DNA from: Brassica napus
Lineage: Eukaryota; Streptophyta; Magnoliopsida; Brassicales; Brassicaceae
Direction of reading: 5' to 3'
Assembly (NCBI RefSeq): GCF_020379485.1
Contig: NC_063451.1
Coordinates: 23,666,630 to 23,730,629 of the forward strand
DNA: 64,000 nucleotides
Of the stretch, positions 1 through 64,000 are shown in pieces. Under the pieces are notes generated by a model. It worked only from the letters and a program-made list of their open reading frames with translations. It did no database searches and had not been told where the DNA came from. Both the position numbers and the translations under genes were made by a program. Every line of letters starts with the position of its first letter. The first letter of the stretch is position 1.

Positions 1-23
1 TAAGACAAAAATGTGGAATGCAG

Positions 24-82
24 GAGGAGAGAGTGCAGAACATGAAGCTAGTTCGATTCTACAGGGTGGAGTTGTAATGTAG
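24..82 (+). CDS. Possible terminal exon of an upstream gene
   Basis: A short open stretch follows a plausible splice acceptor (TGCAG at 19-23) and runs in frame from base 26 to a TAG at 80-82, ending in residues EHEASSILQGGVVM. If real, it is the last exon of a plus-strand gene whose body lies left of the window. By gene order that would be the Arabidopsis At4g28260 equivalent, but I do not recognise the peptide. The following 100 bases are T/G rich, as expected of a 3' UTR. Confidence 0.3.
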
Positions 83-483
83 GAGAAACAACAAGCTGAG
101 ATTCTCTTAATTTGATGTGTGTTTGTGTGTGTAAATAAGAAGGCCTTGGTCTTGCATTTTACAGGTCTCTCTGTAAATCCTATTACTTTTGATACTATCT
201 GAACCCTTTTGAGGCCTAATTCACTTTTCATATTGTGTTATCAGCAATATCAAAAACTTAAAGTCGAACTCTTAAAATCTATTATCGATATAGGCAAATT
301 AGATTACAACTTTTGAAGCTAAAAGAATGGATCCCTTGAATGAGGAGGGGGGTTGTCTCAAGCGGACCGATAGGCCATAGATCATGTCAGGTTGCGATAT
401 GCTTTTAATGAAACCGCTAACTCAAATTCGGTCACGGTACCATTTTGTTTACAACATTTTTAATGTATTAAGAAAGACCCGTA

Positions 484-908
484 TCCCTCTTTGTAAGAGG
501 TGACACTATCCTCGTATTCAAAACCTGGGAAGCATACCAACTTCCTAGCCGTTTGTTATCTTGTGTGAAGGTCCGCTTGGGGCCGGTAGATGCATCCGCT
601 TTCATTTGCTTGAGAGTCGAGGCTTTGGATGGTGTTGCGACGTCATGTGACTAATAGTTCGTTATTCGAAGATTTTGAAGTGTGGTTTAAATCTTTCATA
701 GATTATATCACAAGTGACAACTTTGATATCTTGCATAACACCTTATAAAACTTGTTTAAGTTTGTGTCTCCATCCTTGTACTCTTTTGAATTTTATGTCC
801 TAGGTTTAACCTTTTGGATCGCACATCGTGGTTTGTACGATGTTGTTACTATCCCTCGCTGTAAGTGTTTAATCTAGTAATGAAGATTTTGGTGAACAAA
901 AAAAAAAA
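484..908 (+). mobile_element. 5'-truncated poly-A retroposon (LINE-like 3' end)
   Basis: A 425-bp insertion ending in an A-run (about 899-908) is bracketed by a perfect 17-bp direct repeat, ATTAAGAAAGACCCGTA, at 467-483 and 909-925. Long target-site duplications plus a 3' poly-A tail are the hallmark of target-primed reverse transcription. The body holds no long ORF and has no A/B-box pair, so it is more likely the 3' end of a LINE than a SINE. The perfect duplication suggests fairly recent insertion. Confidence 0.8.
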
Positions 909-1067
909 ATTAAGAAAGACCCGTACCAAGACCATTAATGTTTCGACTTCTTAGGATCTAACACTGTCTTGTTCACCGTTATCAATCAAACGTAGCCACG
1001 TAGGGCCCTTGTTTTATTTGGAAGGAAAGAAATATCGTTATCCGACATAAGCAACGCCGTTTGCGTC

Positions 1068-1306
1068 CAGTGCCGGCCCTGGGAGAAAGCGAAGGAAGCA
1101 TGTGCTTCCGGCCGTTCAAATTTTATCAATAATTTCGGCCAATTTTCATAATGCAAGTTGCACTTAGTCCAGTAGTAATACGTTAATCTTCTTCGCAGGA
1201 GAAGTCATGAGTTCAACACTCATGCTGAACATTTTTCTATTTTCATATATAGTGGCCCAAAACAATTTTTGTGCTTCTAACCCAACAAAACTCATGGCCG
1301 CTACTG
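1068..1306. mobile_element. hAT-type MITE, 239 bp
   Basis: The element begins CAGTGCCGGCC and ends with the imperfect complement GGCCGCTACTG. It is flanked by an exact 8-bp duplication TTTGCGTC at 1060-1067 and 1307-1314. Terminal CAG...CTG with an 8-bp duplication is diagnostic of the hAT superfamily. There is no coding capacity. It sits about 240 bp beyond the RMA2 stop codon, on the 3' side of that gene. Confidence 0.75.
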
Positions 1307-1543
1307 TTTGCGTCGCATTCTAATGCCACTATCATCTTTTATTGGTGTACAAGATCGATTGAGTCAAAGATAAGCCTACGTTTACCCATCATCACATATT
1401 ATTACAAGTAGCTCAAAATATACAACAGCCAATTTGGTGCCGTTTCTTGATTTTTGACTTTATTTTATTCTCATCATATACCATTTCAACATGCAACACT
1501 CTTACACACATACACATACAAACTCATTCGACTTAACTTATAT

Positions 1544-2137
1544 CTAGAAGAGAAGTAAACACATAAACATAAAGCAAAGGAGGAACAAGTAGATTCTGCT
1601 TAGAGACTCCTCCGCCTGCATTGTCCTCGGCCTTAACCGGAGATTTGTGTCACGGTCTGTCCGGTACGGTGACACGTTGCTCGATGACTCACCAAATAGT
1701 CTCCGATACACCATGTCGCATACCGCACCCGTCACCGGATCAGGCATTCTAGACATGTTCCTTTGACTACTCACACCTTCGTCTACACGTTGACCGACTC
1801 CTCTTACGTCATAAACCGGACCGGATGGTCTCTTCGGTAAGGTTAAACCGGACTGGGGAGTTTTCTGTCCCCTGCCGTAGATAGGGACAAGGGTAGCCTC
1901 GGAGACATCGGATTTGCAGACCGGACATTTTTGAGATTCATCCTTATCGTACTGATCTACGCGTTGTCTTGATGTGTTGGAGGAATAAGTCCACTTGTAA
2001 ATGCAAGGCCAACAAAACAAGTGGCCACAAAAGGTCACGACCGGGTCTCGAACCTGATCTAAACATATGTTGCAGTCGAAGTCTCCTCCGGAGTCAACCA
2101 ACGCTGCTGGGCTGTCTTCTTGGTCCTTTATCTCCAT
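1544..2137 (-). CDS. RMA2: RING-finger, membrane-anchored E3 ubiquitin ligase RMA2
   Basis: Single-exon ORF of 197 residues, the usual RMA length. A C3HC4 RING lies at about residues 22-76: the CNICLDQVRDPVVTFCGHLF segment, then CPVC after a long spacer typical of plant RMAs. The C-terminal 20 residues (YLFLLCFMFMCLLLF) form one hydrophobic anchor, and a conserved VCDMVYRRLFGES block precedes it. RMA proteins are ER-membrane E3 ligases that ubiquitinate client membrane proteins; Arabidopsis RMAs act on aquaporin trafficking and ER quality control. The sequence closely matches Arabidopsis RMA2 (At4g28270) as I remember it. No disruption is seen. The ATG at 2137 is the first in frame and gives the canonical MEI start. 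Confidence 0.95.
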   Translation of the reverse strand: MEIKDQEDSPAALVDSGGDFDCNICLDQVRDPVVTFCGHLFCWPCIYKWTYSSNTSRQRVDQYDKDESQKCPVCKSDVSEATLVPIYGRGQKTPQSGLTLPKRPSGPVYDVRGVGQRVDEGVSSQRNMSRMPDPVTGAVCDMVYRRLFGESSSNVSPYRTDRDTNLRLRPRTMQAEESLSRIYLFLLCFMFMCLLLF

Positions 2138-2960
2138 TTTACTGAAACGTACAAGACAAGCTCATTCACTTGTGGATATTGTTTATAAGTAGATCATTAC
2201 AAACTTAACAAAGTCATCTATACACCAATCATGATCTTGCTTTACTTTAAAAAAATTTAAAGAAAGAAAACGAGTGAAACAAAGACCAATCATGATCTTG
2301 CTCATTACGAAATTTTGAGAGAGAAAAGAAGAAAAACCATTTTTTAAAGAACAATTAAAAACAAGACTTGACCTAATCCCTTTAGGTTTCACGCTTTCCT
2401 CTGTTTCCATAATCTCGAATCACGTTATTATTCATAGACCATATACGAAAAAAAGAAAACTAAATAGCTAAAGAAATGGATCAAACAATCACAACGAGTT
2501 TTTATTCGTATGGTCTAAAACCTACATAGTATATATAATCCAAGAGATTCATATCGTGCCTAGTTACTCAAGAAACGGTGCAGATCTACTGATTATACAC
2601 CTTTAGATGCACACATACAAACGCAAAGACATAAGATTTCTATGAAGACTTATGGTTTCAGAAGATAAAAGAGACGTACTTTTGAGAAGCTTGTTAGATA
2701 TATATGGATCTCTTCTGTCTTAAGTACTACTCAACCTTTTGATTTGCTTGATGCGACAATGGCTAAAGAACAGAGGAGGGGAAGTATTTGGGTTTGGAGA
2801 GAGCAGAATGGATTAGAAGAATAATAGGTCGAGAGTGGTGCAGAAGCACGAGAGCTTATGTTACACATACACAATTTTTTTTTTTAATTATAAAAATTAT
2901 AAGGTGCAAAATTAAAAATCCGAATAGGTTATGTTTTTTAAATAAGAAACGTCTACCTAA
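2138..2960 (-). promoter_or_regulatory. RMA2 5' UTR and upstream region
   Basis: AT-rich DNA upstream of the RMA2 ATG on the minus strand, with no convincing ORF. A 14-base stretch (ACCAATCATGATCT) occurs twice, at about 2223 and 2286. RMA2-type genes can have a 5' UTR intron, but I could not place splice sites with confidence. The promoter is bounded on the far side by the SINE at 2973. Confidence 0.35.
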
Positions 2961-2972
2961 TTAAAAATAAGT

Positions 2973-3263
2973 GTGGAAGCCCCTTGGTCCAATGGTTTGA
3001 CTAAAGGTTCACTTCTACATCCGGAGATCTGGGTTTCAAACCCTAAAAAATGCAAATCATGCATATAATAGAGAAAAATGGTTACAAGAGGTCTTTAGTA
3101 TAGTGCAGAGCGTATCATCGAACATGGATTTCATAGGGCGGCTTGGAGTGACGACAGTCAGACGTGTATTCTCATCTGGCGGTAGAATTATCGGCTGTAA
3201 AATCGTCTATATAATATTTCTGAGCGTTGTAATAGCATAATAAATCAGACGTTAAAAAAAAAT
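2973..3263 (+). mobile_element. tRNA-derived SINE
   Basis: It starts with an A-box-like TGGTCCAATGGTTTGAC (about 2986-3002), followed by a B-box-like GGGTTTCAAACCC (about 3030-3042). It then has an unrelated body and ends in a 3' A-tract. It is flanked by the 12-bp duplication TTAAAAATAAGT at 2961-2972 and 3264-3275. This is the standard plan of Brassicaceae SINEs. It lies upstream of RMA2, where its pol III promoter could matter. Confidence 0.8.
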
Positions 3264-3275
3264 TTAAAAATAAGT

Positions 3276-4440
3276 TGATAAAGTAACAAAACGCCTTTTT
3301 ATATCTTTTTCTTTTATAACTTACTAGCTAATACATTTATATTCGCAACTTATATTCTTTATATTTCATAATATCACTTGTTTTAGCTAAAACATAAATA
3401 TTAAAATATTATTTTTATCAATAGTATCATAATATGTATACACTAAATATAGCTCAAAATAAAAACTGTAAAATACAATTAGATGTACAACATACAAAAA
3501 GTATAACATTAATTTCTTAAAATTATAATTTAATATATAAATTAAATATAACTTATCTGATTATAGAACAACTTTAATAGTATACAACATCTAATAAATA
3601 TAAAATTAAATAGAAATGTAAACTAACTTATATTTTTATAAATGAAATACATTAACATATATTTTAAAAATTAAGATGTAATATTTTATATTTATAGAAT
3701 AATAAATATTCACTTGATAGGACTATGTTAACGAAAAAACAGATATTGGAAATGCCACATGACATGACCTTACATGAAAAAATGATACATAGAATATTAG
3801 AAAGCACAAAATATACCCATGACTTTGGAAATGCCACAAGAATGCACAAAATGACAAAATATTCAGGAAAGATAAGAATTTGGCTCTGAAAAAGAAGATA
3901 AGAAGTAGGCAGTGTCTGTTTCTGGCAACACCATAGACACTCACCCAAGTATGACGACGTGGAACTACATGGCTGCACCGTTACACCATTATTTACCCTT
4001 TTAACAAAATTCCTAGTGTGATTTTTCACTTTCACTAGATTATTTAAAAAGTTCTGCTTATTGTTATTTTTATTTTTTTTGTAACATAAAGTTCTGCTTA
4101 TTCACTACTTTACTTCTTTGTATTATTTCAGAATTTGTAACTAGTAGGTGTTGGGTGGTGAGTTGAAAGCAGAAAAGGTGGTGAGTGAATAGCAATGGCA
4201 ATTTGGCAAGTTGCGTGATTAAACAGGAATTATATAATAATAAGATTTCATCAAAGCCTTGATTGAAGGGCTTATCTATCAATAGTCATACAGTTTAAAC
4301 TTTAAACCACACAAGAAGATTAGGCTACACGTCACCGAAGGTGTTCACCATACCATATTTGATTTCATATATACTAATTGTCAGTAAGCAACCCGAAACT
4401 CATTCCATGAAGTAATAAAGGAGTGCCTACAAATTCATAT
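3276..4440. other. AT-rich intergenic DNA
   Basis: Very AT-rich sequence with only spurious ORFs. One micro-feature: a 15-bp direct repeat AAAGTTCTGCTTATT at 4048-4062 and 4088-4102 brackets 25 T-rich bases, like a tiny 5'-truncated retroposon in reverse orientation. Nothing else is supported. Confidence 0.5.
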
Positions 4441-4459
4441 CTGTTTTGTCGTCACCATT

Positions 4460-6534
4460 ATGCCTGAATCTTATGATGAAAAACAAAGTTCAGAGTCCTT
4501 GAAAAGCACTTCATACCAGAATGTTAAAGCAGAGCAATCTCAATGCGAGGAACTGGTTCGAATCATTGACGTTTATGGGAACGCCTCAGGACAACAACTG
4601 AATAAATCTAAATCTTCAGTTTTGTTCGGTTCTAAGGTCATAACGTCCACAAAAAAATGATCTGAAAAGATCACTTGACATTACGAAAGAGGGTGGAATG
4701 GGAATGTACTTGGGCATGCCTGAAAAGATTTGTGGATCGAAGAAACAAGTATTTTCCTTCGTGCAAGAAAGGATGAACAACCATATAAACTCGTGGTCTG
4801 CAAAGCTTCTATCTAAAGGAGGGAAGGAAGTTCAAATCAAATCAGTCGCACAAGCTGTACCAACCTATGTCATGTCATGCTATTGACTGACTCAAGATAC
4901 TTGTAAAAAACTATCCGCCGCAGTGACGCGTTTTTGGTGGAGTACGAGTAATTATAACGGAAGACTTCATTGGGTAGTATGGGACAAGATTTGTGTTCCT
5001 TTGGAGGAAGGAGGTCTGGACTTCCGAGACTTTAACGACTTCAACCTAGCACTCTTAGCAAGACAAGTATGGCGACTGCTTATCTACCCAAAATCTCTAC
5101 TAAGCCGAGTTCTAAAAGGGAGGTATTATCGACACTCCAACCCGTTAATTATAGGTAAATCAAATAACTCCTCATATGGATGGAGTAGCTTAATGGCGTC
5201 TAGACAAATCCTGGACAAGGCACTTAAAAAGACTATTGGAACTGGAGAAAACACAAAAGTTTGGGAGGATGTCTGGATTCAGACGGAGCCAGCCAGACCT
5301 GCAATACCGAGAGAAGCTGTTGTTGATCCTGACTTGAAAGTTCACTACCTGATCGATCATGACCTCAAGGAATGGAATGTGGCTCTCGTGAATGAACTTA
5401 TTGCAGAAGAAGATATTCCCCGCATTTTGGCGATGAGAATAAGCCGCACGGCTCGTCGAGATAGTTACGTCTGGAAATATTCCAAGTCGGGTAGCTATAC
5501 AGTACGAACATGATATAAGGTGGCAGTAGAACAGAGACGCAATTCCCAACCTATTGAGGTGACAGAACCAAGCACAAATGGCTTAAAGAAAGAAGTCTGG
5601 AAACTCAAAGCACCTCGGAAAATAAAACACTTCATTTGGCAATCTATCTCAGGATATATAGCCTCAGCAAGCAAGCTGAAAGAACGCCATTGCGGTCAGG
5701 ATAGTACCTGCCAGAGATGCGGAGATGAACAAGAAACAGTGAATCACATTCTCTTCGAGTGCCACCGGCAGCTCAGTGTTGGGCCTTGTCGGATATTCCT
5801 ACCTCTCCGGGGATCTTCCCGTGTTCCTGCTTATTTATCAATGTCAAGACGCTCCTAAAATACTCCAAAGAGCGCAATCAACTCGGCGTTTGTTCTTCAG
5901 TGTTCCCATGGATCATGTGGTATCAATGGAAGACAAGACACCTTTGGAAACCTTACAATTGGCATATCAAGAGGCGGAAGCTTGGAGGATGGCACAGATG
6001 GTGGAGATAACCTTTACGGCTGAAGAAAACAACCACGCAACAGCTCCTCACGTCGCAGTCGAGTTGCCCTGCCTTTGGAGGTGTCAAGTCGACGCGTCAT
6101 GGCTGGAGACTAGTGATGGAGTTGGAATGGGTTTTATTCTCTATGAGCAGGAAACAGAAGTACTAAGAGGACATGGCAAAAGATCACAGACAGATTCTCC
6201 ACTTCACGCAGAGGCAGAAGGTTTATGTTGGGTGATGAAGGAGATAAGAAACCGGGGCCTGGCTCGGGTTTACTTTGAATCCGACTGCCAACAGCTAGTA
6301 CACATTATCCAACAGAAGAAAGAATGGCCTGTACTAGAAGCAGTATTGGACGACATCCAAGCTATTAAATCTTCGTTTGATGTTTTTTCTCATAAGTATA
6401 TCCCTCGTTTTGCAAATGTCCGTGCGGATGGTCTTGCCAAAGACGTCCCATCACGAGTGCAGAGCTTTAGCTCCTTTGAGATCATGGATACACTAAGGTT
6501 AGCCGTTAAGGCTAGTTTGTACGAACTCTTTTAA
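4460..6534 (+). pseudogene. Decayed 5'-truncated LINE (RT thumb, zf-RVT, RNase H)
   Basis: Consecutive fragments spell the C-terminal half of a plant L1-type ORF2. The end of reverse transcriptase comes first (YGNASGQQLNKSKSS near 4573, then MYLGMPEKICGSKK and the NHINSWSAKLLSKGGKEV block). Next is a zf-RVT domain with CQRCGDEQETVNHILFEC near 5710-5760, then a plant RNase H (RVT_3) at about 6060-6530 with VDASW and VYFESDCQQL. The endonuclease and catalytic RT core are missing. In-frame stops occur at 4658-4660, 4884-4886 and 5511-5513, and there is a frame change near 5775. An A-run follows at 6560-6570. The element is dead, although the RNase H part is still open for 252 codons. Confidence 0.85.
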
Positions 6535-6574
6535 GTTTGGAATGAATCTTTTGATGCCAAAAAAAAAAAACAAC

Positions 6575-7436
6575 TTGTTTTCTTTTCTGTTGTTGCAAAA
6601 CTTAAAAACTTAGTCTCAATCAATCAAATTTTCAAATATAACTACAAAAACTACTATCTGTCCTAAATAAATATTTCTATTACAAGAAAAGGCTAAACGT
6701 TTTCTTTTGAGGTTCTCTTAATAATTTCAAAGGCTAAATCTAAAAGGTAAAACTAAAATCTTCACAATCTCTCTGAATGTTTACACCGCTGGTATTGTTA
6801 TACAAGGCTAGTAATATCACTGATAAAGTGAAGAACCAGTTGACAAAATGAACTCCATCCCAACATGATCTCTCATATAGTTCACTTTAAACAATAATTA
6901 TAACAAAAGTATTGGGTTATAGTTCGTATTGGGTTATAGTTCACTTTAAATACATTTATAGTATTTTACCAAAAATTTTTTTTTATAGTTGTAGCTTGCA
7001 TATATATAAATGTATTTTAAAAACGTATATATAATATTATAGATACACGTTCATGATAATGTTTTCAAAGTCTTGTATAAAATTATTGGAGCAAGTTGCC
7101 TTTGACAACTAGGAAAACTGAGCCAAGAAATGGGCGTCTCCCAATTGATTAGGGATATTAACCAGTTGTAACGTAGCTGAACCAAAATAACATACTGAAT
7201 ATATATTTGTTTTCTCTATAAAGTTTTGGTTAATGTAATGTTTTCTTGAAATATTAAAATAGTAAAGTACTAATATGGTTTCTTCTACTTAATTATCCGG
7301 TACATCCGCAGTATTTTTCTCCCCTCCTATAACTCCATAACACGAAAACGAAAACGTAACACAAAAATGTTTTAAAATCAAATGTGACAAAGAAGGAAAC
7401 AACAACAGTTACAACAATAAAAAATGAAACAAAAGC
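6575..7436. other. AT-rich intergenic / LLG3 promoter region
   Basis: No ORF, repeat or RNA gene that I can support. The last part must include the original promoter and 5' UTR of the LLG3 relict that starts at 7437. Confidence 0.4.
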
Positions 7437-7467
7437 ATGAAGATTTCTCCACATTGTTTGGTTTCTC

Positions 7468-8660
7468 GAACAAAACTTGGGTTCACCCCTTACGGTGAAC
7501 TCTCAAATTCATCTCTATTATTAACATCAATCAAAGTGCCATGTAGGACTAGAAGAAAAAAAATATTAAAACTTAAAAAAAAAAGAAAATAGCTTAAAAA
7601 GAATAAAAGAACGTTGCCGTCGCAGTTAACTAAAGAAAAAGTTTACCGAAGAAAAGAAAAAAAAATAAAAACTATGGAACAAAATATGTCTACTGCTTCT
7701 TTTGTCTTGTTTTCATTGTGGAAGTAGTAAGATTTGCAAAACCTTACTACAACTTTCAAAACCTAATGGAGACAGAAGCAGTAATAGAAAAAGGATTGTT
7801 GGAGGTGGGGATACTTCCTTGTAACATTAGGAGCTCTGTCTCTGTTCCTGCTAGGAATCACAAGAAGCTCTCGGCAACAATAAGGGAAGAGACGAGAACT
7901 CATCCTCCAGTTACATACTGTGTGAAGTTCGAGTCATTTGACACTATGTCCAAACTGGTCAAAGACAACGGTGACAAGTACGAGTCACATCCTGTCTCAG
8001 CCGGTGGATACAATTGGTACGTGCACGTATGTTGGATTTAAGTTAAGCACATGAGAATTGATTGTCATTGTCAATAACTGGTGAAAATTGGATACTTTTT
8101 GCAGGACACATTGAGATCAAGCCCAACAGAGAACAAAGCTATGAAAAGAGCAAGCTTTGTGGGAGTAAAAACTGGCCTGACAACAAGTTCATCACATCTG
8201 AATATTCAGTAAACATACCATTCCTTGGAAAATTCAACATCAACCTCTTCAGAGTAGTGTGGCGGACAGCTTATGTGGTTGGAGTTTTCTCTTTGACAAA
8301 CCCCTTTGACACTAATCCGATATCCGGACGTACATGGCTTGATTTGAAGTACGTAAGTCATGGTATGTTTGTACAACCAGACGTACATGGCTTGATTTGG
8401 ATTGGAGAAGAAATCAAAATTCGATTTGAAAGCATAGAATTGGAGACTCAACTTGACAAACACAGCTTCCATTTTCTCTGTGGTGATGAAGGAAGCAACC
8501 GACACCGTTAACGGCGACGTTCTTTTATTTTTTTTAAAGCTATTTTCTTTTTATTTTAAATTTTAATATTTTATTTTCTCCTAATCCTACATTACACTTT
8601 GATTGGTGTTAATAGGTGAATTTGAGAGTTCACCATAGGGGGTGAACCCAAGTTTTGTTC
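7468..8660. mobile_element. Long-TIR transposon carrying a MATH-domain gene (Pack-MULE-like)
   Basis: Terminal inverted repeats of about 150 bp run at 7468-7620 and 8507-8660. Outer ends share GAACAAAACTTGGGTTCAC and inner ends share the AAAGAACGT..GCCGT segment. A direct repeat TTTCTC lies immediately outside both ends (7462-7467 and 8661-8666). Long TIRs around a host-gene copy and no transposase suggest a Pack-MULE or similar non-autonomous carrier. However, the duplication I can prove is only 6 bp rather than 9, so the superfamily is uncertain. Removing one TTTCTC copy and the element restores the LLG3 signal-peptide reading frame, which supports the boundaries. Confidence 0.8.
7766..8511 (+). 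pseudogene. Captured MATH (TRAF-like) domain gene, frame-disrupted
   Basis: From the ATG at 7766 the frame encodes METEAVIEKG and a MATH-domain start with PPVTYCVKFESFDTMSKLV and KYESHPVSAGGYNW, the usual first strands of Brassicaceae MATH proteins. A GT...AG intron (8017-8104) follows, but splicing leads to a stop within three codons; the downstream 8110-8511 frame is offset by one base. The second part (SGRTWLDLKYVSHGMFVQPDVHGLIW) I do not recognise. It lies wholly between the TIRs at 7468-7620 and 8507-8660, so it is transposon cargo rather than a resident gene. Confidence 0.6.
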
Positions 8661-9275
8661 TTTCTCTATTTACAATCATCCTTTTGTCGGGATTCGCCTC
8701 GTCTCTCCACATCTCTCGTAATTTACAAATATTTAGTATTTAAATTTGTGTTTATTAAAAAGTGTTTTAAGTTCTTAAAAAAGGTTTGTTATGTGAAGTT
8801 GATGCGCTTGTGTCACACCCAGCCACAAGCCGAGCTCTTCTTCGGGCAAAGAAACGTAAGAAAATCCAATTTTCCAAACTTGAATCATTGTTCTTAGTAA
8901 GAGCTCATGCATGATCCATTGATATTAACAGCATGCAAAGAAGATTTTGCAAGCAAGGATTACACAATCTTAACGAGTAGATGCAAAGGACCAAAGTATC
9001 AAGCCAAGGCATGTTGCTCGGCCTTCAAGGACTTTGCATGCCCATACGCGGAAATTATTAGCGATGAAACGACACTATGTGCTGCCGAAATGTTCTGCTA
9101 CATCCAACTCTATGGACGTTATCCTCTGGGCATATTGGCAAACATGTGTAAGGAAGGCAAAGAAGGGCTTGATTGCACCAACGTCAAGGCCACCTCTGCG
9201 TCTTCTCGTGCATAACTCCCACTTGTTTCCACACACGCATTGCTTTTCACCGTTATCTTGGTTTGCCTTTTCTAA

Positions 9276-10143
9276 AGACATGTATAAATGTTACCGGCGG
9301 CGGACCCAGCAATTTTTTTTTACTGAGGTCACAATGTAAATAACGTGTTACTAAGTGTAAAAAAAGAAGTAAATATATGGTTCATTGTGGAGCTTCCAAA
9401 TCATGTTTGAGGAGTCATTACGTGCACTATCGAATCAACTGAGCCGGAACTAACTAAACAAAATGGGTTACAAGTGAAATTTACATTATTTACTGGTGTC
9501 AAGTGTCAACTAATCTCACTTCTCTTCAAATAGGTCCGTCCATGTATGTTACGATATGTATGACCGGTTTTGAGTACAGTCGGATTAAACATTTTTCAAA
9601 TTTTAAAGAATTATTACACATATGTCGAGTAATCTCTTTTTTTTAAAAAAAATTATGTTAAGACTATTATAAAAATGTTTATAACCATTTAAATATCGGA
9701 TTCGGATTCGACACTGGCTATATGATAGGTATATGGACATTACGTTGTTAAGTGACCCCATTAATTCTCTTGTGCAAATCATAGATGAAACTTCGATTTT
9801 TGTTTAGGCTGGCCTACATTTCAGTAATATGCATTGTGGGGGAATTGAATCCATATGATCTCGTATCAACAATACGAGTATCATCCATTACGCTACACAT
9901 CTGAGTCCTCGTGAAAATTTCGCTACACATCACAATACTAGCATGTGGATCACGACAACATTTTGGCAGCTAATGTGGTGAGTTAATCTCCAAGGCACAT
10001 GAATCTCGTATAACATGACATGTCATAACATGTTGCGTTACACTTCAACCCAAAATTACTATAAAACAAAAAAAGCTTAAACATTAAAATCAACAATTGT
10101 TGTTGGTAAATCGTAGAAACTATATCAAACTTTGTCAAATGAG
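9276..10143. other. Intergenic; possible SINE remnant on the minus strand
   Basis: Mostly featureless AT-rich DNA. On the minus strand, 9838-9900 reads as a tRNA-like promoter: an A-box-like TAGCGTAATGGAT (about 9885-9897) and a B-box-like GGATTCAATTCCC (about 9841-9853). This could be a SINE head, but no tail or target-site duplication was found. Confidence 0.35.
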
Positions 10144-10148
10144 AAGAA

Positions 10149-10500
10149 TGTTAGTAATTGAAGAACATAGTGAAGAACAAGAGAGAGATGTTTAATCTAG
10201 AAAGTAAAGAGAGAGATAGAGTAAAAAAGAAAAATCTTATTTGCTTGATTGATTTGCTTATGGGAACATCCCATATATATAGGGGTTACAAGTATGGCAA
10301 ATGGTAGATGAGATATGATAAACTAATAATCCATTGTCTTGAGATCTTAACCCACCATGCACGCTTGTCCCTTGTAGTGGCATCTCCATTGTCTTGAGAC
10401 TTTAACCCACCATGCATGTTTGTCCCTTGTAGTGAGTGGTATCTCCATTGTCTTGAGACCTTAACCAACCATGCATGCTTCTTATTGCTTCATCTTCACA
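10149..10500 (-). repeat. Copia 3' LTR
   Basis: 352-bp LTR, starting TGTTAG and ending CTTCACA, preceded by target duplication AAGAA. It is the promoter-distal LTR given the minus orientation. Confidence 0.93.
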
Positions 10501-10631
10501 CTCGCCATAGGGACTGGTCAAGCTTGGAAACCATGAAGCATTCCCTCGTTAAAACCTTTAGCTTGGAAAAACCTCATGGGATAAAAAACCAAGCCAAGAA
10601 AAAAGAGTAGAACACATCATGGCTAAGAGGA

Positions 10632-11384
10632 TTAATGTGATGAAAAATCTACGAGTCCTAACTTGGAATGTATGAACTCGCAAACCTTGGTGCTTGCAGC
10701 CTTGGTAAAGAGGTCAGCTAGTTGATCCTCACTTCTTGTGTAGCAGGGTAAGATGATCCTTTGTTCCACTGCTTGCCTAACTTTATGACAATCCACCTCA
10801 ATGTGTTTAGTCCTCTCATGGAACACACTGTTGGAAGCTATGTGTATTGCTGCTTGATTATCACAATGCATGGTGATTGGAGTTGATGTCTCTATACCCA
10901 AGTCTCGAAGTAGGTTTCTGATCCAAATCAACTCACTAGTGAGCTTCCTCATTGCCCTATATTCAGCTTCAGCACTTGAGCATGACACTATCTTCTGTTT
11001 CTTGCTCTTCCAAGTGACAAGATTGCCTCCAATAAATGTACAATAGCCGGTAGTGGATCTCCTATCCACTCTGTCTCCTGCCCAATCAGCATCACAATAC
11101 CTAACTATCTCTGTATTTTTGTTGCATCCCATCCACACTCCTTGCCCTGGCGCCTCTCTTAGGTATCTTAGGATCCTTTCAACCATGTTCCAATGGTGTA
11201 TCTTGGGAGCTTGCATATTCTGGCTTACTTGGTTAACTGCAAAGCATACATCAGGCTTGGTGATGGTGAGGTATATCAGCTTTCCTATCATTCTTCTATA
11301 GTGTTTAACGTCAGCATAGGGCTTGTCTTCAATCTCCCCCTCACGCAGCACCTTATACCCATCTTCTAGTGGAGTCTTGGCTAC
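10632..11384 (-). pseudogene. Copia polyprotein, RT end and RNase H
   Basis: This is the C-terminal part of the polyprotein. It includes the conserved copia block YRRMIGKLIYLTITKPDVCF, then RNase H with YCDADWAGDRVDRRSTTGYC, SSAEAEYRAM and the CDNQAAIHIASN and HIEVDCH motifs, and it ends near LGLVDFSSH. At its N-terminal side it is cut off by the CACTA TIR; the open frame running on to 11567 inside the CACTA end is accidental. It joins in sequence to the RT part starting at 19263. Confidence 0.88.
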
Positions 11385-11399
11385 TCTCACTACAAGAAA

Positions 11400-11860
11400 A
11401 CAGGGGGATTCTGATGGCGGAAATCGTCGGAAATTCGTCGGAATAGACCGATTCCGACGAATTTCCGACGAACCCGTCCGTCGGTATCGTTTCGTCTGAA
11501 AAAAAAAATTCGTCGGAATTTCGTCAGAACTTCCGACGACTTTCTGACGAATACCGAGAAACGTCATTCTGACGAACTTCCGACGATATTACGATGCGGA
11601 TACACGAGACCAGAGTTCATCGGAAAAACTACGTACCGACGGAGAACGTTTCTCGGACAATTCCGACGTAGAGTGTTCCTCGGTGTATTCCGACGAACTT
11701 TAGGCGTCAGAATTTACCGACGGACAACGGTCGTCGGAATATACCGACGAACCTCGTTCGTCGGTATATTCCGACGGAAATGGGGTTCGTCGGTAAATTC
11801 CAACGAATATATGTCCGTCGGTATATTCCGACGACCACTGTCTGTCGGTATATACCCATT
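11400..11860. repeat. CACTA left subterminal repeats
   Basis: Dense array of TTCCGACGAA / TCGTCGGAAT-type units in both orientations. In En/Spm elements such units are the binding sites of the TNPA-like protein; that role is inferred here. Confidence 0.8.
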
Positions 11861-12061
11861 TTTTAAAAAAAATTAATTTTGCATTTTTATATATTTTTCG
11901 ATATTAATAAATTTAAAAAATAAGAAATTTAAAACTAATAATATTATAAAATTTAAATTCATAAAAACCGAAATAGGAAAAAAACATTCATAAAGTTTAA
12001 AATTCATACAAACCGAAATAGAAAAAAAAACATTCCGAAAGTTTTAAAAAGCCGAAATAAA

Positions 12062-13570
12062 CTAAGATGAACTCGAAGACATCAAACGATCTAGCTTCTG
12101 CATAATCTCGGTGTTGAACTTCTTCTGGGATGCCAACTCAGCAAGGATAGTGGCATTCTCCGAACGGATAGTGGCATTCTCCGAAAGGATAGTGGTGTTC
12201 TGCTCCTCCAATGCCCCAATCCGTTCATCTTTGTCATGTAGCTCCTCGAGAATCATGGGATCGGCATACGGAGCTTGCGAAGAAGATGCCGGATACGAAG
12301 AAGCACGACGGGCCAACCCAACTAAACGGCCTCCTTTCCTTTTAGGAACCGCCTACAAAAATATTTAAAGTAAGTAAATAGGGACAAGTAAGTAATCGAT
12401 ATTATAAAAAAAAATATTAATAAAAAAAATTACCTTTTCAACCATCTCATTTATTTGCAATAGAGACAGGTTGGTTGAAGCTCCCGTGGATTCGCCGTCA
12501 TCAGAGAGAGGCTGAGATTGGGCAACTATTTCAGCTTCCACCAAATCAACTACACCTTTGATCACGGGGTCCTGAATTTGACCCGTCGTCTTGTTAGTGT
12601 GAGCCACCTTAATGAGTTGGAGACGATCAACGGGATTACCGTCATTTGCTTCGATCTAAAAAAACCGCCATTATTAGCCAAGAAATATATAAAATATTTA
12701 TTTAAAAAATATAAAGATAAATAATAATAAAAAACTTACAAGTTCATCCTCCTTAGTAGACATAGAGCAAGCGCCGAGGTTGTGCACATACATACCTTTC
12801 CCGCCACGATCGCTCTTCCGGTTCCTGGAGTTCCTAGAAGACGTCTCTGCAGTTTCTTCCTTCTCCCAATGAGCTATCAACTGCTCCCACACCGTCCCGT
12901 TGATGAACCGTGGCTTCTTGTTCTTCTGCCAAACTGTCTTCCACGCGTTTATCTGCTTTGTGTAAGAGTCCATGGCCTTCTCGTTGAATTTCTTACGGAC
13001 TGTTTCCGTAAGATCGGAGTGCCAGTTGAACTCTTGCTACAAAACAAACACAATTTAATAAGTAAATATATTTAAAAAATGTAAAAACTTAAAAAAAATG
13101 AAGAGTTACTATACCGCAAACTGACGAAACCACAACTCTCGTTCGTCGTTAGGGATCACACTCCACTTTGGATATCCAAAACGGAGCATGGAGTACATCA
13201 TCTGGTTGATGCTCCGGCTAATGCCATTTTTCGACTTGGTGAACCTTTAAAAAAATACAAGTTAGCAAGTTAATTAAAGGAAAAAATATAACGGTACAAA
13301 TAAAAAAAATACTAACCAAGTGCTATGGCCTCGTCGTGGGTTGGGTTGGAGAAACGGGAGATGCTCTCGACCTGGTTGTTGAACCAATAGATGAACCGGC
13401 ATGACCCCCGGATCCTGTTGAGCAGCAGCGTGAGGGGCAGCGTGAGGGGCAGAGGGAGCTGGAGCGGGAATATATGCGGGAACCGAGTCATGAGACGATC
13501 CCGATGCACGGGAACTGCTCACCGAACTACGTCGAAGACGGGCTGCGGGGCGGGCTTCATCTTTGGCCCT
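12062..13570 (-). CDS. CACTA TNPA-like protein (plant Transposase_24 family)
   Basis: Multi-exon minus-strand gene. From the N-terminus: a low-complexity Ser/Ala/Pro stretch (about 13570-13320, [20 protein letters not shown]), a segment near 13246-13115 with [20 protein letters not shown] and RELWFRQFA, the exon at 13036-12740 with [33 protein letters not shown] and [10 protein letters not shown], a piece at 12607-12440, and a C-terminal coiled coil (12316-12062, [20 protein letters not shown], then [16 protein letters not shown] repeats). This order fits the En/Spm Transposase_24 family, DNA-binding partners of the transposase. AT-rich introns separate the pieces. I see no stop inside the exons, but exon edges are approximate. 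Confidence 0.7.
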
Positions 13571-14339
13571 AAAAAAAAAAAATTAATACATCAAACATAT
13601 TCTCAAATCATTTCTATTTTTAATGTTTTCATTTATATATTTACAAAAGGTTTTATAAACGTTTTAAAAAAAACTATTAAACCTTTTATATATATATATA
13701 TATATGTATACAAAATTATTAAAAATTTATAAATATAAAAAAATGTTGTTAAAAATTTATAAATGAAGAAAAATGTTGTTAAATATTGATATTTTTTTAA
13801 AAAAACGTTTTATTATACATAGTTTATTAGTGGAAACTTATAAAAAATTATAAAAAATTTTAAAATTTTTATTATACATGATTTACATATATATATATAT
13901 GTATACAAAATTATAAAAAATTTATAAATATAGAAAAATGTTGTTAAATATTTTTAAAAAATTTTAAAAACGTTTTATTATATATATTTCATTACTGGAA
14001 ACTTGAAAAACGTTTTTAAAAATAAAAAAAATGTTTTTAAAAATAAAAAAATGTTCCAAAAAAAAATAAAACAACAATCCAAACAACAATCCTAACTTAT
14101 ATATCCTAAACTATCAATCAAACAACCTAAAATCCGAGATCTAACATCCAAAACCCTAAACAATTGAGATTAAAGAAGGTTTGGGATGATTCTTACATGA
14201 TTTAGGGTTTGGGGGAGGAATCGTCGGTGTAGAGGGATGAATCGCCGGTTTTGGGGGAGGAATCGCCTGTGAATCGCCGGTGGAGAGAGGAATTTAGAGA
14301 GAGAGATGCGGAGATAACGAAGAAAAGAAGGAGGAGGGT

Positions 14340-14535
14340 TATTATATCAGACGATTCCGACGGACACGGGTTCGTCGGTATTCCGTCGGTATAATTAAAA
14401 TATACCAAATGCCAATTCGCGAAAATTTTCAAGCGGTTTGGTTCTCCCGGGCAAATTTAAATTCCGACGGAATGTGTCCGTCAGTATATTCCGACGGACA
14501 CATTCCGTCGGTATATTCCGACGGAATTCCGACGA
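14340..14535. repeat. Internal CACTA CGTCGG/CCGACG repeat cluster
   Basis: A second cluster of the subterminal-type motif sits inside the element, between the TNPA-like gene and the transposase gene; it is echoed at 14882-14990. The 14340 cluster lies just upstream of the TNPA-like transcription unit, so it could be a self-regulatory promoter region. That is inference from position. Confidence 0.65.
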
Positions 14536-15012
14536 CTTAGTGTTTAGGGTGTTGATTTCAAGTTTCTAAATGCAAAATCCAAATCTTTGATAATATATAT
14601 AGTATTTGCATAAAGATTTAACAATAAAAATGTTTTATAACACGATTTTACACAATAACATTTTTTGTAGTGTAAGCTTATATAAATATGATTGTATAAG
14701 TATATAATGTTAAGATGAGATGTTATGAAAACAATGATATGCATACATAAATATTTTAATGAGTTGTTATATTTGAACGGTTGCGATCTAATACTATACT
14801 AAACACTTATTATGTGTTATTTTCATAGTTTTGGCATCTAAATTTATAGATTTTTATGATTGAAACTTTATAGAAACATATGTCGTCGGTATTTTCCGAC
14901 GAAATACCGACGACCTTTCCAATTTTCAATGAAACCCGTTGTCGTCGCTATGTCGTCAGTATATTGCGAGGGATTTCCGACGGACCATTAAAAAAAAAAA
15001 AAAAAAAAAAAA

Positions 15013-18000
15013 CTAATCAGAATCTTCTGAATCTTCATCAAACTCCCCAACCTCGGCTTCCGGCTCTGAATGTACGACATCATCATGTCCAAACACAGTC
15101 AAATTCTCAACGAGTTGAACATTTTCCAAATCTTCAACTGCCTGGGCGTTGCTGGTAGACTCTGGTTGCAATGGTTCATCATCATCAGAAGTTCCATCCA
15201 CTCGTCCTCTTGGGTTGATTTGCGTTACAGTAACCCATGGATCGTCTCTGTACGTCACCCGAGGGTAACTGATGTAGCACACCTATACATATCAATTATA
15301 CAAGTATTAGTAAAATATATAACATTAATTAATTATATTGGTAAAAAATTATGAATAGATTGACATACCTGATCAGCTTGCGAACCAAGAATGAAGGGAT
15401 CATAATATTGAAGTTTCCGCCGCGAATGAACTGATGTAACACCAAACGCATCAATCTTCACTCCTCTATCTGGGGTGGTGTCATACCAATCACAATAGAA
15501 TACTACACAACGCAATCCAACCATTCCAGGAAATTGGATTTCCAATATTTCTTTTATGTTGCCGTAGTAGACATCGTCACCAGAAGAAGATGAAACACCA
15601 GCATCATATGTTGTCTTAGAATGACCTTTCCTTGTGAATGCATATCCTCGCGTACAAAATTTAGGATATGATTTGACCACATAGTTTGGTCCCTGCACAA
15701 ATTCGCGTATCCAATCATCGAACACAAGACCTCTGGCCAAACCATCATTCACCTATAAATTAAAAACATATATGATTGAAAAGTTAATTAGTTTATATAT
15801 ATTAAATTTAAACTAATCATTTGCATAGGGTAATATGATATATGACTCACATAACTACGAAGCCACGCAGCAAATCCGTTATCTCTAAGTTGTCGAAGCT
15901 CATCTTCTGTTGCATGCCTGTGAGTCATACGCAACTCCGCCATATATACACTATATACAAAAATATTATCAATATGAAATAAATTTATTGAATATTAATC
16001 TAACAATAAATGAATAAATATTTTTACCTCTCATATTGTAGAACATCTTCACAGTTGGTGAGCAAATATGTTTGCAAATGAGCGTGCTCAGTGTCCGTAA
16101 GTCTCCGCTTCGTGAATTTTCCACTAAGTCGTCCTATTTCCTTGAACATGCTTGGGACAGTAACATGATATGTTGCTCTCTCCCCTCTATCATCATGCCG
16201 AGCAGGTCTTCGGTGTTTTGTATGCACTTCTGGTGGAAAATAATTTTCAGCAAAGATTGCAGTTTCTTCATTGATCACCTGTGCCACTATAGATCCTTCC
16301 ACCCTGCTTTGATTTTTGACCATCTTCTTCAGATGATGCATATAACGCTCAAAAATATACATCCATCTGTACTGCACAGGACCACCAAGTTCCAATTCTC
16401 TTGCGAGATGAATAGCAAGATGTTCCATTACATCAAAGAATGATGGAGGAAATATCTTCTCAAGGTTGCACATGCTGACTGGTGCGTTTGTCTTCAAATT
16501 ATTAATACCCTCTTCAGTCACTACTCTGCTGCATAAGTCGCGGAAGAAAACACTAATCCCTACATAGATAAAAGACATAATTTTCGTAAGTATTAAGTTT
16601 TTATAAGCATAATTGTTAAATATAAAAATAAATTAAATTGTAAAAATATAATATACCTGCAATTGCTTCATGAACATTACGTGGCAATAATGCTGAAAAA
16701 GCAAACGGAAGGAGGCGCTGCATAATTACATGACAATCATGACTCTTCAAGCCAGTAAACTTTCCTTCGCTTCTATCAACGCAGTTCCCCAAATTTGATG
16801 CATATCCGTCAGGAAATTTCACTTTATCTGTAATCCAATCAAAGAACTCTTCTTTTCTAGCACCATCCAGCCGATAAATGGGAAAAGGGGCCGTACCGTT
16901 CTCATCAACGTGAAGTTCAGAACGATCACAAATATCGACTAAATCCAACCTTGACTTCAAATTATCCTTCGTTTTACCTTGGATGTTAAGGACTGTGTTC
17001 ATCAGATTATCGAAGAAGTTCTTCTCAATATGCATGACATCTAAATTATGCCGCAATAGATGACTCTCCCAATATGGCAGATCCCAGAAAATACTCTTTT
17101 TGTGCCAGTTATGTAGCTCTCCAACCGCATTGACTCGAATGTTTTCATGTCCACCTACATCTGGCGTCCTTTCTGCATCAAAATACCTAAACTGCTTCAA
17201 CAAATCTTTCCCACTAACTTCCTCAGGTGGACCATCAAACACCTGCTTGTTCTTCGTAAACGAAGTCTTACTCCTGCGGTATGGATGATCAGGTGGTAGA
17301 AATCGTCTGTGACAGTCAAACCAACACGTTTTCCTTCCGTTCTTTAGTTGGAAAGCATCTGTGTCATCTTGACAATATGGACATGATAGCTTCCCATGTG
17401 TTGTCCATCCAGATAACATACCATATGCTGGAAAGTCACTTATTGTCCACATAAGTACTGCCCGCATCTGAAAGTTTTCTTTGCGCGAAACATCGTATGT
17501 CTCAAAACCATGCGCCCATAGTTGTTGCAACTCATATATTAGTGGTTGAAGAAACACATCTAGTGATCTTTTAGGATGATCTGGCCCGGGGACGAGAATT
17601 GAGAGAAACAAAAACTCTCGTCGCATGCACAAGCTCGGCCGTAAGTTGTACGGTGTCACAATAACTGGCCATAGAGAATACTGCCTTCCATGCTTTCCAA
17701 ATGGGCTGAAACCATCAGTAGATAATCCAAGATAAACATTTCTTCTCTCTTCCGCAAATTCTGGATATGTTGACTGGAAATGTTTCCAAGCCTTTGCATC
17801 TGAAGGATGTCTAATCTCACCATTTGTGGAATGCTCTGCATGCCATCTCATTGCTTTTGCTGTGCGCTCACACTGATACAACCTCTTCAATCTTTCCGTC
17901 AAAGGCAAATACCACATTCTTTTGAATGGGATCGGAACTCTTCCCCTCGTCTCCTGATAACGAGGTTTCCCACAAAATTTGCATACATTCCGTGTCTCAT

Positions 18001-18712
18001 CCGCTCTCCAGTAGATCATGCAGTTGTCAATACATACATCTATCACTTCATACGGTAGTTGAAGACCTGCAACAAGTTTCTGAACCTCGTAGTATGAACC
18101 CGGTGCAAGGTTATCCTCAGGTAGAATACCTTTGACAAAATCAGTAATCGCATCCATACATTCTTCAGCCAAATTATAGTCTGTCTTAATACCCATTAAT
18201 CTAGTTGCAGATGATAAGACTGAATGACCATCTCTACAATTTTGATACAAAGGTTGTTTTCCTGCATCCAACATGTCAAAAAATCTCCTAGATTCGGGGT
18301 TTGGTTCTTCCCCTCTATAATGATCATGTACCATCTGCTCAGTACCTACACCATAATCTATATCCGTTCTAGATTCTTCTAACCTAATATCAGGCTGAGG
18401 TTCACTAACAGGCTGAGGTTCGCTAGTACTACCATATTCATAACCAGTTTCCCCATGAAGGTACCAAACTTTATAATTACGTGAAAACCCTTTCATATAC
18501 AAATGAGTCCAAACATCAAATTCTTTTATAACCTTATTATTATTGCAAGAAGAGCAGGGACATCTTAACATACCACTTTTTGCATCCGGTTGCTGTTGAA
18601 CAAGCCTCATGAATTCTCCAATCCCTTGAACGTATTCTTCCGTAAGCAAATTGGTGTTCGGATCCAAATGAGGTTTATCCATCCACGAACGATAATAAAC
18701 TTCTGAAGACAT
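15013..18712 (-). CDS. CACTA TNPD/TNP2-type transposase
   Basis: Five exons can be read without a stop: 18712-16657, 16559-16028, about 15956-15849, about 15752-15369 and about 15282-15013. Exon 1 starts MSSEVYYRSWMDKP and holds the Transpos_assoc domain (CPCSSCNNNKVI, WTHLYMKGFSRNY) and the Transposase_21 core (LGLSTDGFSPFG, YSLWPVIVTPYNLRP, LWAHGFETYDVSRKENFQMR, CPYC). Exon 2 carries DUF4218 (VSMCNLEKIFPPSFFDVMEH, YRWMYIFERYMHHLKK). Exons 4-5 carry DUF4216 (VVFYCDWYDTTPDRGVK) and an acidic tail. Introns have GT...AG ends. The enzyme would bind the TIRs and catalyse cut-and-paste transposition. It reads as intact, unlike most other mobile-element genes here. Confidence 0.87.
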
Positions 18713-18804
18713 GATTTTCACGGAATTGTTATGACTAAAGAGAATGAAGAGAGAATGAAGTGTGAATGAGTTGAATGAGGAGGGGTTGTATTTATAGGAA
18801 ATTG

Positions 18805-19250
18805 CTTACGGACCTCCGACGACTTTCCGACGGAATTCCGACGGATGTAAAGCAGTCCGTCGGAATTCCGTCGGTATTGTCCAATCTCAAACGGCTATAC
18901 AACGGTCATATATATTTGTCGGCAACGGTCACATGGTTCGTCGGAATTCCGTCGGTATTTTCCGACAAAATTCCGACGACTTTGCTGTTAATCAGAATGT
19001 CGTCGGAAATTCGTCGGAATATACCGACGAACTTCCGACGACTACAACGGTTACATTTTTTATCGGAATGTCGTCGAAAAGTCGTCGGAAAGTTCCGACG
19101 GACCATATTTCGTCGGAATTCCGTCGGAAATGGCCGACGGGATTCCGACGACTTAATTTTTTTGGATTTGGTCAGAAATTTGTCAGTATTCCGTCACAAA
19201 TGTCCGACGACCTTGGTGTCCGTCGGAACCTCCGTCGGAATTCGGTGTGT
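18805..19250. repeat. CACTA right subterminal repeats
   Basis: Mirror of the left subterminal region: dense GTCGGAATTCCGTCGG-type units in both orientations up to the TIR at 19262. Confidence 0.8.
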
Positions 19251-19262
19251 TTTCTTGTAGTG

Positions 19263-19971
19263 TCTCGCTCCAAGCTTTCCTGCCTCATTCAAAAGATCAA
19301 GTGTGTACTTCCTTTGAGATAAGAAAAGCCCCTCTTTAGAGCGGCATATTTCTATCCCTAGAAAGTACTTTAGCTCACCCAAATCTTTAATATCAAAAGT
19401 AGACTTAAGAAAGACTTTGGTTGAGATAATATATTCCTTGTCACTTCCTGTGATGATAATATCATCTACATAAATAAGAATCACCACAATTCTTTGCTTG
19501 CTTGTGAGTGTGAAGAGTGTATGATCAGCTTCTGACTTTACAAACCCTCTTCCATTGAGAGTTGTACTCAGTTTGTGGTACCAAGCCCTTGGTGACTGTT
19601 TTAACCCATAGATTGCTTTCTTAAACCTTTGGCTTGACCATGTCTTCCATACCCGGAGGTGGCCTCATGTAAACCTCATCCTCTAGCTCTCCTTGAAGAA
19701 AAGCATTCTTGACATCCATCTGCCATAAATCCCATTCCAAGTTCACTGCCAATGAGAGTAGAATCCTTATGGTGTGGAGTTTAGCTACTGGTGCAAATGT
19801 ATCCAGATAGTCTTCTTCATAGACTTGGGTGTATCCTCTTGCAACTAGCCTTGTTTTCTTTCTTTCTGGTTTCCCATTGGCAAGGTACTTGATGGTGAAG
19901 AGTAGACGGCTTGTAACAGCTTTCTTTCCTTTGGGGAGCTCAGTTTCATACCAAGTATCATTCTTGATCAT
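19263..19971 (-). pseudogene. Copia reverse transcriptase (interrupted)
   Basis: Two overlapping frames encode copia RT. The segment 19971-19621 has [38 protein letters not shown] and [18 protein letters not shown]. The segment 19487-19263 has the catalytic LIYVDDIIITGS and DLGELKYFLGIEICRSK. The bases between encode the usual IYGLKQSPRAWY stretch after a frame change near 19620, so the gene carries at least one lesion besides the CACTA insertion. Confidence 0.88.
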
Positions 19972-19992
19972 GGCACCAACTTCATCCCCAAC

Positions 19993-22870
19993 TTATGCTC
20001 TCCACTCTTCATGCTTCATGGCTTTTTCATAAGTCTTTGGTACATACTCTTGATCTAGGTTGCTGATGAAGACTACATGCTCTTCAGATAGTCTCGCAAA
20101 AGAACATATTGCTTGGATAGGATGAGCTACTGCATTGTTGTTGAAGTATACTTTGGTGTCCATCCACTGAGATGGTTTCTTCACCCTTGTACTCCTCCTT
20201 AATGGTTGAACTTCTTGTTGCATTCCATCTTGATCATTAACAACTTCTTCTTGGATAGCTTCTTCTTGGATAGCTTCCTCGTGGATAGCTTCGTCATGGA
20301 TATCTTCTTCAGGGATAGCTTCCTCATGGATAACTTGCAAATTAGGTTGATTTCCCCCCTCATGATCAGGATGGACTGCTTCTTCAATTGATGTAGCTTC
20401 ATCCACAACTGGAGGTATAGGTGAAGTGCTCGGAACACCACTTGTTTGAGGCTGACTGATGCCTAGGTTTTCCAGAATGATTCTCAAGTTGTTTGTCCTA
20501 TCTGAAGATCTTTGTGAGAGATCCTGAAGGCTTTCCCAACTCTTCTCATCATAGTATCCCTTTGATTCCGCAAACTTAACATCCCTTGAGACCATAACTC
20601 TTCTTGATTCAGGTATGTAGCACTTGTACCCCTTCTGCGCATGAGTATATCCTATGAACATGCCTTTGACACTCTTGGCTTCAAGCTTGTTTCTCTGTTC
20701 CCCTGGTATCAAGACATAGCACACACACCCAAAAACATGCAAGTGATCAATTGGAGGTTTTATTTTGTTTAATACCTGAAAGGGAGAGATATCTTGGAGG
20801 ACTTTGGTGGGGATCTTGTTGATCAAATAACATGCTGAGACCACAACATCTCCCCAGAACCTCTTTGGAACATTGGTATGGAACATCATGCTCCTTGCAA
20901 CCTCCATAAGATGGCGATTCTTCCTTTCAGCAACTCAATTTTGTTGTGGTGTGTATGGGCAACTTGTTTGATGGATTATGCCATGTTTTGCTAAGTGATG
21001 TTTGAAAGCAGTGCTTGTGTATTCTCCGCCATTATCAGACCTAAAAATTTTGATCTTGGAATTGAAATGGTTAGATACATAGTTTTGGAAGTTAATAAAA
21101 GCTTCTAAAACTCTATCTTTAGTTTGAATCAAGGTGAGCCATGTATATTTTGATTTTTCATCTATGAATGTAACAAAATATTTATGGTTCTCCCTAGACA
21201 TACAAGGTGCTGTCCAAACATCAGAGTGCACAAGGTCAAAGCAATTTTCATAAATAGTCTTAGAATTAGGGAAAACAGATCTCTGATGTTTACCAAGAAT
21301 ACAAGCCTCACAACTTCCACTCTTTAAAGATAGATTAGGTAACATCAGTCCTAAGGCACGATAATGAGGATGACCTAATCTAGCATGCCATAAAACATCA
21401 CTAGCTAACACAGAAGCAGAACTGAAAGCACAAGATAAATCTGAAAGCTTGGTGTTTTCAAGCAAGTAAAGCTCTCCCTTGCTCACACCCTTTCCCAGCA
21501 TCTTCCTGGTCTTAATATCCTGAAAGCACATATCATTAGGACTAAAAATAACATTGCAATTTATATCATTGGTTGCTCTCTTAACAGATAATAAGTTGGA
21601 TGTGAAAGTAGGCATATAAAAAGCTTGAGACTCCTTATCGAACAGTTTCAAGTTTCCTACTCTTTCAATTGGAATTCTATCACCATTAGCAATCACTACA
21701 CTCCCTAGAGCAGGTTTAACATCACTAATCAGTCTAGCATCCCTAATCATATGATGAGAAGCTCCTGAATCAATGATCAAAGGTCTAGTAGTATGTGAAG
21801 CACTGTGAATAGAATTTAAAGCATTGACACTGATGTTACCAGAGTTTGCATTGATAGCCTTGATAAGGGCTTCAATGTCTGACTTGCGGATGAAGGCATC
21901 ATCAGGGGATGGCTGAGACATGGCATGGGATGTGGATCCACCAGTGTGAGTGGTTGAGATCATAGCTCTTCCATCTTCTCCTATGCGCATGGAGCCTGGT
22001 ACTGTGGTTTCATGAGTTCTTGCTTCATGTGTTTTGGCCTGGTTGTATCTGTTGGTTGAAGCAGGTCTGAGGTGAGGATGGAGGATCCAACAATTGGTTT
22101 TGGAGTGGCCTAGATTCTTGCAGTGCTCACAAGTCACAGACTTGTCTCCTCCTCTTCTTGGTTTGAAGTGTGCTTTGTTGACTGAAGCACTCTCCATCTT
22201 CTCAGCTTTGTTCGCCATAGACAGTTCCCCTTTTCCACCAAAGAGACCATCTGAGCCTAGCTCCTTCAGAAGTTGAGCACACACATCATCATAGCTTGGA
22301 AGCTCTTTAGCTCTCAATATGTGTTTAAGTACATCATTGAAGCTTGGGTTGAGTGTGAGAAGCAATCCAAAGACCTTGTCTTGCTCACGCCTCTCTTCTA
22401 GTGTACTAGGATCAGTGGTACTTGGTCTTAGCATCTCAAGTTCAGACCACAGCTGGCTGTACTTCCCAAAGGTGCTTGGTGAAGTCAATATCCTCTTGCT
22501 GCAAGTTGTTTATTGCCCTCTTAACCTCAAAAATTCTGGTGAGGTTTGAAGTGTTGCCATATACCTTGTGTAAGGTATCCCATAGCTTCTTTGCAGTCTC
22601 ACAGTGTAAGTAAGACTCCATGATATGAGTATCAAGTGAGCCTTGCAAGATAGACAGCACCATGAGATCCTCCTGACCCCATTTGCCTTCATCTACCACT
22701 ACAACCTCCTTGCCATCTTCTCCTTGGGTGATTTGTCTTGGGGCCTCACTTGTGGTGATGTGCTCCCATAGACCTCTTCCTCCAAGAGCTGTCCTGGTCA
22801 ATCTCGACCAGGTAATGTAGTTAGGACCTTTCAGGATGACTGGAATCCTCACTAGCTTGTGCTGCTCCAT
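19993..22870 (-). pseudogene. Copia gag, protease and integrase
   Basis: Reading right to left, gag begins at the ATG at 22870 (MEQHKLVRIPVILKGPNY). A zinc knuckle CEHCKNLGHSKTNCW and the protease motif LIIDSGASHHM follow in the frame 22488-20935. Integrase then shows HARLGHPHYRALGLM, CEACILGKH (HHCC finger), DLVHSDVWTAP and FRSDNGGEY, with a break near 20935 (TAA after CPYTPQQN). It continues at 20907-19993 through the integrase C-terminus (FIGYTHAQKGYKCY) and an acidic linker with five or six EEAI-type repeats. Order gag-PR-INT-RT-RH is diagnostic of copia. Confidence 0.9.
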
Positions 22871-23070
22871 CTTTGCTTGCTATTTTCCAGCGGGTAAAAA
22901 AATAAAAAAATTCGCCAAGAAGAAATTTGAATTTCTGAGGCTAGACAAGAGAGAAAACAAGGGAAGCCAAGATATGTTCTCTAGAAATGAAGAAAGTAAA
23001 CCAAACAAGTGAAAGAGTAAGGTGAATAGAGTAAATTTGCGGAAGCAGTTTGGTGTTCAATAGCTTGGAG

Positions 23071-23082
23071 GCTCTGATACCA
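23071..23082 (-). other. Copia primer binding site
   Basis: On the minus strand it reads TGGTATCAGAGC, complementary to the 3' end of initiator tRNA-Met. It directly abuts the 5' LTR. Confidence 0.9.
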
Positions 23083-23442
23083 TGTTAGAAATTGAAGAAC
23101 ATAGTGAAGAACAAGAGAGAGAGGTTTAATCTAGAAAGTAAAGAGAGAGATAGAGTAAAGAAGAAAAATCTTATTTGCTTGATTGATTTGCTTATGGGAA
23201 CATCCCATATATATATAGGGGTTACAAGTATGGCAAATGGTATATGAGATATGATAAACTAATAATTCATTGTCTTGAGACCTTAACCAACCATGCATGC
23301 TTGTCCCTTGTAGTGGTATCTCTATTGTCTTGAGACCTTAACCCACCATGCATGCTTGTCCTTTGTTGTGAGTAGTATCTCCATTATCTTGAAACCTTAA
23401 CCAATCATGCATATGCATGCTTCTTATTGCTTCATCTTCACA
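23083..23442 (-). repeat. Copia 5' LTR
   Basis: 360-bp LTR containing the element promoter, given the minus orientation; ends TG...CA, followed by target duplication AAGAA. It begins eight bases from the stop codon of the upstream minus-strand gene, so read-through transcripts of that gene would enter it. Confidence 0.93.
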
Positions 23443-23455
23443 AAGAATGCTTTGG

Positions 23456-23889
23456 TTATCGGTGAGCAGTAACAAGGGTCTCAATGAACCTTAACCCATC
23501 GAACCTTGGACCAAACTTTTTATCTCCCCCTTCTTCAGAACCCTTTTTCTTCTTCCTCTGTTTCTCCTTTGAATCCTACTCAAAACCAGTCAAATAAAAT
23601 ATATAATTATTATTTACATATTTTGATGTGGTAGTTTTTATAAGTTTGACATTTTTTTTTTTAATGGCATGTTTATAGAGTGTGTGAGTACACTTCAAAC
23701 ATAGCAAAAACAGAGAAACTTAGTGCTATTGAGAGCCCCACAAATAAAAGAGTCAGGAGCTTGCTTCTTTTTTACCTGACGGGAAAGGTTTGATTTCGGC
23801 AAAGACAAGGATACGGTGGTGTTCATGGTGGCGGTGGAGGCGGAAGCTGCCTCAGAGATGGAAGCAGCGAGGATTCCAGTTTTCTTCAT
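23456..23889 (-). CDS. Small conserved two-exon gene of unknown function (77 aa)
   Basis: Exon 1 (23889-23776) encodes MKKTGILAASISEAASASTA through SLPKSNLSRQ. A 200-bp GT...AG intron follows (23775-23576). Exon 2 (23575-23456) encodes DSKEKQRKKKKGSEEGGDKK through FGPRFDGLRFIETLVTAHR and a stop. The phase is 0 and both exons are open. The N-terminus is Ala/Ser rich and the centre strongly basic, which could serve as a plastid or mitochondrial transit peptide or a nuclear signal. By position it matches Arabidopsis At4g28290, annotated as unknown; I cannot confirm that from memory of its sequence. The copia element begins eight bases past the stop, so the native 3' UTR and poly-A signal are displaced. 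Confidence 0.7.
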
Positions 23890-24411
23890 GTCGTTTTCTT
23901 ACTTTGCTATAATAAAATTTGCAACCCTGAGGTATTGGCAGATAACTGACGGCTTATATATGCAACGGGAAAAGTTAAATTATGTTAATCTGACCATTTT
24001 ATCTCGAATCTTTAAAATATATTCCCCGTTTTACCCTCTTTTCAGAGTTTCTTGAGCCATGTTATGTCAAATGAGCGTGGAACAAATGCAAAAGAAAAGG
24101 GCTATTTGGTCAAAGAATAACCATAAAAAGAAGTGGACTTTAAACCTTGGAGTTAGAACCACACAAAGAGGTACATGATTGTCGATTGGTTGATCTTTTA
24201 ATGGAAATGTGTGCATCATTGGTTGCTAAGCAACCTTAGCAACCCACGTGTTTGGACATTCCTGCTTTTGTTAGTTGGTGTTTTGAAAATGTAAATCAAC
24301 TTCTCTATTATGGATAGTCTAAGATAAGTTTTTATTTGGATATACGATACGATAAGGTCAGGACACTAGTGACGGGGGAACAATGGCATTGAACAAGTGG
24401 ATCTGATTATT

Positions 24412-24600
24412 ATTATTATTATTTTTTTTTTTGGTATAACCAGGATGGGTTCAGGCTTTCGGCCTTAATCCCTCTATGCCCAGAGCCAGCCTTTGTCTGT
24501 ACCTGTTACGGTCCTGGACACTCTTCCCCGTTCGAGACTCGAACTCGTGACCTCTCAGACAAATGCCTGAGGTATTACCAGTTGAGCTAGTTCGTCCGGA
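24412..24600 (-). mobile_element. tRNA-derived SINE, minus strand
   Basis: Read on the minus strand it starts CCGGACGAACTAGCTCAACT, followed by an A-box-like TAGCTCAACTGGTAATAC and a B-box GAGTTCGAGTCTC. It ends in a poly-A/AAT tail (the T-run at 24412-24432 on the plus strand). An 8-bp duplication TGATTATT flanks it at 24404-24411 and 24601-24608. This looks like the Au-type SINE architecture known in plants. Confidence 0.8.
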
Positions 24601-24608
24601 TGATTATT

Positions 24609-25530
24609 TTGCTTTTGCGTAAATCTCAAATGCAAATTGATAAACTGATTTGTGGCAAAAAACCTTAACACATCTAACTCCATATGGTTTTCTCATTTCT
24701 GGAGAGATTTCTCTTTACGTCAAATTTAATGTTAACACATTTATTCTCTGATAAAGATAATACAGTCTCGTTAAATATTCAATATTTTACTAAAACCATA
24801 TTCGGTCATTTTCTTGTTAAAAAAACAAAGGAATCCTAGTCCTTTGAATAATTTATTAAGCATGGTCAACGACATAAGCATATGACTAAAGCATCTTACG
24901 ATGACGTAAATGATCCCTGTTAATGTTTTATTATTAAAGCTTTTGACTGAAGATGTATGGATACAAATCAAAGCATGACTTTGCGGCTAACTGCGTCCAC
25001 ATATCTTTACTTTTCACCGGCCAAAAACGTATTCGGTATTCCATATCTTAACGTGAATCATCCATTGATCACGTCCAAACCAAGAGCCAACTACTTAGTT
25101 TACGATCTTGAATGTAAAACATTCTATCACCAAAGTGATTGTAGAATATCTTTTCCCAGTTCCCAGGAGTTTCACAACGACTTCAATAGGTTCGATAAAA
25201 TCTTACAAAGAGTTGAAGAGAAGGATCTGAAGCAACCTTTTAACCAAAAATGTATACTATTACGAAGCAACTCAATGTGGCATATGTGGAGTCCTTGTTA
25301 GTAACCCAACAACACATAGGCGGTATAAAGAACAGAAGTTTACTCAAACATAACTCATTTTAGGACACTTGACTAGAATCAAACAATTTTTTTTTTATTA
25401 TTGGCATTTTTTAAATACCAAGCGTACCTTTTTTTTTACGTTATCAGAAAAAACATATTTACAAGAATATCATTACTTTTCGCTGCCATGTAAGCAAAAA
25501 CCCGGTGCCACGTAGGAATTCGGTTCCGTG
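24609..25530. other. Intergenic, AT rich
   Basis: One ORF of 114 codons (24957-25301, plus) has a mixed composition (YLVYDLECKTFYHQSDCRIS) but no recognisable domain, promoter context or splice support; I leave it as unassigned. The left edge of the motif-rich MULE lies near 25,490-25,540. Confidence 0.3.
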
Positions 25531-25534
25531 TTTT

Positions 25535-26135
25535 CATTAAGTCAGCCGTAAATCACTACATACGTCGTTACAGCTGATTTATTGCTACGTGACGGCTGAA
25601 TTAATAAACATGGCTGACTTAAGAGGAAAATGCTGATTTAAAAACATAAGTCAGCCGCCCGGTACGGCTGATTTACAAAAATGTGGATTATGGGATAACA
25701 ACTGACTTACAGACACAAGTTACGGCTGACTTATACATCGGTGGTTTGATTTCTGGAATATTCGGCTGAGTTGTAGTTAAGACACGACTGAGTTATGTTT
25801 CCCCGGTTGAGTTAATGAATATTGACTGGCTGAGTTATTTAATTTACGGCTGACTAATGGGATGTTGTTACAGCTGAGTTTATATTTAATCAGCCGTAAT
25901 AGGATGGATTAACAGTAAAATCAGCTTGTTTATGGCTGACTTATTAGCGAAATATTAATTACTAGAATAGCATTCGTTTGACGGCTGATTTATGTGACGA
26001 TACGGCTGATTTACGGTTTTTCATCCTAATTATGGCTGATTTCGGATCAAAATATTAATTACTGAAACAGTATCCACGGTTCGGCTGACTTACATTGTAC
26101 ATGAGGGCTAATTTACGTAGGTTGAGTTATATATT
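25535..26135. repeat. Dense CGGCTGAGTTAT-type motif array, left end
   Basis: About 22 copies in 600 bp by hand count, e.g. ACGGCTGATTTATG, TCGGCTGACTTAC, TGGCTGAGTTATT. Most are on the plus strand; a few are inverted (TAAGTCAGCCGT). Spacing is irregular, about 15-40 bp, so this is not a tandem satellite. There are no genes in it. Confidence 0.85.
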
Positions 26136-26381
26136 CGTTTGTCGGTGATTAAATGATTTTCCATGTCATCCGCCATGTCATCAACTCGAATTTTCCATGT
26201 CACTGCTAACGAACTACTTTACAACTAGGTTTGTGTGTGTTCATCTTTTTCTTCATCTTCTTTATCTATCTATCTATCTTCTTCATCTTATTCTTCATCT
26301 TTCTCAGAGATCTTATGGATCCGGTAATTATTGTTTCTATCTATCTTCTTCATCTTATTCTTCATCTTTCTCAGAGATCTT

Positions 26382-26615
26382 ATGGATCCTGTAATTATTG
26401 TTTCTAGTAATTGGATTAAGAAAAACAGATATGTATTCAACGCTGACAGTAAAGGGTGTAGAGTTCTGCATTTAGATGAGAAAACAAAACATGAAGAATT
26501 CGCAAATTCTGTACTCGATGATTACAGATTGAATGAATTGAGGCATCAAAAAACAATTGTGCACGACACTCCACCAGTTTACGGAGAACAAGGACCCATA
26601 AATGAATCGGAATGA
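26382..26615 (+). pseudogene. Truncated duplicate of the MULE transposase N-terminus
   Basis: It starts ATGGATCCTGTAATT and encodes DPVIIVSSNWIKKNRYVFNA, matching the start of the transposase at 30280. An internal deletion then joins LNELRHQK to a downstream VHDTPPVYGEQGPINESE segment and the frame ends. Upstream, a 70-bp stretch ending in the ATG (26267-26404) is tandemly duplicated. It retains the start codon that the main copy lacks. Confidence 0.75.
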
Positions 26616-27048
26616 CAGAGCAAGAGAGAGACGAGTAAAACGTTTTTCAGTTTTAGCTCAGAAGCAGAAGTTTCAGATGTTGAATCCAGAGACGAAAAAT
26701 ACAGTGGGAGTTATGATGAACAGAGCACTATCGTATGTTTTTATATTACGACTGGGTTATGGATTTTAATGTTTTCGTATTACGGCTGAGTTATGATTTC
26801 TGATGTTCTGTGACACGGCTGAGTTTTGTGGTTTAATGTTTTGTGTTACGGCTGAGTGGATGAGTTATGGATTAATTTCCTGCTCAAAAAACAAAATGTC
26901 GCAAAGCGAATCGTGGCGATAATATAACCATTCTCTACCTATAAATAATGTGTCTACTCGAACCGTACAACTTTAAACTCTCTATTTTACACAATTACTC
27001 TCTATCTCTATTTTACACAATTACTCTCTATCACCCCTCTCAAAGAAA

Positions 27049-27692
27049 ATGAAATATTTCATGATTCTTGAAATGCCCGAAAAAATTCAGGCGTTGGTGG
27101 TTGAACGTGTGGCCGGTAACTCCTTCCAAGATCTCTATGGCCTTAAAGCATCGTGCAAGTTGATGAAGGTGTTAGCAGATCGGCGTAGGGTATGCCATTT
27201 TTACGATGTGTTATCCGTTCCCTGGGGACTCAATATGCCTGCTGAGTTGTTGAAAACTTGCTACGCTGAGAGAAATCCAAGCACACTTTATATAAAGGGT
27301 GTTCAGTTTGTCTTCATATTAAACCTTGAAGAAGAAGGAGTTTCTCTCATGAAGCTTGCAGCGGATGTAGGATATGAGCGTGCTGTGTATACACACGCAA
27401 TGACTCGGAAAATCTTTTGGGATGATGATGAGGGGTATTTTGCTCGTTTTCCAAGGGAATTCATTATCAGGATCGGGAAATTAGTGTGATCTGTGAAATG
27501 AGGATGGGGTTTGTGGCACGGTGACGCGTTCTGCGCAAAGAGGGTCGAGTTCATTTCTGCGGTTGTTCCGTCGTTGTGCAGTTGCCACTAAGGATGACAA
27601 CATGTGTGACCGATGTTTCTGGATCAAAGAGGTGGGGTTGTTCTTCTGTGACTTTGAACCAATTAGTTTGATTAGGGACACAAGGAAGTGGT
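27049..27692 (+). pseudogene. F-box-like gene, copy 1
   Basis: It starts MKYFMILEMPEKIQALVVER, followed by VAGNSFQDLYGLKASCKLMK, the F-box-like start typical of the Arabidopsis At1g67623/At2g35280-type family. It continues with NPSTLYIKGVQF and a Sel1-like helical part. The frame is open for 146 codons and breaks at a TGA (27487-27489, GKLV*). Downstream remnants (CDRCFWIKEVGLF, RDTRKW near 27610-27690) show the original full length was about 230 residues with a C-terminal zinc-finger-like CxxCFW motif. F-box proteins are substrate receptors for SCF ubiquitin ligases; here the gene is element cargo. Confidence 0.7.
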
Positions 27693-28266
27693 GACGATGC
27701 ATTGTATTAGAAACCTATATTTTTTTGTTCTTTGCTATGCCATCATGTATGTAGAACAACATATTAATGTATGGGTTTATGCTAATGGTTACGGCTGAGT
27801 ATTCGTTTAATTACGGCTGAGTTATCATTTAATTCTGTCTGAGTTATCTTTAATTTATATTTCTGAGTTTTCGTTTAATTATGTCTGAGTTATCGTTAAT
27901 TTACGGCTGAGTTATCGTTTAATTAAGTCTGAGATATCTTTATGTCCGTTAATGTTTTCGCCCCTCCGTAACCTTTGTCGTCAACAGTTCACGTTTCTCC
28001 GTTAAAACAAAACTCTCTGTTTCATTTAAAGAGAAAACGTCGACATGTTAGCTCACAGAAGTTAAAATCGCGAGGCTCATTCCAAAAACCTCCAAATTTG
28101 AAAATTAGGGTTCTTCAGAAGAAAGGATTAACTGTAAGTCTCTTTTGTCAAGTCCGAGATCATATATTGTTTTTTTTACTTGATTCTATAAAATTGCCTT
28201 GAGCATTTTGTGTGTTTCGTCTTGGTATAGTTTCAATCATTTTTGTGTGTTGTGAAGTAGAATTCG

Positions 28267-28563
28267 ATGGATCTAGGGCGTGGAATTCCAAGGAGGTGCG
28301 ACTATGGAGCTGCTACTGTTGTGTTAACGTCAAATACCTCAAGAAATCCGGGAAGAAGGTTTTCTCGTTGTGGAGCAATTTCGGGTGAAAACCATGTTTG
28401 CAAATGGCTTGATGAAGCACATGATGAAGAGTTTGTAGTTGTGGCAAACAAACTAGCGACGATGGGGCAAGGTTTGGCCGACATAAAAGCAGACTTGGCT
28501 GATATGAAGAACGACATAAGTGAGATCATAGCACTTATCGAGTGTCTGAGGGTGAAGTGCTAG
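28267..28563 (+). CDS. GRF zinc-finger / coiled-coil protein
   Basis: Open frame of 98 residues starting MDLGRGIPRRCDYG. The pattern RRCDYGAATVVLTSNTSRNP, GRRFSRCG, HVCKWLDE matches the GRF-type zinc finger (C...GRRF..C...C.W), a single-stranded nucleic-acid binding fold. A heptad-like helix follows (ATMGQGLADIKADLADMKND). A plausible 5' UTR with an intron (donor GTAAGTC near 28133, acceptor near 28260) precedes the ATG. Small GRF proteins of this plan are abundant in Brassicaceae MULEs. This copy has no lesion; motif clusters lie on both sides. Confidence 0.75.
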   Translation: MDLGRGIPRRCDYGAATVVLTSNTSRNPGRRFSRCGAISGENHVCKWLDEAHDEEFVVVANKLATMGQGLADIKADLADMKNDISEIIALIECLRVKC

Positions 28564-29141
28564 ATGTATTGGTTGTTGTTGGGAGAAATAAAAATGTAGT
28601 CATTTAATTATCATTTAATTATGTCGGAATTATCGTTAATTTACGGCTGATTTATCGTTTAATTATGTCGGAGTTATCGTCGGCTGAGTTATCGTTAATG
28701 CAAAGTATTATCAAACTTTGTAAATAATAAAGTATTATCGTCTCGATGTTGTAAAGGCCTCGATATTAGTTTTGAGCCGTATTTTCTAAACTTTTGAAGC
28801 GCCATAATTAATTATCAACACGATCAAATCAAGAGAGACGAAACGTCTCATTATTATAAGGGACGTTTAATATTATAGAAAAGTATTACCGTGAATGTTA
28901 AATCAGTTTTTAAATACTAAAGTATTATAAAGGCCTCGATATTAGTTCTAAGCCGTATTTTCCACACTTTTGCCGTATTTTCCACACTCAGCCGTCCCAT
29001 TAAAATTAACAGCTGAGTTATATTCTAAGTTAAATAATAAAGTATTACCGTCTCGATCTCTATGAAGGCCTCGATGTTATATTAACCAACATGGCTGAGT
29101 TATATCAACCATCATTGCTTAGTTATATTAACGTTACATTA

Positions 29142-29831
29142 ATGGATTATTTCCCGATTCTTGAATTGCCTGAAGAGATTAAGGCGTTAGTGGTTGAACG
29201 TGTGGCCGGTAACTCAATCACAGATCTCTATGGCCTAAGAGCATCGTGCAAGTCGATGAAGGCGTTAGCAGAGTAGAGCAGGGTAAACCATTTTTTCGAT
29301 GTGTTATATGTTCCTTGGAGACTCAATATGCCTCCTGAGTTGTTTAAAACTTGCTACGCGAGAGAAATCCAAGCACACTTTATATGAAGGGTGTACAGTT
29401 TTTCTTCACATTTAACCTTAAGGAAGAAGGACTTGCTTTCATGAAGCTTTCAAAGGATGAAGGATATGAGCGTGCTGTGTATACATACGCAATGCTTTAA
29501 AAAAATTTGGTGTGATGAGGAGTATTTTGCTCGTTTTACAAGGGAATCAGTTGATAGGATCGGGAAACTAGTTCGATCTCTAAAATGGGCATGGGGTTCT
29601 CTTCACGGTGACGAGTTTTGGGCAAAGAGGTACGAGTTCATTTCAACCATTGTTCCTTCGTTCTATAGTTGCCAGTGTGTTCTTGTTTTGGAGCGAGATT
29701 GGGTCTTGTGATTCATTGAAAACAGTAATGGTGACAAAATGTGTAACCGCTGTTTCTGGATCAAAGAGGTGGGGCTCTTCTTCCGTGAGTTTGAACCGAT
29801 GAGCGTGATTAGGGACACAAGGGAGTGGTGA
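29142..29831 (+). pseudogene. F-box-like gene, copy 2
   Basis: It starts MDYFPILELPEEIKALVVER and is closely similar to copies 1 and 3. It breaks at a TAG near 29274 (KALAE*), shifts frame around 29355-29385, and again near 29495. C-terminal remnants (CVTAVSGSKRWG in another frame, SVIRDTREW near 29800) confirm it was once full length. The most decayed of the three copies. Confidence 0.75.
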
Positions 29832-30276
29832 AGATGTATTGTATCAGAATCTTATCTTATTTTTATGTACTTTGCTATGACATTATCACAGCTGGGTTAT
29901 GTTTTACTTTATGGTTGGATTGTCTTTTAATTACGGCTGATTTTTGTTTATGGCTTTGTTCTCTACAATTACGGCTGAGTTTTTTAATTTCATAATGACT
30001 GAGTTATCGTTAATTGGCAGTGTTATTTAAATACGAAGTGATTGAATTATTTAAATGCGAGACGACTGAGTTATTGTTATTTAAAAGCTGAGATTATGCT
30101 AATTTTTTGGCTGAGTTTTGTAAAAAAATCCAAGATACATACAAGGAATCCGCTATGTCATCAACTCAGATTTGCCATGTCATCACTAACAAACAAAATT
30201 TACAACTTAGTTTATGAGACTGTTCATGTTCTTCTTCATGTTATTTATCTATCGTTTTCATCTTTCTCAGTTGGTT

Positions 30277-33014
30277 ATTGATCCGGTAGTTATTGTTTTC
30301 GGTAACTGGATTAAGAAAAACAGATATGTATTCAACGTCGACAGAAAAGGGTGTAGAGTTCTTCATTTAGATGAGAAAACAACACATGAAGATTTCACAA
30401 AGTTTGTTCTCGATGATTACGGATTGAATGATTTGAGGGATCATATTCAGCTTAGCTACATGTTCTCGAATAAAGCATTGAAAACAATGTCGCACGACAC
30501 TCCACCAGTTTACGTGTCCAATACTCGACAATTGCAAGGTTTTCTAAGCCTAAAGAAAATCGAACAACTATGTCTCTGGGTGGAGATTACGGGGAACAAG
30601 GATGACATAGCAAGAGAGAAGTAGAAGCTTTAGAAGTTCAGTCCAGAGACGAAAACTACAGTGGGAGTTGCGATGGTTGCAGTTTGGAAAAGGAACAAGA
30701 GGACAATGAGAATGACTGCTCTAGTAACGTGGAAGGAAAAATACACGACATAGTTAGAGAAGATGAAATAGGCAAAGAAAATGAAGAAGATGATGAATTT
30801 GAAAGCCGATTTGATATGTTCGATGACTCGGACGGTGCGTCATCTGAAGATGATAACTTCAGCTCATACGGTGAGTCTCCTACAGAAGACGAAGATTCAA
30901 CAACGCTACTCCCAAGAAGAGATATCAGAATTTCTCGATGAGCGGACCTAAAGGGAATCTGGAGGTTCTAAAGTTGTAGATGTCGTCGATAGACCTTGCG
31001 GTAGGGAAACTATACGAGAGTAAAGACAATTTGGAGAGACGACTGAAACTTCTTACAATGAGGCATCGATTTGATTTTGATTTAGAAACATCAACCCCGA
31101 CATCATATGTTGTTAAGTGTTGGGTTGATGGATGTCTCTGGAGAGTTCGTGCTTCTACCCAAGGGGAATCCCCGGCGTTTTATGTTCGTATTTACGATTC
31201 GAATCATACATGTTCTTGCACTGAGCGTTCTAATTGATCTCGACAAGCAACACCGGATATTTTAGGAGAGTTGTACAAGAACTTTCTCGGCGACGTTGGT
31301 CCGGCCGTTTGCCCTACGAGTGTCGGAATAGCTACCACTAAGCAGTTTGGTGTAAAGGTAATTACTTTGATGCGGCTGAGTTATGTTAACAATATGGCTG
31401 AGTAATATAAAACGTAGCGGCTGACATATAAATACAATGCGGCTGGGATATTATAATGTTAGATGTGACTGAGTTATAATAAAGCTAGGGTTGAGTTAAA
31501 GTTTTGTTGTGGCGGTCTTCTTCCTATAAAAGGGCTGAGTTATGTGTATCGTTTTTTCATGTGAATAGGTGGATTATTGGAAATCACACCCGACGCTGAA
31601 ATTTGCAAGGGAAATCGATGAGGGAACACCTGAGTGTGGGTTTAAAAGCTTGCCTTCTTACTTATATATGATAAGAAGGGCAAATCCGAGTACAGTTACG
31701 CGTCTTCAAATCGATGAGCTTAGAAGATTCATGTATGTGTTTCTTGCGTTTGGTGCGAGCGTAAATGGGTTTCCTTTCATGCGCAAAGTTATTATCGACG
31801 GCACGTTTCTTAATGGTAAATACAAAGGGACGCTACTCACAGCACTAGCTCAGGATGGTAACTTTCAGATTTTTCCAATAGCCTTCGCAGTGGTTGACAT
31901 TGAAAATGATGATTCGTGGCATTGGTTTTTTACGCTACTAAAACTTTTGATTCCTGACGACGAGGGTCTTGCGATAATCTCAGATAGGCATAACTCGATA
32001 GGGAAAGCAATTAGAAATGTGTATCCGTTAGCTACTTGGGGAATATGCACCTATCATTTATATAAGAACATATTGGGACAGTACAGAGGAAAAGATGTAT
32101 TTCGTCTGGTGAAGAAAGCGGCGAGATGTTTTAGTATGTCTGACTTTACTACGATTTTTGAGGAGATTGAAGCGGTTAATCCTGCACTCCACGGCTACCT
32201 CCAAAGAGATGATGTCCGACTGTGGACGCGCGTTCATTTCCCGGCGCAAGAGGTACAATTTGATGATTGCGAACATAGCGGAATCATGAACAGAGTGTTG
32301 TCTAACGCTAGAGGACTTAACATTGTTCGAATATTAGAATCGATACGGGTTATGATGCCCAGATGGTTTGCTGAACGGAGAGAGGATGCCAGATCGCAGC
32401 CAACCACGCTTACTCGTGGTGTGGAGAAACTACTACATGTAAGCCAGTCGTAACAGTAAACATAAGTCAGCCATTATAGTTCTTAAGTCAGCCTTCATAT
32501 GTAATAAGTCAGCCGTTTCACATTTATTATATTTTTCTTAATAGGATCGTGTAACTGCCGCCAGAGATTTGACGATACAAAAGATTGATGATCATCACAC
32601 TGAAGTTAAATATGGATCTTCTGGCGAGTATTTGAATGTTGTTAATTTGGTAGAGTGAAAGTGCACATGTCGGCATTTCGAACGCGAAAAATTACCATGT
32701 GTACACGCAATCGCAGCCGCGGAGTACATGAATGTTTGTTGTATATCCATGTGCAGTCCTTACTATAACAGCGCTTATTTGGTGAGCGTATACGATGAAT
32801 CGGGCATGCCGGTTGACTCAGCGCAACCTGTTCAGAAATCTTGGCTAACCAACTGTGCTTGCCCCTGTCTATTCGTCAACAACCAGGAAGACCAAAGAAA
32901 AATAGGATGAAATCTGCTTTAGAAGTTGCACTTGCAAACAAACGTCCTAGGAAAGAACACACATGTTCTCGATGTAGACAGAGTGGACATAATGCGAAAA
33001 CTTGTCCGATGTAA
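30277..33014 (+). pseudogene. MURA-type (VANA-like) transposase
   Basis: The N-terminal part (DPVVIVFGNWIKKNRYVFNV, PB1-like) is followed by an acidic region (30684-30930), the MuDR N-terminal domain (31000-31230, YVVKCWVDGCLWRVRAS), then the MULE catalytic domain (31750-32100: VIIDGTFLNGKYKGTLLTAL, AIISDRHNS, ATWGICTYHLYKN). A SWIM finger CTCRHFEREKLPCVHAIAAA (near 32660-32715) and a zinc knuckle CSRCRQSGHNAKTC (near 32963-33008) end it. Introns: 31358-31568 and 32439-32544. Lesions: the start codon is ATT instead of the ATG seen in the duplicate at 26382; stops near 30941, 30980, 31235 and 32657; a frame change near 32860. Confidence 0.88.
31366..31550 (+). repeat. Motif array inside transposase intron 1
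   Basis: Seven copies or near copies (GCGGCTGAGTTATG, GCGGCTGACATATA, GGGCTGAGTTATG) occupy almost the whole 211-bp intron, while the adjacent exons have none. Intron 2 (32439-32544) has three copies in the opposite orientation (AAGTCAGCC). Confidence 0.85.
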
Positions 33015-33044
33015 GCAAGTGTTGTAGGGATTTTCATGTTTTTG

Positions 33045-33500
33045 TATTACTGCTGGGTTTTTGGTTATCAAGTTCTTCTATTACGGCTGAGTTTTGGATT
33101 TTCATGTTCTTCTATTACGACTGAGTTTTGGATTTTCAATTTTTTGTATTACGGCTGAGTTTTGTTTTCATGTTTTTGTATTACGGCTGGGTTTTGGATT
33201 TTTTTTTTTTTGAATTACGGCTGAGTTTTTAGATTGTCATGTCTTGGTATTAGTTTCCGATGTATTTTTACACACGAAAAAAATGGCGGCATAATTAGCC
33301 AGTTACAGCTGAGGAAATGGCGAAAACATTGAAAAACAAAATGTCTGTACTTAATAGTCCCTACAAAACTTAATAGCCCCTACGTAATTATTGATGTATT
33401 GAAATATGAAACGTCTGAGTTATTATAATAAACGGTTGATTTATTGATGCCTTGAAATACGAAACGTCTGAGTTATTATAATAAACGGCTGATTTATTGA
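33045..33500. repeat. Motif arrays downstream of the transposase
   Basis: About eleven copies: a run of six ACGGCTGAGTTTT-type units at 33045-33235 spaced about 35 bp, then ACGTCTGAGTTAT / CGGCTGATTTATT pairs at 33410-33500 within a 60-70 bp local duplication. Confidence 0.8.
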
Positions 33501-33671
33501 ATGAAATACATTACATCTGGATTATGGAATAACTTCCCGCCCAAAATAAGACACGTCGCGATATGAAACCGTTTTGCTGCTGATAAATAAGGAACAATTA
33601 CATGTTCAACTCTCTATAGTTTTACACAATTGCTTTCTCTATCTAAATCAATTTCACCCCTCTGAGAGTAA

Positions 33672-34367
33672 ATGAAATATTTTCCGATTCTTGAAATGCC
33701 TGAAGAAATTCAGGCGTTGGTTGTTGAACGTGTGGCCGGTAACTCCTTCCAAGATCTCTATGGCCTCAGAGCATCGTGCAAGTTGATGAAGGCGTTAGAA
33801 GATCGGCGTAGGGTATGCCATTTTTACGATGTATTATCCGTTCCATGGGGACTTAATATGCATGCTGAGTTGTTGAAAACTTGCTACGCTGGGAGAAATC
33901 CAAGCACAGTTTATATAAAAGGTGTACAGTTTTTCTTCTCATTCAGCCTTAAAGAAGAAGGGCTTTCTCTAATGAAGCGTGCAGCAGATGCATGATATGA
34001 GCGTGCTGTGTATATACACACAATTACTCGAGCAATCTTTTGGTGTGATGGGCAGTATATTGCTGGTATTCCAAGAGAAACAGTTGATAGGATCGGGAAC
34101 CTAGTGCGATGCGTGAAATGGGGATGGAGTTTGTGGTATTCTGACGAGTTCCGTCAAAATAGGGCCCTGTTCACTTCAGCTTATCTTCCGTCGGTCTACA
34201 GTTGCCAATGTGCAAATCTTGTGAAGCGACAATGTCTCTGCTTGTGGCACATTGATGTGACTAAGGATAACAACATGTGTGACTGCTGTTTCTGGATCAA
34301 AGAGATAGGCATGTTCTTACGTGATTTTAAACCGATAAGCCTATTTAGGGACACAAGGAAGTGGTGA
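33672..34367 (+). pseudogene. F-box-like gene, copy 3 (least decayed)
   Basis: It starts MKYFPILEMPEEIQALVVER. It is open to a TGA at 33993-33995 (AADA*YERAV) and then continues in the same frame to 34367, giving IFWCDGQYIAGIPRETVDRI, MCDCCFWIKEIGMFLRDFKP and ISLFRDTRKW before the stop. One nonsense codon therefore separates it from a full gene of about 231 residues. The family resembles the At2g35280-type F-box-like proteins. The 5' leader (CAACTCTCTAT...CACCCCTCT) is shared with copy 1. Confidence 0.78.
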
Positions 34368-34429
34368 AGATGTAATGTTATCATGTTCTTTGCTATGCCA
34401 TTATGTATGTCGAACAACAAATTAATGTA

Positions 34430-34760
34430 ATGAAGGCTGTGTTATTGTTTCTTTTGGCTGCTTTATAGTTTAATTGTGGCTGAGTTATTGTTTAATGACG
34501 GCTGAGTTAGATCTGACTTAATAAAGGTTACGGTCTGAGTTACATAAAACATAGGCTAACTTATAATTACATAAAACATAGGCATAGTTTAATTGTGGCT
34601 GAGTTATTGTTTAATGACGACTGAGTTAGATCTGACTTAATAAAGGTTACGGTCTGAGTTACATAAAACATAGGCTGACTTATCATTAGTATGACGCCTG
34701 AGTTATTTAATACGTTAAGTCTGAGTTACATAAAACCTAGGCTGACTTATAATTACAAAA
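34430..34760 (+). repeat. Motif array with internal 110-bp duplication
   Basis: About fifteen motif copies. A unit of about 110 bp (TTTAATTGTGGCTGAGTTAT...ACATAGGCT) is repeated at 34470-34563 and 34587-34680, showing that arrays also grow by local duplication. Confidence 0.8.
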
Positions 34761-34840
34761 CACGACTGCGCACAATTATAGTAGTAGCAAAGTAACGTCA
34801 TTCCAACCCCACAAACAACCACATTCCACAAACACCGACC

Positions 34841-35270
34841 CTAACTCATACATTCTTCTCCTTTTCTCCCAGATTCCGTCTTCATTCCTTTAATCTCTTT
34901 CTCCAACCGAGCAACGTTAAGTCTGAATTCGGAGATGTCTTTGTTCATGCCACTTATCAGTGACTTAATATCCTCAACCTCTTCCACCAAACACTCATCC
35001 GCCCATTTGAATAAATGTCTCTGATTTCACCAATATAACCAGATCTAAGTATTACGTTACAGAACATGCGAAATAAGAACCAAAACGAACCTTGTTATAT
35101 CCTTTAGCGCAGCAATAATACAATCTTCCTGGATTTGTAGCACTTCCAGATGTAAAAATTTTAGAGGGTTCACCACACCAACATTGTATCAGCGTTCCTC
35201 TTTCCGCGTTCAAACATCGTCTGTAAGAATTTCCTGAAACGCAGGATAAGGAATACATTTTTATTCTCAA
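34841..35270 (-). CDS. GRF zinc-finger / coiled-coil protein, two exons
   Basis: Exon 1 (35270-35091) encodes MRIKMYSLSCVSGNSYRRCL, then IQCWCGEPSKIFTSGSATNP and GRLYYCCAKGYNK. A 70-bp GT...AG intron follows (35090-35021). Exon 2 (35020-34841) continues RHLFKWADECLVEEVEDIKS and a coiled coil ending GRKGEECMS. Together they give a complete GRF finger (C.C...GR.YY.C...F.W) plus helix, 119 residues, phase 0, no lesion. It is convergent with the F-box-like copy 3 and close in plan to the gene at 28267. Likely nucleic-acid binding; role in the element unknown. Confidence 0.75.
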
Positions 35271-35479
35271 AACAATTTCAAAAAAACATTAGTGCGACTT
35301 TAGGGTGAGTAAGAAGACGACATCGTGAAACAGCAACGTTTACTTTTTTCCCTTTTTAAGTATTAAATATATAAAAATTTAATGTCTCGATATTGAAAAT
35401 TACTCGACACATGTGTGCCAGTCGTTTATTTCAAAGTCATCATAATTAGTCTCGATATTCTCATATTGTTGGCGGAGTT

Positions 35480-35750
35480 ATTCCTCATGCGCCATAATTA
35501 ATCGACAACTCAGTTCAATCAAGCAAGTGGAAACGTCCCATTAATAATGAAATGGGCGTGCGATAATCTACGTTGTGGTATAAACCTTCACAGAAACATT
35601 CACGACTGAGTTAGATTAGTACGTTTGGGCTGAGTTAACTTAACGTTGTGGCTGAGTTATATTAACATTCACAACTGAGTTACCTTATACGTTTTTACTG
35701 AGTTAACTTAAAGTTATGGCTGAGTTATGTTAACAGATACGATTGAATTA
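35480..35750 (+). repeat. Motif array
   Basis: About eight copies (e.g. GTGGCTGAGTTATATTAAC, TTATGGCTGAGTTATGTTAAC) with a 30-35 bp rhythm, lying between the GRF gene and the unrecognised gene at 35833. Confidence 0.8.
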
Positions 35751-35832
35751 TAATACATAAGTAAATATGAATTCGACATGTTGAATTACATTCAGAAACA
35801 GAAAATATCAGGTTCAAAATACAGACAACGCA

Positions 35833-36293
35833 TCATTCTCGAAAACCAAAATTGTCAGGACCAAACTCTTCAAACATGTGGACGAGATCATGCCAAACTC
35901 TAGTTAGCATCCACGGAGGCTTGTCGCCTCTGTTGGCCCAAGTGCTCTTCAAATGGCGCATCTGGCAACGAAATACCGTCCTGGCCACAAGATTAAAATG
36001 TGTCCAAAGTGTCGAATTATGCCTTCGATCCCACGTGTTTTTGCGCTACAACAAAAAATATTACAAAACTGTTGTTAAGAACACACATGTTCTCAATGAA
36101 CCCATCCTTCTGCAAGAATCGACGGGATGACGAGGGAGAGATCATTTAAAAATTTGAACCAGGTAGTGCTGGTTGTGTCAAGCAAGTCACCCGGACCAAG
36201 GTATAGAAGAGGGAGGTTTTGACGATTTGCAGAGCTTAGTGTCGCATTGACACTGTTCTCTAACCTCGTTGAATTACCATAAACAATCGGCAT
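35833..36293 (-). CDS. Unrecognised two-exon gene (about 134 aa)
   Basis: Exon 1 (36293-36102) encodes MPIVYGNSTRLENSVNATLS through STTWFKFLNDLSLVIPSILA. A 56-bp intron GTTCAT...TTGTAG follows (36101-36046). Exon 2 (36045-35833) encodes RKNTWDRRHNSTLWTHFNLV, TVFRCQMRHLKSTWANRGDK and PPWMLTRVWHDLVHMFEEFG, then a stop. Open frames, low-bias amino-acid composition and Trp-rich helical segments argue for a real protein. I do not recognise the family. An in-frame upstream ATG at 36410 would add a 39-residue hydrophobic start. It lies inside the MULE complex, so it may be a third element-encoded protein. Confidence 0.5.
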
Positions 36294-36513
36294 AAATTTT
36301 GATGGGGATAGAGAGATTTTGTTTAGGTTATTTCTAGAGAGAGAAGGGCGTAATAAATGTGCAAGAGAGTGGACAATATATAGAGAGATATATAGAACGT
36401 CAAACGTCACGAGTTAAAATTTCCCAAGATTCAGTTATCTTTTTCCCGCCAAACGTCAAGATTAAGTTATACTTCACGGCCGAGTTACTTTAACATTTAC
36501 GGCTGACTTAGTA

Positions 36514-36590
36514 ATTGAGGTTTAGGGTTTAGGGTTGCTTAGTTAGGGTTTAGGTCTGATTTTTTGGGGATTTAGGTTTAGGATTTGGAT
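36514..36590 (+). repeat. Short telomere-like repeat
   Basis: A few degenerate TTTAGGG units (GGTTTAGGGTTTAGGGTTGC and relatives). Too short to mark a chromosome end; such telobox-like patches are common near plant promoters. Confidence 0.6.
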
Positions 36591-36599
36591 TTATGGTGA

Positions 36600-38530
36600 A
36601 AGAAATATAACAAATAACACAAATTCATGATAAATAATACAATAATAAATTACGAGTTTTAAATATTGCTCACACCTTATATTTAAATGTAAGGTTTTAA
36701 GTAATCGTAAGACAACATATACCTCAAGAACATGATCGATTCTAAACTCGTAAATTCAATAAAGAAGCCACATTCAGTTGATTATATATTCACTTCAAAT
36801 TGATAATTGGAGTTTCAATATCCCAAAGCATTTTGAATAACTAACCTTACTTTAGTTGATTAATTACAATTTTGCCACTATTGATGACATGGCGAACTCA
36901 CAACCCTCCTCAGCCAACTAAGCTAATGACCCTTTAATTACTAGAATATTTACATTCTATGCCATTGATCCCTATTATATATTTTTTTCTTCATGTAAAC
37001 AATTTAATACGGCTCATTTAAAATTACAATAACATTTAATGTATATTACATTTGCCGTAGAACTACAAGTTAGAATATAGTACCTGCATCAATTAGGATA
37101 ATGGTTGCATAAATTTCGGCATTATTATTAAAGCATATTCCTTACGTCGATATTGCATATGTCATTTTATAAGTAATTTTGTTAACCAAATGACATAGTT
37201 AAAGACCAAGTCCTGGTCCATAGATTTTTCTAGCCCAACATTTTGATACAAAACATGAGAATTTTACATTTATCCATAAACCTATAATATTCTTAATTTA
37301 ATATAACATGTAACTAATTAATTTATAATATTATATAAAATTATGAACAAAAAAAATAAAATAAATATGATAATTTTCCTAACATTTTCACCAATTATAG
37401 TGAATACCATTTCATAATTTGTATTCAAACTATGAACGCAAACGGTAAGAACTGACTACATAAGAGTTTATATAGAATAAAATCACCATTGTAAACAAAG
37501 ACGAACACGAAGCCATTTATTTTGTCCATCTCAAGAGTTTAGAACATACTATATATCTCTTTGGCGTTATCGACTTTAGTATATGAAGAACATTAAACCA
37601 ATTCTAAGATCATTTGAACTCTTTAGTTCTCTACTAGTGAATACCATTTCACAATTTGTCGGGATAAGGTCAATATTACGAAATACATGAGTTTATTCTC
37701 TATTTACGCTTTAACCGTTCGGGTATCCATTCAAGTTTGGTTCATATTTATTCCGGTTTCAACTTTTCGAGATTAAAATTTAAGTCATATTTGGGTATTT
37801 GTAAATTTTGGTTCGGTTTGGTTCGGCTCTTTGCGGGTTCAGTTCGGATTCGGATAACCCGTTTAACTTATTTTAAAATTTAAAATTCATATATACTTTA
37901 AACTTTCAAAAACTAGAAGGAAAATTATATATTACATATAAATTTGGACAATTTATGCTGAAATACCTAAATTTAACATATAAATTAGCTTAACTTGAAT
38001 ATTTGGATAGATAATCGATTGGATATTTCAAGTATTTTTAGTGTTTCGAGTATTGTTTGCTTATTTAGCTATTTAAGTTTGACTATTTGTATATACTTTC
38101 AAATATTTTTGGACAACCTCAAAATATCTTATATATTTAGATATTTTTTATATATTAAATATAAAACAATTAATTTATTTAAGTATATAAATCTATTTCA
38201 GATACATTCGGACACCGAAATTCTTTCGTTCAGATCGGTTTCAGTTTTCTAAATAAGAAAATTATAAATCCGTTCGGATATTTAACCAATTTCAGATCGG
38301 ATTCGATACTATGTTTTAGATCAGATTTGGTTTTAGATTTTTGGATTCTTTTTGTTTACCTAGCCCTATACAAACTAATGCATAATCCAACTTTATACAA
38401 AATATCCCCAAAAAATGTAAATTGCATTATGTTATTGTCAGTAAAATCTCAAATCTCACCCCACGCAAAGAGTGGGTCTCTACCTAGTAACATTTTAAAG
38501 TATAAACATTTCATCTTTTTAATTCTAGTG
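36600..38530. other. Motif-free AT-rich stretch within the MULE complex
   Basis: There are no convincing genes. The GGCTGAGTTAT motif is essentially absent from about 36,550 to 38,540, unlike both sides. 37,690-38,310 is rich in GGTTCGG / TCGGAT-type words shared by many plant dispersed repeats, and the phrase GTGAATACCATTTCA recurs at about 37401 and 37638. It may be a later insertion or the gap between two elements. Confidence 0.45.
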
Positions 38531-38534
38531 TATG

Positions 38535-38775
38535 TTTGAGGTATGGCTGAGTTATAATAGCGTAACGACTTACTTATACTAATCGATACGACTGATTTAT
38601 ATAAACATTTTCGATTTTAGAGTATGTTTGGGGTATGGTGGATGTATGGCTGAGTTATTCGAATAGATACGTCTGAGTTACATATAACCTTTCGGGCTGA
38701 GTTATATGAACATTTTCAATTTTAGAGTATGTTTGAGGTATGACTGAGTTATAAAAATGATAAGACTGAGATATA
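38535..38775 (+). repeat. Motif array beyond the 3' end of the DUF1985-Ulp1 gene
   Basis: About eight copies, including two paralogous blocks that each contain TTTTAGAGTATGTTTG followed by GGTATGGCTGAGTTAT-like sequence. Confidence 0.8.
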
Positions 38776-38832
38776 TTAGCTAAATTCAAATACTTAATAA
38801 CTTAATTCAAATACAAAATAACAAACACATGT

Positions 38833-41800
38833 TCAATTGAACAGCAAATTGTTCATCGTATTATTTCCTCCTTCATCGAGGATCTCTGCTGCCATCTTCA
38901 CCCTTAAACCTTGAATATTGTTATCGTTTATCCCATCAAAAGTTACACCAAGCGCTAGACACTCCACAAACTTCATCGAATACACCCCACAATCTGAATG
39001 CGAACTTCTTCTTACTAGGGGCTCGGAGATTGGCAGGAATAAGTTCACTCAACATCACGGGAAGAATAAGCGTTTGCGGTTTAAATGAATCTAGTATTCT
39101 CTGCTCACTCGGGTGTTGCATGTCCAAAGATTGGATCATATCAATCAATCTTCTCCTTCTTCAGATCCACGTGAAACGCCACCCAGTGATTTCCGCCGGT
39201 TTGAAGACATCCGTACAAGTGATCCACATCTTCATACCACTTCAAGTTTGTTGGACATTCAAGGGGAAGCTTACCGTTTATTAGATCTTCATAACCATTG
39301 CCTTTGAACGTGATCATACTAGGTTTTATCTTGAACTGCTTGAAATCGTGAATCCAAAAACTTAACACCCAAACGTCAATGAAGGCAATCCGCTTGGACC
39401 AGAATGGGGTGGGATTTCGCATGGACCTTTTAATGAGGACGTTTATATATGCACCGACATGCTACACAAAGAATATTAACAAGTCAGCCGTAATCAAATA
39501 TATAAGTCAGCCGTAATCAAAAATATAACTCAGCTGTAATAGAATATATAACTCAGCAGTACTAAAAACTTACATTATCAAACACCCATCCATATTCTTT
39601 TTCCGGCCACGGTCTTTCATGGATGAGTATGCTGTAGAAGTCACTCTCATGATCAGCTGGGAGGACTGCTGGTTTATCTGCTGGTGCTGGTGGTTTGGGT
39701 GGAAATCCCTTAATGTGTTGCATCAGTTTTTCAAATAGCACCGGATCAATAGGTGCTAGAGGGTCATATATTGCTGATGAAGGCTTAACATTCTTCCTCA
39801 TGCACGTCGTTCCATCGTCTCCAATGTACGGAAAAACTGGTGGTGAAGAAACAATCATCAATGCAAACCCTTTTGGAGATAATTGAACACGTTTCTCCCG
39901 ACATTCCTTTACTACGGCAGATCTAACCACTTCCTGATTCTCGACATCAGACTCAGGCGCAAATTTGTTCTCTTCCCCAAGAACTCCATCGTTCGTCACA
40001 GCACATTCACTGTCCTCTCCAGCATGTTTTTGCTTCTTTAACTCAACATGTTTTTGCTTCTTTAGCTCAGCCAGTTTTTGCTTCTTTAACTCAGCCTCTT
40101 TTCTCTTAGCCTCGGCTTCTTGATTCTTTAACTCAGCCAGTTTTTGTTTCTTTAACGCAGCCTCTTTTCTCTTAGCGTCAGCCTTCTCCTTCCTCTTCAA
40201 CGCAGCCTCTGCCTGCACTGCTTTTTTCTTATCAGTGGCATCCTCATCCTTTACAGTACGCCTGCCCCTGCAGCCGCGTCCATAGGCTAGAACCTTAGCA
40301 TCCTTATCATCCTTAGTAGCCTTTGAAGGAGAAAAATATACGAAATCAAGATCAGTAGCTTTAGCGACACTACCAAACTCCTCAGCCAAAGTCTTTTCCA
40401 CCCTGTATCCTTACCAAACTCCTCAGCCAAAGTCCTTTTCACCCCTGTATCCTTATCAAACTCCTCAGCCAAAGTCCTTTTCACCCCTGTATCCTTACCA
40501 GGAGTCTCGTCGACTAACGCTGGACTATTGACAGACTTCTGCTGCGTATTCTGCTGAGGTGATGGCAAAGATTCTTCTTCACCGCCGTTTGAGAGGTTAT
40601 CATAGTTTTTGGGAATTTTCCCTAGAACTTTCAGACGCTCCTCCACTAAACCTTTCACCATGTCATCAATCGTCTTCTGGTCCATCAATGGTCTGTTCCG
40701 TTCTAACTCGTAAGCGTCAAACCGTGAATCAATCTGACCAAATTTTCTGGAAATATTCTCCAGAGTACTCACAATGGTCGTCAGAGTCGCTTTGTTCTCC
40801 AAATCTTTGCTACCTTCCTCCTCGCTAGAACCCTTTCCCGTTGCAGCAGTTTACCCTCAATGTTGTTTACTTCATTCTGCGTCTTAACTTTCTTCTGCTT
40901 CTTAGTGGGTGGCTCAGCTTCTGACAAAATTCCACCCTTCATTTTCTTCTTCTTCTCATTCCCCTTCCCCTGCGCATTCCTCTGTGCATTCCTCTGCACT
41001 TTCCGAAAACCTTTCACAAATCCATGTATGACTGTTATCAAGCTAACGAGTTGTGGGTCGTCAGGTTCACCCGGCCATTTTGGAAACATCTCTTCAATTG
41101 AGTCCTTCAAAACCATTCTCCTCACACGCACCTGCAACACCAAGTTATAATTAAACTCAGCCACCAAAATAATACATAACTCAACCATCAAATATAATAA
41201 ATCAGCCAACAAATATAATAAATCAGCCATCAAAAAACTAAAAACTCAACGTTAAACCTTACCTCGCCATGCTCTTTGATTTGGCAGCCAACAAGTTATC
41301 AAAACTTGCACGTGTACGCTTTCCACCCCATCGCAAAAGCGGAACGTTTTCATTATTCACCACTCTCCCAAAATTCTCACCGAAGCATGCGACGGATTTA
41401 TACGCCCAAATCAATAACGCGACGGTCATGCCGCTTATTATGTATGACCCTCCTTCTGGAGCCTACGTTTTAATAGAGTCAATGAGAACTTCGTATGCAG
41501 TCCGACCCCATGGATACGACCCCATGGCTTCATCGTCGAATACCCTTATTGCACTTTCAAAAGGTATCCTTGAATTGTGATGAAAACAATAGACTCCCAT
41601 GGCTTGAAGAAGTAGCAGCCCTAACCACTTACGCTTTTCAAAACTCCAGAGCGGACAAAACGCTAATGCTTCCTTCAGTTCATCTAACTTGGGTGCCATC
41701 CCAAGCGGCACCTTCAGCTCCTCCCAAAACTCTTTGTATTGATCAGGTTCAAAATTTTCGGTTGGCAATGGACATGTGTTTAACCTAGTGATCTCACCAA

Positions 41801-42100
41801 ACTCGAGCAAGCTAAACCTGATAGCCTCATCAACCACGAGACACCATATCTCCTTCTTATGTACTCGCAGTTGTCTACATAGTAGATAGTGTACGGTCCT
41901 ACCAGACCATATGCTTTCGCGTCCAGCTAGCCTAGCAACTACTCCAATGAGAGAGTTCACCAGTTCTTCCCACACATCAAGTCCTATTGTTACTCTAATG
42001 TGGGGGAAATTTCCTATACGGAAATTGTGATTAATATCTTTTTTTTAGGTTAGAAGACCCTTCAGGGTAAAGTTTTGGAGGGTAATCCCGTGATTTAACT
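38833..42100 (-). pseudogene. DUF1985 - coiled-coil - Ulp1 (C48) protein, VANC/Kaonashi-like
   Basis: Read on the minus strand. DUF1985 covers about 42090-41270 (YPPKLYPEGS, WEELVNSLIGVVARL, EIWCLVVDEAIRFSLLEFGE, IWAYKSVACFGENFG). A basic linker follows at 41130-40860, then a charged coiled coil with KRKEAELKKQKLAELKKQ repeats (about 40240-40020) and a C48 cysteine-protease end (39440-38833) with the catalytic-type NHWVAFHVDLKKEKID and SDCGVYSMKFVECLALG. Introns at about 41260-41135 and 39567-39470 hold motif copies. Lesions: a one-base shift in an A8 run (about 42040), TAG near 41461, frame changes near 40830, 40400, 39140 and 39010. Genes of this plan are characteristic MULE cargo; VANDAL elements encode VANC anti-silencing proteins, but equivalence is inferred. 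Confidence 0.82.
40381..40502 (-). repeat. 45-bp coding tandem repeat in the DUF1985-Ulp1 gene
   Basis: Three consecutive units encode KDTGVKRTLAEEF-like peptides. The third has lost one base (GGGTGG instead of GGGGTG), which causes a frame change. Confidence 0.8.
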
Positions 42101-42119
42101 TCAGCAACATCTATCTGAT

Positions 42120-42445
42120 CATATAACCCAACAATAAATCAGCCACAAGATAACAATAACACAGCCATAACATAACAATAACTCAACAAAATAAAAATAA
42201 CTCAGCCACAACATAACAGTAACTCAGCCATAACATAACAATTCCTCAGTCACGACATAGCAATAACTCAGCAATAACATAACAATTACTCAGTCATAAC
42301 ATAACCCTAACTCAGTCGCAACAAAACCCTAACTCAGACGCAACAAAACCCTCAACCATATCACAGCCGCAACATAACCCTATCTCAGTCACAACAAAAT
42401 ATATAACTCAGATGAAATATAATATATAACTGACCCACAAACTCA
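42120..42445 (-). repeat. Dense motif array at the 5' end of the DUF1985-Ulp1 gene
   Basis: About eighteen copies on the minus strand (plus-strand form ATAACTCAGCCA / CCTAACTCAGTCGCAACA) with a near-regular 17-20 bp period. This is the tightest array in the window, in the likely promoter or first intron of the gene. Confidence 0.85.
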
Positions 42446-43287
42446 ACCAAAATACAATATATAACGTCGCGACATCCTACCGGAAAAGACGAACTCGTAG
42501 ATAAGAATGCGACGAAGACGATTTCGTACAAATGATTGAAGACGACGATTTCGGGGAAGACGATATCGGAGAAGACACAGTATCAAAGACAAAGAGTTAG
42601 TTCGAGGAAGACGAAGTAAACACAATGTCGACGAGGATTTCGGAGAGTGGGATAAAGCTTGTGGTTCCTTCTTCGAGACGACGACAATGTTCTTCGTTTC
42701 TTTTTTTTTAACCCCTATGTATATGTGGAGAAGGAGACAGTTTGATTTCTATTTTGCTTATGTGGATTGTTAATTACCGATGTGGATTTAGTGTTTAAAA
42801 ATAATATTAATTAAAAAAAACTAACCAAAGGCTCTTATTGTCATTTACAAGGTGTATCCAAACATTCTAGTAATTTTAAAAAGATATATAACACTCTATT
42901 AATAAACCAACTTTTCTATAACATTCTAGTAATTTTCTATATAAAGAATCGGTTTAATACTTTAATCACAACTCCAGCACAACTTTCAAATTGTGGATCA
43001 ATGAGAGGGAAATGTACGATAATAACAAATATTTCTTAGAAGAACTTGTCCGAACTATCTCGAACCAGTTCAATACCACCACAGAGCCAGATCTAAGCAT
43101 AGTCTGCTGAAATATTGACTTTGACTCCCAAAACTTTTGAAAGTATTTTACATAGATATAAATCCCAAAATTATGAATTCTTTTTTTTTTCTACTAAACA
43201 TCTTAAAAATGTTTAAAGCCTCAAAAATGTGCAGGTGCGACAACTAAAATATGTTCCTCAAAAAAGCGTAGCTAACAATTGTGACTA
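42446..43287. other. Right edge of the MULE complex and intergenic DNA
   Basis: 42446-42660 is a GAAGACGA-rich stretch that could be the first exon or 5' leader of the minus-strand DUF1985 gene (a short frame starting MSRRYILYFG near 42472). From about 42780 the DNA is AT rich without recognisable features; AACATTCTAGTAATTTT occurs twice (42863 and 42921). Confidence 0.4.
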
Positions 43288-44414
43288 TCTTCTTATTATA
43301 TAAAAGAGGGTTCTTTCTCTCCAGGTTGCGACACGTAGGCGTCCAGGTCAGAAACTCGGTGTCTGTCATCTTGACACGTGTCCGCTGTGTGCTAAACGCA
43401 CTGTTCCATTTATTGCTTTCGTTCATTCGTATGGACTTTATATTTGTTGGGCCGTTTCACCTCACTGTTGAGCCCACTAGCTTTTCCTTGATGAAACGCA
43501 CCGTTCCATTTATCACGTGTTCTTCTCTTCCCGTCTCCAGCGCTAATGGCGATTAGGGTTTTGAAGACGATCTCTCATCTTCCTTCTTACGGTCTGGAAC
43601 GGTACAAGTAACCGAGATATCCACTGTCAACCTTCCATTAATCGATCATCCACGATCTATTCAATGCGATTTTTTGTTATGCAAGGCGATGGAGTTCAGC
43701 TATAAAAAGGTATGCTTTACTCCTTTGAGAATCATCCTCTCATTCGTTCTAAACAACCCAGTAAACAAAAATGGTGTTATATGGCTAACGTTTCAGTTTT
43801 CTTCTCCGATTTGCAGACTGGCCGCTCCTCCTCCACCGTTTAAGTTTGTTTGCTCCGTTCCAGGAGGCCAGGAATGTACGCCATGGTGTTATATGGCTAA
43901 CGTTTCAGTCTTCCTCTAAGGTTATCAATTTAACTCCCCCTTTTGTTCATAGTCAGATTAGTTTCACCGGTTAATTTTACACATCTTTGCCGTCATGAAT
44001 TCTTTATAATCGTCACTTTGTTTTTTTTTTTTAAGTTTCTGTTACAGATTTTTCACTGAGACATTTTCCAGATTTTGATGATTGTTGTGTACGTTTTTGA
44101 TGTTCGTAAATTTTCACCATCGGAGTAGTTTCACCGGTTAGATGCTTTACACATCTCCGCTGTCTTGAACTTATTTTCTGTTGCTAACATTTTTTGCTAT
44201 GGTCAGCTCATGACTCAGGAGGATGATAAAGCTTAGGATCTGGAGGATGAGATGGTTGTGAAAGAGCCTGAGTTAGAGAAGAAACAGAACGCGAATCAGA
44301 GTATGAAAAACAGAAACAATGAGAGACATTAGATATCAATGAGAGGGAGAAACAGAAACAGGAAGAGTTGAAGCGTTTAAAGAGGGTCAACTGAGACAAA
44401 GAGGGATCACATTG

Positions 44415-44805
44415 TGATCGACTTTAGTTATCAAAAGGAAGAACAATGTGATCTGAGAATGAAAATAGAGTTGTATTGATCGCAAATGTGTACAGGTTGA
44501 GTTTTTCTCAGGAGTTTTTCACTCTCCCCATGCACAAAGTTGATCAAACAATTGATAAAAGATAATGACAGACTTATTCCTTATTTATAAACTTGACCTT
44601 CACTCAACAACTTGCAACGCCAACGCCAACATCCCATGTGCGTCCGTAACAGCAAGGACAGGTCATCACTTCCTCATGCTTCTAGATCCCCCCAGCTCAC
44701 CACTTCATCACTGGGCCTCTCCCTCTCCTCTATCAGACTCGATGGGCCTTGCCTTTGCGCCTGTAGTGAAACAGGACTGGAGGCCTAGTAACCTCAACCG
44801 TATCA
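44415..44805 (-). repeat. Gypsy 3' LTR
   Basis: 391 bp; the polyprotein frame from the internal region runs into it. Confidence 0.95.
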
Positions 44806-47800
44806 ATACCCTCCCCAACGAAATTGACCTTGTCCTCAAGGTCAAACCCACCAAACCGCTCCTTCACGACTGACTTCCACTCCCAAGTGCTATCATGACT
44901 GGGCAAGCCCTTCCACTTGATCAAAAGCTCCTTTTGGCTAGTACGTGGGTGATCACGCGTAGCCAACACGCTCTCCGGTTCCACAATCAACTCCCCTTCA
45001 CTGGATAACTGCGGAGGCAGAGGTTGAAACTCATCTGATTCTCCCACTGCCTTCTTGAGTTGAGAGATGTGAAAAGTTGGATGAATCTTGGATCCCTCTG
45101 GTAACTTCAACTTGTAAGCCACCTGCCCAATCTTTGCGTCGACTGGAAACGGGCCATAGAAGCGAGCACATAGCTTCTCGTTCAGACGATGAGCCAGAGA
45201 CCTCTGCCTATAAGGACGAAGTTTGACAAAAACAAGATCTCCCACTGCGAAAGCAATGTCCCTGCGGCTTTTATCAGCTCGGTCCTTCATGGTCTGCTGA
45301 CCCCTGTGGAGATGCTCTCTCAGCAAGGTCAAAGTCGCATCTTGCTCCTGCAACTGCTTTTCCAACTCTGCGTTCACCGTCGATCCATTCTCATATTTGA
45401 GTAGTGTAGGTGGGTCACGACCATATAAAGCGCGGAAAGGAGTCATCTTCAGCGACGAGTGATAGGACGTATTATAGCTCAACTCCGCCCAAGCTAAGTA
45501 CTGTGCCCACGTCTTTGGCTTGTCTCCCGCAAAACACCTCAAATATGTCTCCATGCCCCGGTTAATGACCTCAGTCTGGCCATCGGTTTGGGGATGATAG
45601 GCCGTGCTGAAGCACAAACGAGTTCCAGCGAGACGAAACAGCTCCTTCCAAAACAGGCTCGTGAAGACCTTGTCACGGTCGGAGACAATTGTCCTCGGAT
45701 AGCCATGTAACTTCACTATCTCTTGAGCAAAGAGTAATGCGACATCTGTGGCTGTAAACGGGTGACTGATACCCACGAAATGGCTATACTTTGTCAGACG
45801 ATCGACGACCACCATGATGGAGTTCAGTCCCTTCGAACGCGGCAACCCCTCCACAAAATCCATTGAGACATCCTCCCAAACTCTCTCAGGAATCGGTTAA
45901 GGCTGAAGCAGCCCCCCCGGAGCCAGCGTAGAGTATTTTTGACGTTGACAAACCAAGCACGATGCCACAAATTTGCGAATGTCAGTCAGCATTCCGCTCC
46001 AATAGAACAATTCTGCGATCCTCTTCTGAGTCTTTAAGACACCCTCGTGTCCTCCCATCTTGCCATCATGATACTCCCGCATGATCAGCCCCACAAATGC
46101 GGAATCCTTTGGTATCACCAGTTTCCCTTGTCGCAACAGTCGACCCTGGACTACCGCACAATCTGGGTGAGACAGAGGATCTGCAGTCCATTCGTTGATA
46201 AGTTGCTGAAGTGCAGGATCCTTGTCGACCTCTCCCGCAATCTCTTCCAGCTGGAGAGCCGAAGAGATAGACACAGCATACAACTCCGACACTCCCACTC
46301 TTCTTGATAAAGCGTCAGCGGCCTTGTTGTCGAGCCCTGGCTTATAGACAATGTCGAAATCAAACCCGAGTAGTTTAGTGAGCCATCGTTGATACTCAAG
46401 GTTGACCTCGCGTTGCTCCATCAAAAACCGCAGACTCTTCTGATCAGTGCGCACCAAAAACTTCCTCCCCAACAAGTAATGCCGCCACTTCTGCACTGCG
46501 AAGACAATGGCCATAAGTTCCCTTTCATAGACTGATTTCAAGCGCTGTCTCTCCGTAAGGGCCTGACTAAAAAATGCAATAGGTTGCCCTCCCTGCATCA
46601 GTACTGCTCCCAATCCTACTCCGGACGCATCAGACTCCACAACAAACTGAGCGTCAAAGTTAGGCATCGCGAGTACTGGCACCGTAGTCATCGCCTTTTG
46701 AAGCGCTTGAAAGGCCGTGGTCGCAGTCGTATTCCAAGCGAACTGGTCTTTTTGCAAGAGCACAGTCAGTGGCCGAGCAATGCTGCCATAATGTTTCACG
46801 AATTTCCTATAGTAGCCCGTAAGGCCAAGAAACCCGCGAAGCTCCTTCACATTCTTGGGTATAGGCCATTCCAACATCGCACGAACCTTCTATTGATCCA
46901 CCGCCACCCCTTTTCCAGAAATGATACGCCCCAAGTACTCCACCTGAGCGCAACCAAACTGGCACTTCTTCAGGTTCGCGTAGAGTTGCTGATCCGCTAG
47001 AACCTTCAACACTAACTCCAAGTGTTCCTTATGCTCCTCTTTCGTTCGACTGTACACCAAGATGTCATCAAAAAATACCAGAACGAACCGTCTCAAGAAG
47101 GGTCGAAAGACCTGATTCATAAGGGACTGGAACGTCGCTGGTGCGTTGGACAACCCAAACGGCATGACGATAAATTCGTAATGGCCGTCATGAGTCCGAA
47201 ACGCAGTCTTAGGCACGTCCTCCGTCTTCACGAGTATTGATGATATCCTGACCTTAGATCCAATTTGGAAAACACCTGCGCGCCGTGCAACTCATCCAAC
47301 AATTGGTCGATCATAGGGATCGGATACTTGTCGGCCACTGTCACACGGTTGAGAGCATGGTAATCGACGCAGAACCGCCAGCTCCCATCTTTCTTCTTCA
47401 CCAGCAACACCGGGCTTGAGAAGGGACTACCACTCTCTTGAATGATTCCCGCAGCCAGCATGGAATGTATCTGACGTTCGATCTCCGCCTTCTGAATCTG
47501 CGGGTATCGAAACGGTCGCACACTCACTGGCTTAGCTCCTTCTTCCAGCACAATACTGTGCTCCTTCCCCACGCGATGGAGGTAACCCTGAAGGCTCCGA
47601 GAACACATGGGAATATTGGGACAGTAAGCCCTCGAGGTCTCGAGAAACCTTCACTGGTAATGCGACTTCCTCCCTTTGAAGACCGCCAAACTCCACCAAC
47701 ACGCCCTCCCCGTCATGCTCCAGCGCCTTCCATAAAGACTTCAATGAGACTGCAGCAGAATGCAAGTCAAATTCTCCCTGAACCGTAACCCACTCCTTCT

Positions 47801-49460
47801 CCATCCAAAAACTCATTTTCTGGAGCTTCCAATTCACACGAGCTTCCCCTAACGTATCCAGCCACTGCACCCCCAAGATAACATCTGCAATCCCCAACTC
47901 CAGCGGTAAGAAGCTAGTGAGGATTGAACATGTTGGTAGTCGTAGCTCTACTCCCTCAATGACCCCTTTTCCATGCACCTTAACACCCCCCGCCACCAAC
48001 ACACCGTAACGGGAAGTCTCGCTAGTGCACAATCCCAGTTTGGCCACCAATTTCTCAGAAATGAAGTTGTGGGAGGCCCCACTATCAATGAGCACCACCA
48101 CACCTTCGCCCTCAATCGTACCCCGAAGCTTCATCGTTCGTGGGGAGGTCAACCCGACGACGGAATTGATGGAAACTTCGGCGACGACCGCCTTTACTTC
48201 CTCCTCAACCACTTCCTCCACCTCGCACTGCTCCTCCAATAACTCCGTCTCAGTACCATCCGCGTGAAGTAAAAGAACTGTGAGCTCCGGCTTCGCACAC
48301 AGATGGTTCCGATGGAACTTCTCATCGCACTTAAAGCACAAACCCTCCGCTTTCCAACGTGCCACCTCCTCCGGTGTTAGTCTGCGAAATGGAGGTTTCA
48401 GGCGGCCATGGTTTTTCGCCTTCTCGTTTCCTCGAACATTAGGGGTCGGAGGAAACGGGTTGGGCTTAGTGCGCGTGAGTTGTGGGCCTGACCCACCCGA
48501 GTTGGGCTTTGTGGAAAAATTGGACGGGCCCGAACCCGAAGACTTTCCTCCCTTTGTTGGGCCTGTATCTTCCTCCACGGACCAATCCTCCACCTTCTTC
48601 GCCATTTCCATCATCTTCTGTAATCCCCGGGGGTCGAACATCTTCACGCCGGCGCGGATTTTTGCCTTCAACCCAATCATGAACGCCAGCTCGAGCACAT
48701 CCTCTGACAACTCCGGGGCGTTCATGGCTAGGGATTTAAACTCCTTACAGTAGTCACGTACCGTGCCCGTTTGTCGTAACGTCAGAAGACGTTCCCCTGC
48801 AGAGGTGTCACGGTTCGCCGAGTACTGCTCCAAGATGCGGAACTTCATCTGATTCCAACTGCGAAACGGGTTTCGATCACGTTCCCAGCGGTACCAGAGT
48901 AAAGCCTCACCATCAAAGCACGTACGTACGGTTCACAGCTTTTCCTCCTCCGTGTAGTCGGCGAGCTCAAAGAACTGCTCCACCTTCAACACCCAACTAT
49001 CCGCTTGCTCGCCGTCAAAAAGCGGTAGTTTCAAACGACGAGTCAACGAACGATCGCGCCCTCCACGAGGTTCTCTGGAATACTCATAGCGTTCTCGCGA
49101 ACGGTGAGATCCAGATCTCTCCTCCCTACGCCCGATCGGAGTTAGATCCACCATTTGGCTCTGCTCACCTACCTCCTGGTGTTCCTTACCTCCGATCATC
49201 ACCTCCGACCGAGGATCCTCACAAACAATACACTTTCCTCGTGCCTTCTCCAACAACCGCTGCTTCGTCTCCTCCTTTTCACGTCTCCGTTGCTCCCACC
49301 GGCCAAAAACGTCGCTCATCTGAGTCTGCATCGCCTGCAACGTCTGTTAAAGCGAGTCAACTCGCCCCCTCGTCTGTTCCATTTCGGAAGCAGTGATTCG
49401 GCTCATCTGTTGCTGCAACTGGTCCATGTTAACCTCCGGATCTGGTTTCTTTGGTGCCAT
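44806..49460 (-). pseudogene. Gypsy gag-pol polyprotein with chromodomain, several stops
   Basis: It starts at the ATG at 49460 (MAPKKPDPEVNMDQ). Gag has DGEALLWYRWERDR and a short zinc-finger-like CFKCDEKFHRNHLC; protease has VLIDSGASHNFIS. RT has [32 protein letters not shown] and [10 protein letters not shown]; RNase H has VESDASGVGLGAVLMQ. Integrase has HEGVLKTQKRIAELFYW, MDFVEGLPRSKG and STAYHPQTDGQTEVINR, and the C-terminal chromodomain has LIKWKGLPSHDSTWEW. Chromodomains steer integration toward marked chromatin. Lesions: stops TAA 49347-49349, TGA 48933-48935, TAG 46890-46892, TAA 45897-45899, and a frame change near 47230. Confidence 0.93.
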
Positions 49461-49493
49461 ATCTCCAGGATCGCAAGTGCTCTGATACCAATT

Positions 49494-49884
49494 TGATAGA
49501 CTTTAGTTATCAAAAGGAAGAACAATGTGATCTGAGAATGAAAATAGAGTTGTATTGATCGCAAATGTGTACAGGTTGAGTTTTTCTCAGGAGTTTCTCA
49601 CTCTCCCCATGCACAAAGTTGATCAAACAATTGATAAAAGATAATGACAGACTTATTCCTTATTTATAAAGTTGACCTTCACTCAACAACTTGCAACGCC
49701 AACGCCAACATCCCATGTGCGTCCGTAACAGCAAGGACAGGTCATCACTTCCTCATGCTTCTAGATCCCCCCAGCTCACCACTTCATCACTGGGCCTCTC
49801 CCTCTCCTCTATCAGACTCGATGGGCCTTGCCTTTACGCCTGTAGTGAAACAGAACTGGAGGCCTAGTAACCTCAACCGTATCA
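49494..49884 (-). repeat. Gypsy 5' LTR
   Basis: 391 bp, followed by target duplication CATTG at 49885-49889. Confidence 0.95.
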
Positions 49885-50493
49885 CATTGAAGAATAAGAA
49901 GAAGAGATCCGGGAGAGATCAGAGCGTCAGGCTGCAGCGAGAGAGAGGAGCTGCTAGACTGAGAATGATACAAGAAAAGGCACTTCATCTTGATGGATCT
50001 TAGAAAGGACCTGATGCTACACATGTAAGTTCTCTTTTGTTTTACACCTGCTACTTTCTATGCAACGCACATTAATCTAAATGCTTCTCAATGTCTGGAT
50101 TGGGATAGTGTATCAGGGTAAAATATCAATGAAAGCTCCATAAAAACAGCAGCCAGCAGGTAAAGGGAGAGACTCCATAAAACGTTTCTCTCATCTGTTC
50201 TCAACTTTTTATCAATATCAATGAAAGCTAATATTTTCTCTGCTGTGTTCATCTAATATTTTATCAATATCCATGGATGAAACTGTTTTTCCTTTCCAGT
50301 GTTACCATCAGTTCCAAATTTTCAAGACAACAAGAAACAAAAAGAAACTGGTATTTTTTTTTTTTGAAACTCTACATTTAAAAAACGCTTGGAAATGATA
50401 ACTCAACAAGAAAAAGACATGGTTAACGTTTGTTTGTAACAAAAGGGCAGCTGACAGCTGATCCTTTAGAAAAATGATACGTATGTGATGTGA

Positions 50494-50767
50494 CTAAAAC
50501 AATACATTCTTGAGAATTAAAAGGACAATCATTATGAAGCAAAGTATAAGGAGTATTGTTGCATATTTCACCATTGCTCCTTCTCTTTGTGTTCTCTCCG
50601 CCTATAAAAACACATGTCTCTCTGTTAGTTCTCTAAGACCTCACAAAAAAATAACTTATGTAGTTTTTGGTTAAGAATCAAACCTTTTGTAGTTGCTTAT
50701 AGCCTTCCTCTACCGATGTAGATACATTTTGGATATTGTAGTCTATCCGATCAACTATTGTGCCCTA
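50494..50767 (-). pseudogene. Captured syntaxin fragment (SYP4/TLG2-type SNARE and anchor)
   Basis: Exon A (about 50767-50684) encodes IVDRIDYNIQNVSTSVEEGY and KQLQK. An intron follows (50683-50602). Exon B (50601-50494) encodes AERTQREGAMVKYATILLIL through IVLLILKNVLF and a stop. This is the end of a Qa-SNARE motif followed by a tail anchor and closely resembles the trans-Golgi syntaxins SYP41/42/43 as I remember them. Upstream exons are absent, so it is a captured 3' gene end. Host exon-intron structure is preserved, so capture was at the DNA level, as Helitrons or Pack-MULEs do. Confidence 0.78.
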
Positions 50768-51714
50768 ATTGACACAAGTTGAATAAGGATCGGGGAAACT
50801 CCGGTTACACTTTTTCCTAGGAGCTTGAGACTTTGTCGTTAAGAATATACATAAAAATAAAGTTATAATTCCATAGCTAACTTTCAAGTGTTGAATAAGA
50901 ATAAATTTTAAATGTTTATTAATTATGCAACTTTTTAATAGTGTTTGAGTAATTATCTTAAGTAAAATAAATCTAAGCAAGAATCTATTTTTTTAATTAA
51001 GTGAAAGGCAGGGTACAAAAAAATCTTAATAAGGAGTTTATAGAATGCAAAGATAATCGTTTTTACGCGTGTGAGACAGTTTTATTTTTGTTAATAGGGT
51101 CGGACATATTATGCTTGGTGTTCTAAAAAAATAATTAAATATGACTTCTCATTCTCTTAGTGATAATTCTGTAACAGTTAGTTAATAAACATCAACAATC
51201 ATTGTTGTTTTTCTCATCATACACATTGCAGAAAAATCTTTCCTTCCAGTGTTATCTGATCTGTGAGAACTGCTCCCGTGATGGTGAAAAAGACGGTTGT
51301 GAGAACTCATAAAATTGGTTCCACTGAGCTGAGATCCACCACTGAAATAGAATTGGGCTCTGATGCTGATAACACAAATGTTCCAAATGTACAGGTGATT
51401 CCAGTTCCAGTTTGTATCATATATGCATATACACTTTAAATTTTCAGATGTTACTTCATCACGGTCTATGCCACTATTTTTGCTAAAACAATGTAGAATC
51501 GCCAATATTTCCATTAGGTGATCTTAAAACAATGTAGAAAACAATTTATATTGGCTAATATTTTTGCTAAAACAATAAGAATCGCACTAACCCCCACAAA
51601 GAAATACTATTACCAGAGTTAATCATATAAATCAGAGGGCCACAGCGATAGCCAACCTATAAAACTCATGTTATTTTCACCAATGCACTTGCTCAACCAA
51701 AATCGCACTGTCTA

Positions 51715-54222
51715 TCTATAATAATAAAGGAGAGTTTTCTCCCTCGTTGTGATGCCACCTCACCATTCAGCATAAGGCATTTTAAGACACGTGTCGAGAC
51801 ACTTAAACTTTGTGAACTTCGATTAAATAATGGGCTACAAAACTCAACTCAAGCCCAATCTCAGCCCATGCTCTAAACACTTTGGATCCGATAACACTGT
51901 CTCCCTCTAGAGCGTCGTCTTCTTCGTTCTCCATCGCACCTCCGATCGCAAAAACCATGAATAATGCTTTAGTTTCTCATTGAAGCCACTTCATAACGTC
52001 TCTCCATTAAATACACCTGTCCAGCTTTCCCACTACGTCAACTTCAATGAATCCTTTCTCAACTTCCATTACAAATCCCTAATTCCTAAGACTTTAAATA
52101 AGGATGAAGACCTCTCTAATTCTCACTAATTCAAGATTCAATCATATTCCTTCTTTACAAACAGTACTGCTACAACCATGGCGTCATCCCATATCTTTTT
52201 CAGATTTGAAGCCTCCTTCGTTTCTGGGAAGCACACCAAGTCAAGAGAGGAGAGCTACTGGGAGTCTACATGCTCATGCTTGATGAATAGGTCGAGCTCT
52301 TTCATATACCTTCGATGATAGATAGAATCTGATTTTATTATGTTGCTTCTCTGATATTTGTCAAGCTTCTCATAATTTTTAGTTTAACCCTCATCGGTCC
52401 TCCACAGATTTCTTTCAATTCAATATCAACAAGTGTGGTTTACTGATTCTTTAGGAGGAAAAGAAACTGAGGAAAGTGCCGAGGTTCGCTAACGCTTGTG
52501 GAGCCATCACGACAACCAAGAAAGGAGCCATTCCAGTTCTTCCTTCAGACAGTGAAGCTCTCAGCTTTATTAAAGACCACCAGAGACGTAGTAACAATCC
52601 TTTTAAGTCTAAAAATTGCGCTTCTTATATTGTAGTAATTGCTCATGATTCTTATTTGAGATTAAAAAAAGATCTCAATGTTGTATCTCTTCTGTTTGTA
52701 TCCTTCATCTCTTGCTAATAGAAGAAGAAAAAAAGTTTGTTCTTTTTTTTTGCCTGAGCTATGTACTTTCCGATTGGTGGTGCTGTATTGTTTCCACATG
52801 TTTCTATGTGAGAAGCTTTAGCACAGAAAGAGACACCTCGAGTTGACCTAAAGAAGAGAACATCTTCCGTGTTGGCTACATCAGCTGCCTTAGAAGCTTG
52901 CTAATTGGCTCTAGACAAGAGAAGATCCTTGGGATAAATAGACAGAGCCGTTCAAGTGATGCATATCATCACTGCTTGGGTGGTCACGTTCAAGTAATCA
53001 GCCGTTTTAGCAGAAAAAGCCACCACAGAAAAAAAAAAACATTAAGCAAATCATGGACAAAGATACATAGAGAGCGTGAGGAGATAGCAAAGGAATATTA
53101 CTTTTATTCAAGTTTATAGCAAATTCCTTCTTCTGAGAAGTATATCAACAAACTCAAACAAAAATTCTTATAGAGATATTCAGACAGAAAATACTAAAAG
53201 TGTAATAAGCTCTCAACATAGCTTACTCAACTTAAACAAAACTAAAGACATGACAATGAATCCAAACATTATCCTCCACTAAAACACAAGCAATTCTCAT
53301 GTGTCACTAATTCCCAACTATTATAAAAATGCAGTCTATATAAATCACCCAACCTCTACAGAAAAAAAATGATTAAACAAATATAAGTTACATTAGCAGA
53401 AGCCTCATTATATTATTCAATTGGTTTAAAAACTAAGCACCCTAAGAAAAATTTAAAATAAATAGTACAAATATTGTTGCTTAATTAAAATATAAGAATC
53501 ATGAATAAAATTATGTTTTATTGCCAGACTTAATTTCTTACCAAAAATCAAATAAGAAAAATATATGAACAAAACTTCATTATACATGTTTAAATTCAGA
53601 TTAGTCTCTATAAAAAAATTTCAAATGCCGTTCTTTCTATATACTGTCCACATTGTACTTAACAATATAAATATGTTCTCTAAATAAAACATCAACTTTA
53701 CTTCATTATTCATGTTTAAATTTGTTACGACCTTTTTATTCTATTTTTATTGAATCGATTAGTCAAAACCACTAATGTTATTCCACTTTGAACTAAGCAA
53801 CTTGAAAACAAAGTAATACACTACAATCGCTAACTACTATCAAATAGATCCGGAAAATATCATTCTCTTTCAACATATTTTCATTTTCATATTTTTGAAC
53901 ATATTTTCTTTATAAAGACAATAAAATGAATTGTAAATTCGTGTAAAAATAAAATATATGAACCCGGAATACCACTATAGTATTATATACAGTAGACAAC
54001 CACGATAGATAAAATAATAAAGTCCAACTACGAAAACTCAAAATAATTCAAAGAGCATGATTTTCATTTTCAATCGTCCATCCATCGATTAAACTTTACA
54101 CAAACAAACCAACTACAACATCAAGTTCCAGACCAACTCCTACCATTGGATTTACATATTAACAATCATATGTTCGTAATGAAAAATATAAATGTAACAC
54201 ATCCCGCCCATACCGGTCCTAG
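51715..54222 (+). mobile_element. Non-autonomous Helitron, about 2.5 kb
   Basis: The 5' end TCTATAATAATAAAGGAGAG is preceded by A. The 3' end CTAG at 54219-54222 is followed by T, with a weak GC-rich hairpin (CCCGCCCATACCGG) about 5 bases before. A|T insertion, 5' TC and 3' CTRR are the Helitron rules. There is no Rep-helicase gene. It carries a fructokinase fragment (52450-52560). Confidence 0.6.
52450..52565 (+). pseudogene. Captured fructokinase (pfkB) C-terminal fragment
   Basis: The frame [20 protein letters not shown] continues with [19 protein letters not shown], the conserved C-terminal block of plant fructokinases, which includes the [12 protein letters not shown] segment near the ATP site. 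The frame then runs into unrelated sequence (stop at 52716). Only this one exon-like piece is recognisable. Confidence 0.75.
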
Positions 54223-54863
54223 TATATTATATCCCAAACAACCACCACCAGTAGTCAATGCTCAGAAAGGTACTGAGTGATAAGACAAAAACAATAAGAT
54301 GCTCAGACTCCATAATGACAAAGATCAAAGCTCCACTAAACCATTTACTCTTTGAGTGTAGACATATTAAAGAAGTATCTTCATAAACAACTTATGGAAG
54401 AACAATATCAATGTTGAGAAGCTGCTTACCTCTAACAATGGATCAAAGAACACTTACTTTCAGTGATATGGCCAGTGAGGAGACCCCAAAGTACACACAA
54501 GCAAAACCTATTTCTTTCTCTCTAATAAAATCAACCTCCGAATTTATATGTTGAAATAGCAACACCGCTATTAAAACGACGGCGTTCATATTTGAGAAGG
54601 TCGTAAAATTAACTAACCCAAACAAACGGGTCAAACAAATAATAATTAAACTCTCTGGGGATGAAAACTCAAATATTGTTTTTTTCTTGCATCCTTATAG
54701 CAAAACGTTTTCCTCCTGCTGCTTCTGCTTGCGTGTTCGTTCACAAAGGGTCTGAAGAAATCCAGAACGAGCTTTGCTTTGCTCACAAGACTATCAGTAA
54801 TCAAAGCGATCTCCCCCTCCTTTTTGATTCTTCTCTCACAAATCCATCTCAGTGTTCGGATCC
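54223..54863 (+). promoter_or_regulatory. FLOE1 promoter and 5' UTR
   Basis: 640 bases between the Helitron end and the FLOE1 start codon. The last 200 bases are less AT rich and include a CT-rich leader (CTCCCCCTCCTTTTTG near 54810). The intact gene thus has a short native promoter with a Helitron directly upstream. No specific operator was recognised. Confidence 0.45.
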
Positions 54864-56649
54864 ATGGCTTCGGGAGCATCGGGTCGGGTCAACCCGGGAT
54901 CGAAGGGCTTCGATTTCGGGTCCGATGATATCCTCTGCTCTTACGACGACTTCACCAACCATGACTCCTCTGATGGCTCCAACTCCGATCCCGCGATCGG
55001 TGCTTCCAACTCCAATAAGGTGAACACACTGATTCTGCTCGATCGCCGAATTTTATTGATATTTGGGGATTCTAGGGTTTTGATTTTGTTCTGAATTTGA
55101 AGTAAAGATGGTGCGTTTCTTAGGTTAAATCGAAACCTATCGACATGCCCTGTTGCTTTATATCTATAAAGGTTGTAAACTTTAGTCATGCCCTCGAAGA
55201 AGTCTTCATTTACTTGATTATGATACTGCTGTTGTAGGAATTTCACAAGACCAGGATGGCGAGGTCTTCGGTTTTCCCTACAGGCTCTTACGCTCCACCA
55301 GAGGACTCTTTGAGGGAGGAAGAGCTTACTGCCACTGTTGAGCGAAGCATGAAGAAGTATTCAGACAACATGATGCGCTTTCTTGAAGGCTTAAGCTCAC
55401 GTTTGTCCCAGTTAGAACTGTATTGCTACAACCTTGATAAGACTATTGGGGAAATGAGATCGGATTTGACTCGTCATAACGAGGAGGCTGATGTTAAGCT
55501 TAGGTCTTTGGATAAACATCTTCAAGAGGTGTGTTCTGCTATGTCCTTTTTTACTTTGTAAGAATTTATGATTCTGCAAATGGGTGTTATTGAGACGATT
55601 TGTATGTTTTGATGTAGGTGCATAGGTCAGTTCAAGTTCTCAGAGACAAACAAGAGCTAGCTGATACCCAGAAGGAGCTGGCGAGGCTTCAACTTGTGTC
55701 GAAAGATTCATCCTCCTCGTCTCATTCCCAACATGGCGAGGAGCGGGTCGCGACTCCTGTTCCAGAGCATAAGAAGAATGAAAACACCTCAGATGCACCC
55801 AACCTTCAGCTTGCACTTGCTTTGCCTCACCAAATATCACCACAGCCACCAACGCAGCCACAGCAGCAGCAGCAGTATTACATGCCTCCTGCAACACAGC
55901 TTCAAAACACACCTGCACCAGCGCCTGTTCCGCCTCCACCATCTCAACCTCAAGCACCACCAGCTCAGGCTCACTTCATGCCCCCACCTGCTGCTCCATC
56001 TCACCCAAGCTCGGCTCAAACTCAATCATTCCCGCAGTACCAGCAAAACTGGCCTCCGCAGCCACAGGCAAGGCCACAGTCTAGTGGAGCCTACCAACCA
56101 TACACGCCTCCTGCACCACCAAGCAACCAATCTCCAGTAGAACCGTTGCCAAGCAGCATGCAGTCGCCGTACGGTGGGCCTCCTCAACAGTCGATGCAAG
56201 CTTACGGATACGGTGCACCACCAGCACAGGTTCCACAGCAGACAAAGATGTCTTATAGTCCCCAGACAGGCGATGGGTATCCACCCTCAGGGCCTCCTCC
56301 TCCCGGATACGCCAATACCATGTATGAAGGCGGGCGGATCATGCAATACCCACCATCTCAGCCGCATCAGCAGCAACAACAAGGCCATTACATGCAAGGT
56401 CCACCAGGTGGTGGGTACGCACCTCAGCAGCACCAGGCTGGTGGTGCTGGTAACACTGGGACACCATCTCCTGTCTTGAGATCAAAATACGGTGAGCTGA
56501 TAGAGAAGCTAGTGAGCATGGGTTTCAGAGGAGACCACGTCATGACAGTGATACAGAGGATGGAGGAGAGTGGGCAAGCTATCGACTTCAACGCACTCCT
56601 TGACAGGTTGAGTGTGCAGTCCTCAGGAGGGCCTCCCAGAGGGTGGTGA
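54864..56649 (+). CDS. FLOE1: FLOE1, prion-like hydration-sensing protein (DUF1421)
   Basis: Three exons: 54864-55019, 55238-55528 and 55618-56649; both introns are GT...AG and phase 0. The product is 492 residues, close to Arabidopsis FLOE1 (At4g28300). Order: an Asp/Ser-rich N-terminus (SDDILCSYDDFTNHDSSDGS), a coiled-coil nucleation region (about 75-185, LDKTIGEMRSDLTRHNEEAD), a long Gln/Pro/Ser/Tyr prion-like region (about 215-430, e.g. QPPTQPQQQQQYYMPPATQL) and a C-terminal UBA-like DUF1421 domain (KYGELIEKLVSMGFRGDHVM). In Arabidopsis it forms reversible condensates as seeds take up water and tunes germination. No lesion; flanked by a Helitron upstream. Confidence 0.95.
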
Positions 56650-57450
56650 GAAGCTACTCTCTACTTGTATGTTAGGGGTTTCACAATAAAAACTGCTTCC
56701 TCCCTTATATACACTCGACGTTTCTTACGTTACTCTATAGGCCCTAGTTTTATTGGGCCCAATAGATTTAAGTTCTGTTGTGTATTCGTAATGTGACTCA
56801 ATCTATGTGCCTATTTATTTGTGTGGTTTTACTTTCAACGTTCCTCTTGGACCAAATTAGACCTGCGGTTATTACACAAACCTATCGAACCGAAAATATC
56901 GGTTTGAAGGTTTGGTTCAGTTTGCAACTAAAAAATGGTTTAAAATTGGGTTTCTAGTTTGGTTGGTTTGTTTTTTTCAAATATTTGTTTATCAAGCAGT
57001 ATCAATTTTCATCACAATTTCGAACTAAACCGAACTAACTACAAAGCCAAAAACTTCAATACATTTTTTTTTTGAAATTGAACTAACTGAAAACCAAACC
57101 GTATAAAAAAAATTTGGTTCACTTCAGTGAGATTTTGATTGACCCGAATTGACCGAATTCCAAAACTGACCGAACTAACCGAACCTGCATGCCTAGACTA
57201 AATCTTTGATCTTGAGTTGCTTTATATTGAATCGTTTTAAACTGAATCTTGTTTATAGAAAAAAATATATCTTTTGACTTTCCTTTTACGCTACAAAAAC
57301 ATATACAGTAAAGTATATAGGAAAAGAAATTAAAAAACATTATAAGAAAATATCATAAATGACTCACGTTAAGTACTGGGAGGACGCGCGTGTACCATAG
57401 CAAACAGAACAGTACATGAAGAACCAAAATAAAAAAGCGCGGTGGCCAAA
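56650..57450. other. FLOE1 3' UTR and intergenic repeat-like DNA
   Basis: 3' UTR, then (56870-57190) a stretch rich in GGTTTGGTTCAGTTT and its complement CCGAACTAACCGAAC, a common plant dispersed inverted-repeat type that could fold back on itself. No gene. Confidence 0.45.
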
Positions 57451-57457
57451 CTGAAGA

Positions 57458-57522
57458 GGCGCCAAATTAATTAATTCAAGAAGCGCGGCAGAGTCTGGCG
57501 CCAATAACCGCACCCGCCAAAA
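57458..57522. promoter_or_regulatory. Cluster of three E2F-type sites
   Basis: Three matches to WTTSSCSS on the minus strand (GGCGCCAAA at 57458-57466, GGCGCCAAT at 57497-57505, CCGCCAAAA at 57514-57522) lie 100-170 bases before the start codon at 57626. Such clusters mark E2F/DP-controlled S-phase genes. Confidence 0.65.
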
Positions 57523-57625
57523 TCTCCGTCCATATAATCACATCTCCAACCTCCCAATCTCCATCCCTCATCCTCCTACATCTCTCTTTCTCTCTCTACT
57601 CGATTTGTTCTTCCGAAATTACACA

Positions 57626-58246
57626 ATGATGACTCCTGTGAAGAAAAGCTCCGCCATTAGGCCTGTAGAGTTCTACGGAAACTCCCTTCCCCGTCCTCGT
57701 TTCTTCGACAACCCTAAGTTCAACTCTCACCGCGTTGATCCGCCGCTTTCTGTGCTCGACCCGCTTCTCTCATGGGCCAGAGAGGCCCACTGGTCCATGG
57801 GTGGTCTCAACTTCAGGCGCCTCCGTCTCCAGGGCCGGATCGAAGGAAACGTCGACAAGCTCCGTGCTCAACTCGAGAAATCCACTCCGACGAAACTCGA
57901 ATCTGGAGATTCCGACAAGAAGAAGAAGAGATCTGATTACGATTACGATTCTCCCCCTGCGGCTCCTGTTGCTGTGAAACGAAGAAGGTACATAGATCTG
58001 AACGCTGACGACGATGACGAGGAGATCGGATCGGAAGATGAAGGTGTGGCTAGGATCAGGAGGAAACTCTCTGATGATTTCGATAGAGTCGCTGGAGAGA
58101 GCAAGATCGAAGTTGTTAAAGCTGGTAAGAAATCAATTGAATCGGGTTCAGAGGGGAAGAGATTGAAGGAGAAGAAGACCCAAAAGGTTGAAGAGACAAG
58201 TTCGCCGAGGACTTCTCCAAGATTGGCCAAGCCTAGTTCGCGTTAG
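57626..58246 (+). CDS. Conserved plant protein, probably nuclear (206 aa)
   Basis: Single exon from MMTPVKKSSAIRPVEFYGNS. The N-terminal half is conserved-looking and Pro/Arg rich (LPRPRFFDNPKFNSH, DPPLSVLDPLLSWAREAHWS, NFRRLRLQGRIEGNVDKLRA). The C-terminal half is low complexity with alternating acidic and basic blocks (DADDDDEEIGSEDEG, KKKKRSDYDYD) and candidate nuclear signals (VKRRRYID, KRLKEKKTQK). By gene order it is the Arabidopsis At4g28310 equivalent, which I recall only as a poorly characterised, possibly microtubule-associated protein. An E2F-site cluster in the promoter suggests expression in dividing cells. The second ATG, three bases on, could also serve. Confidence 0.8.
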   Translation: MMTPVKKSSAIRPVEFYGNSLPRPRFFDNPKFNSHRVDPPLSVLDPLLSWAREAHWSMGGLNFRRLRLQGRIEGNVDKLRAQLEKSTPTKLESGDSDKKKKRSDYDYDSPPAAPVAVKRRRYIDLNADDDDEEIGSEDEGVARIRRKLSDDFDRVAGESKIEVVKAGKKSIESGSEGKRLKEKKTQKVEETSSPRTSPRLAKPSSR

Positions 58247-58529
58247 TGTTTTTTTTTATTTATTTAGCATTGTCGAAGATCTTTCTCTCTAGCCTTTAGA
58301 TGTAAGGGTACAGGTCATGAAATGAAACTTAGTTTTTGGAATTGCTTAACAAATATAAATTCTTCTGTTTTTTTTTTGTTCTTAAGAGTATATCAAACGA
58401 ATATCTCTATGAACCCTCGAAACTAAGTAACCTGATTACATGAATGGAACCGGCAGTCGAACGAAATTAGAATCAGATTCCACTGTATTCAACAAAATTA
58501 TAATCATATTCCATCCAATCTAAGGTTTT

Positions 58530-58534
58530 AACTT

Positions 58535-58566
<32 letters not shown>
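58530..58566. repeat. Long poly(T) tract
   Basis: An almost pure T-run of about 30 bases between two convergent genes; prone to length change and to assembly error. Confidence 0.85.
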
Positions 58567-58569
<3 letters not shown>

Positions 58570-58874
58570 ATTAGTTCACTTGGGCTACAGATGATAGATA
58601 ATACAGTAACCAAATTCTCCATCAATTTACTAGAACCAGTGGGATATAGATGGTAACACAGTAAGCTCAATGGGCTCTAAAGCCCCATATCATAGTTCAG
58701 AAGCTTTACCACAGACATATAAAAGACAGAGTGACCAACAAAAATAAGAAACTGTGCTCAAGAAATAACAAAAAACAATACAGACAAATGACGTGGAAGC
58801 ATTCGTTCTGACATCAGAAATAAAAAAAAAACACATCTATCCAAGGAAGAATATCGTATTTGCATCTTGTTATA

Positions 58875-59333
58875 CTAAGGGCAAGATGAGGAGGAAGAGT
58901 AAGAGCTGAAGAAGACAAAGTAAGCAAGCAGAGCACACAGAAGAGCCACAACATTTCCTACTTTAAGTAGATCCTTAAACACACACCCAACGATCTCTCT
59001 CGTCGCTTTCCTTCCTTCAACCACCACCCACCTACTCGATTCCCCTGCGAACGCCATCGCCACCACCACTGATGTCCATATCACAACGATGGCCGGCGCA
59101 GCTATGAACAGAGCCGCCGCCATCGTCAGAACTCCGAACACTGCTCCAACAAGCAACGAAGCGAAAACCGCAGGCCAAACAGATGATGTCTTGTGGTTCT
59201 CTCCGTACCAGTCAACAATCGAACTCAGCCAGTTCCACGAAGAAAACAAGAGGGTCGCGTAGACGACGAGAAAGAGACAGTCCCATAAACTTTTCTTGCT
59301 TATTGCACTCAAAAATAGCTTGTACGAGGTCAT
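58875..59333 (-). CDS. Four-helix membrane protein, unknown function (152 aa)
   Basis: Single exon starting MTSYKLFLSAISKKSLWDCL. Four hydrophobic stretches at about residues 19-38 (CLFLVVYATLLFSSW), 52-70 (VWPAVFASLLVGAVFGVLTM), 72-98 (AAALFIAAPAIVVIWTSVVV) and 124-144 (VGNVVALLCALLAYFVFF). A short basic loop (VVEGRKATREIVG) lies between helices 3 and 4, and a Ser-rich tail SSYSSSSSCP ends the protein. No family recognised; it looks like one of the small uncharacterised plant transmembrane proteins. It has a normal TATA-type AT-rich upstream region and no lesion, and is convergent with the gene at 57626. Confidence 0.75.
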   Translation of the reverse strand: MTSYKLFLSAISKKSLWDCLFLVVYATLLFSSWNWLSSIVDWYGENHKTSSVWPAVFASLLVGAVFGVLTMAAALFIAAPAIVVIWTSVVVAMAFAGESSRWVVVEGRKATREIVGCVFKDLLKVGNVVALLCALLAYFVFFSSYSSSSSCP

Positions 59334-59759
59334 CGTCTCCTTTCCTTCCTTGCCTACCGTTAAACACCAGATGTGATGATTCTGTCTGCTGGTAAGAGTT
59401 GTGGTTGTCTAACTAATCTTGTTCTCGCTGACTCCTATTTATAGTATAGGGCGAGTGTTTGCGGTAGAAAAGGAAAGTGCCTGGCTGATTCGCTGAACAT
59501 TCTTTTGTTTTCACTTGAGCGCTAGTTGACTTGTTACGTGAAAGACACTCTATTTCTGTTGAGCTCAGCGATTAGGCAGTGTTTGTCACGTGCCTCCGTT
59601 TTCCATTTTTAATTTCCTCTCTCTATTCGATTTTCGACTCATCTACCATGAAAATGCACATTTTCTTGAACCAAGTGGCTACATGGAATGTTTTACTATA
59701 TAGTTTGAACATACCTATTGAAGTAAATATGACATGAGACCTACCAAGAATTGTAATTA

Positions 59760-61353
59760 GGGCCTGTTTGTTTCTCCATCTGGATGGACCATCTGGATGA
59801 AGATGAGAGTTTTGTTTGTTTAGGCACTAAAAGTGCAACTCATTCAGATGGATCATCCGGATGACTTTTGAAAATTTAGGCTTAATTTTAAAGTCCATTC
59901 AGCTGAACCAATTTGGATCATTTGAATGGAGATGGTTCATTCAAAATGGTATAATGTCTATTATACCCCTAATGTAATTCACAAATTATAAACTTAAACA
60001 TAATATCATTTTTGTCGCAAACGAAAACTGACAAAACTACAAAAACACTTTTTCCCGTGCTAAAAACTATTTTTTCACGCCAAAACCCCAAAACGCATTT
60101 TCCCGCTAAAATTGCAAAAAAATATTTTCCCGTCAAAATTGCAAAAACGTGTTTTTCCGCAAAAACCGAAAACATGTTTTCATGCCAAAATCACAAAAAA
60201 AAATGTTTTCACGCCAACACCCCAAAATACTTTTTTCCGTCAAAACACAAAAAACACGTTTTCCCGCCAAAGTCGCAAACCGTGTTTTCCCGCCAAAATT
60301 GCAAAAACGTGTTTTCCCGCCAAAATTGCAAAAACGTGTTTTCCCACCAAAATTGCAAAAACGTGTGTTCCCGCCAAAACCAAAAAACGTGTTTTCTCAC
60401 CAAAACCGAAAATTTGTATTTTCCCGCCAAAACCAAAAAAATCTCATTTTCCCGCGAAAACCGTAAAAATGTGTTCCCGCCAAAAACCTATTTCTCCGCC
60501 AAAACCGCAAAACGCGTTTTCCCGCCAAAACCGCAAAAACGCGTTTTCCCGCCAAAACCGCAAAAACGCGTTTTCCCGCCAAAACCGTAAAAACGCGTTT
60601 TCTCGCCAAAACCGCAAAAACGCGTTTTCCCGCCAAAACCGCAAAAACGTGTTTTTCCGCCAAAACCGCAAAACCGCGTTTTCCCGCCAAAACCGCAAAA
60701 AATGTGTTTTCCTGCCAAAACCGCAAAAGCATGTTTTCCCGCCAAAATCGCAAAAATGTGTTTTCCTCCAAAAACGCAAAAAATGCGTTTTTCCGCCAAA
60801 ACATGTTTTCCCGACAAAACTGCAAAACGTGTTTTCCTGCCAAAATCGCAAAAACGTGTTTTCCCGCCAAAACCGCTAAAACTTGTTTTCTCGCCAAAAC
60901 CAAAAATTTGTATTTTCCCGCCAAAACCGAAAAATATCATTTTCCCGCCAGAACCGAAAAATCTTGTTTTCCGCCAAAACATAAAAAATGTGTTTTCTCG
61001 CTAAAACCGAAAAAACTTGTTTTTCCGTCCAAACTGCAAAAAGAAAAATCGTTAATTTTGAAATAATTCTAATGTAAATATATTAAACTAAATAATTAAA
61101 TGTAATATAGTTAAAATTAATATTGAACATATGATTAAATCAACACAAAGATATTTTGGTAATTTTTTTACTAAACTCATTTGAATGGAAATGAAAATAA
61201 AGAAACAAACATAAGATCCATTTAGATTATTCATCTAGATGAGCTATGTGGATGGACAAACAAACAATCACAAAAATCTGAATGGATCATTTGAATAGAT
61301 CATACAAATGAATCATTTGGATGGAGATGGCAAATGGTGAAACAAACAGCCCC
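59760..61353. mobile_element. PIF/Harbinger-type non-autonomous element carrying an E2F-site minisatellite
   Basis: Ends are GGGCCTGTTTGTTTCTCCAT and (reversed) GGGGCTGTTTGTTTCACCAT, flanked by TTA at 59757-59759 and 61354-61356. TIRs of the GGGNCTGTTTG type with TTA duplication indicate PIF/Harbinger. Subterminal regions carry repeated GGATGGATCATCTGGATG-like words in both orientations. The middle (60070-61035) is a 27-bp minisatellite. No transposase. Confidence 0.75.
60070..61035. repeat. 27-bp minisatellite with E2F sites, about 37 units
   Basis: The consensus unit contains GTTTTCCCGCCAAAAC followed by CGCAAAAACGC. Roughly 37 units by hand count; about 15 carry an exact TTCCCGCC. TTTCCCGCCAAA matches the E2F consensus on both strands at once. 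Units are most uniform at 60490-60660 and decay outward. Because 27 is divisible by three, all frames stay open, giving long spurious ORFs on both strands. Confidence 0.9.
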
Positions 61354-61356
61354 TTA

Positions 61357-61820
61357 GTAGTTTCCACATGCTATTAGGGCATTGACGTGATCTCTGAATT
61401 AATACTAGGATGCTAACATTAAACGAATAAGTTGAGTAATGTGCAGTATGTTGAAAGAATCGAATGGAAAAATCTGAAGAAGATGAAAGTTCTTTTACAG
61501 GCTGACTTATAAACGAAATTTCCATCATACTTTCCATTGGGAAGTAAAGACTTAGACGAAATTTCGTTTAAGTCTTTGCCAATAAGTTCAACATATCCCA
61601 TAAATGTGAAGAAGATGATGTTTTGGAAGTAAAGACATAAACGAAATTTTCATCATACTTTCCATTGGAAAGTAAGTGGGCCTTAAGTCACTCTCTAATT
61701 GAATAGCAGATAGATACAAGTATTGACCCTGTAATTTCACTTCTCAGGAAAATACTACAAAACAATTTTTCGAGATTTGTCCTCTAAAATAAACCTGAAC
61801 AATAGAGAAAAGGTAATATC
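61357..61820. other. Intergenic with a local direct duplication
   Basis: CATCATACTTTCCATTGG with flanking ACGAAATTT and AAGTAA words occurs at about 61515-61555 and 61637-61675, about 122 bases apart. A palindrome-like ACGAAATTTCGT lies at 61557-61568. No gene. Confidence 0.5.
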
Positions 61821-64000
61821 TGTTGTAAGCTTGAAGGAAGCTTGAGTATCAAGCAATCCTAGTCCTAATAAAATTGTGATCTTTAGAGATAATGATCAAG
61901 GTTATATTTAGGAGTTATCTAAATATATGTTTACAATTAGGATTAGGATAAGTGTGGTCTTATATAAAGACAATGTCGAGTTAGAGCATTGTTGGTGTGA
62001 GTTTTAGAGAGCTTAAGTTTTGTGTAAGTTTCTTAAGCAATAAGAAGAGTGAGTTCTTATTATCTTTGAGTTCATACATACATTCGAGTCTTACAAACAA
62101 TAATTGGTATCAGAGCCTGAGGATCGATCAATTATGAGTGATCTTGTGGTAGCGTCACCTTCGATAAAGAAGGAAGGAGGATCTTCCTCTATTAAGTTCC
62201 CGATATTGAATGCAACATACTATACCGTATGGGCTATGAGGATGAGGATTCTTCTCAGAGTACACAAGGTCTGGGAGATCGTGGAGACTGAAGCAGAGGA
62301 TGATGAAAAAAAACGATATGGCTAAGGCGCTCTTGTTTCAGTCTATACCGGAGTCACTTATCTTGCAAGTTGGGGAGTTGAGCACGGCAAAGAAAGTGTG
62401 GGATGCAATCAAAGCTAGGTATGTAGGAGCAGAGAGAGTAAAGGAAGCTAGATTACAGACACTTATGGCGGATTTTGATCGTCTCAAGATGAAAGACACA
62501 GAGACAATAGACGAGTTCGTTGGAAAGATGTCAGAGATATCTTCAAAATCCGCTGTTTTGGGAGAAGAAATCGTAGAACCAAAACTAGTTAAGAAATTTC
62601 TTAAGTGTCTTCCCCGAAAGAAGTACATTCATATTGTGGCTGCATTAGAGCAAGTACTTGATCTCAAGACAACAAGCTTTGAGGACATTGTTGGGCGTTT
62701 GAAAGCATATGAAGAGCGTGTAGCGGAAGAAGAAGAAGTTCAAGATGATCAGGGAAAACTGATGTATGCAAACCAGGAAACACAATCTAACCGAGGCTTT
62801 GGTAATGATTATAGAGGAAGGGGTCGTGGGGGAAGGAACTACTATAACAGAGGACGAGGCAGAGGCAGATACTACACCCCACGCGATCCATCTAAAGTCA
62901 CATGTTATCGTTGTGATAAGCTAGGACATTATGTGACTGATTGTCCTGACCGTCTATTGAAACTTCAAGAAGCACAAGAAATTGAGAACACTGAGACTCA
63001 AGAAGCAGACGAACTTATGTTACATGAGATCGTGTACTTGAATGAAGAGAAAGTTGTTCCAAGCAAATATGAAGGTGATGCCGGAGAAGATGATATTTGG
63101 TATCTCGACAACAGAGCAAGCAATCACATGAGTGGAGATAAGAGATACTTTGCGAGCATTGATGAGTCTATCACAGGGAAAGTGAGATTTGGTGATGACT
63201 CGCGTATTGATATCAAAGGCAAAGGGTCCATAGAGTTCATGGATAGAAACGGAGAGCCAAGAAAGATTATCGATGTATACTTTATACCGGACCTAAAGAG
63301 CAACATAATCTCGTTGGGACAAGCTACAGAGGCGGGATGTGATATAAGAATGAAAGATGAACATCTTATTATGCATGATCGTGATGGAAAGTTGATTGCG
63401 AAAGCAGTGAGATCGAAGAATCGTTTGTATAAAGTTCGTATGAGAGTTAAAGACACAATGAGCTTATTGACGACTGAGATAAGTGAAACAAGCCGGTGGC
63501 ACGAGAGGTTAGGACACATTAATCAGGATACAATGAGATCAATGGTGCAAAGAGGACTTGTCACAGGGATTCCAACTATCAATATTGAAAGGAAAGTATG
63601 TGGTTCATGCTTACTTGGCAAACAAGCAAGACGGTCTTTTCCGCAAGCAACAACTTATAGAACTTCGAACCTGTTGGAGCTCATTCATGGCGACCTATGT
63701 GGCCCCCATAACACCTAGTACAAGTACTGGCAACAGGTATATATTTGTGTTGATTGATGATCATTCTAGGTATATGTGGACTGCGTTACTAAAAGAAAAG
63801 AGCGAAGCATTCAAGAAGTTCAAAACCTTCAAGAGTCTAGTGGAGGAAGAGGTGAAAACCAAAATACAAACTTTTAGAACTGATAGGGGAGGAGAGTTTG
63901 TGTCAAAAGAGTTCAATGAGTTTTGTGAAGCGGTAGGAATCAAAAGACATCTTACGGCTCCCTATAGTCCTCAACAGAACGGTGTTGTTGAGCGCCGAAA
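61821..64000 (+). mobile_element. Second Ty1/copia element, 5' part (runs off the window)
   Basis: The 5' LTR (61821-62099, 279 bp) starts TGTTGTAAG and ends CTTACAAACA. The primer binding site TGGTATCAGAGC follows at 62105-62116. Gag, protease and the start of integrase follow on the plus strand. RT, RNase H and the 3' LTR lie beyond 64000, so the target duplication and age cannot be judged. Confidence 0.92.
62134..64000 (+). pseudogene. Copia gag-protease-integrase, two frameshifts
   Basis: It starts MSDLVVASPSIKKEGGSSSI at 62134. Gag (DUF4219/UBN2-like, KKVWDAIKARYVGAERVKEA) is followed by an RGG-rich stretch (RGRGRGGRNYYNRGRGRGRY), the zinc knuckle CYRCDKLGHYVTDC and the protease site at 63100-63130, which reads WYLDNRASNHMS: the usual Gly after Asn is Arg. 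Integrase has WHERLGHINQDTM, CGSCLLGKQ and, after a frame change, FRTDRGGEF and PYSPQQNGVVERR. Frame changes lie in an A8 run near 62306-62313 and a C5 run near 63704. This copy is not coding-competent. Confidence 0.9.

What the first reader, a model, noticed from the sequence alone, without database searches (positions are those of the whole stretch)
25535..42450. A short motif, (A)CGGCTGAGTTAT, saturates the noncoding DNA of a VANDAL-like MULE
Seen: more than 100 copies and close variants (core GGCTGA[G/C/T]TTA) fill intergenic stretches and introns over 17 kb, while recognisable exons lack them and flanking DNA has essentially none. Spacing is irregular (15-40 bp), in both orientations, so it is not a satellite. 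Known: in Arabidopsis VANDAL elements, VANC proteins reverse silencing by recognising short motifs dispersed through noncoding parts of the same element. Inferred: this is the cis half of a self-recognition, anti-silencing system with a motif different from the one I recall for VANDAL21.
Basis: partly seen in the sequence, partly recalled or inferred. Interest (0 to 1): 0.88.

Follow-up and report, generated by a model that had tools for sequence, protein, structure and literature searches.

The report
Transposon's own anti-silencing target motif
A large rapeseed jumping gene has its noncoding DNA filled with a short repeated DNA word that is probably the landing site of a protein made by the same family of jumping genes to lift the plant's silencing of it; this kind of system is known from Arabidopsis, and what is added here is another word, its regular spacing and its match to one branch of the protein family.

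Summary
A 17.6-kb Mutator-type transposon (window 25333-42939, 9-bp duplication TATAAAGAA) carries 128 motif sites (PWM >=10 bits, consensus TTAYGGCTGABTTAT) against 5 in the rest of the window; the strict core GGCTGABTTA occurs 42 times inside and once outside. Sites avoid exons: 6 in 8.4 kb coding, 122 in 9.2 kb noncoding. One detail is wrong: spacing is phased (modes 22, 33, 44 bp), not irregular.

The encoded DUF1985 protein also carries a Ulp1 domain, as in KIU-type VANC. The predicted fold of its DUF1985 exon has one confident PDB match: VANC21 bound to its target DNA (9lnj).

Motif and protein co-vary: 14 of 14 distinct loci of this protein clade carry arrays; 38 other DUF1985 loci (30 after removing near-duplicates) have 0-2 sites each. 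A different DUF1985 MULE is filled with GTGTACA; a third locus carries the published VANC6 motifs.

The window copy's genes are broken, so it is only a target. Binding and demethylation are untested, and the motif of VANC1, a studied VANC I could not compare, is unread. Verdict: a genuine new member of a known kind.

The parts
25333..42939 (.). Whole element (17,607 bp), VANDAL/KIU-type MULE, flanked by the 9-bp target-site duplication TATAAAGAA
   Evidence: TSD and TIR scan; ends agree with two relatives that have their own 9-bp duplications
25537..26130 (+). 5' noncoding motif array (mostly +, 3 sites -)
   Evidence: PWM sites; aligned array in relative A
26404..26657 (+). Partial duplicate of the transposase N-terminal coding region
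   Evidence: self-blastn 26361-26548 vs 30257-30443, 87%
27048..27714 (+). Captured F-box/TPR_27-like gene, copy 1 (ORF 26977-27489 scores TPR_27)
   Evidence: Pfam TPR_27; duplicates 75-79% identical
27793..27938 (+). 22-bp-period motif array, 7 sites
28261..28560 (+). GRF zinc-finger-like ORF
   Evidence: ORF read; a similar ORF in relative A scores Zn_ribbon_GRF
29141..29799 (+). F-box/TPR_27-like gene, copy 2
30282..33014 (+). MULE transposase gene (VANA-like), three exons, broken by stops and frame changes in this copy
   Evidence: MULE domain; sequence and ORFs; domains in relative A
31359..31569 (+). Transposase intron 1 with 7 motif sites (+)
   Evidence: GT-AG borders read; sites; aligned in A
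32439..32543 (-). Transposase intron 2 with a motif array in reverse orientation (also reverse in A)
33051..33230 (+). 34-bp-period motif array downstream of the transposase
   Evidence: TRF period 34
33672..34366 (+). F-box/TPR_27-like gene, copy 3
34435..34751 (+). Motif array including a 119-bp tandem duplication
35471..35752 (+). Motif array, period 22-23
38545..38775 (+). Motif array near the 3' end of the VANC-like gene; last + array
38833..42044 (-). VANC-like (KIU-type) gene: exon 1 41263-42044 (DUF1985), exon 2 39572-41130 (repeat-rich), exon 3 38833-39460 (Ulp1/C48-like); broken here (in-frame stop 41463-41465, frame changes in exons 2 and 3)
   Evidence: DUF1985 E 2.4e-17; reading; C48 E 4e-39 in relative A; open three-exon frame in relative B
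39461..39571 (-). VANC-like intron 2 with 4 motif sites, 23-bp spacing
40062..40162 (-). Motif-like sites inside the exon-2 peptide repeat (A-E-L codons), 4 sites
   Evidence: synonymous-codon test on relative B
41131..41262 (-). VANC-like intron 1 with 4 motif sites, 21-24-bp spacing
42123..42448 (-). Dense array upstream of the VANC-like gene (period 22)

Best explanation
The element is a VANDAL-type MULE of Brassica napus whose noncoding DNA is an array of target sites (TTAYGGCTGABTTAT) for the DUF1985 (VANC-like, Ulp1-carrying) protein encoded by members of the same family. The protein would bind the arrays through its DUF1985 domain, several molecules side by side about two or three helical turns apart. 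It would thereby remove DNA methylation from copies of its own family only, allowing transposase and VANC expression and transposition. Shown here: the motif, its noncoding confinement, its phased spacing, its conservation, its co-variation with the protein clade, and the predicted fold's match to a VANC21-DNA complex. Inferred: binding of this protein to this motif, cooperativity, demethylation. The window copy no longer has an open VANC-like gene, so it can only be a target.
Against: No binding or methylation data. Most of the 38 other DUF1985 loci showed no convincing array of their own in the 3.4-6 kb seen, so a DUF1985 gene does not always come with an array nearby. Tandem duplication alone can make regular spacing. 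Alignments may slip by one repeat unit, which favours motif-on-motif columns. The 22-bp phase is not seen in the GTGTACA element. The window copy's gene is broken, and neither relative read in full (A, B) has every transposase and VANC-like exon open.
Confidence: 0.85

Rival explanations
1. The motif is the binding site of the MULE transposase (subterminal repeats grown out of hand), not of the VANC-like protein.
For: Transposases of other DNA transposons bind repeated subterminal motifs (recalled, not from a call). The sites are dense near both ends.
Against: Sites fill introns and internal spacers over 17 kb and are not confined to the ends. The termini carry a different repeat, TTACTAGAATGTT, in the TIRs, which fits a transposase site better (inference). 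Sites avoid coding DNA, as VANC21 targets do.
Confidence: 0.06
2. Neutral tandem-repeat turnover: a 22-bp unit spread by slippage, with no bound protein.
For: Real tandem arrays are present, with spacers alike within an array.
Against: Arrays with different spacers and periods (21-24, 33-34, 44) share the same core. Motif columns are more conserved than spacers. The core persists upstream of DUF1985 genes only 53-76% identical.
Confidence: 0.05
3. The arrays serve chromatin or RNA functions (nucleosome phasing, splicing, siRNA production) unrelated to the VANC-like protein.
For: 11-bp phasing and TTA words one turn apart could affect nucleosomes (inference); a reversed motif overlaps a splice donor in transposase intron 2.
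Against: The motif differs between DUF1985 elements; arrays also fill intergenic DNA; orientation is not tied to transcription (intron 2 is reversed in both copies).
Confidence: 0.04

Closest known systems
VANC21 / VANDAL21 (Hiun), Arabidopsis (PMC5735166: three of six parts read, plus passages)
   Same: MULE with transposase plus DUF1985 protein; short motif dense in introns and intergenic DNA, same orientation within arrays, rare in exons; repeat-rich variable protein region; predicted fold matches the VANC21-DNA complex
   Different: Motif TTAYGGCTGABTTAT instead of YAGTATTAY (0 copies here); protein carries Ulp1/C48, and no DUF287 was found in relative A; captured F-box-like and GRF genes (and B3 ORFs in relative A)
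VANC6 / VANDAL6, 8 (PMC5735166)
   Same: Same logic; another DUF1985 locus in this genome (L055) carries its motifs, 6 AGTTGTAC and 3 AGTTGTCC in 6 kb
   Different: In this element AGTTGTAC has 2 copies and AGTTGTCC none
Ulp1-carrying VANC (KIU, Kaonashi) VANDALs; VANC1 / VANDAL1, 2, 22 (review PMC13317346, passages; PMC10398659, one of six parts plus passages; Sasaki 2022 not held)
   Same: DUF1985 plus Ulp1 domain in one gene; the review states that they act on their own kind through motifs
   Different: Motif sequence and spacing of VANC1 targets could not be read, so sameness or difference of motif is unknown; that VANC1 itself is of the Ulp1 type was not stated in what I read

Membership tests
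VANDAL clade of MULEs | MULE transposase with SWIM and CCHC zinc fingers | tested here: met
   MULE domain in the window; DBD_Tnp_Mut, MULE and SWIM over cut-off in relative A, zinc knuckle only sub-threshold (17.3 bits, cut-off 27) though a C-x2-C-x4-H-x4-C is readable; criterion from PMC6446971 (passages)
VANDAL clade of MULEs | 9-bp target-site duplication | tested here: met
   TATAAAGAA (window), TTAGAATTT (A), TTAATATAT (B)
VANDAL clade of MULEs | short or degenerate TIRs (46-174 bp or none) | tested here: met
   A right end against B left end reversed, 76 columns, 86.8%
VANDAL clade of MULEs | transposase groups with VANDAL in a tree | not tested
   no reference VANDAL transposase was fetched
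VANC proteins | DUF1985 domain with the VANC21 fold | tested here: met
VANC proteins | variable region with tandem peptide repeats | tested here: met
   exon 2 repeats read; coding tandem repeats of period 24 and 42 bp
VANC proteins | own short motif, dense in the element's noncoding DNA, same orientation within arrays | tested here: met
   a few sites in the 5' array are reversed
VANC proteins | sequence-specific binding and loss of DNA methylation | not testable with these tools
   needs EMSA/ChIP and bisulfite sequencing
VANC21/VANC6-type VANC | DUF287 domain (named with DUF1985 in the legend of Fig. 5 of PMC5735166) | tested here: not met
   no DUF287 in the four VANC-like ORFs of relative A at E <= 0.01
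KIU-type (Ulp1-carrying) VANC | Ulp1/C48 protease domain in the DUF1985 gene | tested here: met
   Peptidase_C48 E 4e-39; SENP1 profile hit 3.4e-9; joining of the exons is inferred from GT-AG borders and open frames in B and from annotated proteins with both domains

The most novel reading that the evidence does not exclude
A helically phased target code. VANC-like molecules line up along one face of the DNA on sites 22, 33 or 44 bp apart, so that spacing as well as sequence makes the element recognisable as self, and the element even carries its target inside the coding repeat of the VANC-like gene. Several such codes coexist in one crop genome: GGCTGAGTTAT with the Ulp1-type clade, and GTGTACA and AGTTGTAC/CC with two members (55% identical) of another DUF1985 branch.
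Probability: 0.4. Interest if true: 0.75.

Novelty: new member of a known kind. Interest (0 to 1): 0.62.

Why it matters
It carries the VANC/VANDAL anti-silencing logic into Brassica napus with a readable cis code, relatives with an open VANC-like gene, and natural controls in the same genome (DUF1985 elements with other motifs). That makes two open questions directly testable: how VANC proteins and targets change specificity together, and how one protein recognises a 15-17-kb target. The phased spacing suggests an answer to the second. Several motif-protein pairs in one genome could also guide sequence-specific demethylation tools.

Full report
What was checked. The core GGCTGABTTA occurs 42 times between 25.5 and 42.3 kb and once in the rest of the window. 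A PWM (consensus TTAYGGCTGABTTAT; seventh core base G, C or T but rarely A) gives 128 sites at >=10 bits inside and 5 outside. The model was trained on the region, so the independent supports are the k-mer table, the exact counts and the relatives. In the whole assembly GGCTGABTTAT has 5,316 matches against 1,400 for the reversed pattern; the first 100 places, all that is listed, fall largely into clusters.

Element and host. The element is 25333-42939, flanked by TATAAAGAA. Two relatives on contig C1 (A = L009+L010, B = L011+L012 reversed) are 99.4% identical over 15 kb and have different 9-bp duplications, TTAGAATTT and TTAATATAT, so the family moved recently. The host is very probably Brassica napus: two contig lengths of the assembly (49,204,614 and 56,537,224) are also the contig lengths given for B. 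napus proteins P0023 and P0035. Flanking ORFs score as LTR-retrotransposon and tnp2-type transposase pieces.

Genes. The + strand carries a three-exon MULE transposase and three copies of an F-box/TPR_27-like gene. The - strand carries a three-exon gene: DUF1985, a repeat-rich exon, and Ulp1/C48 (domains in relative A). In the window copy this gene has an in-frame stop at 41463-41465 and frame changes in exons 2 and 3, and the transposase is also interrupted. In relative B all three exons of the VANC-like gene are open (1065 residues) and so are transposase exons 1 and 2, but the last transposase exon changes frame near its end; in A that exon is open while transposase exon 1 and VANC-like exon 2 are split over two frames. 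So neither relative read in full has every exon open.

Where the motif sits. Window copy: 122 sites in 9,201 noncoding bp, 6 in 8,406 coding bp. Relative A: 104 in 7,611 and 6 in 7,357. The four introns read are all occupied. The main exception is exon 2 of the VANC-like gene: 4 sites in the window copy, 5 in A and 5 in B. In B, 1000 synonymous recodings of exon 2 average 0.52 sites, with a maximum of 4; the repeats are tandem copies, so this is not five independent events.

Spacing. Pooled over the window copy, A, and two shorter copies C and D (L013, L014, chosen because they hold the motif), of 257 same-strand gaps up to 60 bp 142 are 21-24 bp, 26 are 32-34, 18 are 43-45, and only 11 fall in 25-31. 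Arrays with different spacers share the core. Sites point mostly + on the left and - on the right in both the window copy and A, with a reversed array in transposase intron 2 in both.

Conservation. In eight noncoding blocks aligned between the window copy and A, motif columns are 517/620 identical and spacers 1537/2171; the bootstrap difference never reaches zero in 2000 draws. Slippage between repeat units during alignment remains a caveat.

Co-variation. The 8 loci returned as best DUF1985 matches to A each carry 16-24 sites in 3.8 kb; one of them, L058, is A itself. With A, B and the window copy that is 14 of 14 distinct loci; no fetched locus of this clade was dropped, and C, D, L016 and L017, chosen for the motif, are not counted. 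At 64% identity (L066) three of 8 sites read GACTGATTTA, a possible drift. By contrast 38 other DUF1985 loci have 0-2 sites each: L018-L047, L048-L051, L054-L057. They were the 30 best of 150 scored Pfam hits plus 8 hand-picked lower ones; nine pairs among them are near-duplicates, which leaves 30 distinct. No tree was built, but the two sets separate cleanly by protein: to B's DUF1985 exon the 38 score 42-74 bits, the 8 best loci and the window copy 439-570.

Other motifs. One of the 38, on C348, extended to 19 kb, has 88 TGTACA (5.4 expected), none in the outer 6.2 kb, and a MULE transposase; its DUF1985 exon aligns to that of B over only 78 residues at 36% and hits VANC21 at E 1.2e-4. Another, L055, carries 6 AGTTGTAC and 3 AGTTGTCC, the published VANC6 motifs (motifs). 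These two proteins are 55% identical to each other and their motifs share TGTAC or a near form. Most of the other loci show no convincing array in the DNA seen, which tells against a simple one-gene-one-array rule.

Mechanism. Known, from PMC5735166 (three of six parts read, plus passages) and PMC10398659 (one of six parts, plus passages): VANC proteins bind motif arrays in noncoding DNA of their own VANDAL family and cause loss of methylation; RdDM targets the same regions. A review (PMC13317346, passages) says Ulp1-carrying VANC (KIU) elements act on their own kind through motifs. By homology the present arrays are the cis half and the DUF1985-Ulp1 protein the trans half of such a pair. The phased spacing suggests side-by-side binding on one face of the helix; that step is inference, and the GTGTACA element does not show the 22-bp phase.

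Novelty. Among the papers that my ten library searches listed I saw no report of this motif, but none of the searches used its letters, I read only parts of six papers (PMC5735166, PMC10398659, PMC13317346, PMC6117577, PMC8756742, PMC6446971), and Sasaki et al. 2022 is not held. So 'new motif' means different from VANC21 and VANC6, not different from VANC1.

Noticed in passing
L053+L048+L052 (G000:C348:17730574-17749573): A second DUF1985 MULE in the same genome filled with a different word, TGTACA/GTGTACAY (88 TGTACA, 5.4 expected), with none in the outer 6.2 kb.
   Followed up: partly
L055 (G000:C379:12671318-12677317): DUF1985 locus carrying 6 AGTTGTAC and 3 AGTTGTCC, the motifs published for Arabidopsis VANC6.
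   Followed up: partly
window 40062-40162; L011 exon 2 (4176-5852): The target motif also lies inside the coding peptide repeat (A-E-L) of the VANC-like gene itself, more often than synonymous recoding predicts.
   Followed up: partly
L009+L010 ends; window 25333 and 42939: Terminal inverted repeats contain about three copies of TTACTAGAATGTT roughly 33 bp apart, possible transposase sites.
   Followed up: no
window 27048-27714, 29141-29799, 33672-34366; L009 8557-9359: Captured gene families inside the element: triplicated F-box/TPR_27-like gene, GRF zinc finger, and B3-domain ORFs in relative A.
   Followed up: no
L013 and L014: Shorter copies of 4-5 kb keep the arrays at higher density (9.6 and 12.1 sites per kb against 7.3); they were picked for having the motif.
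   Followed up: no
   Followed up: no
L066 (G000:C234:4588287-4589686): Upstream array of a 64%-identical DUF1985 gene shows GACTGATTTA variants (3 of 8 sites), a possible shift of motif with protein divergence.
   Followed up: no
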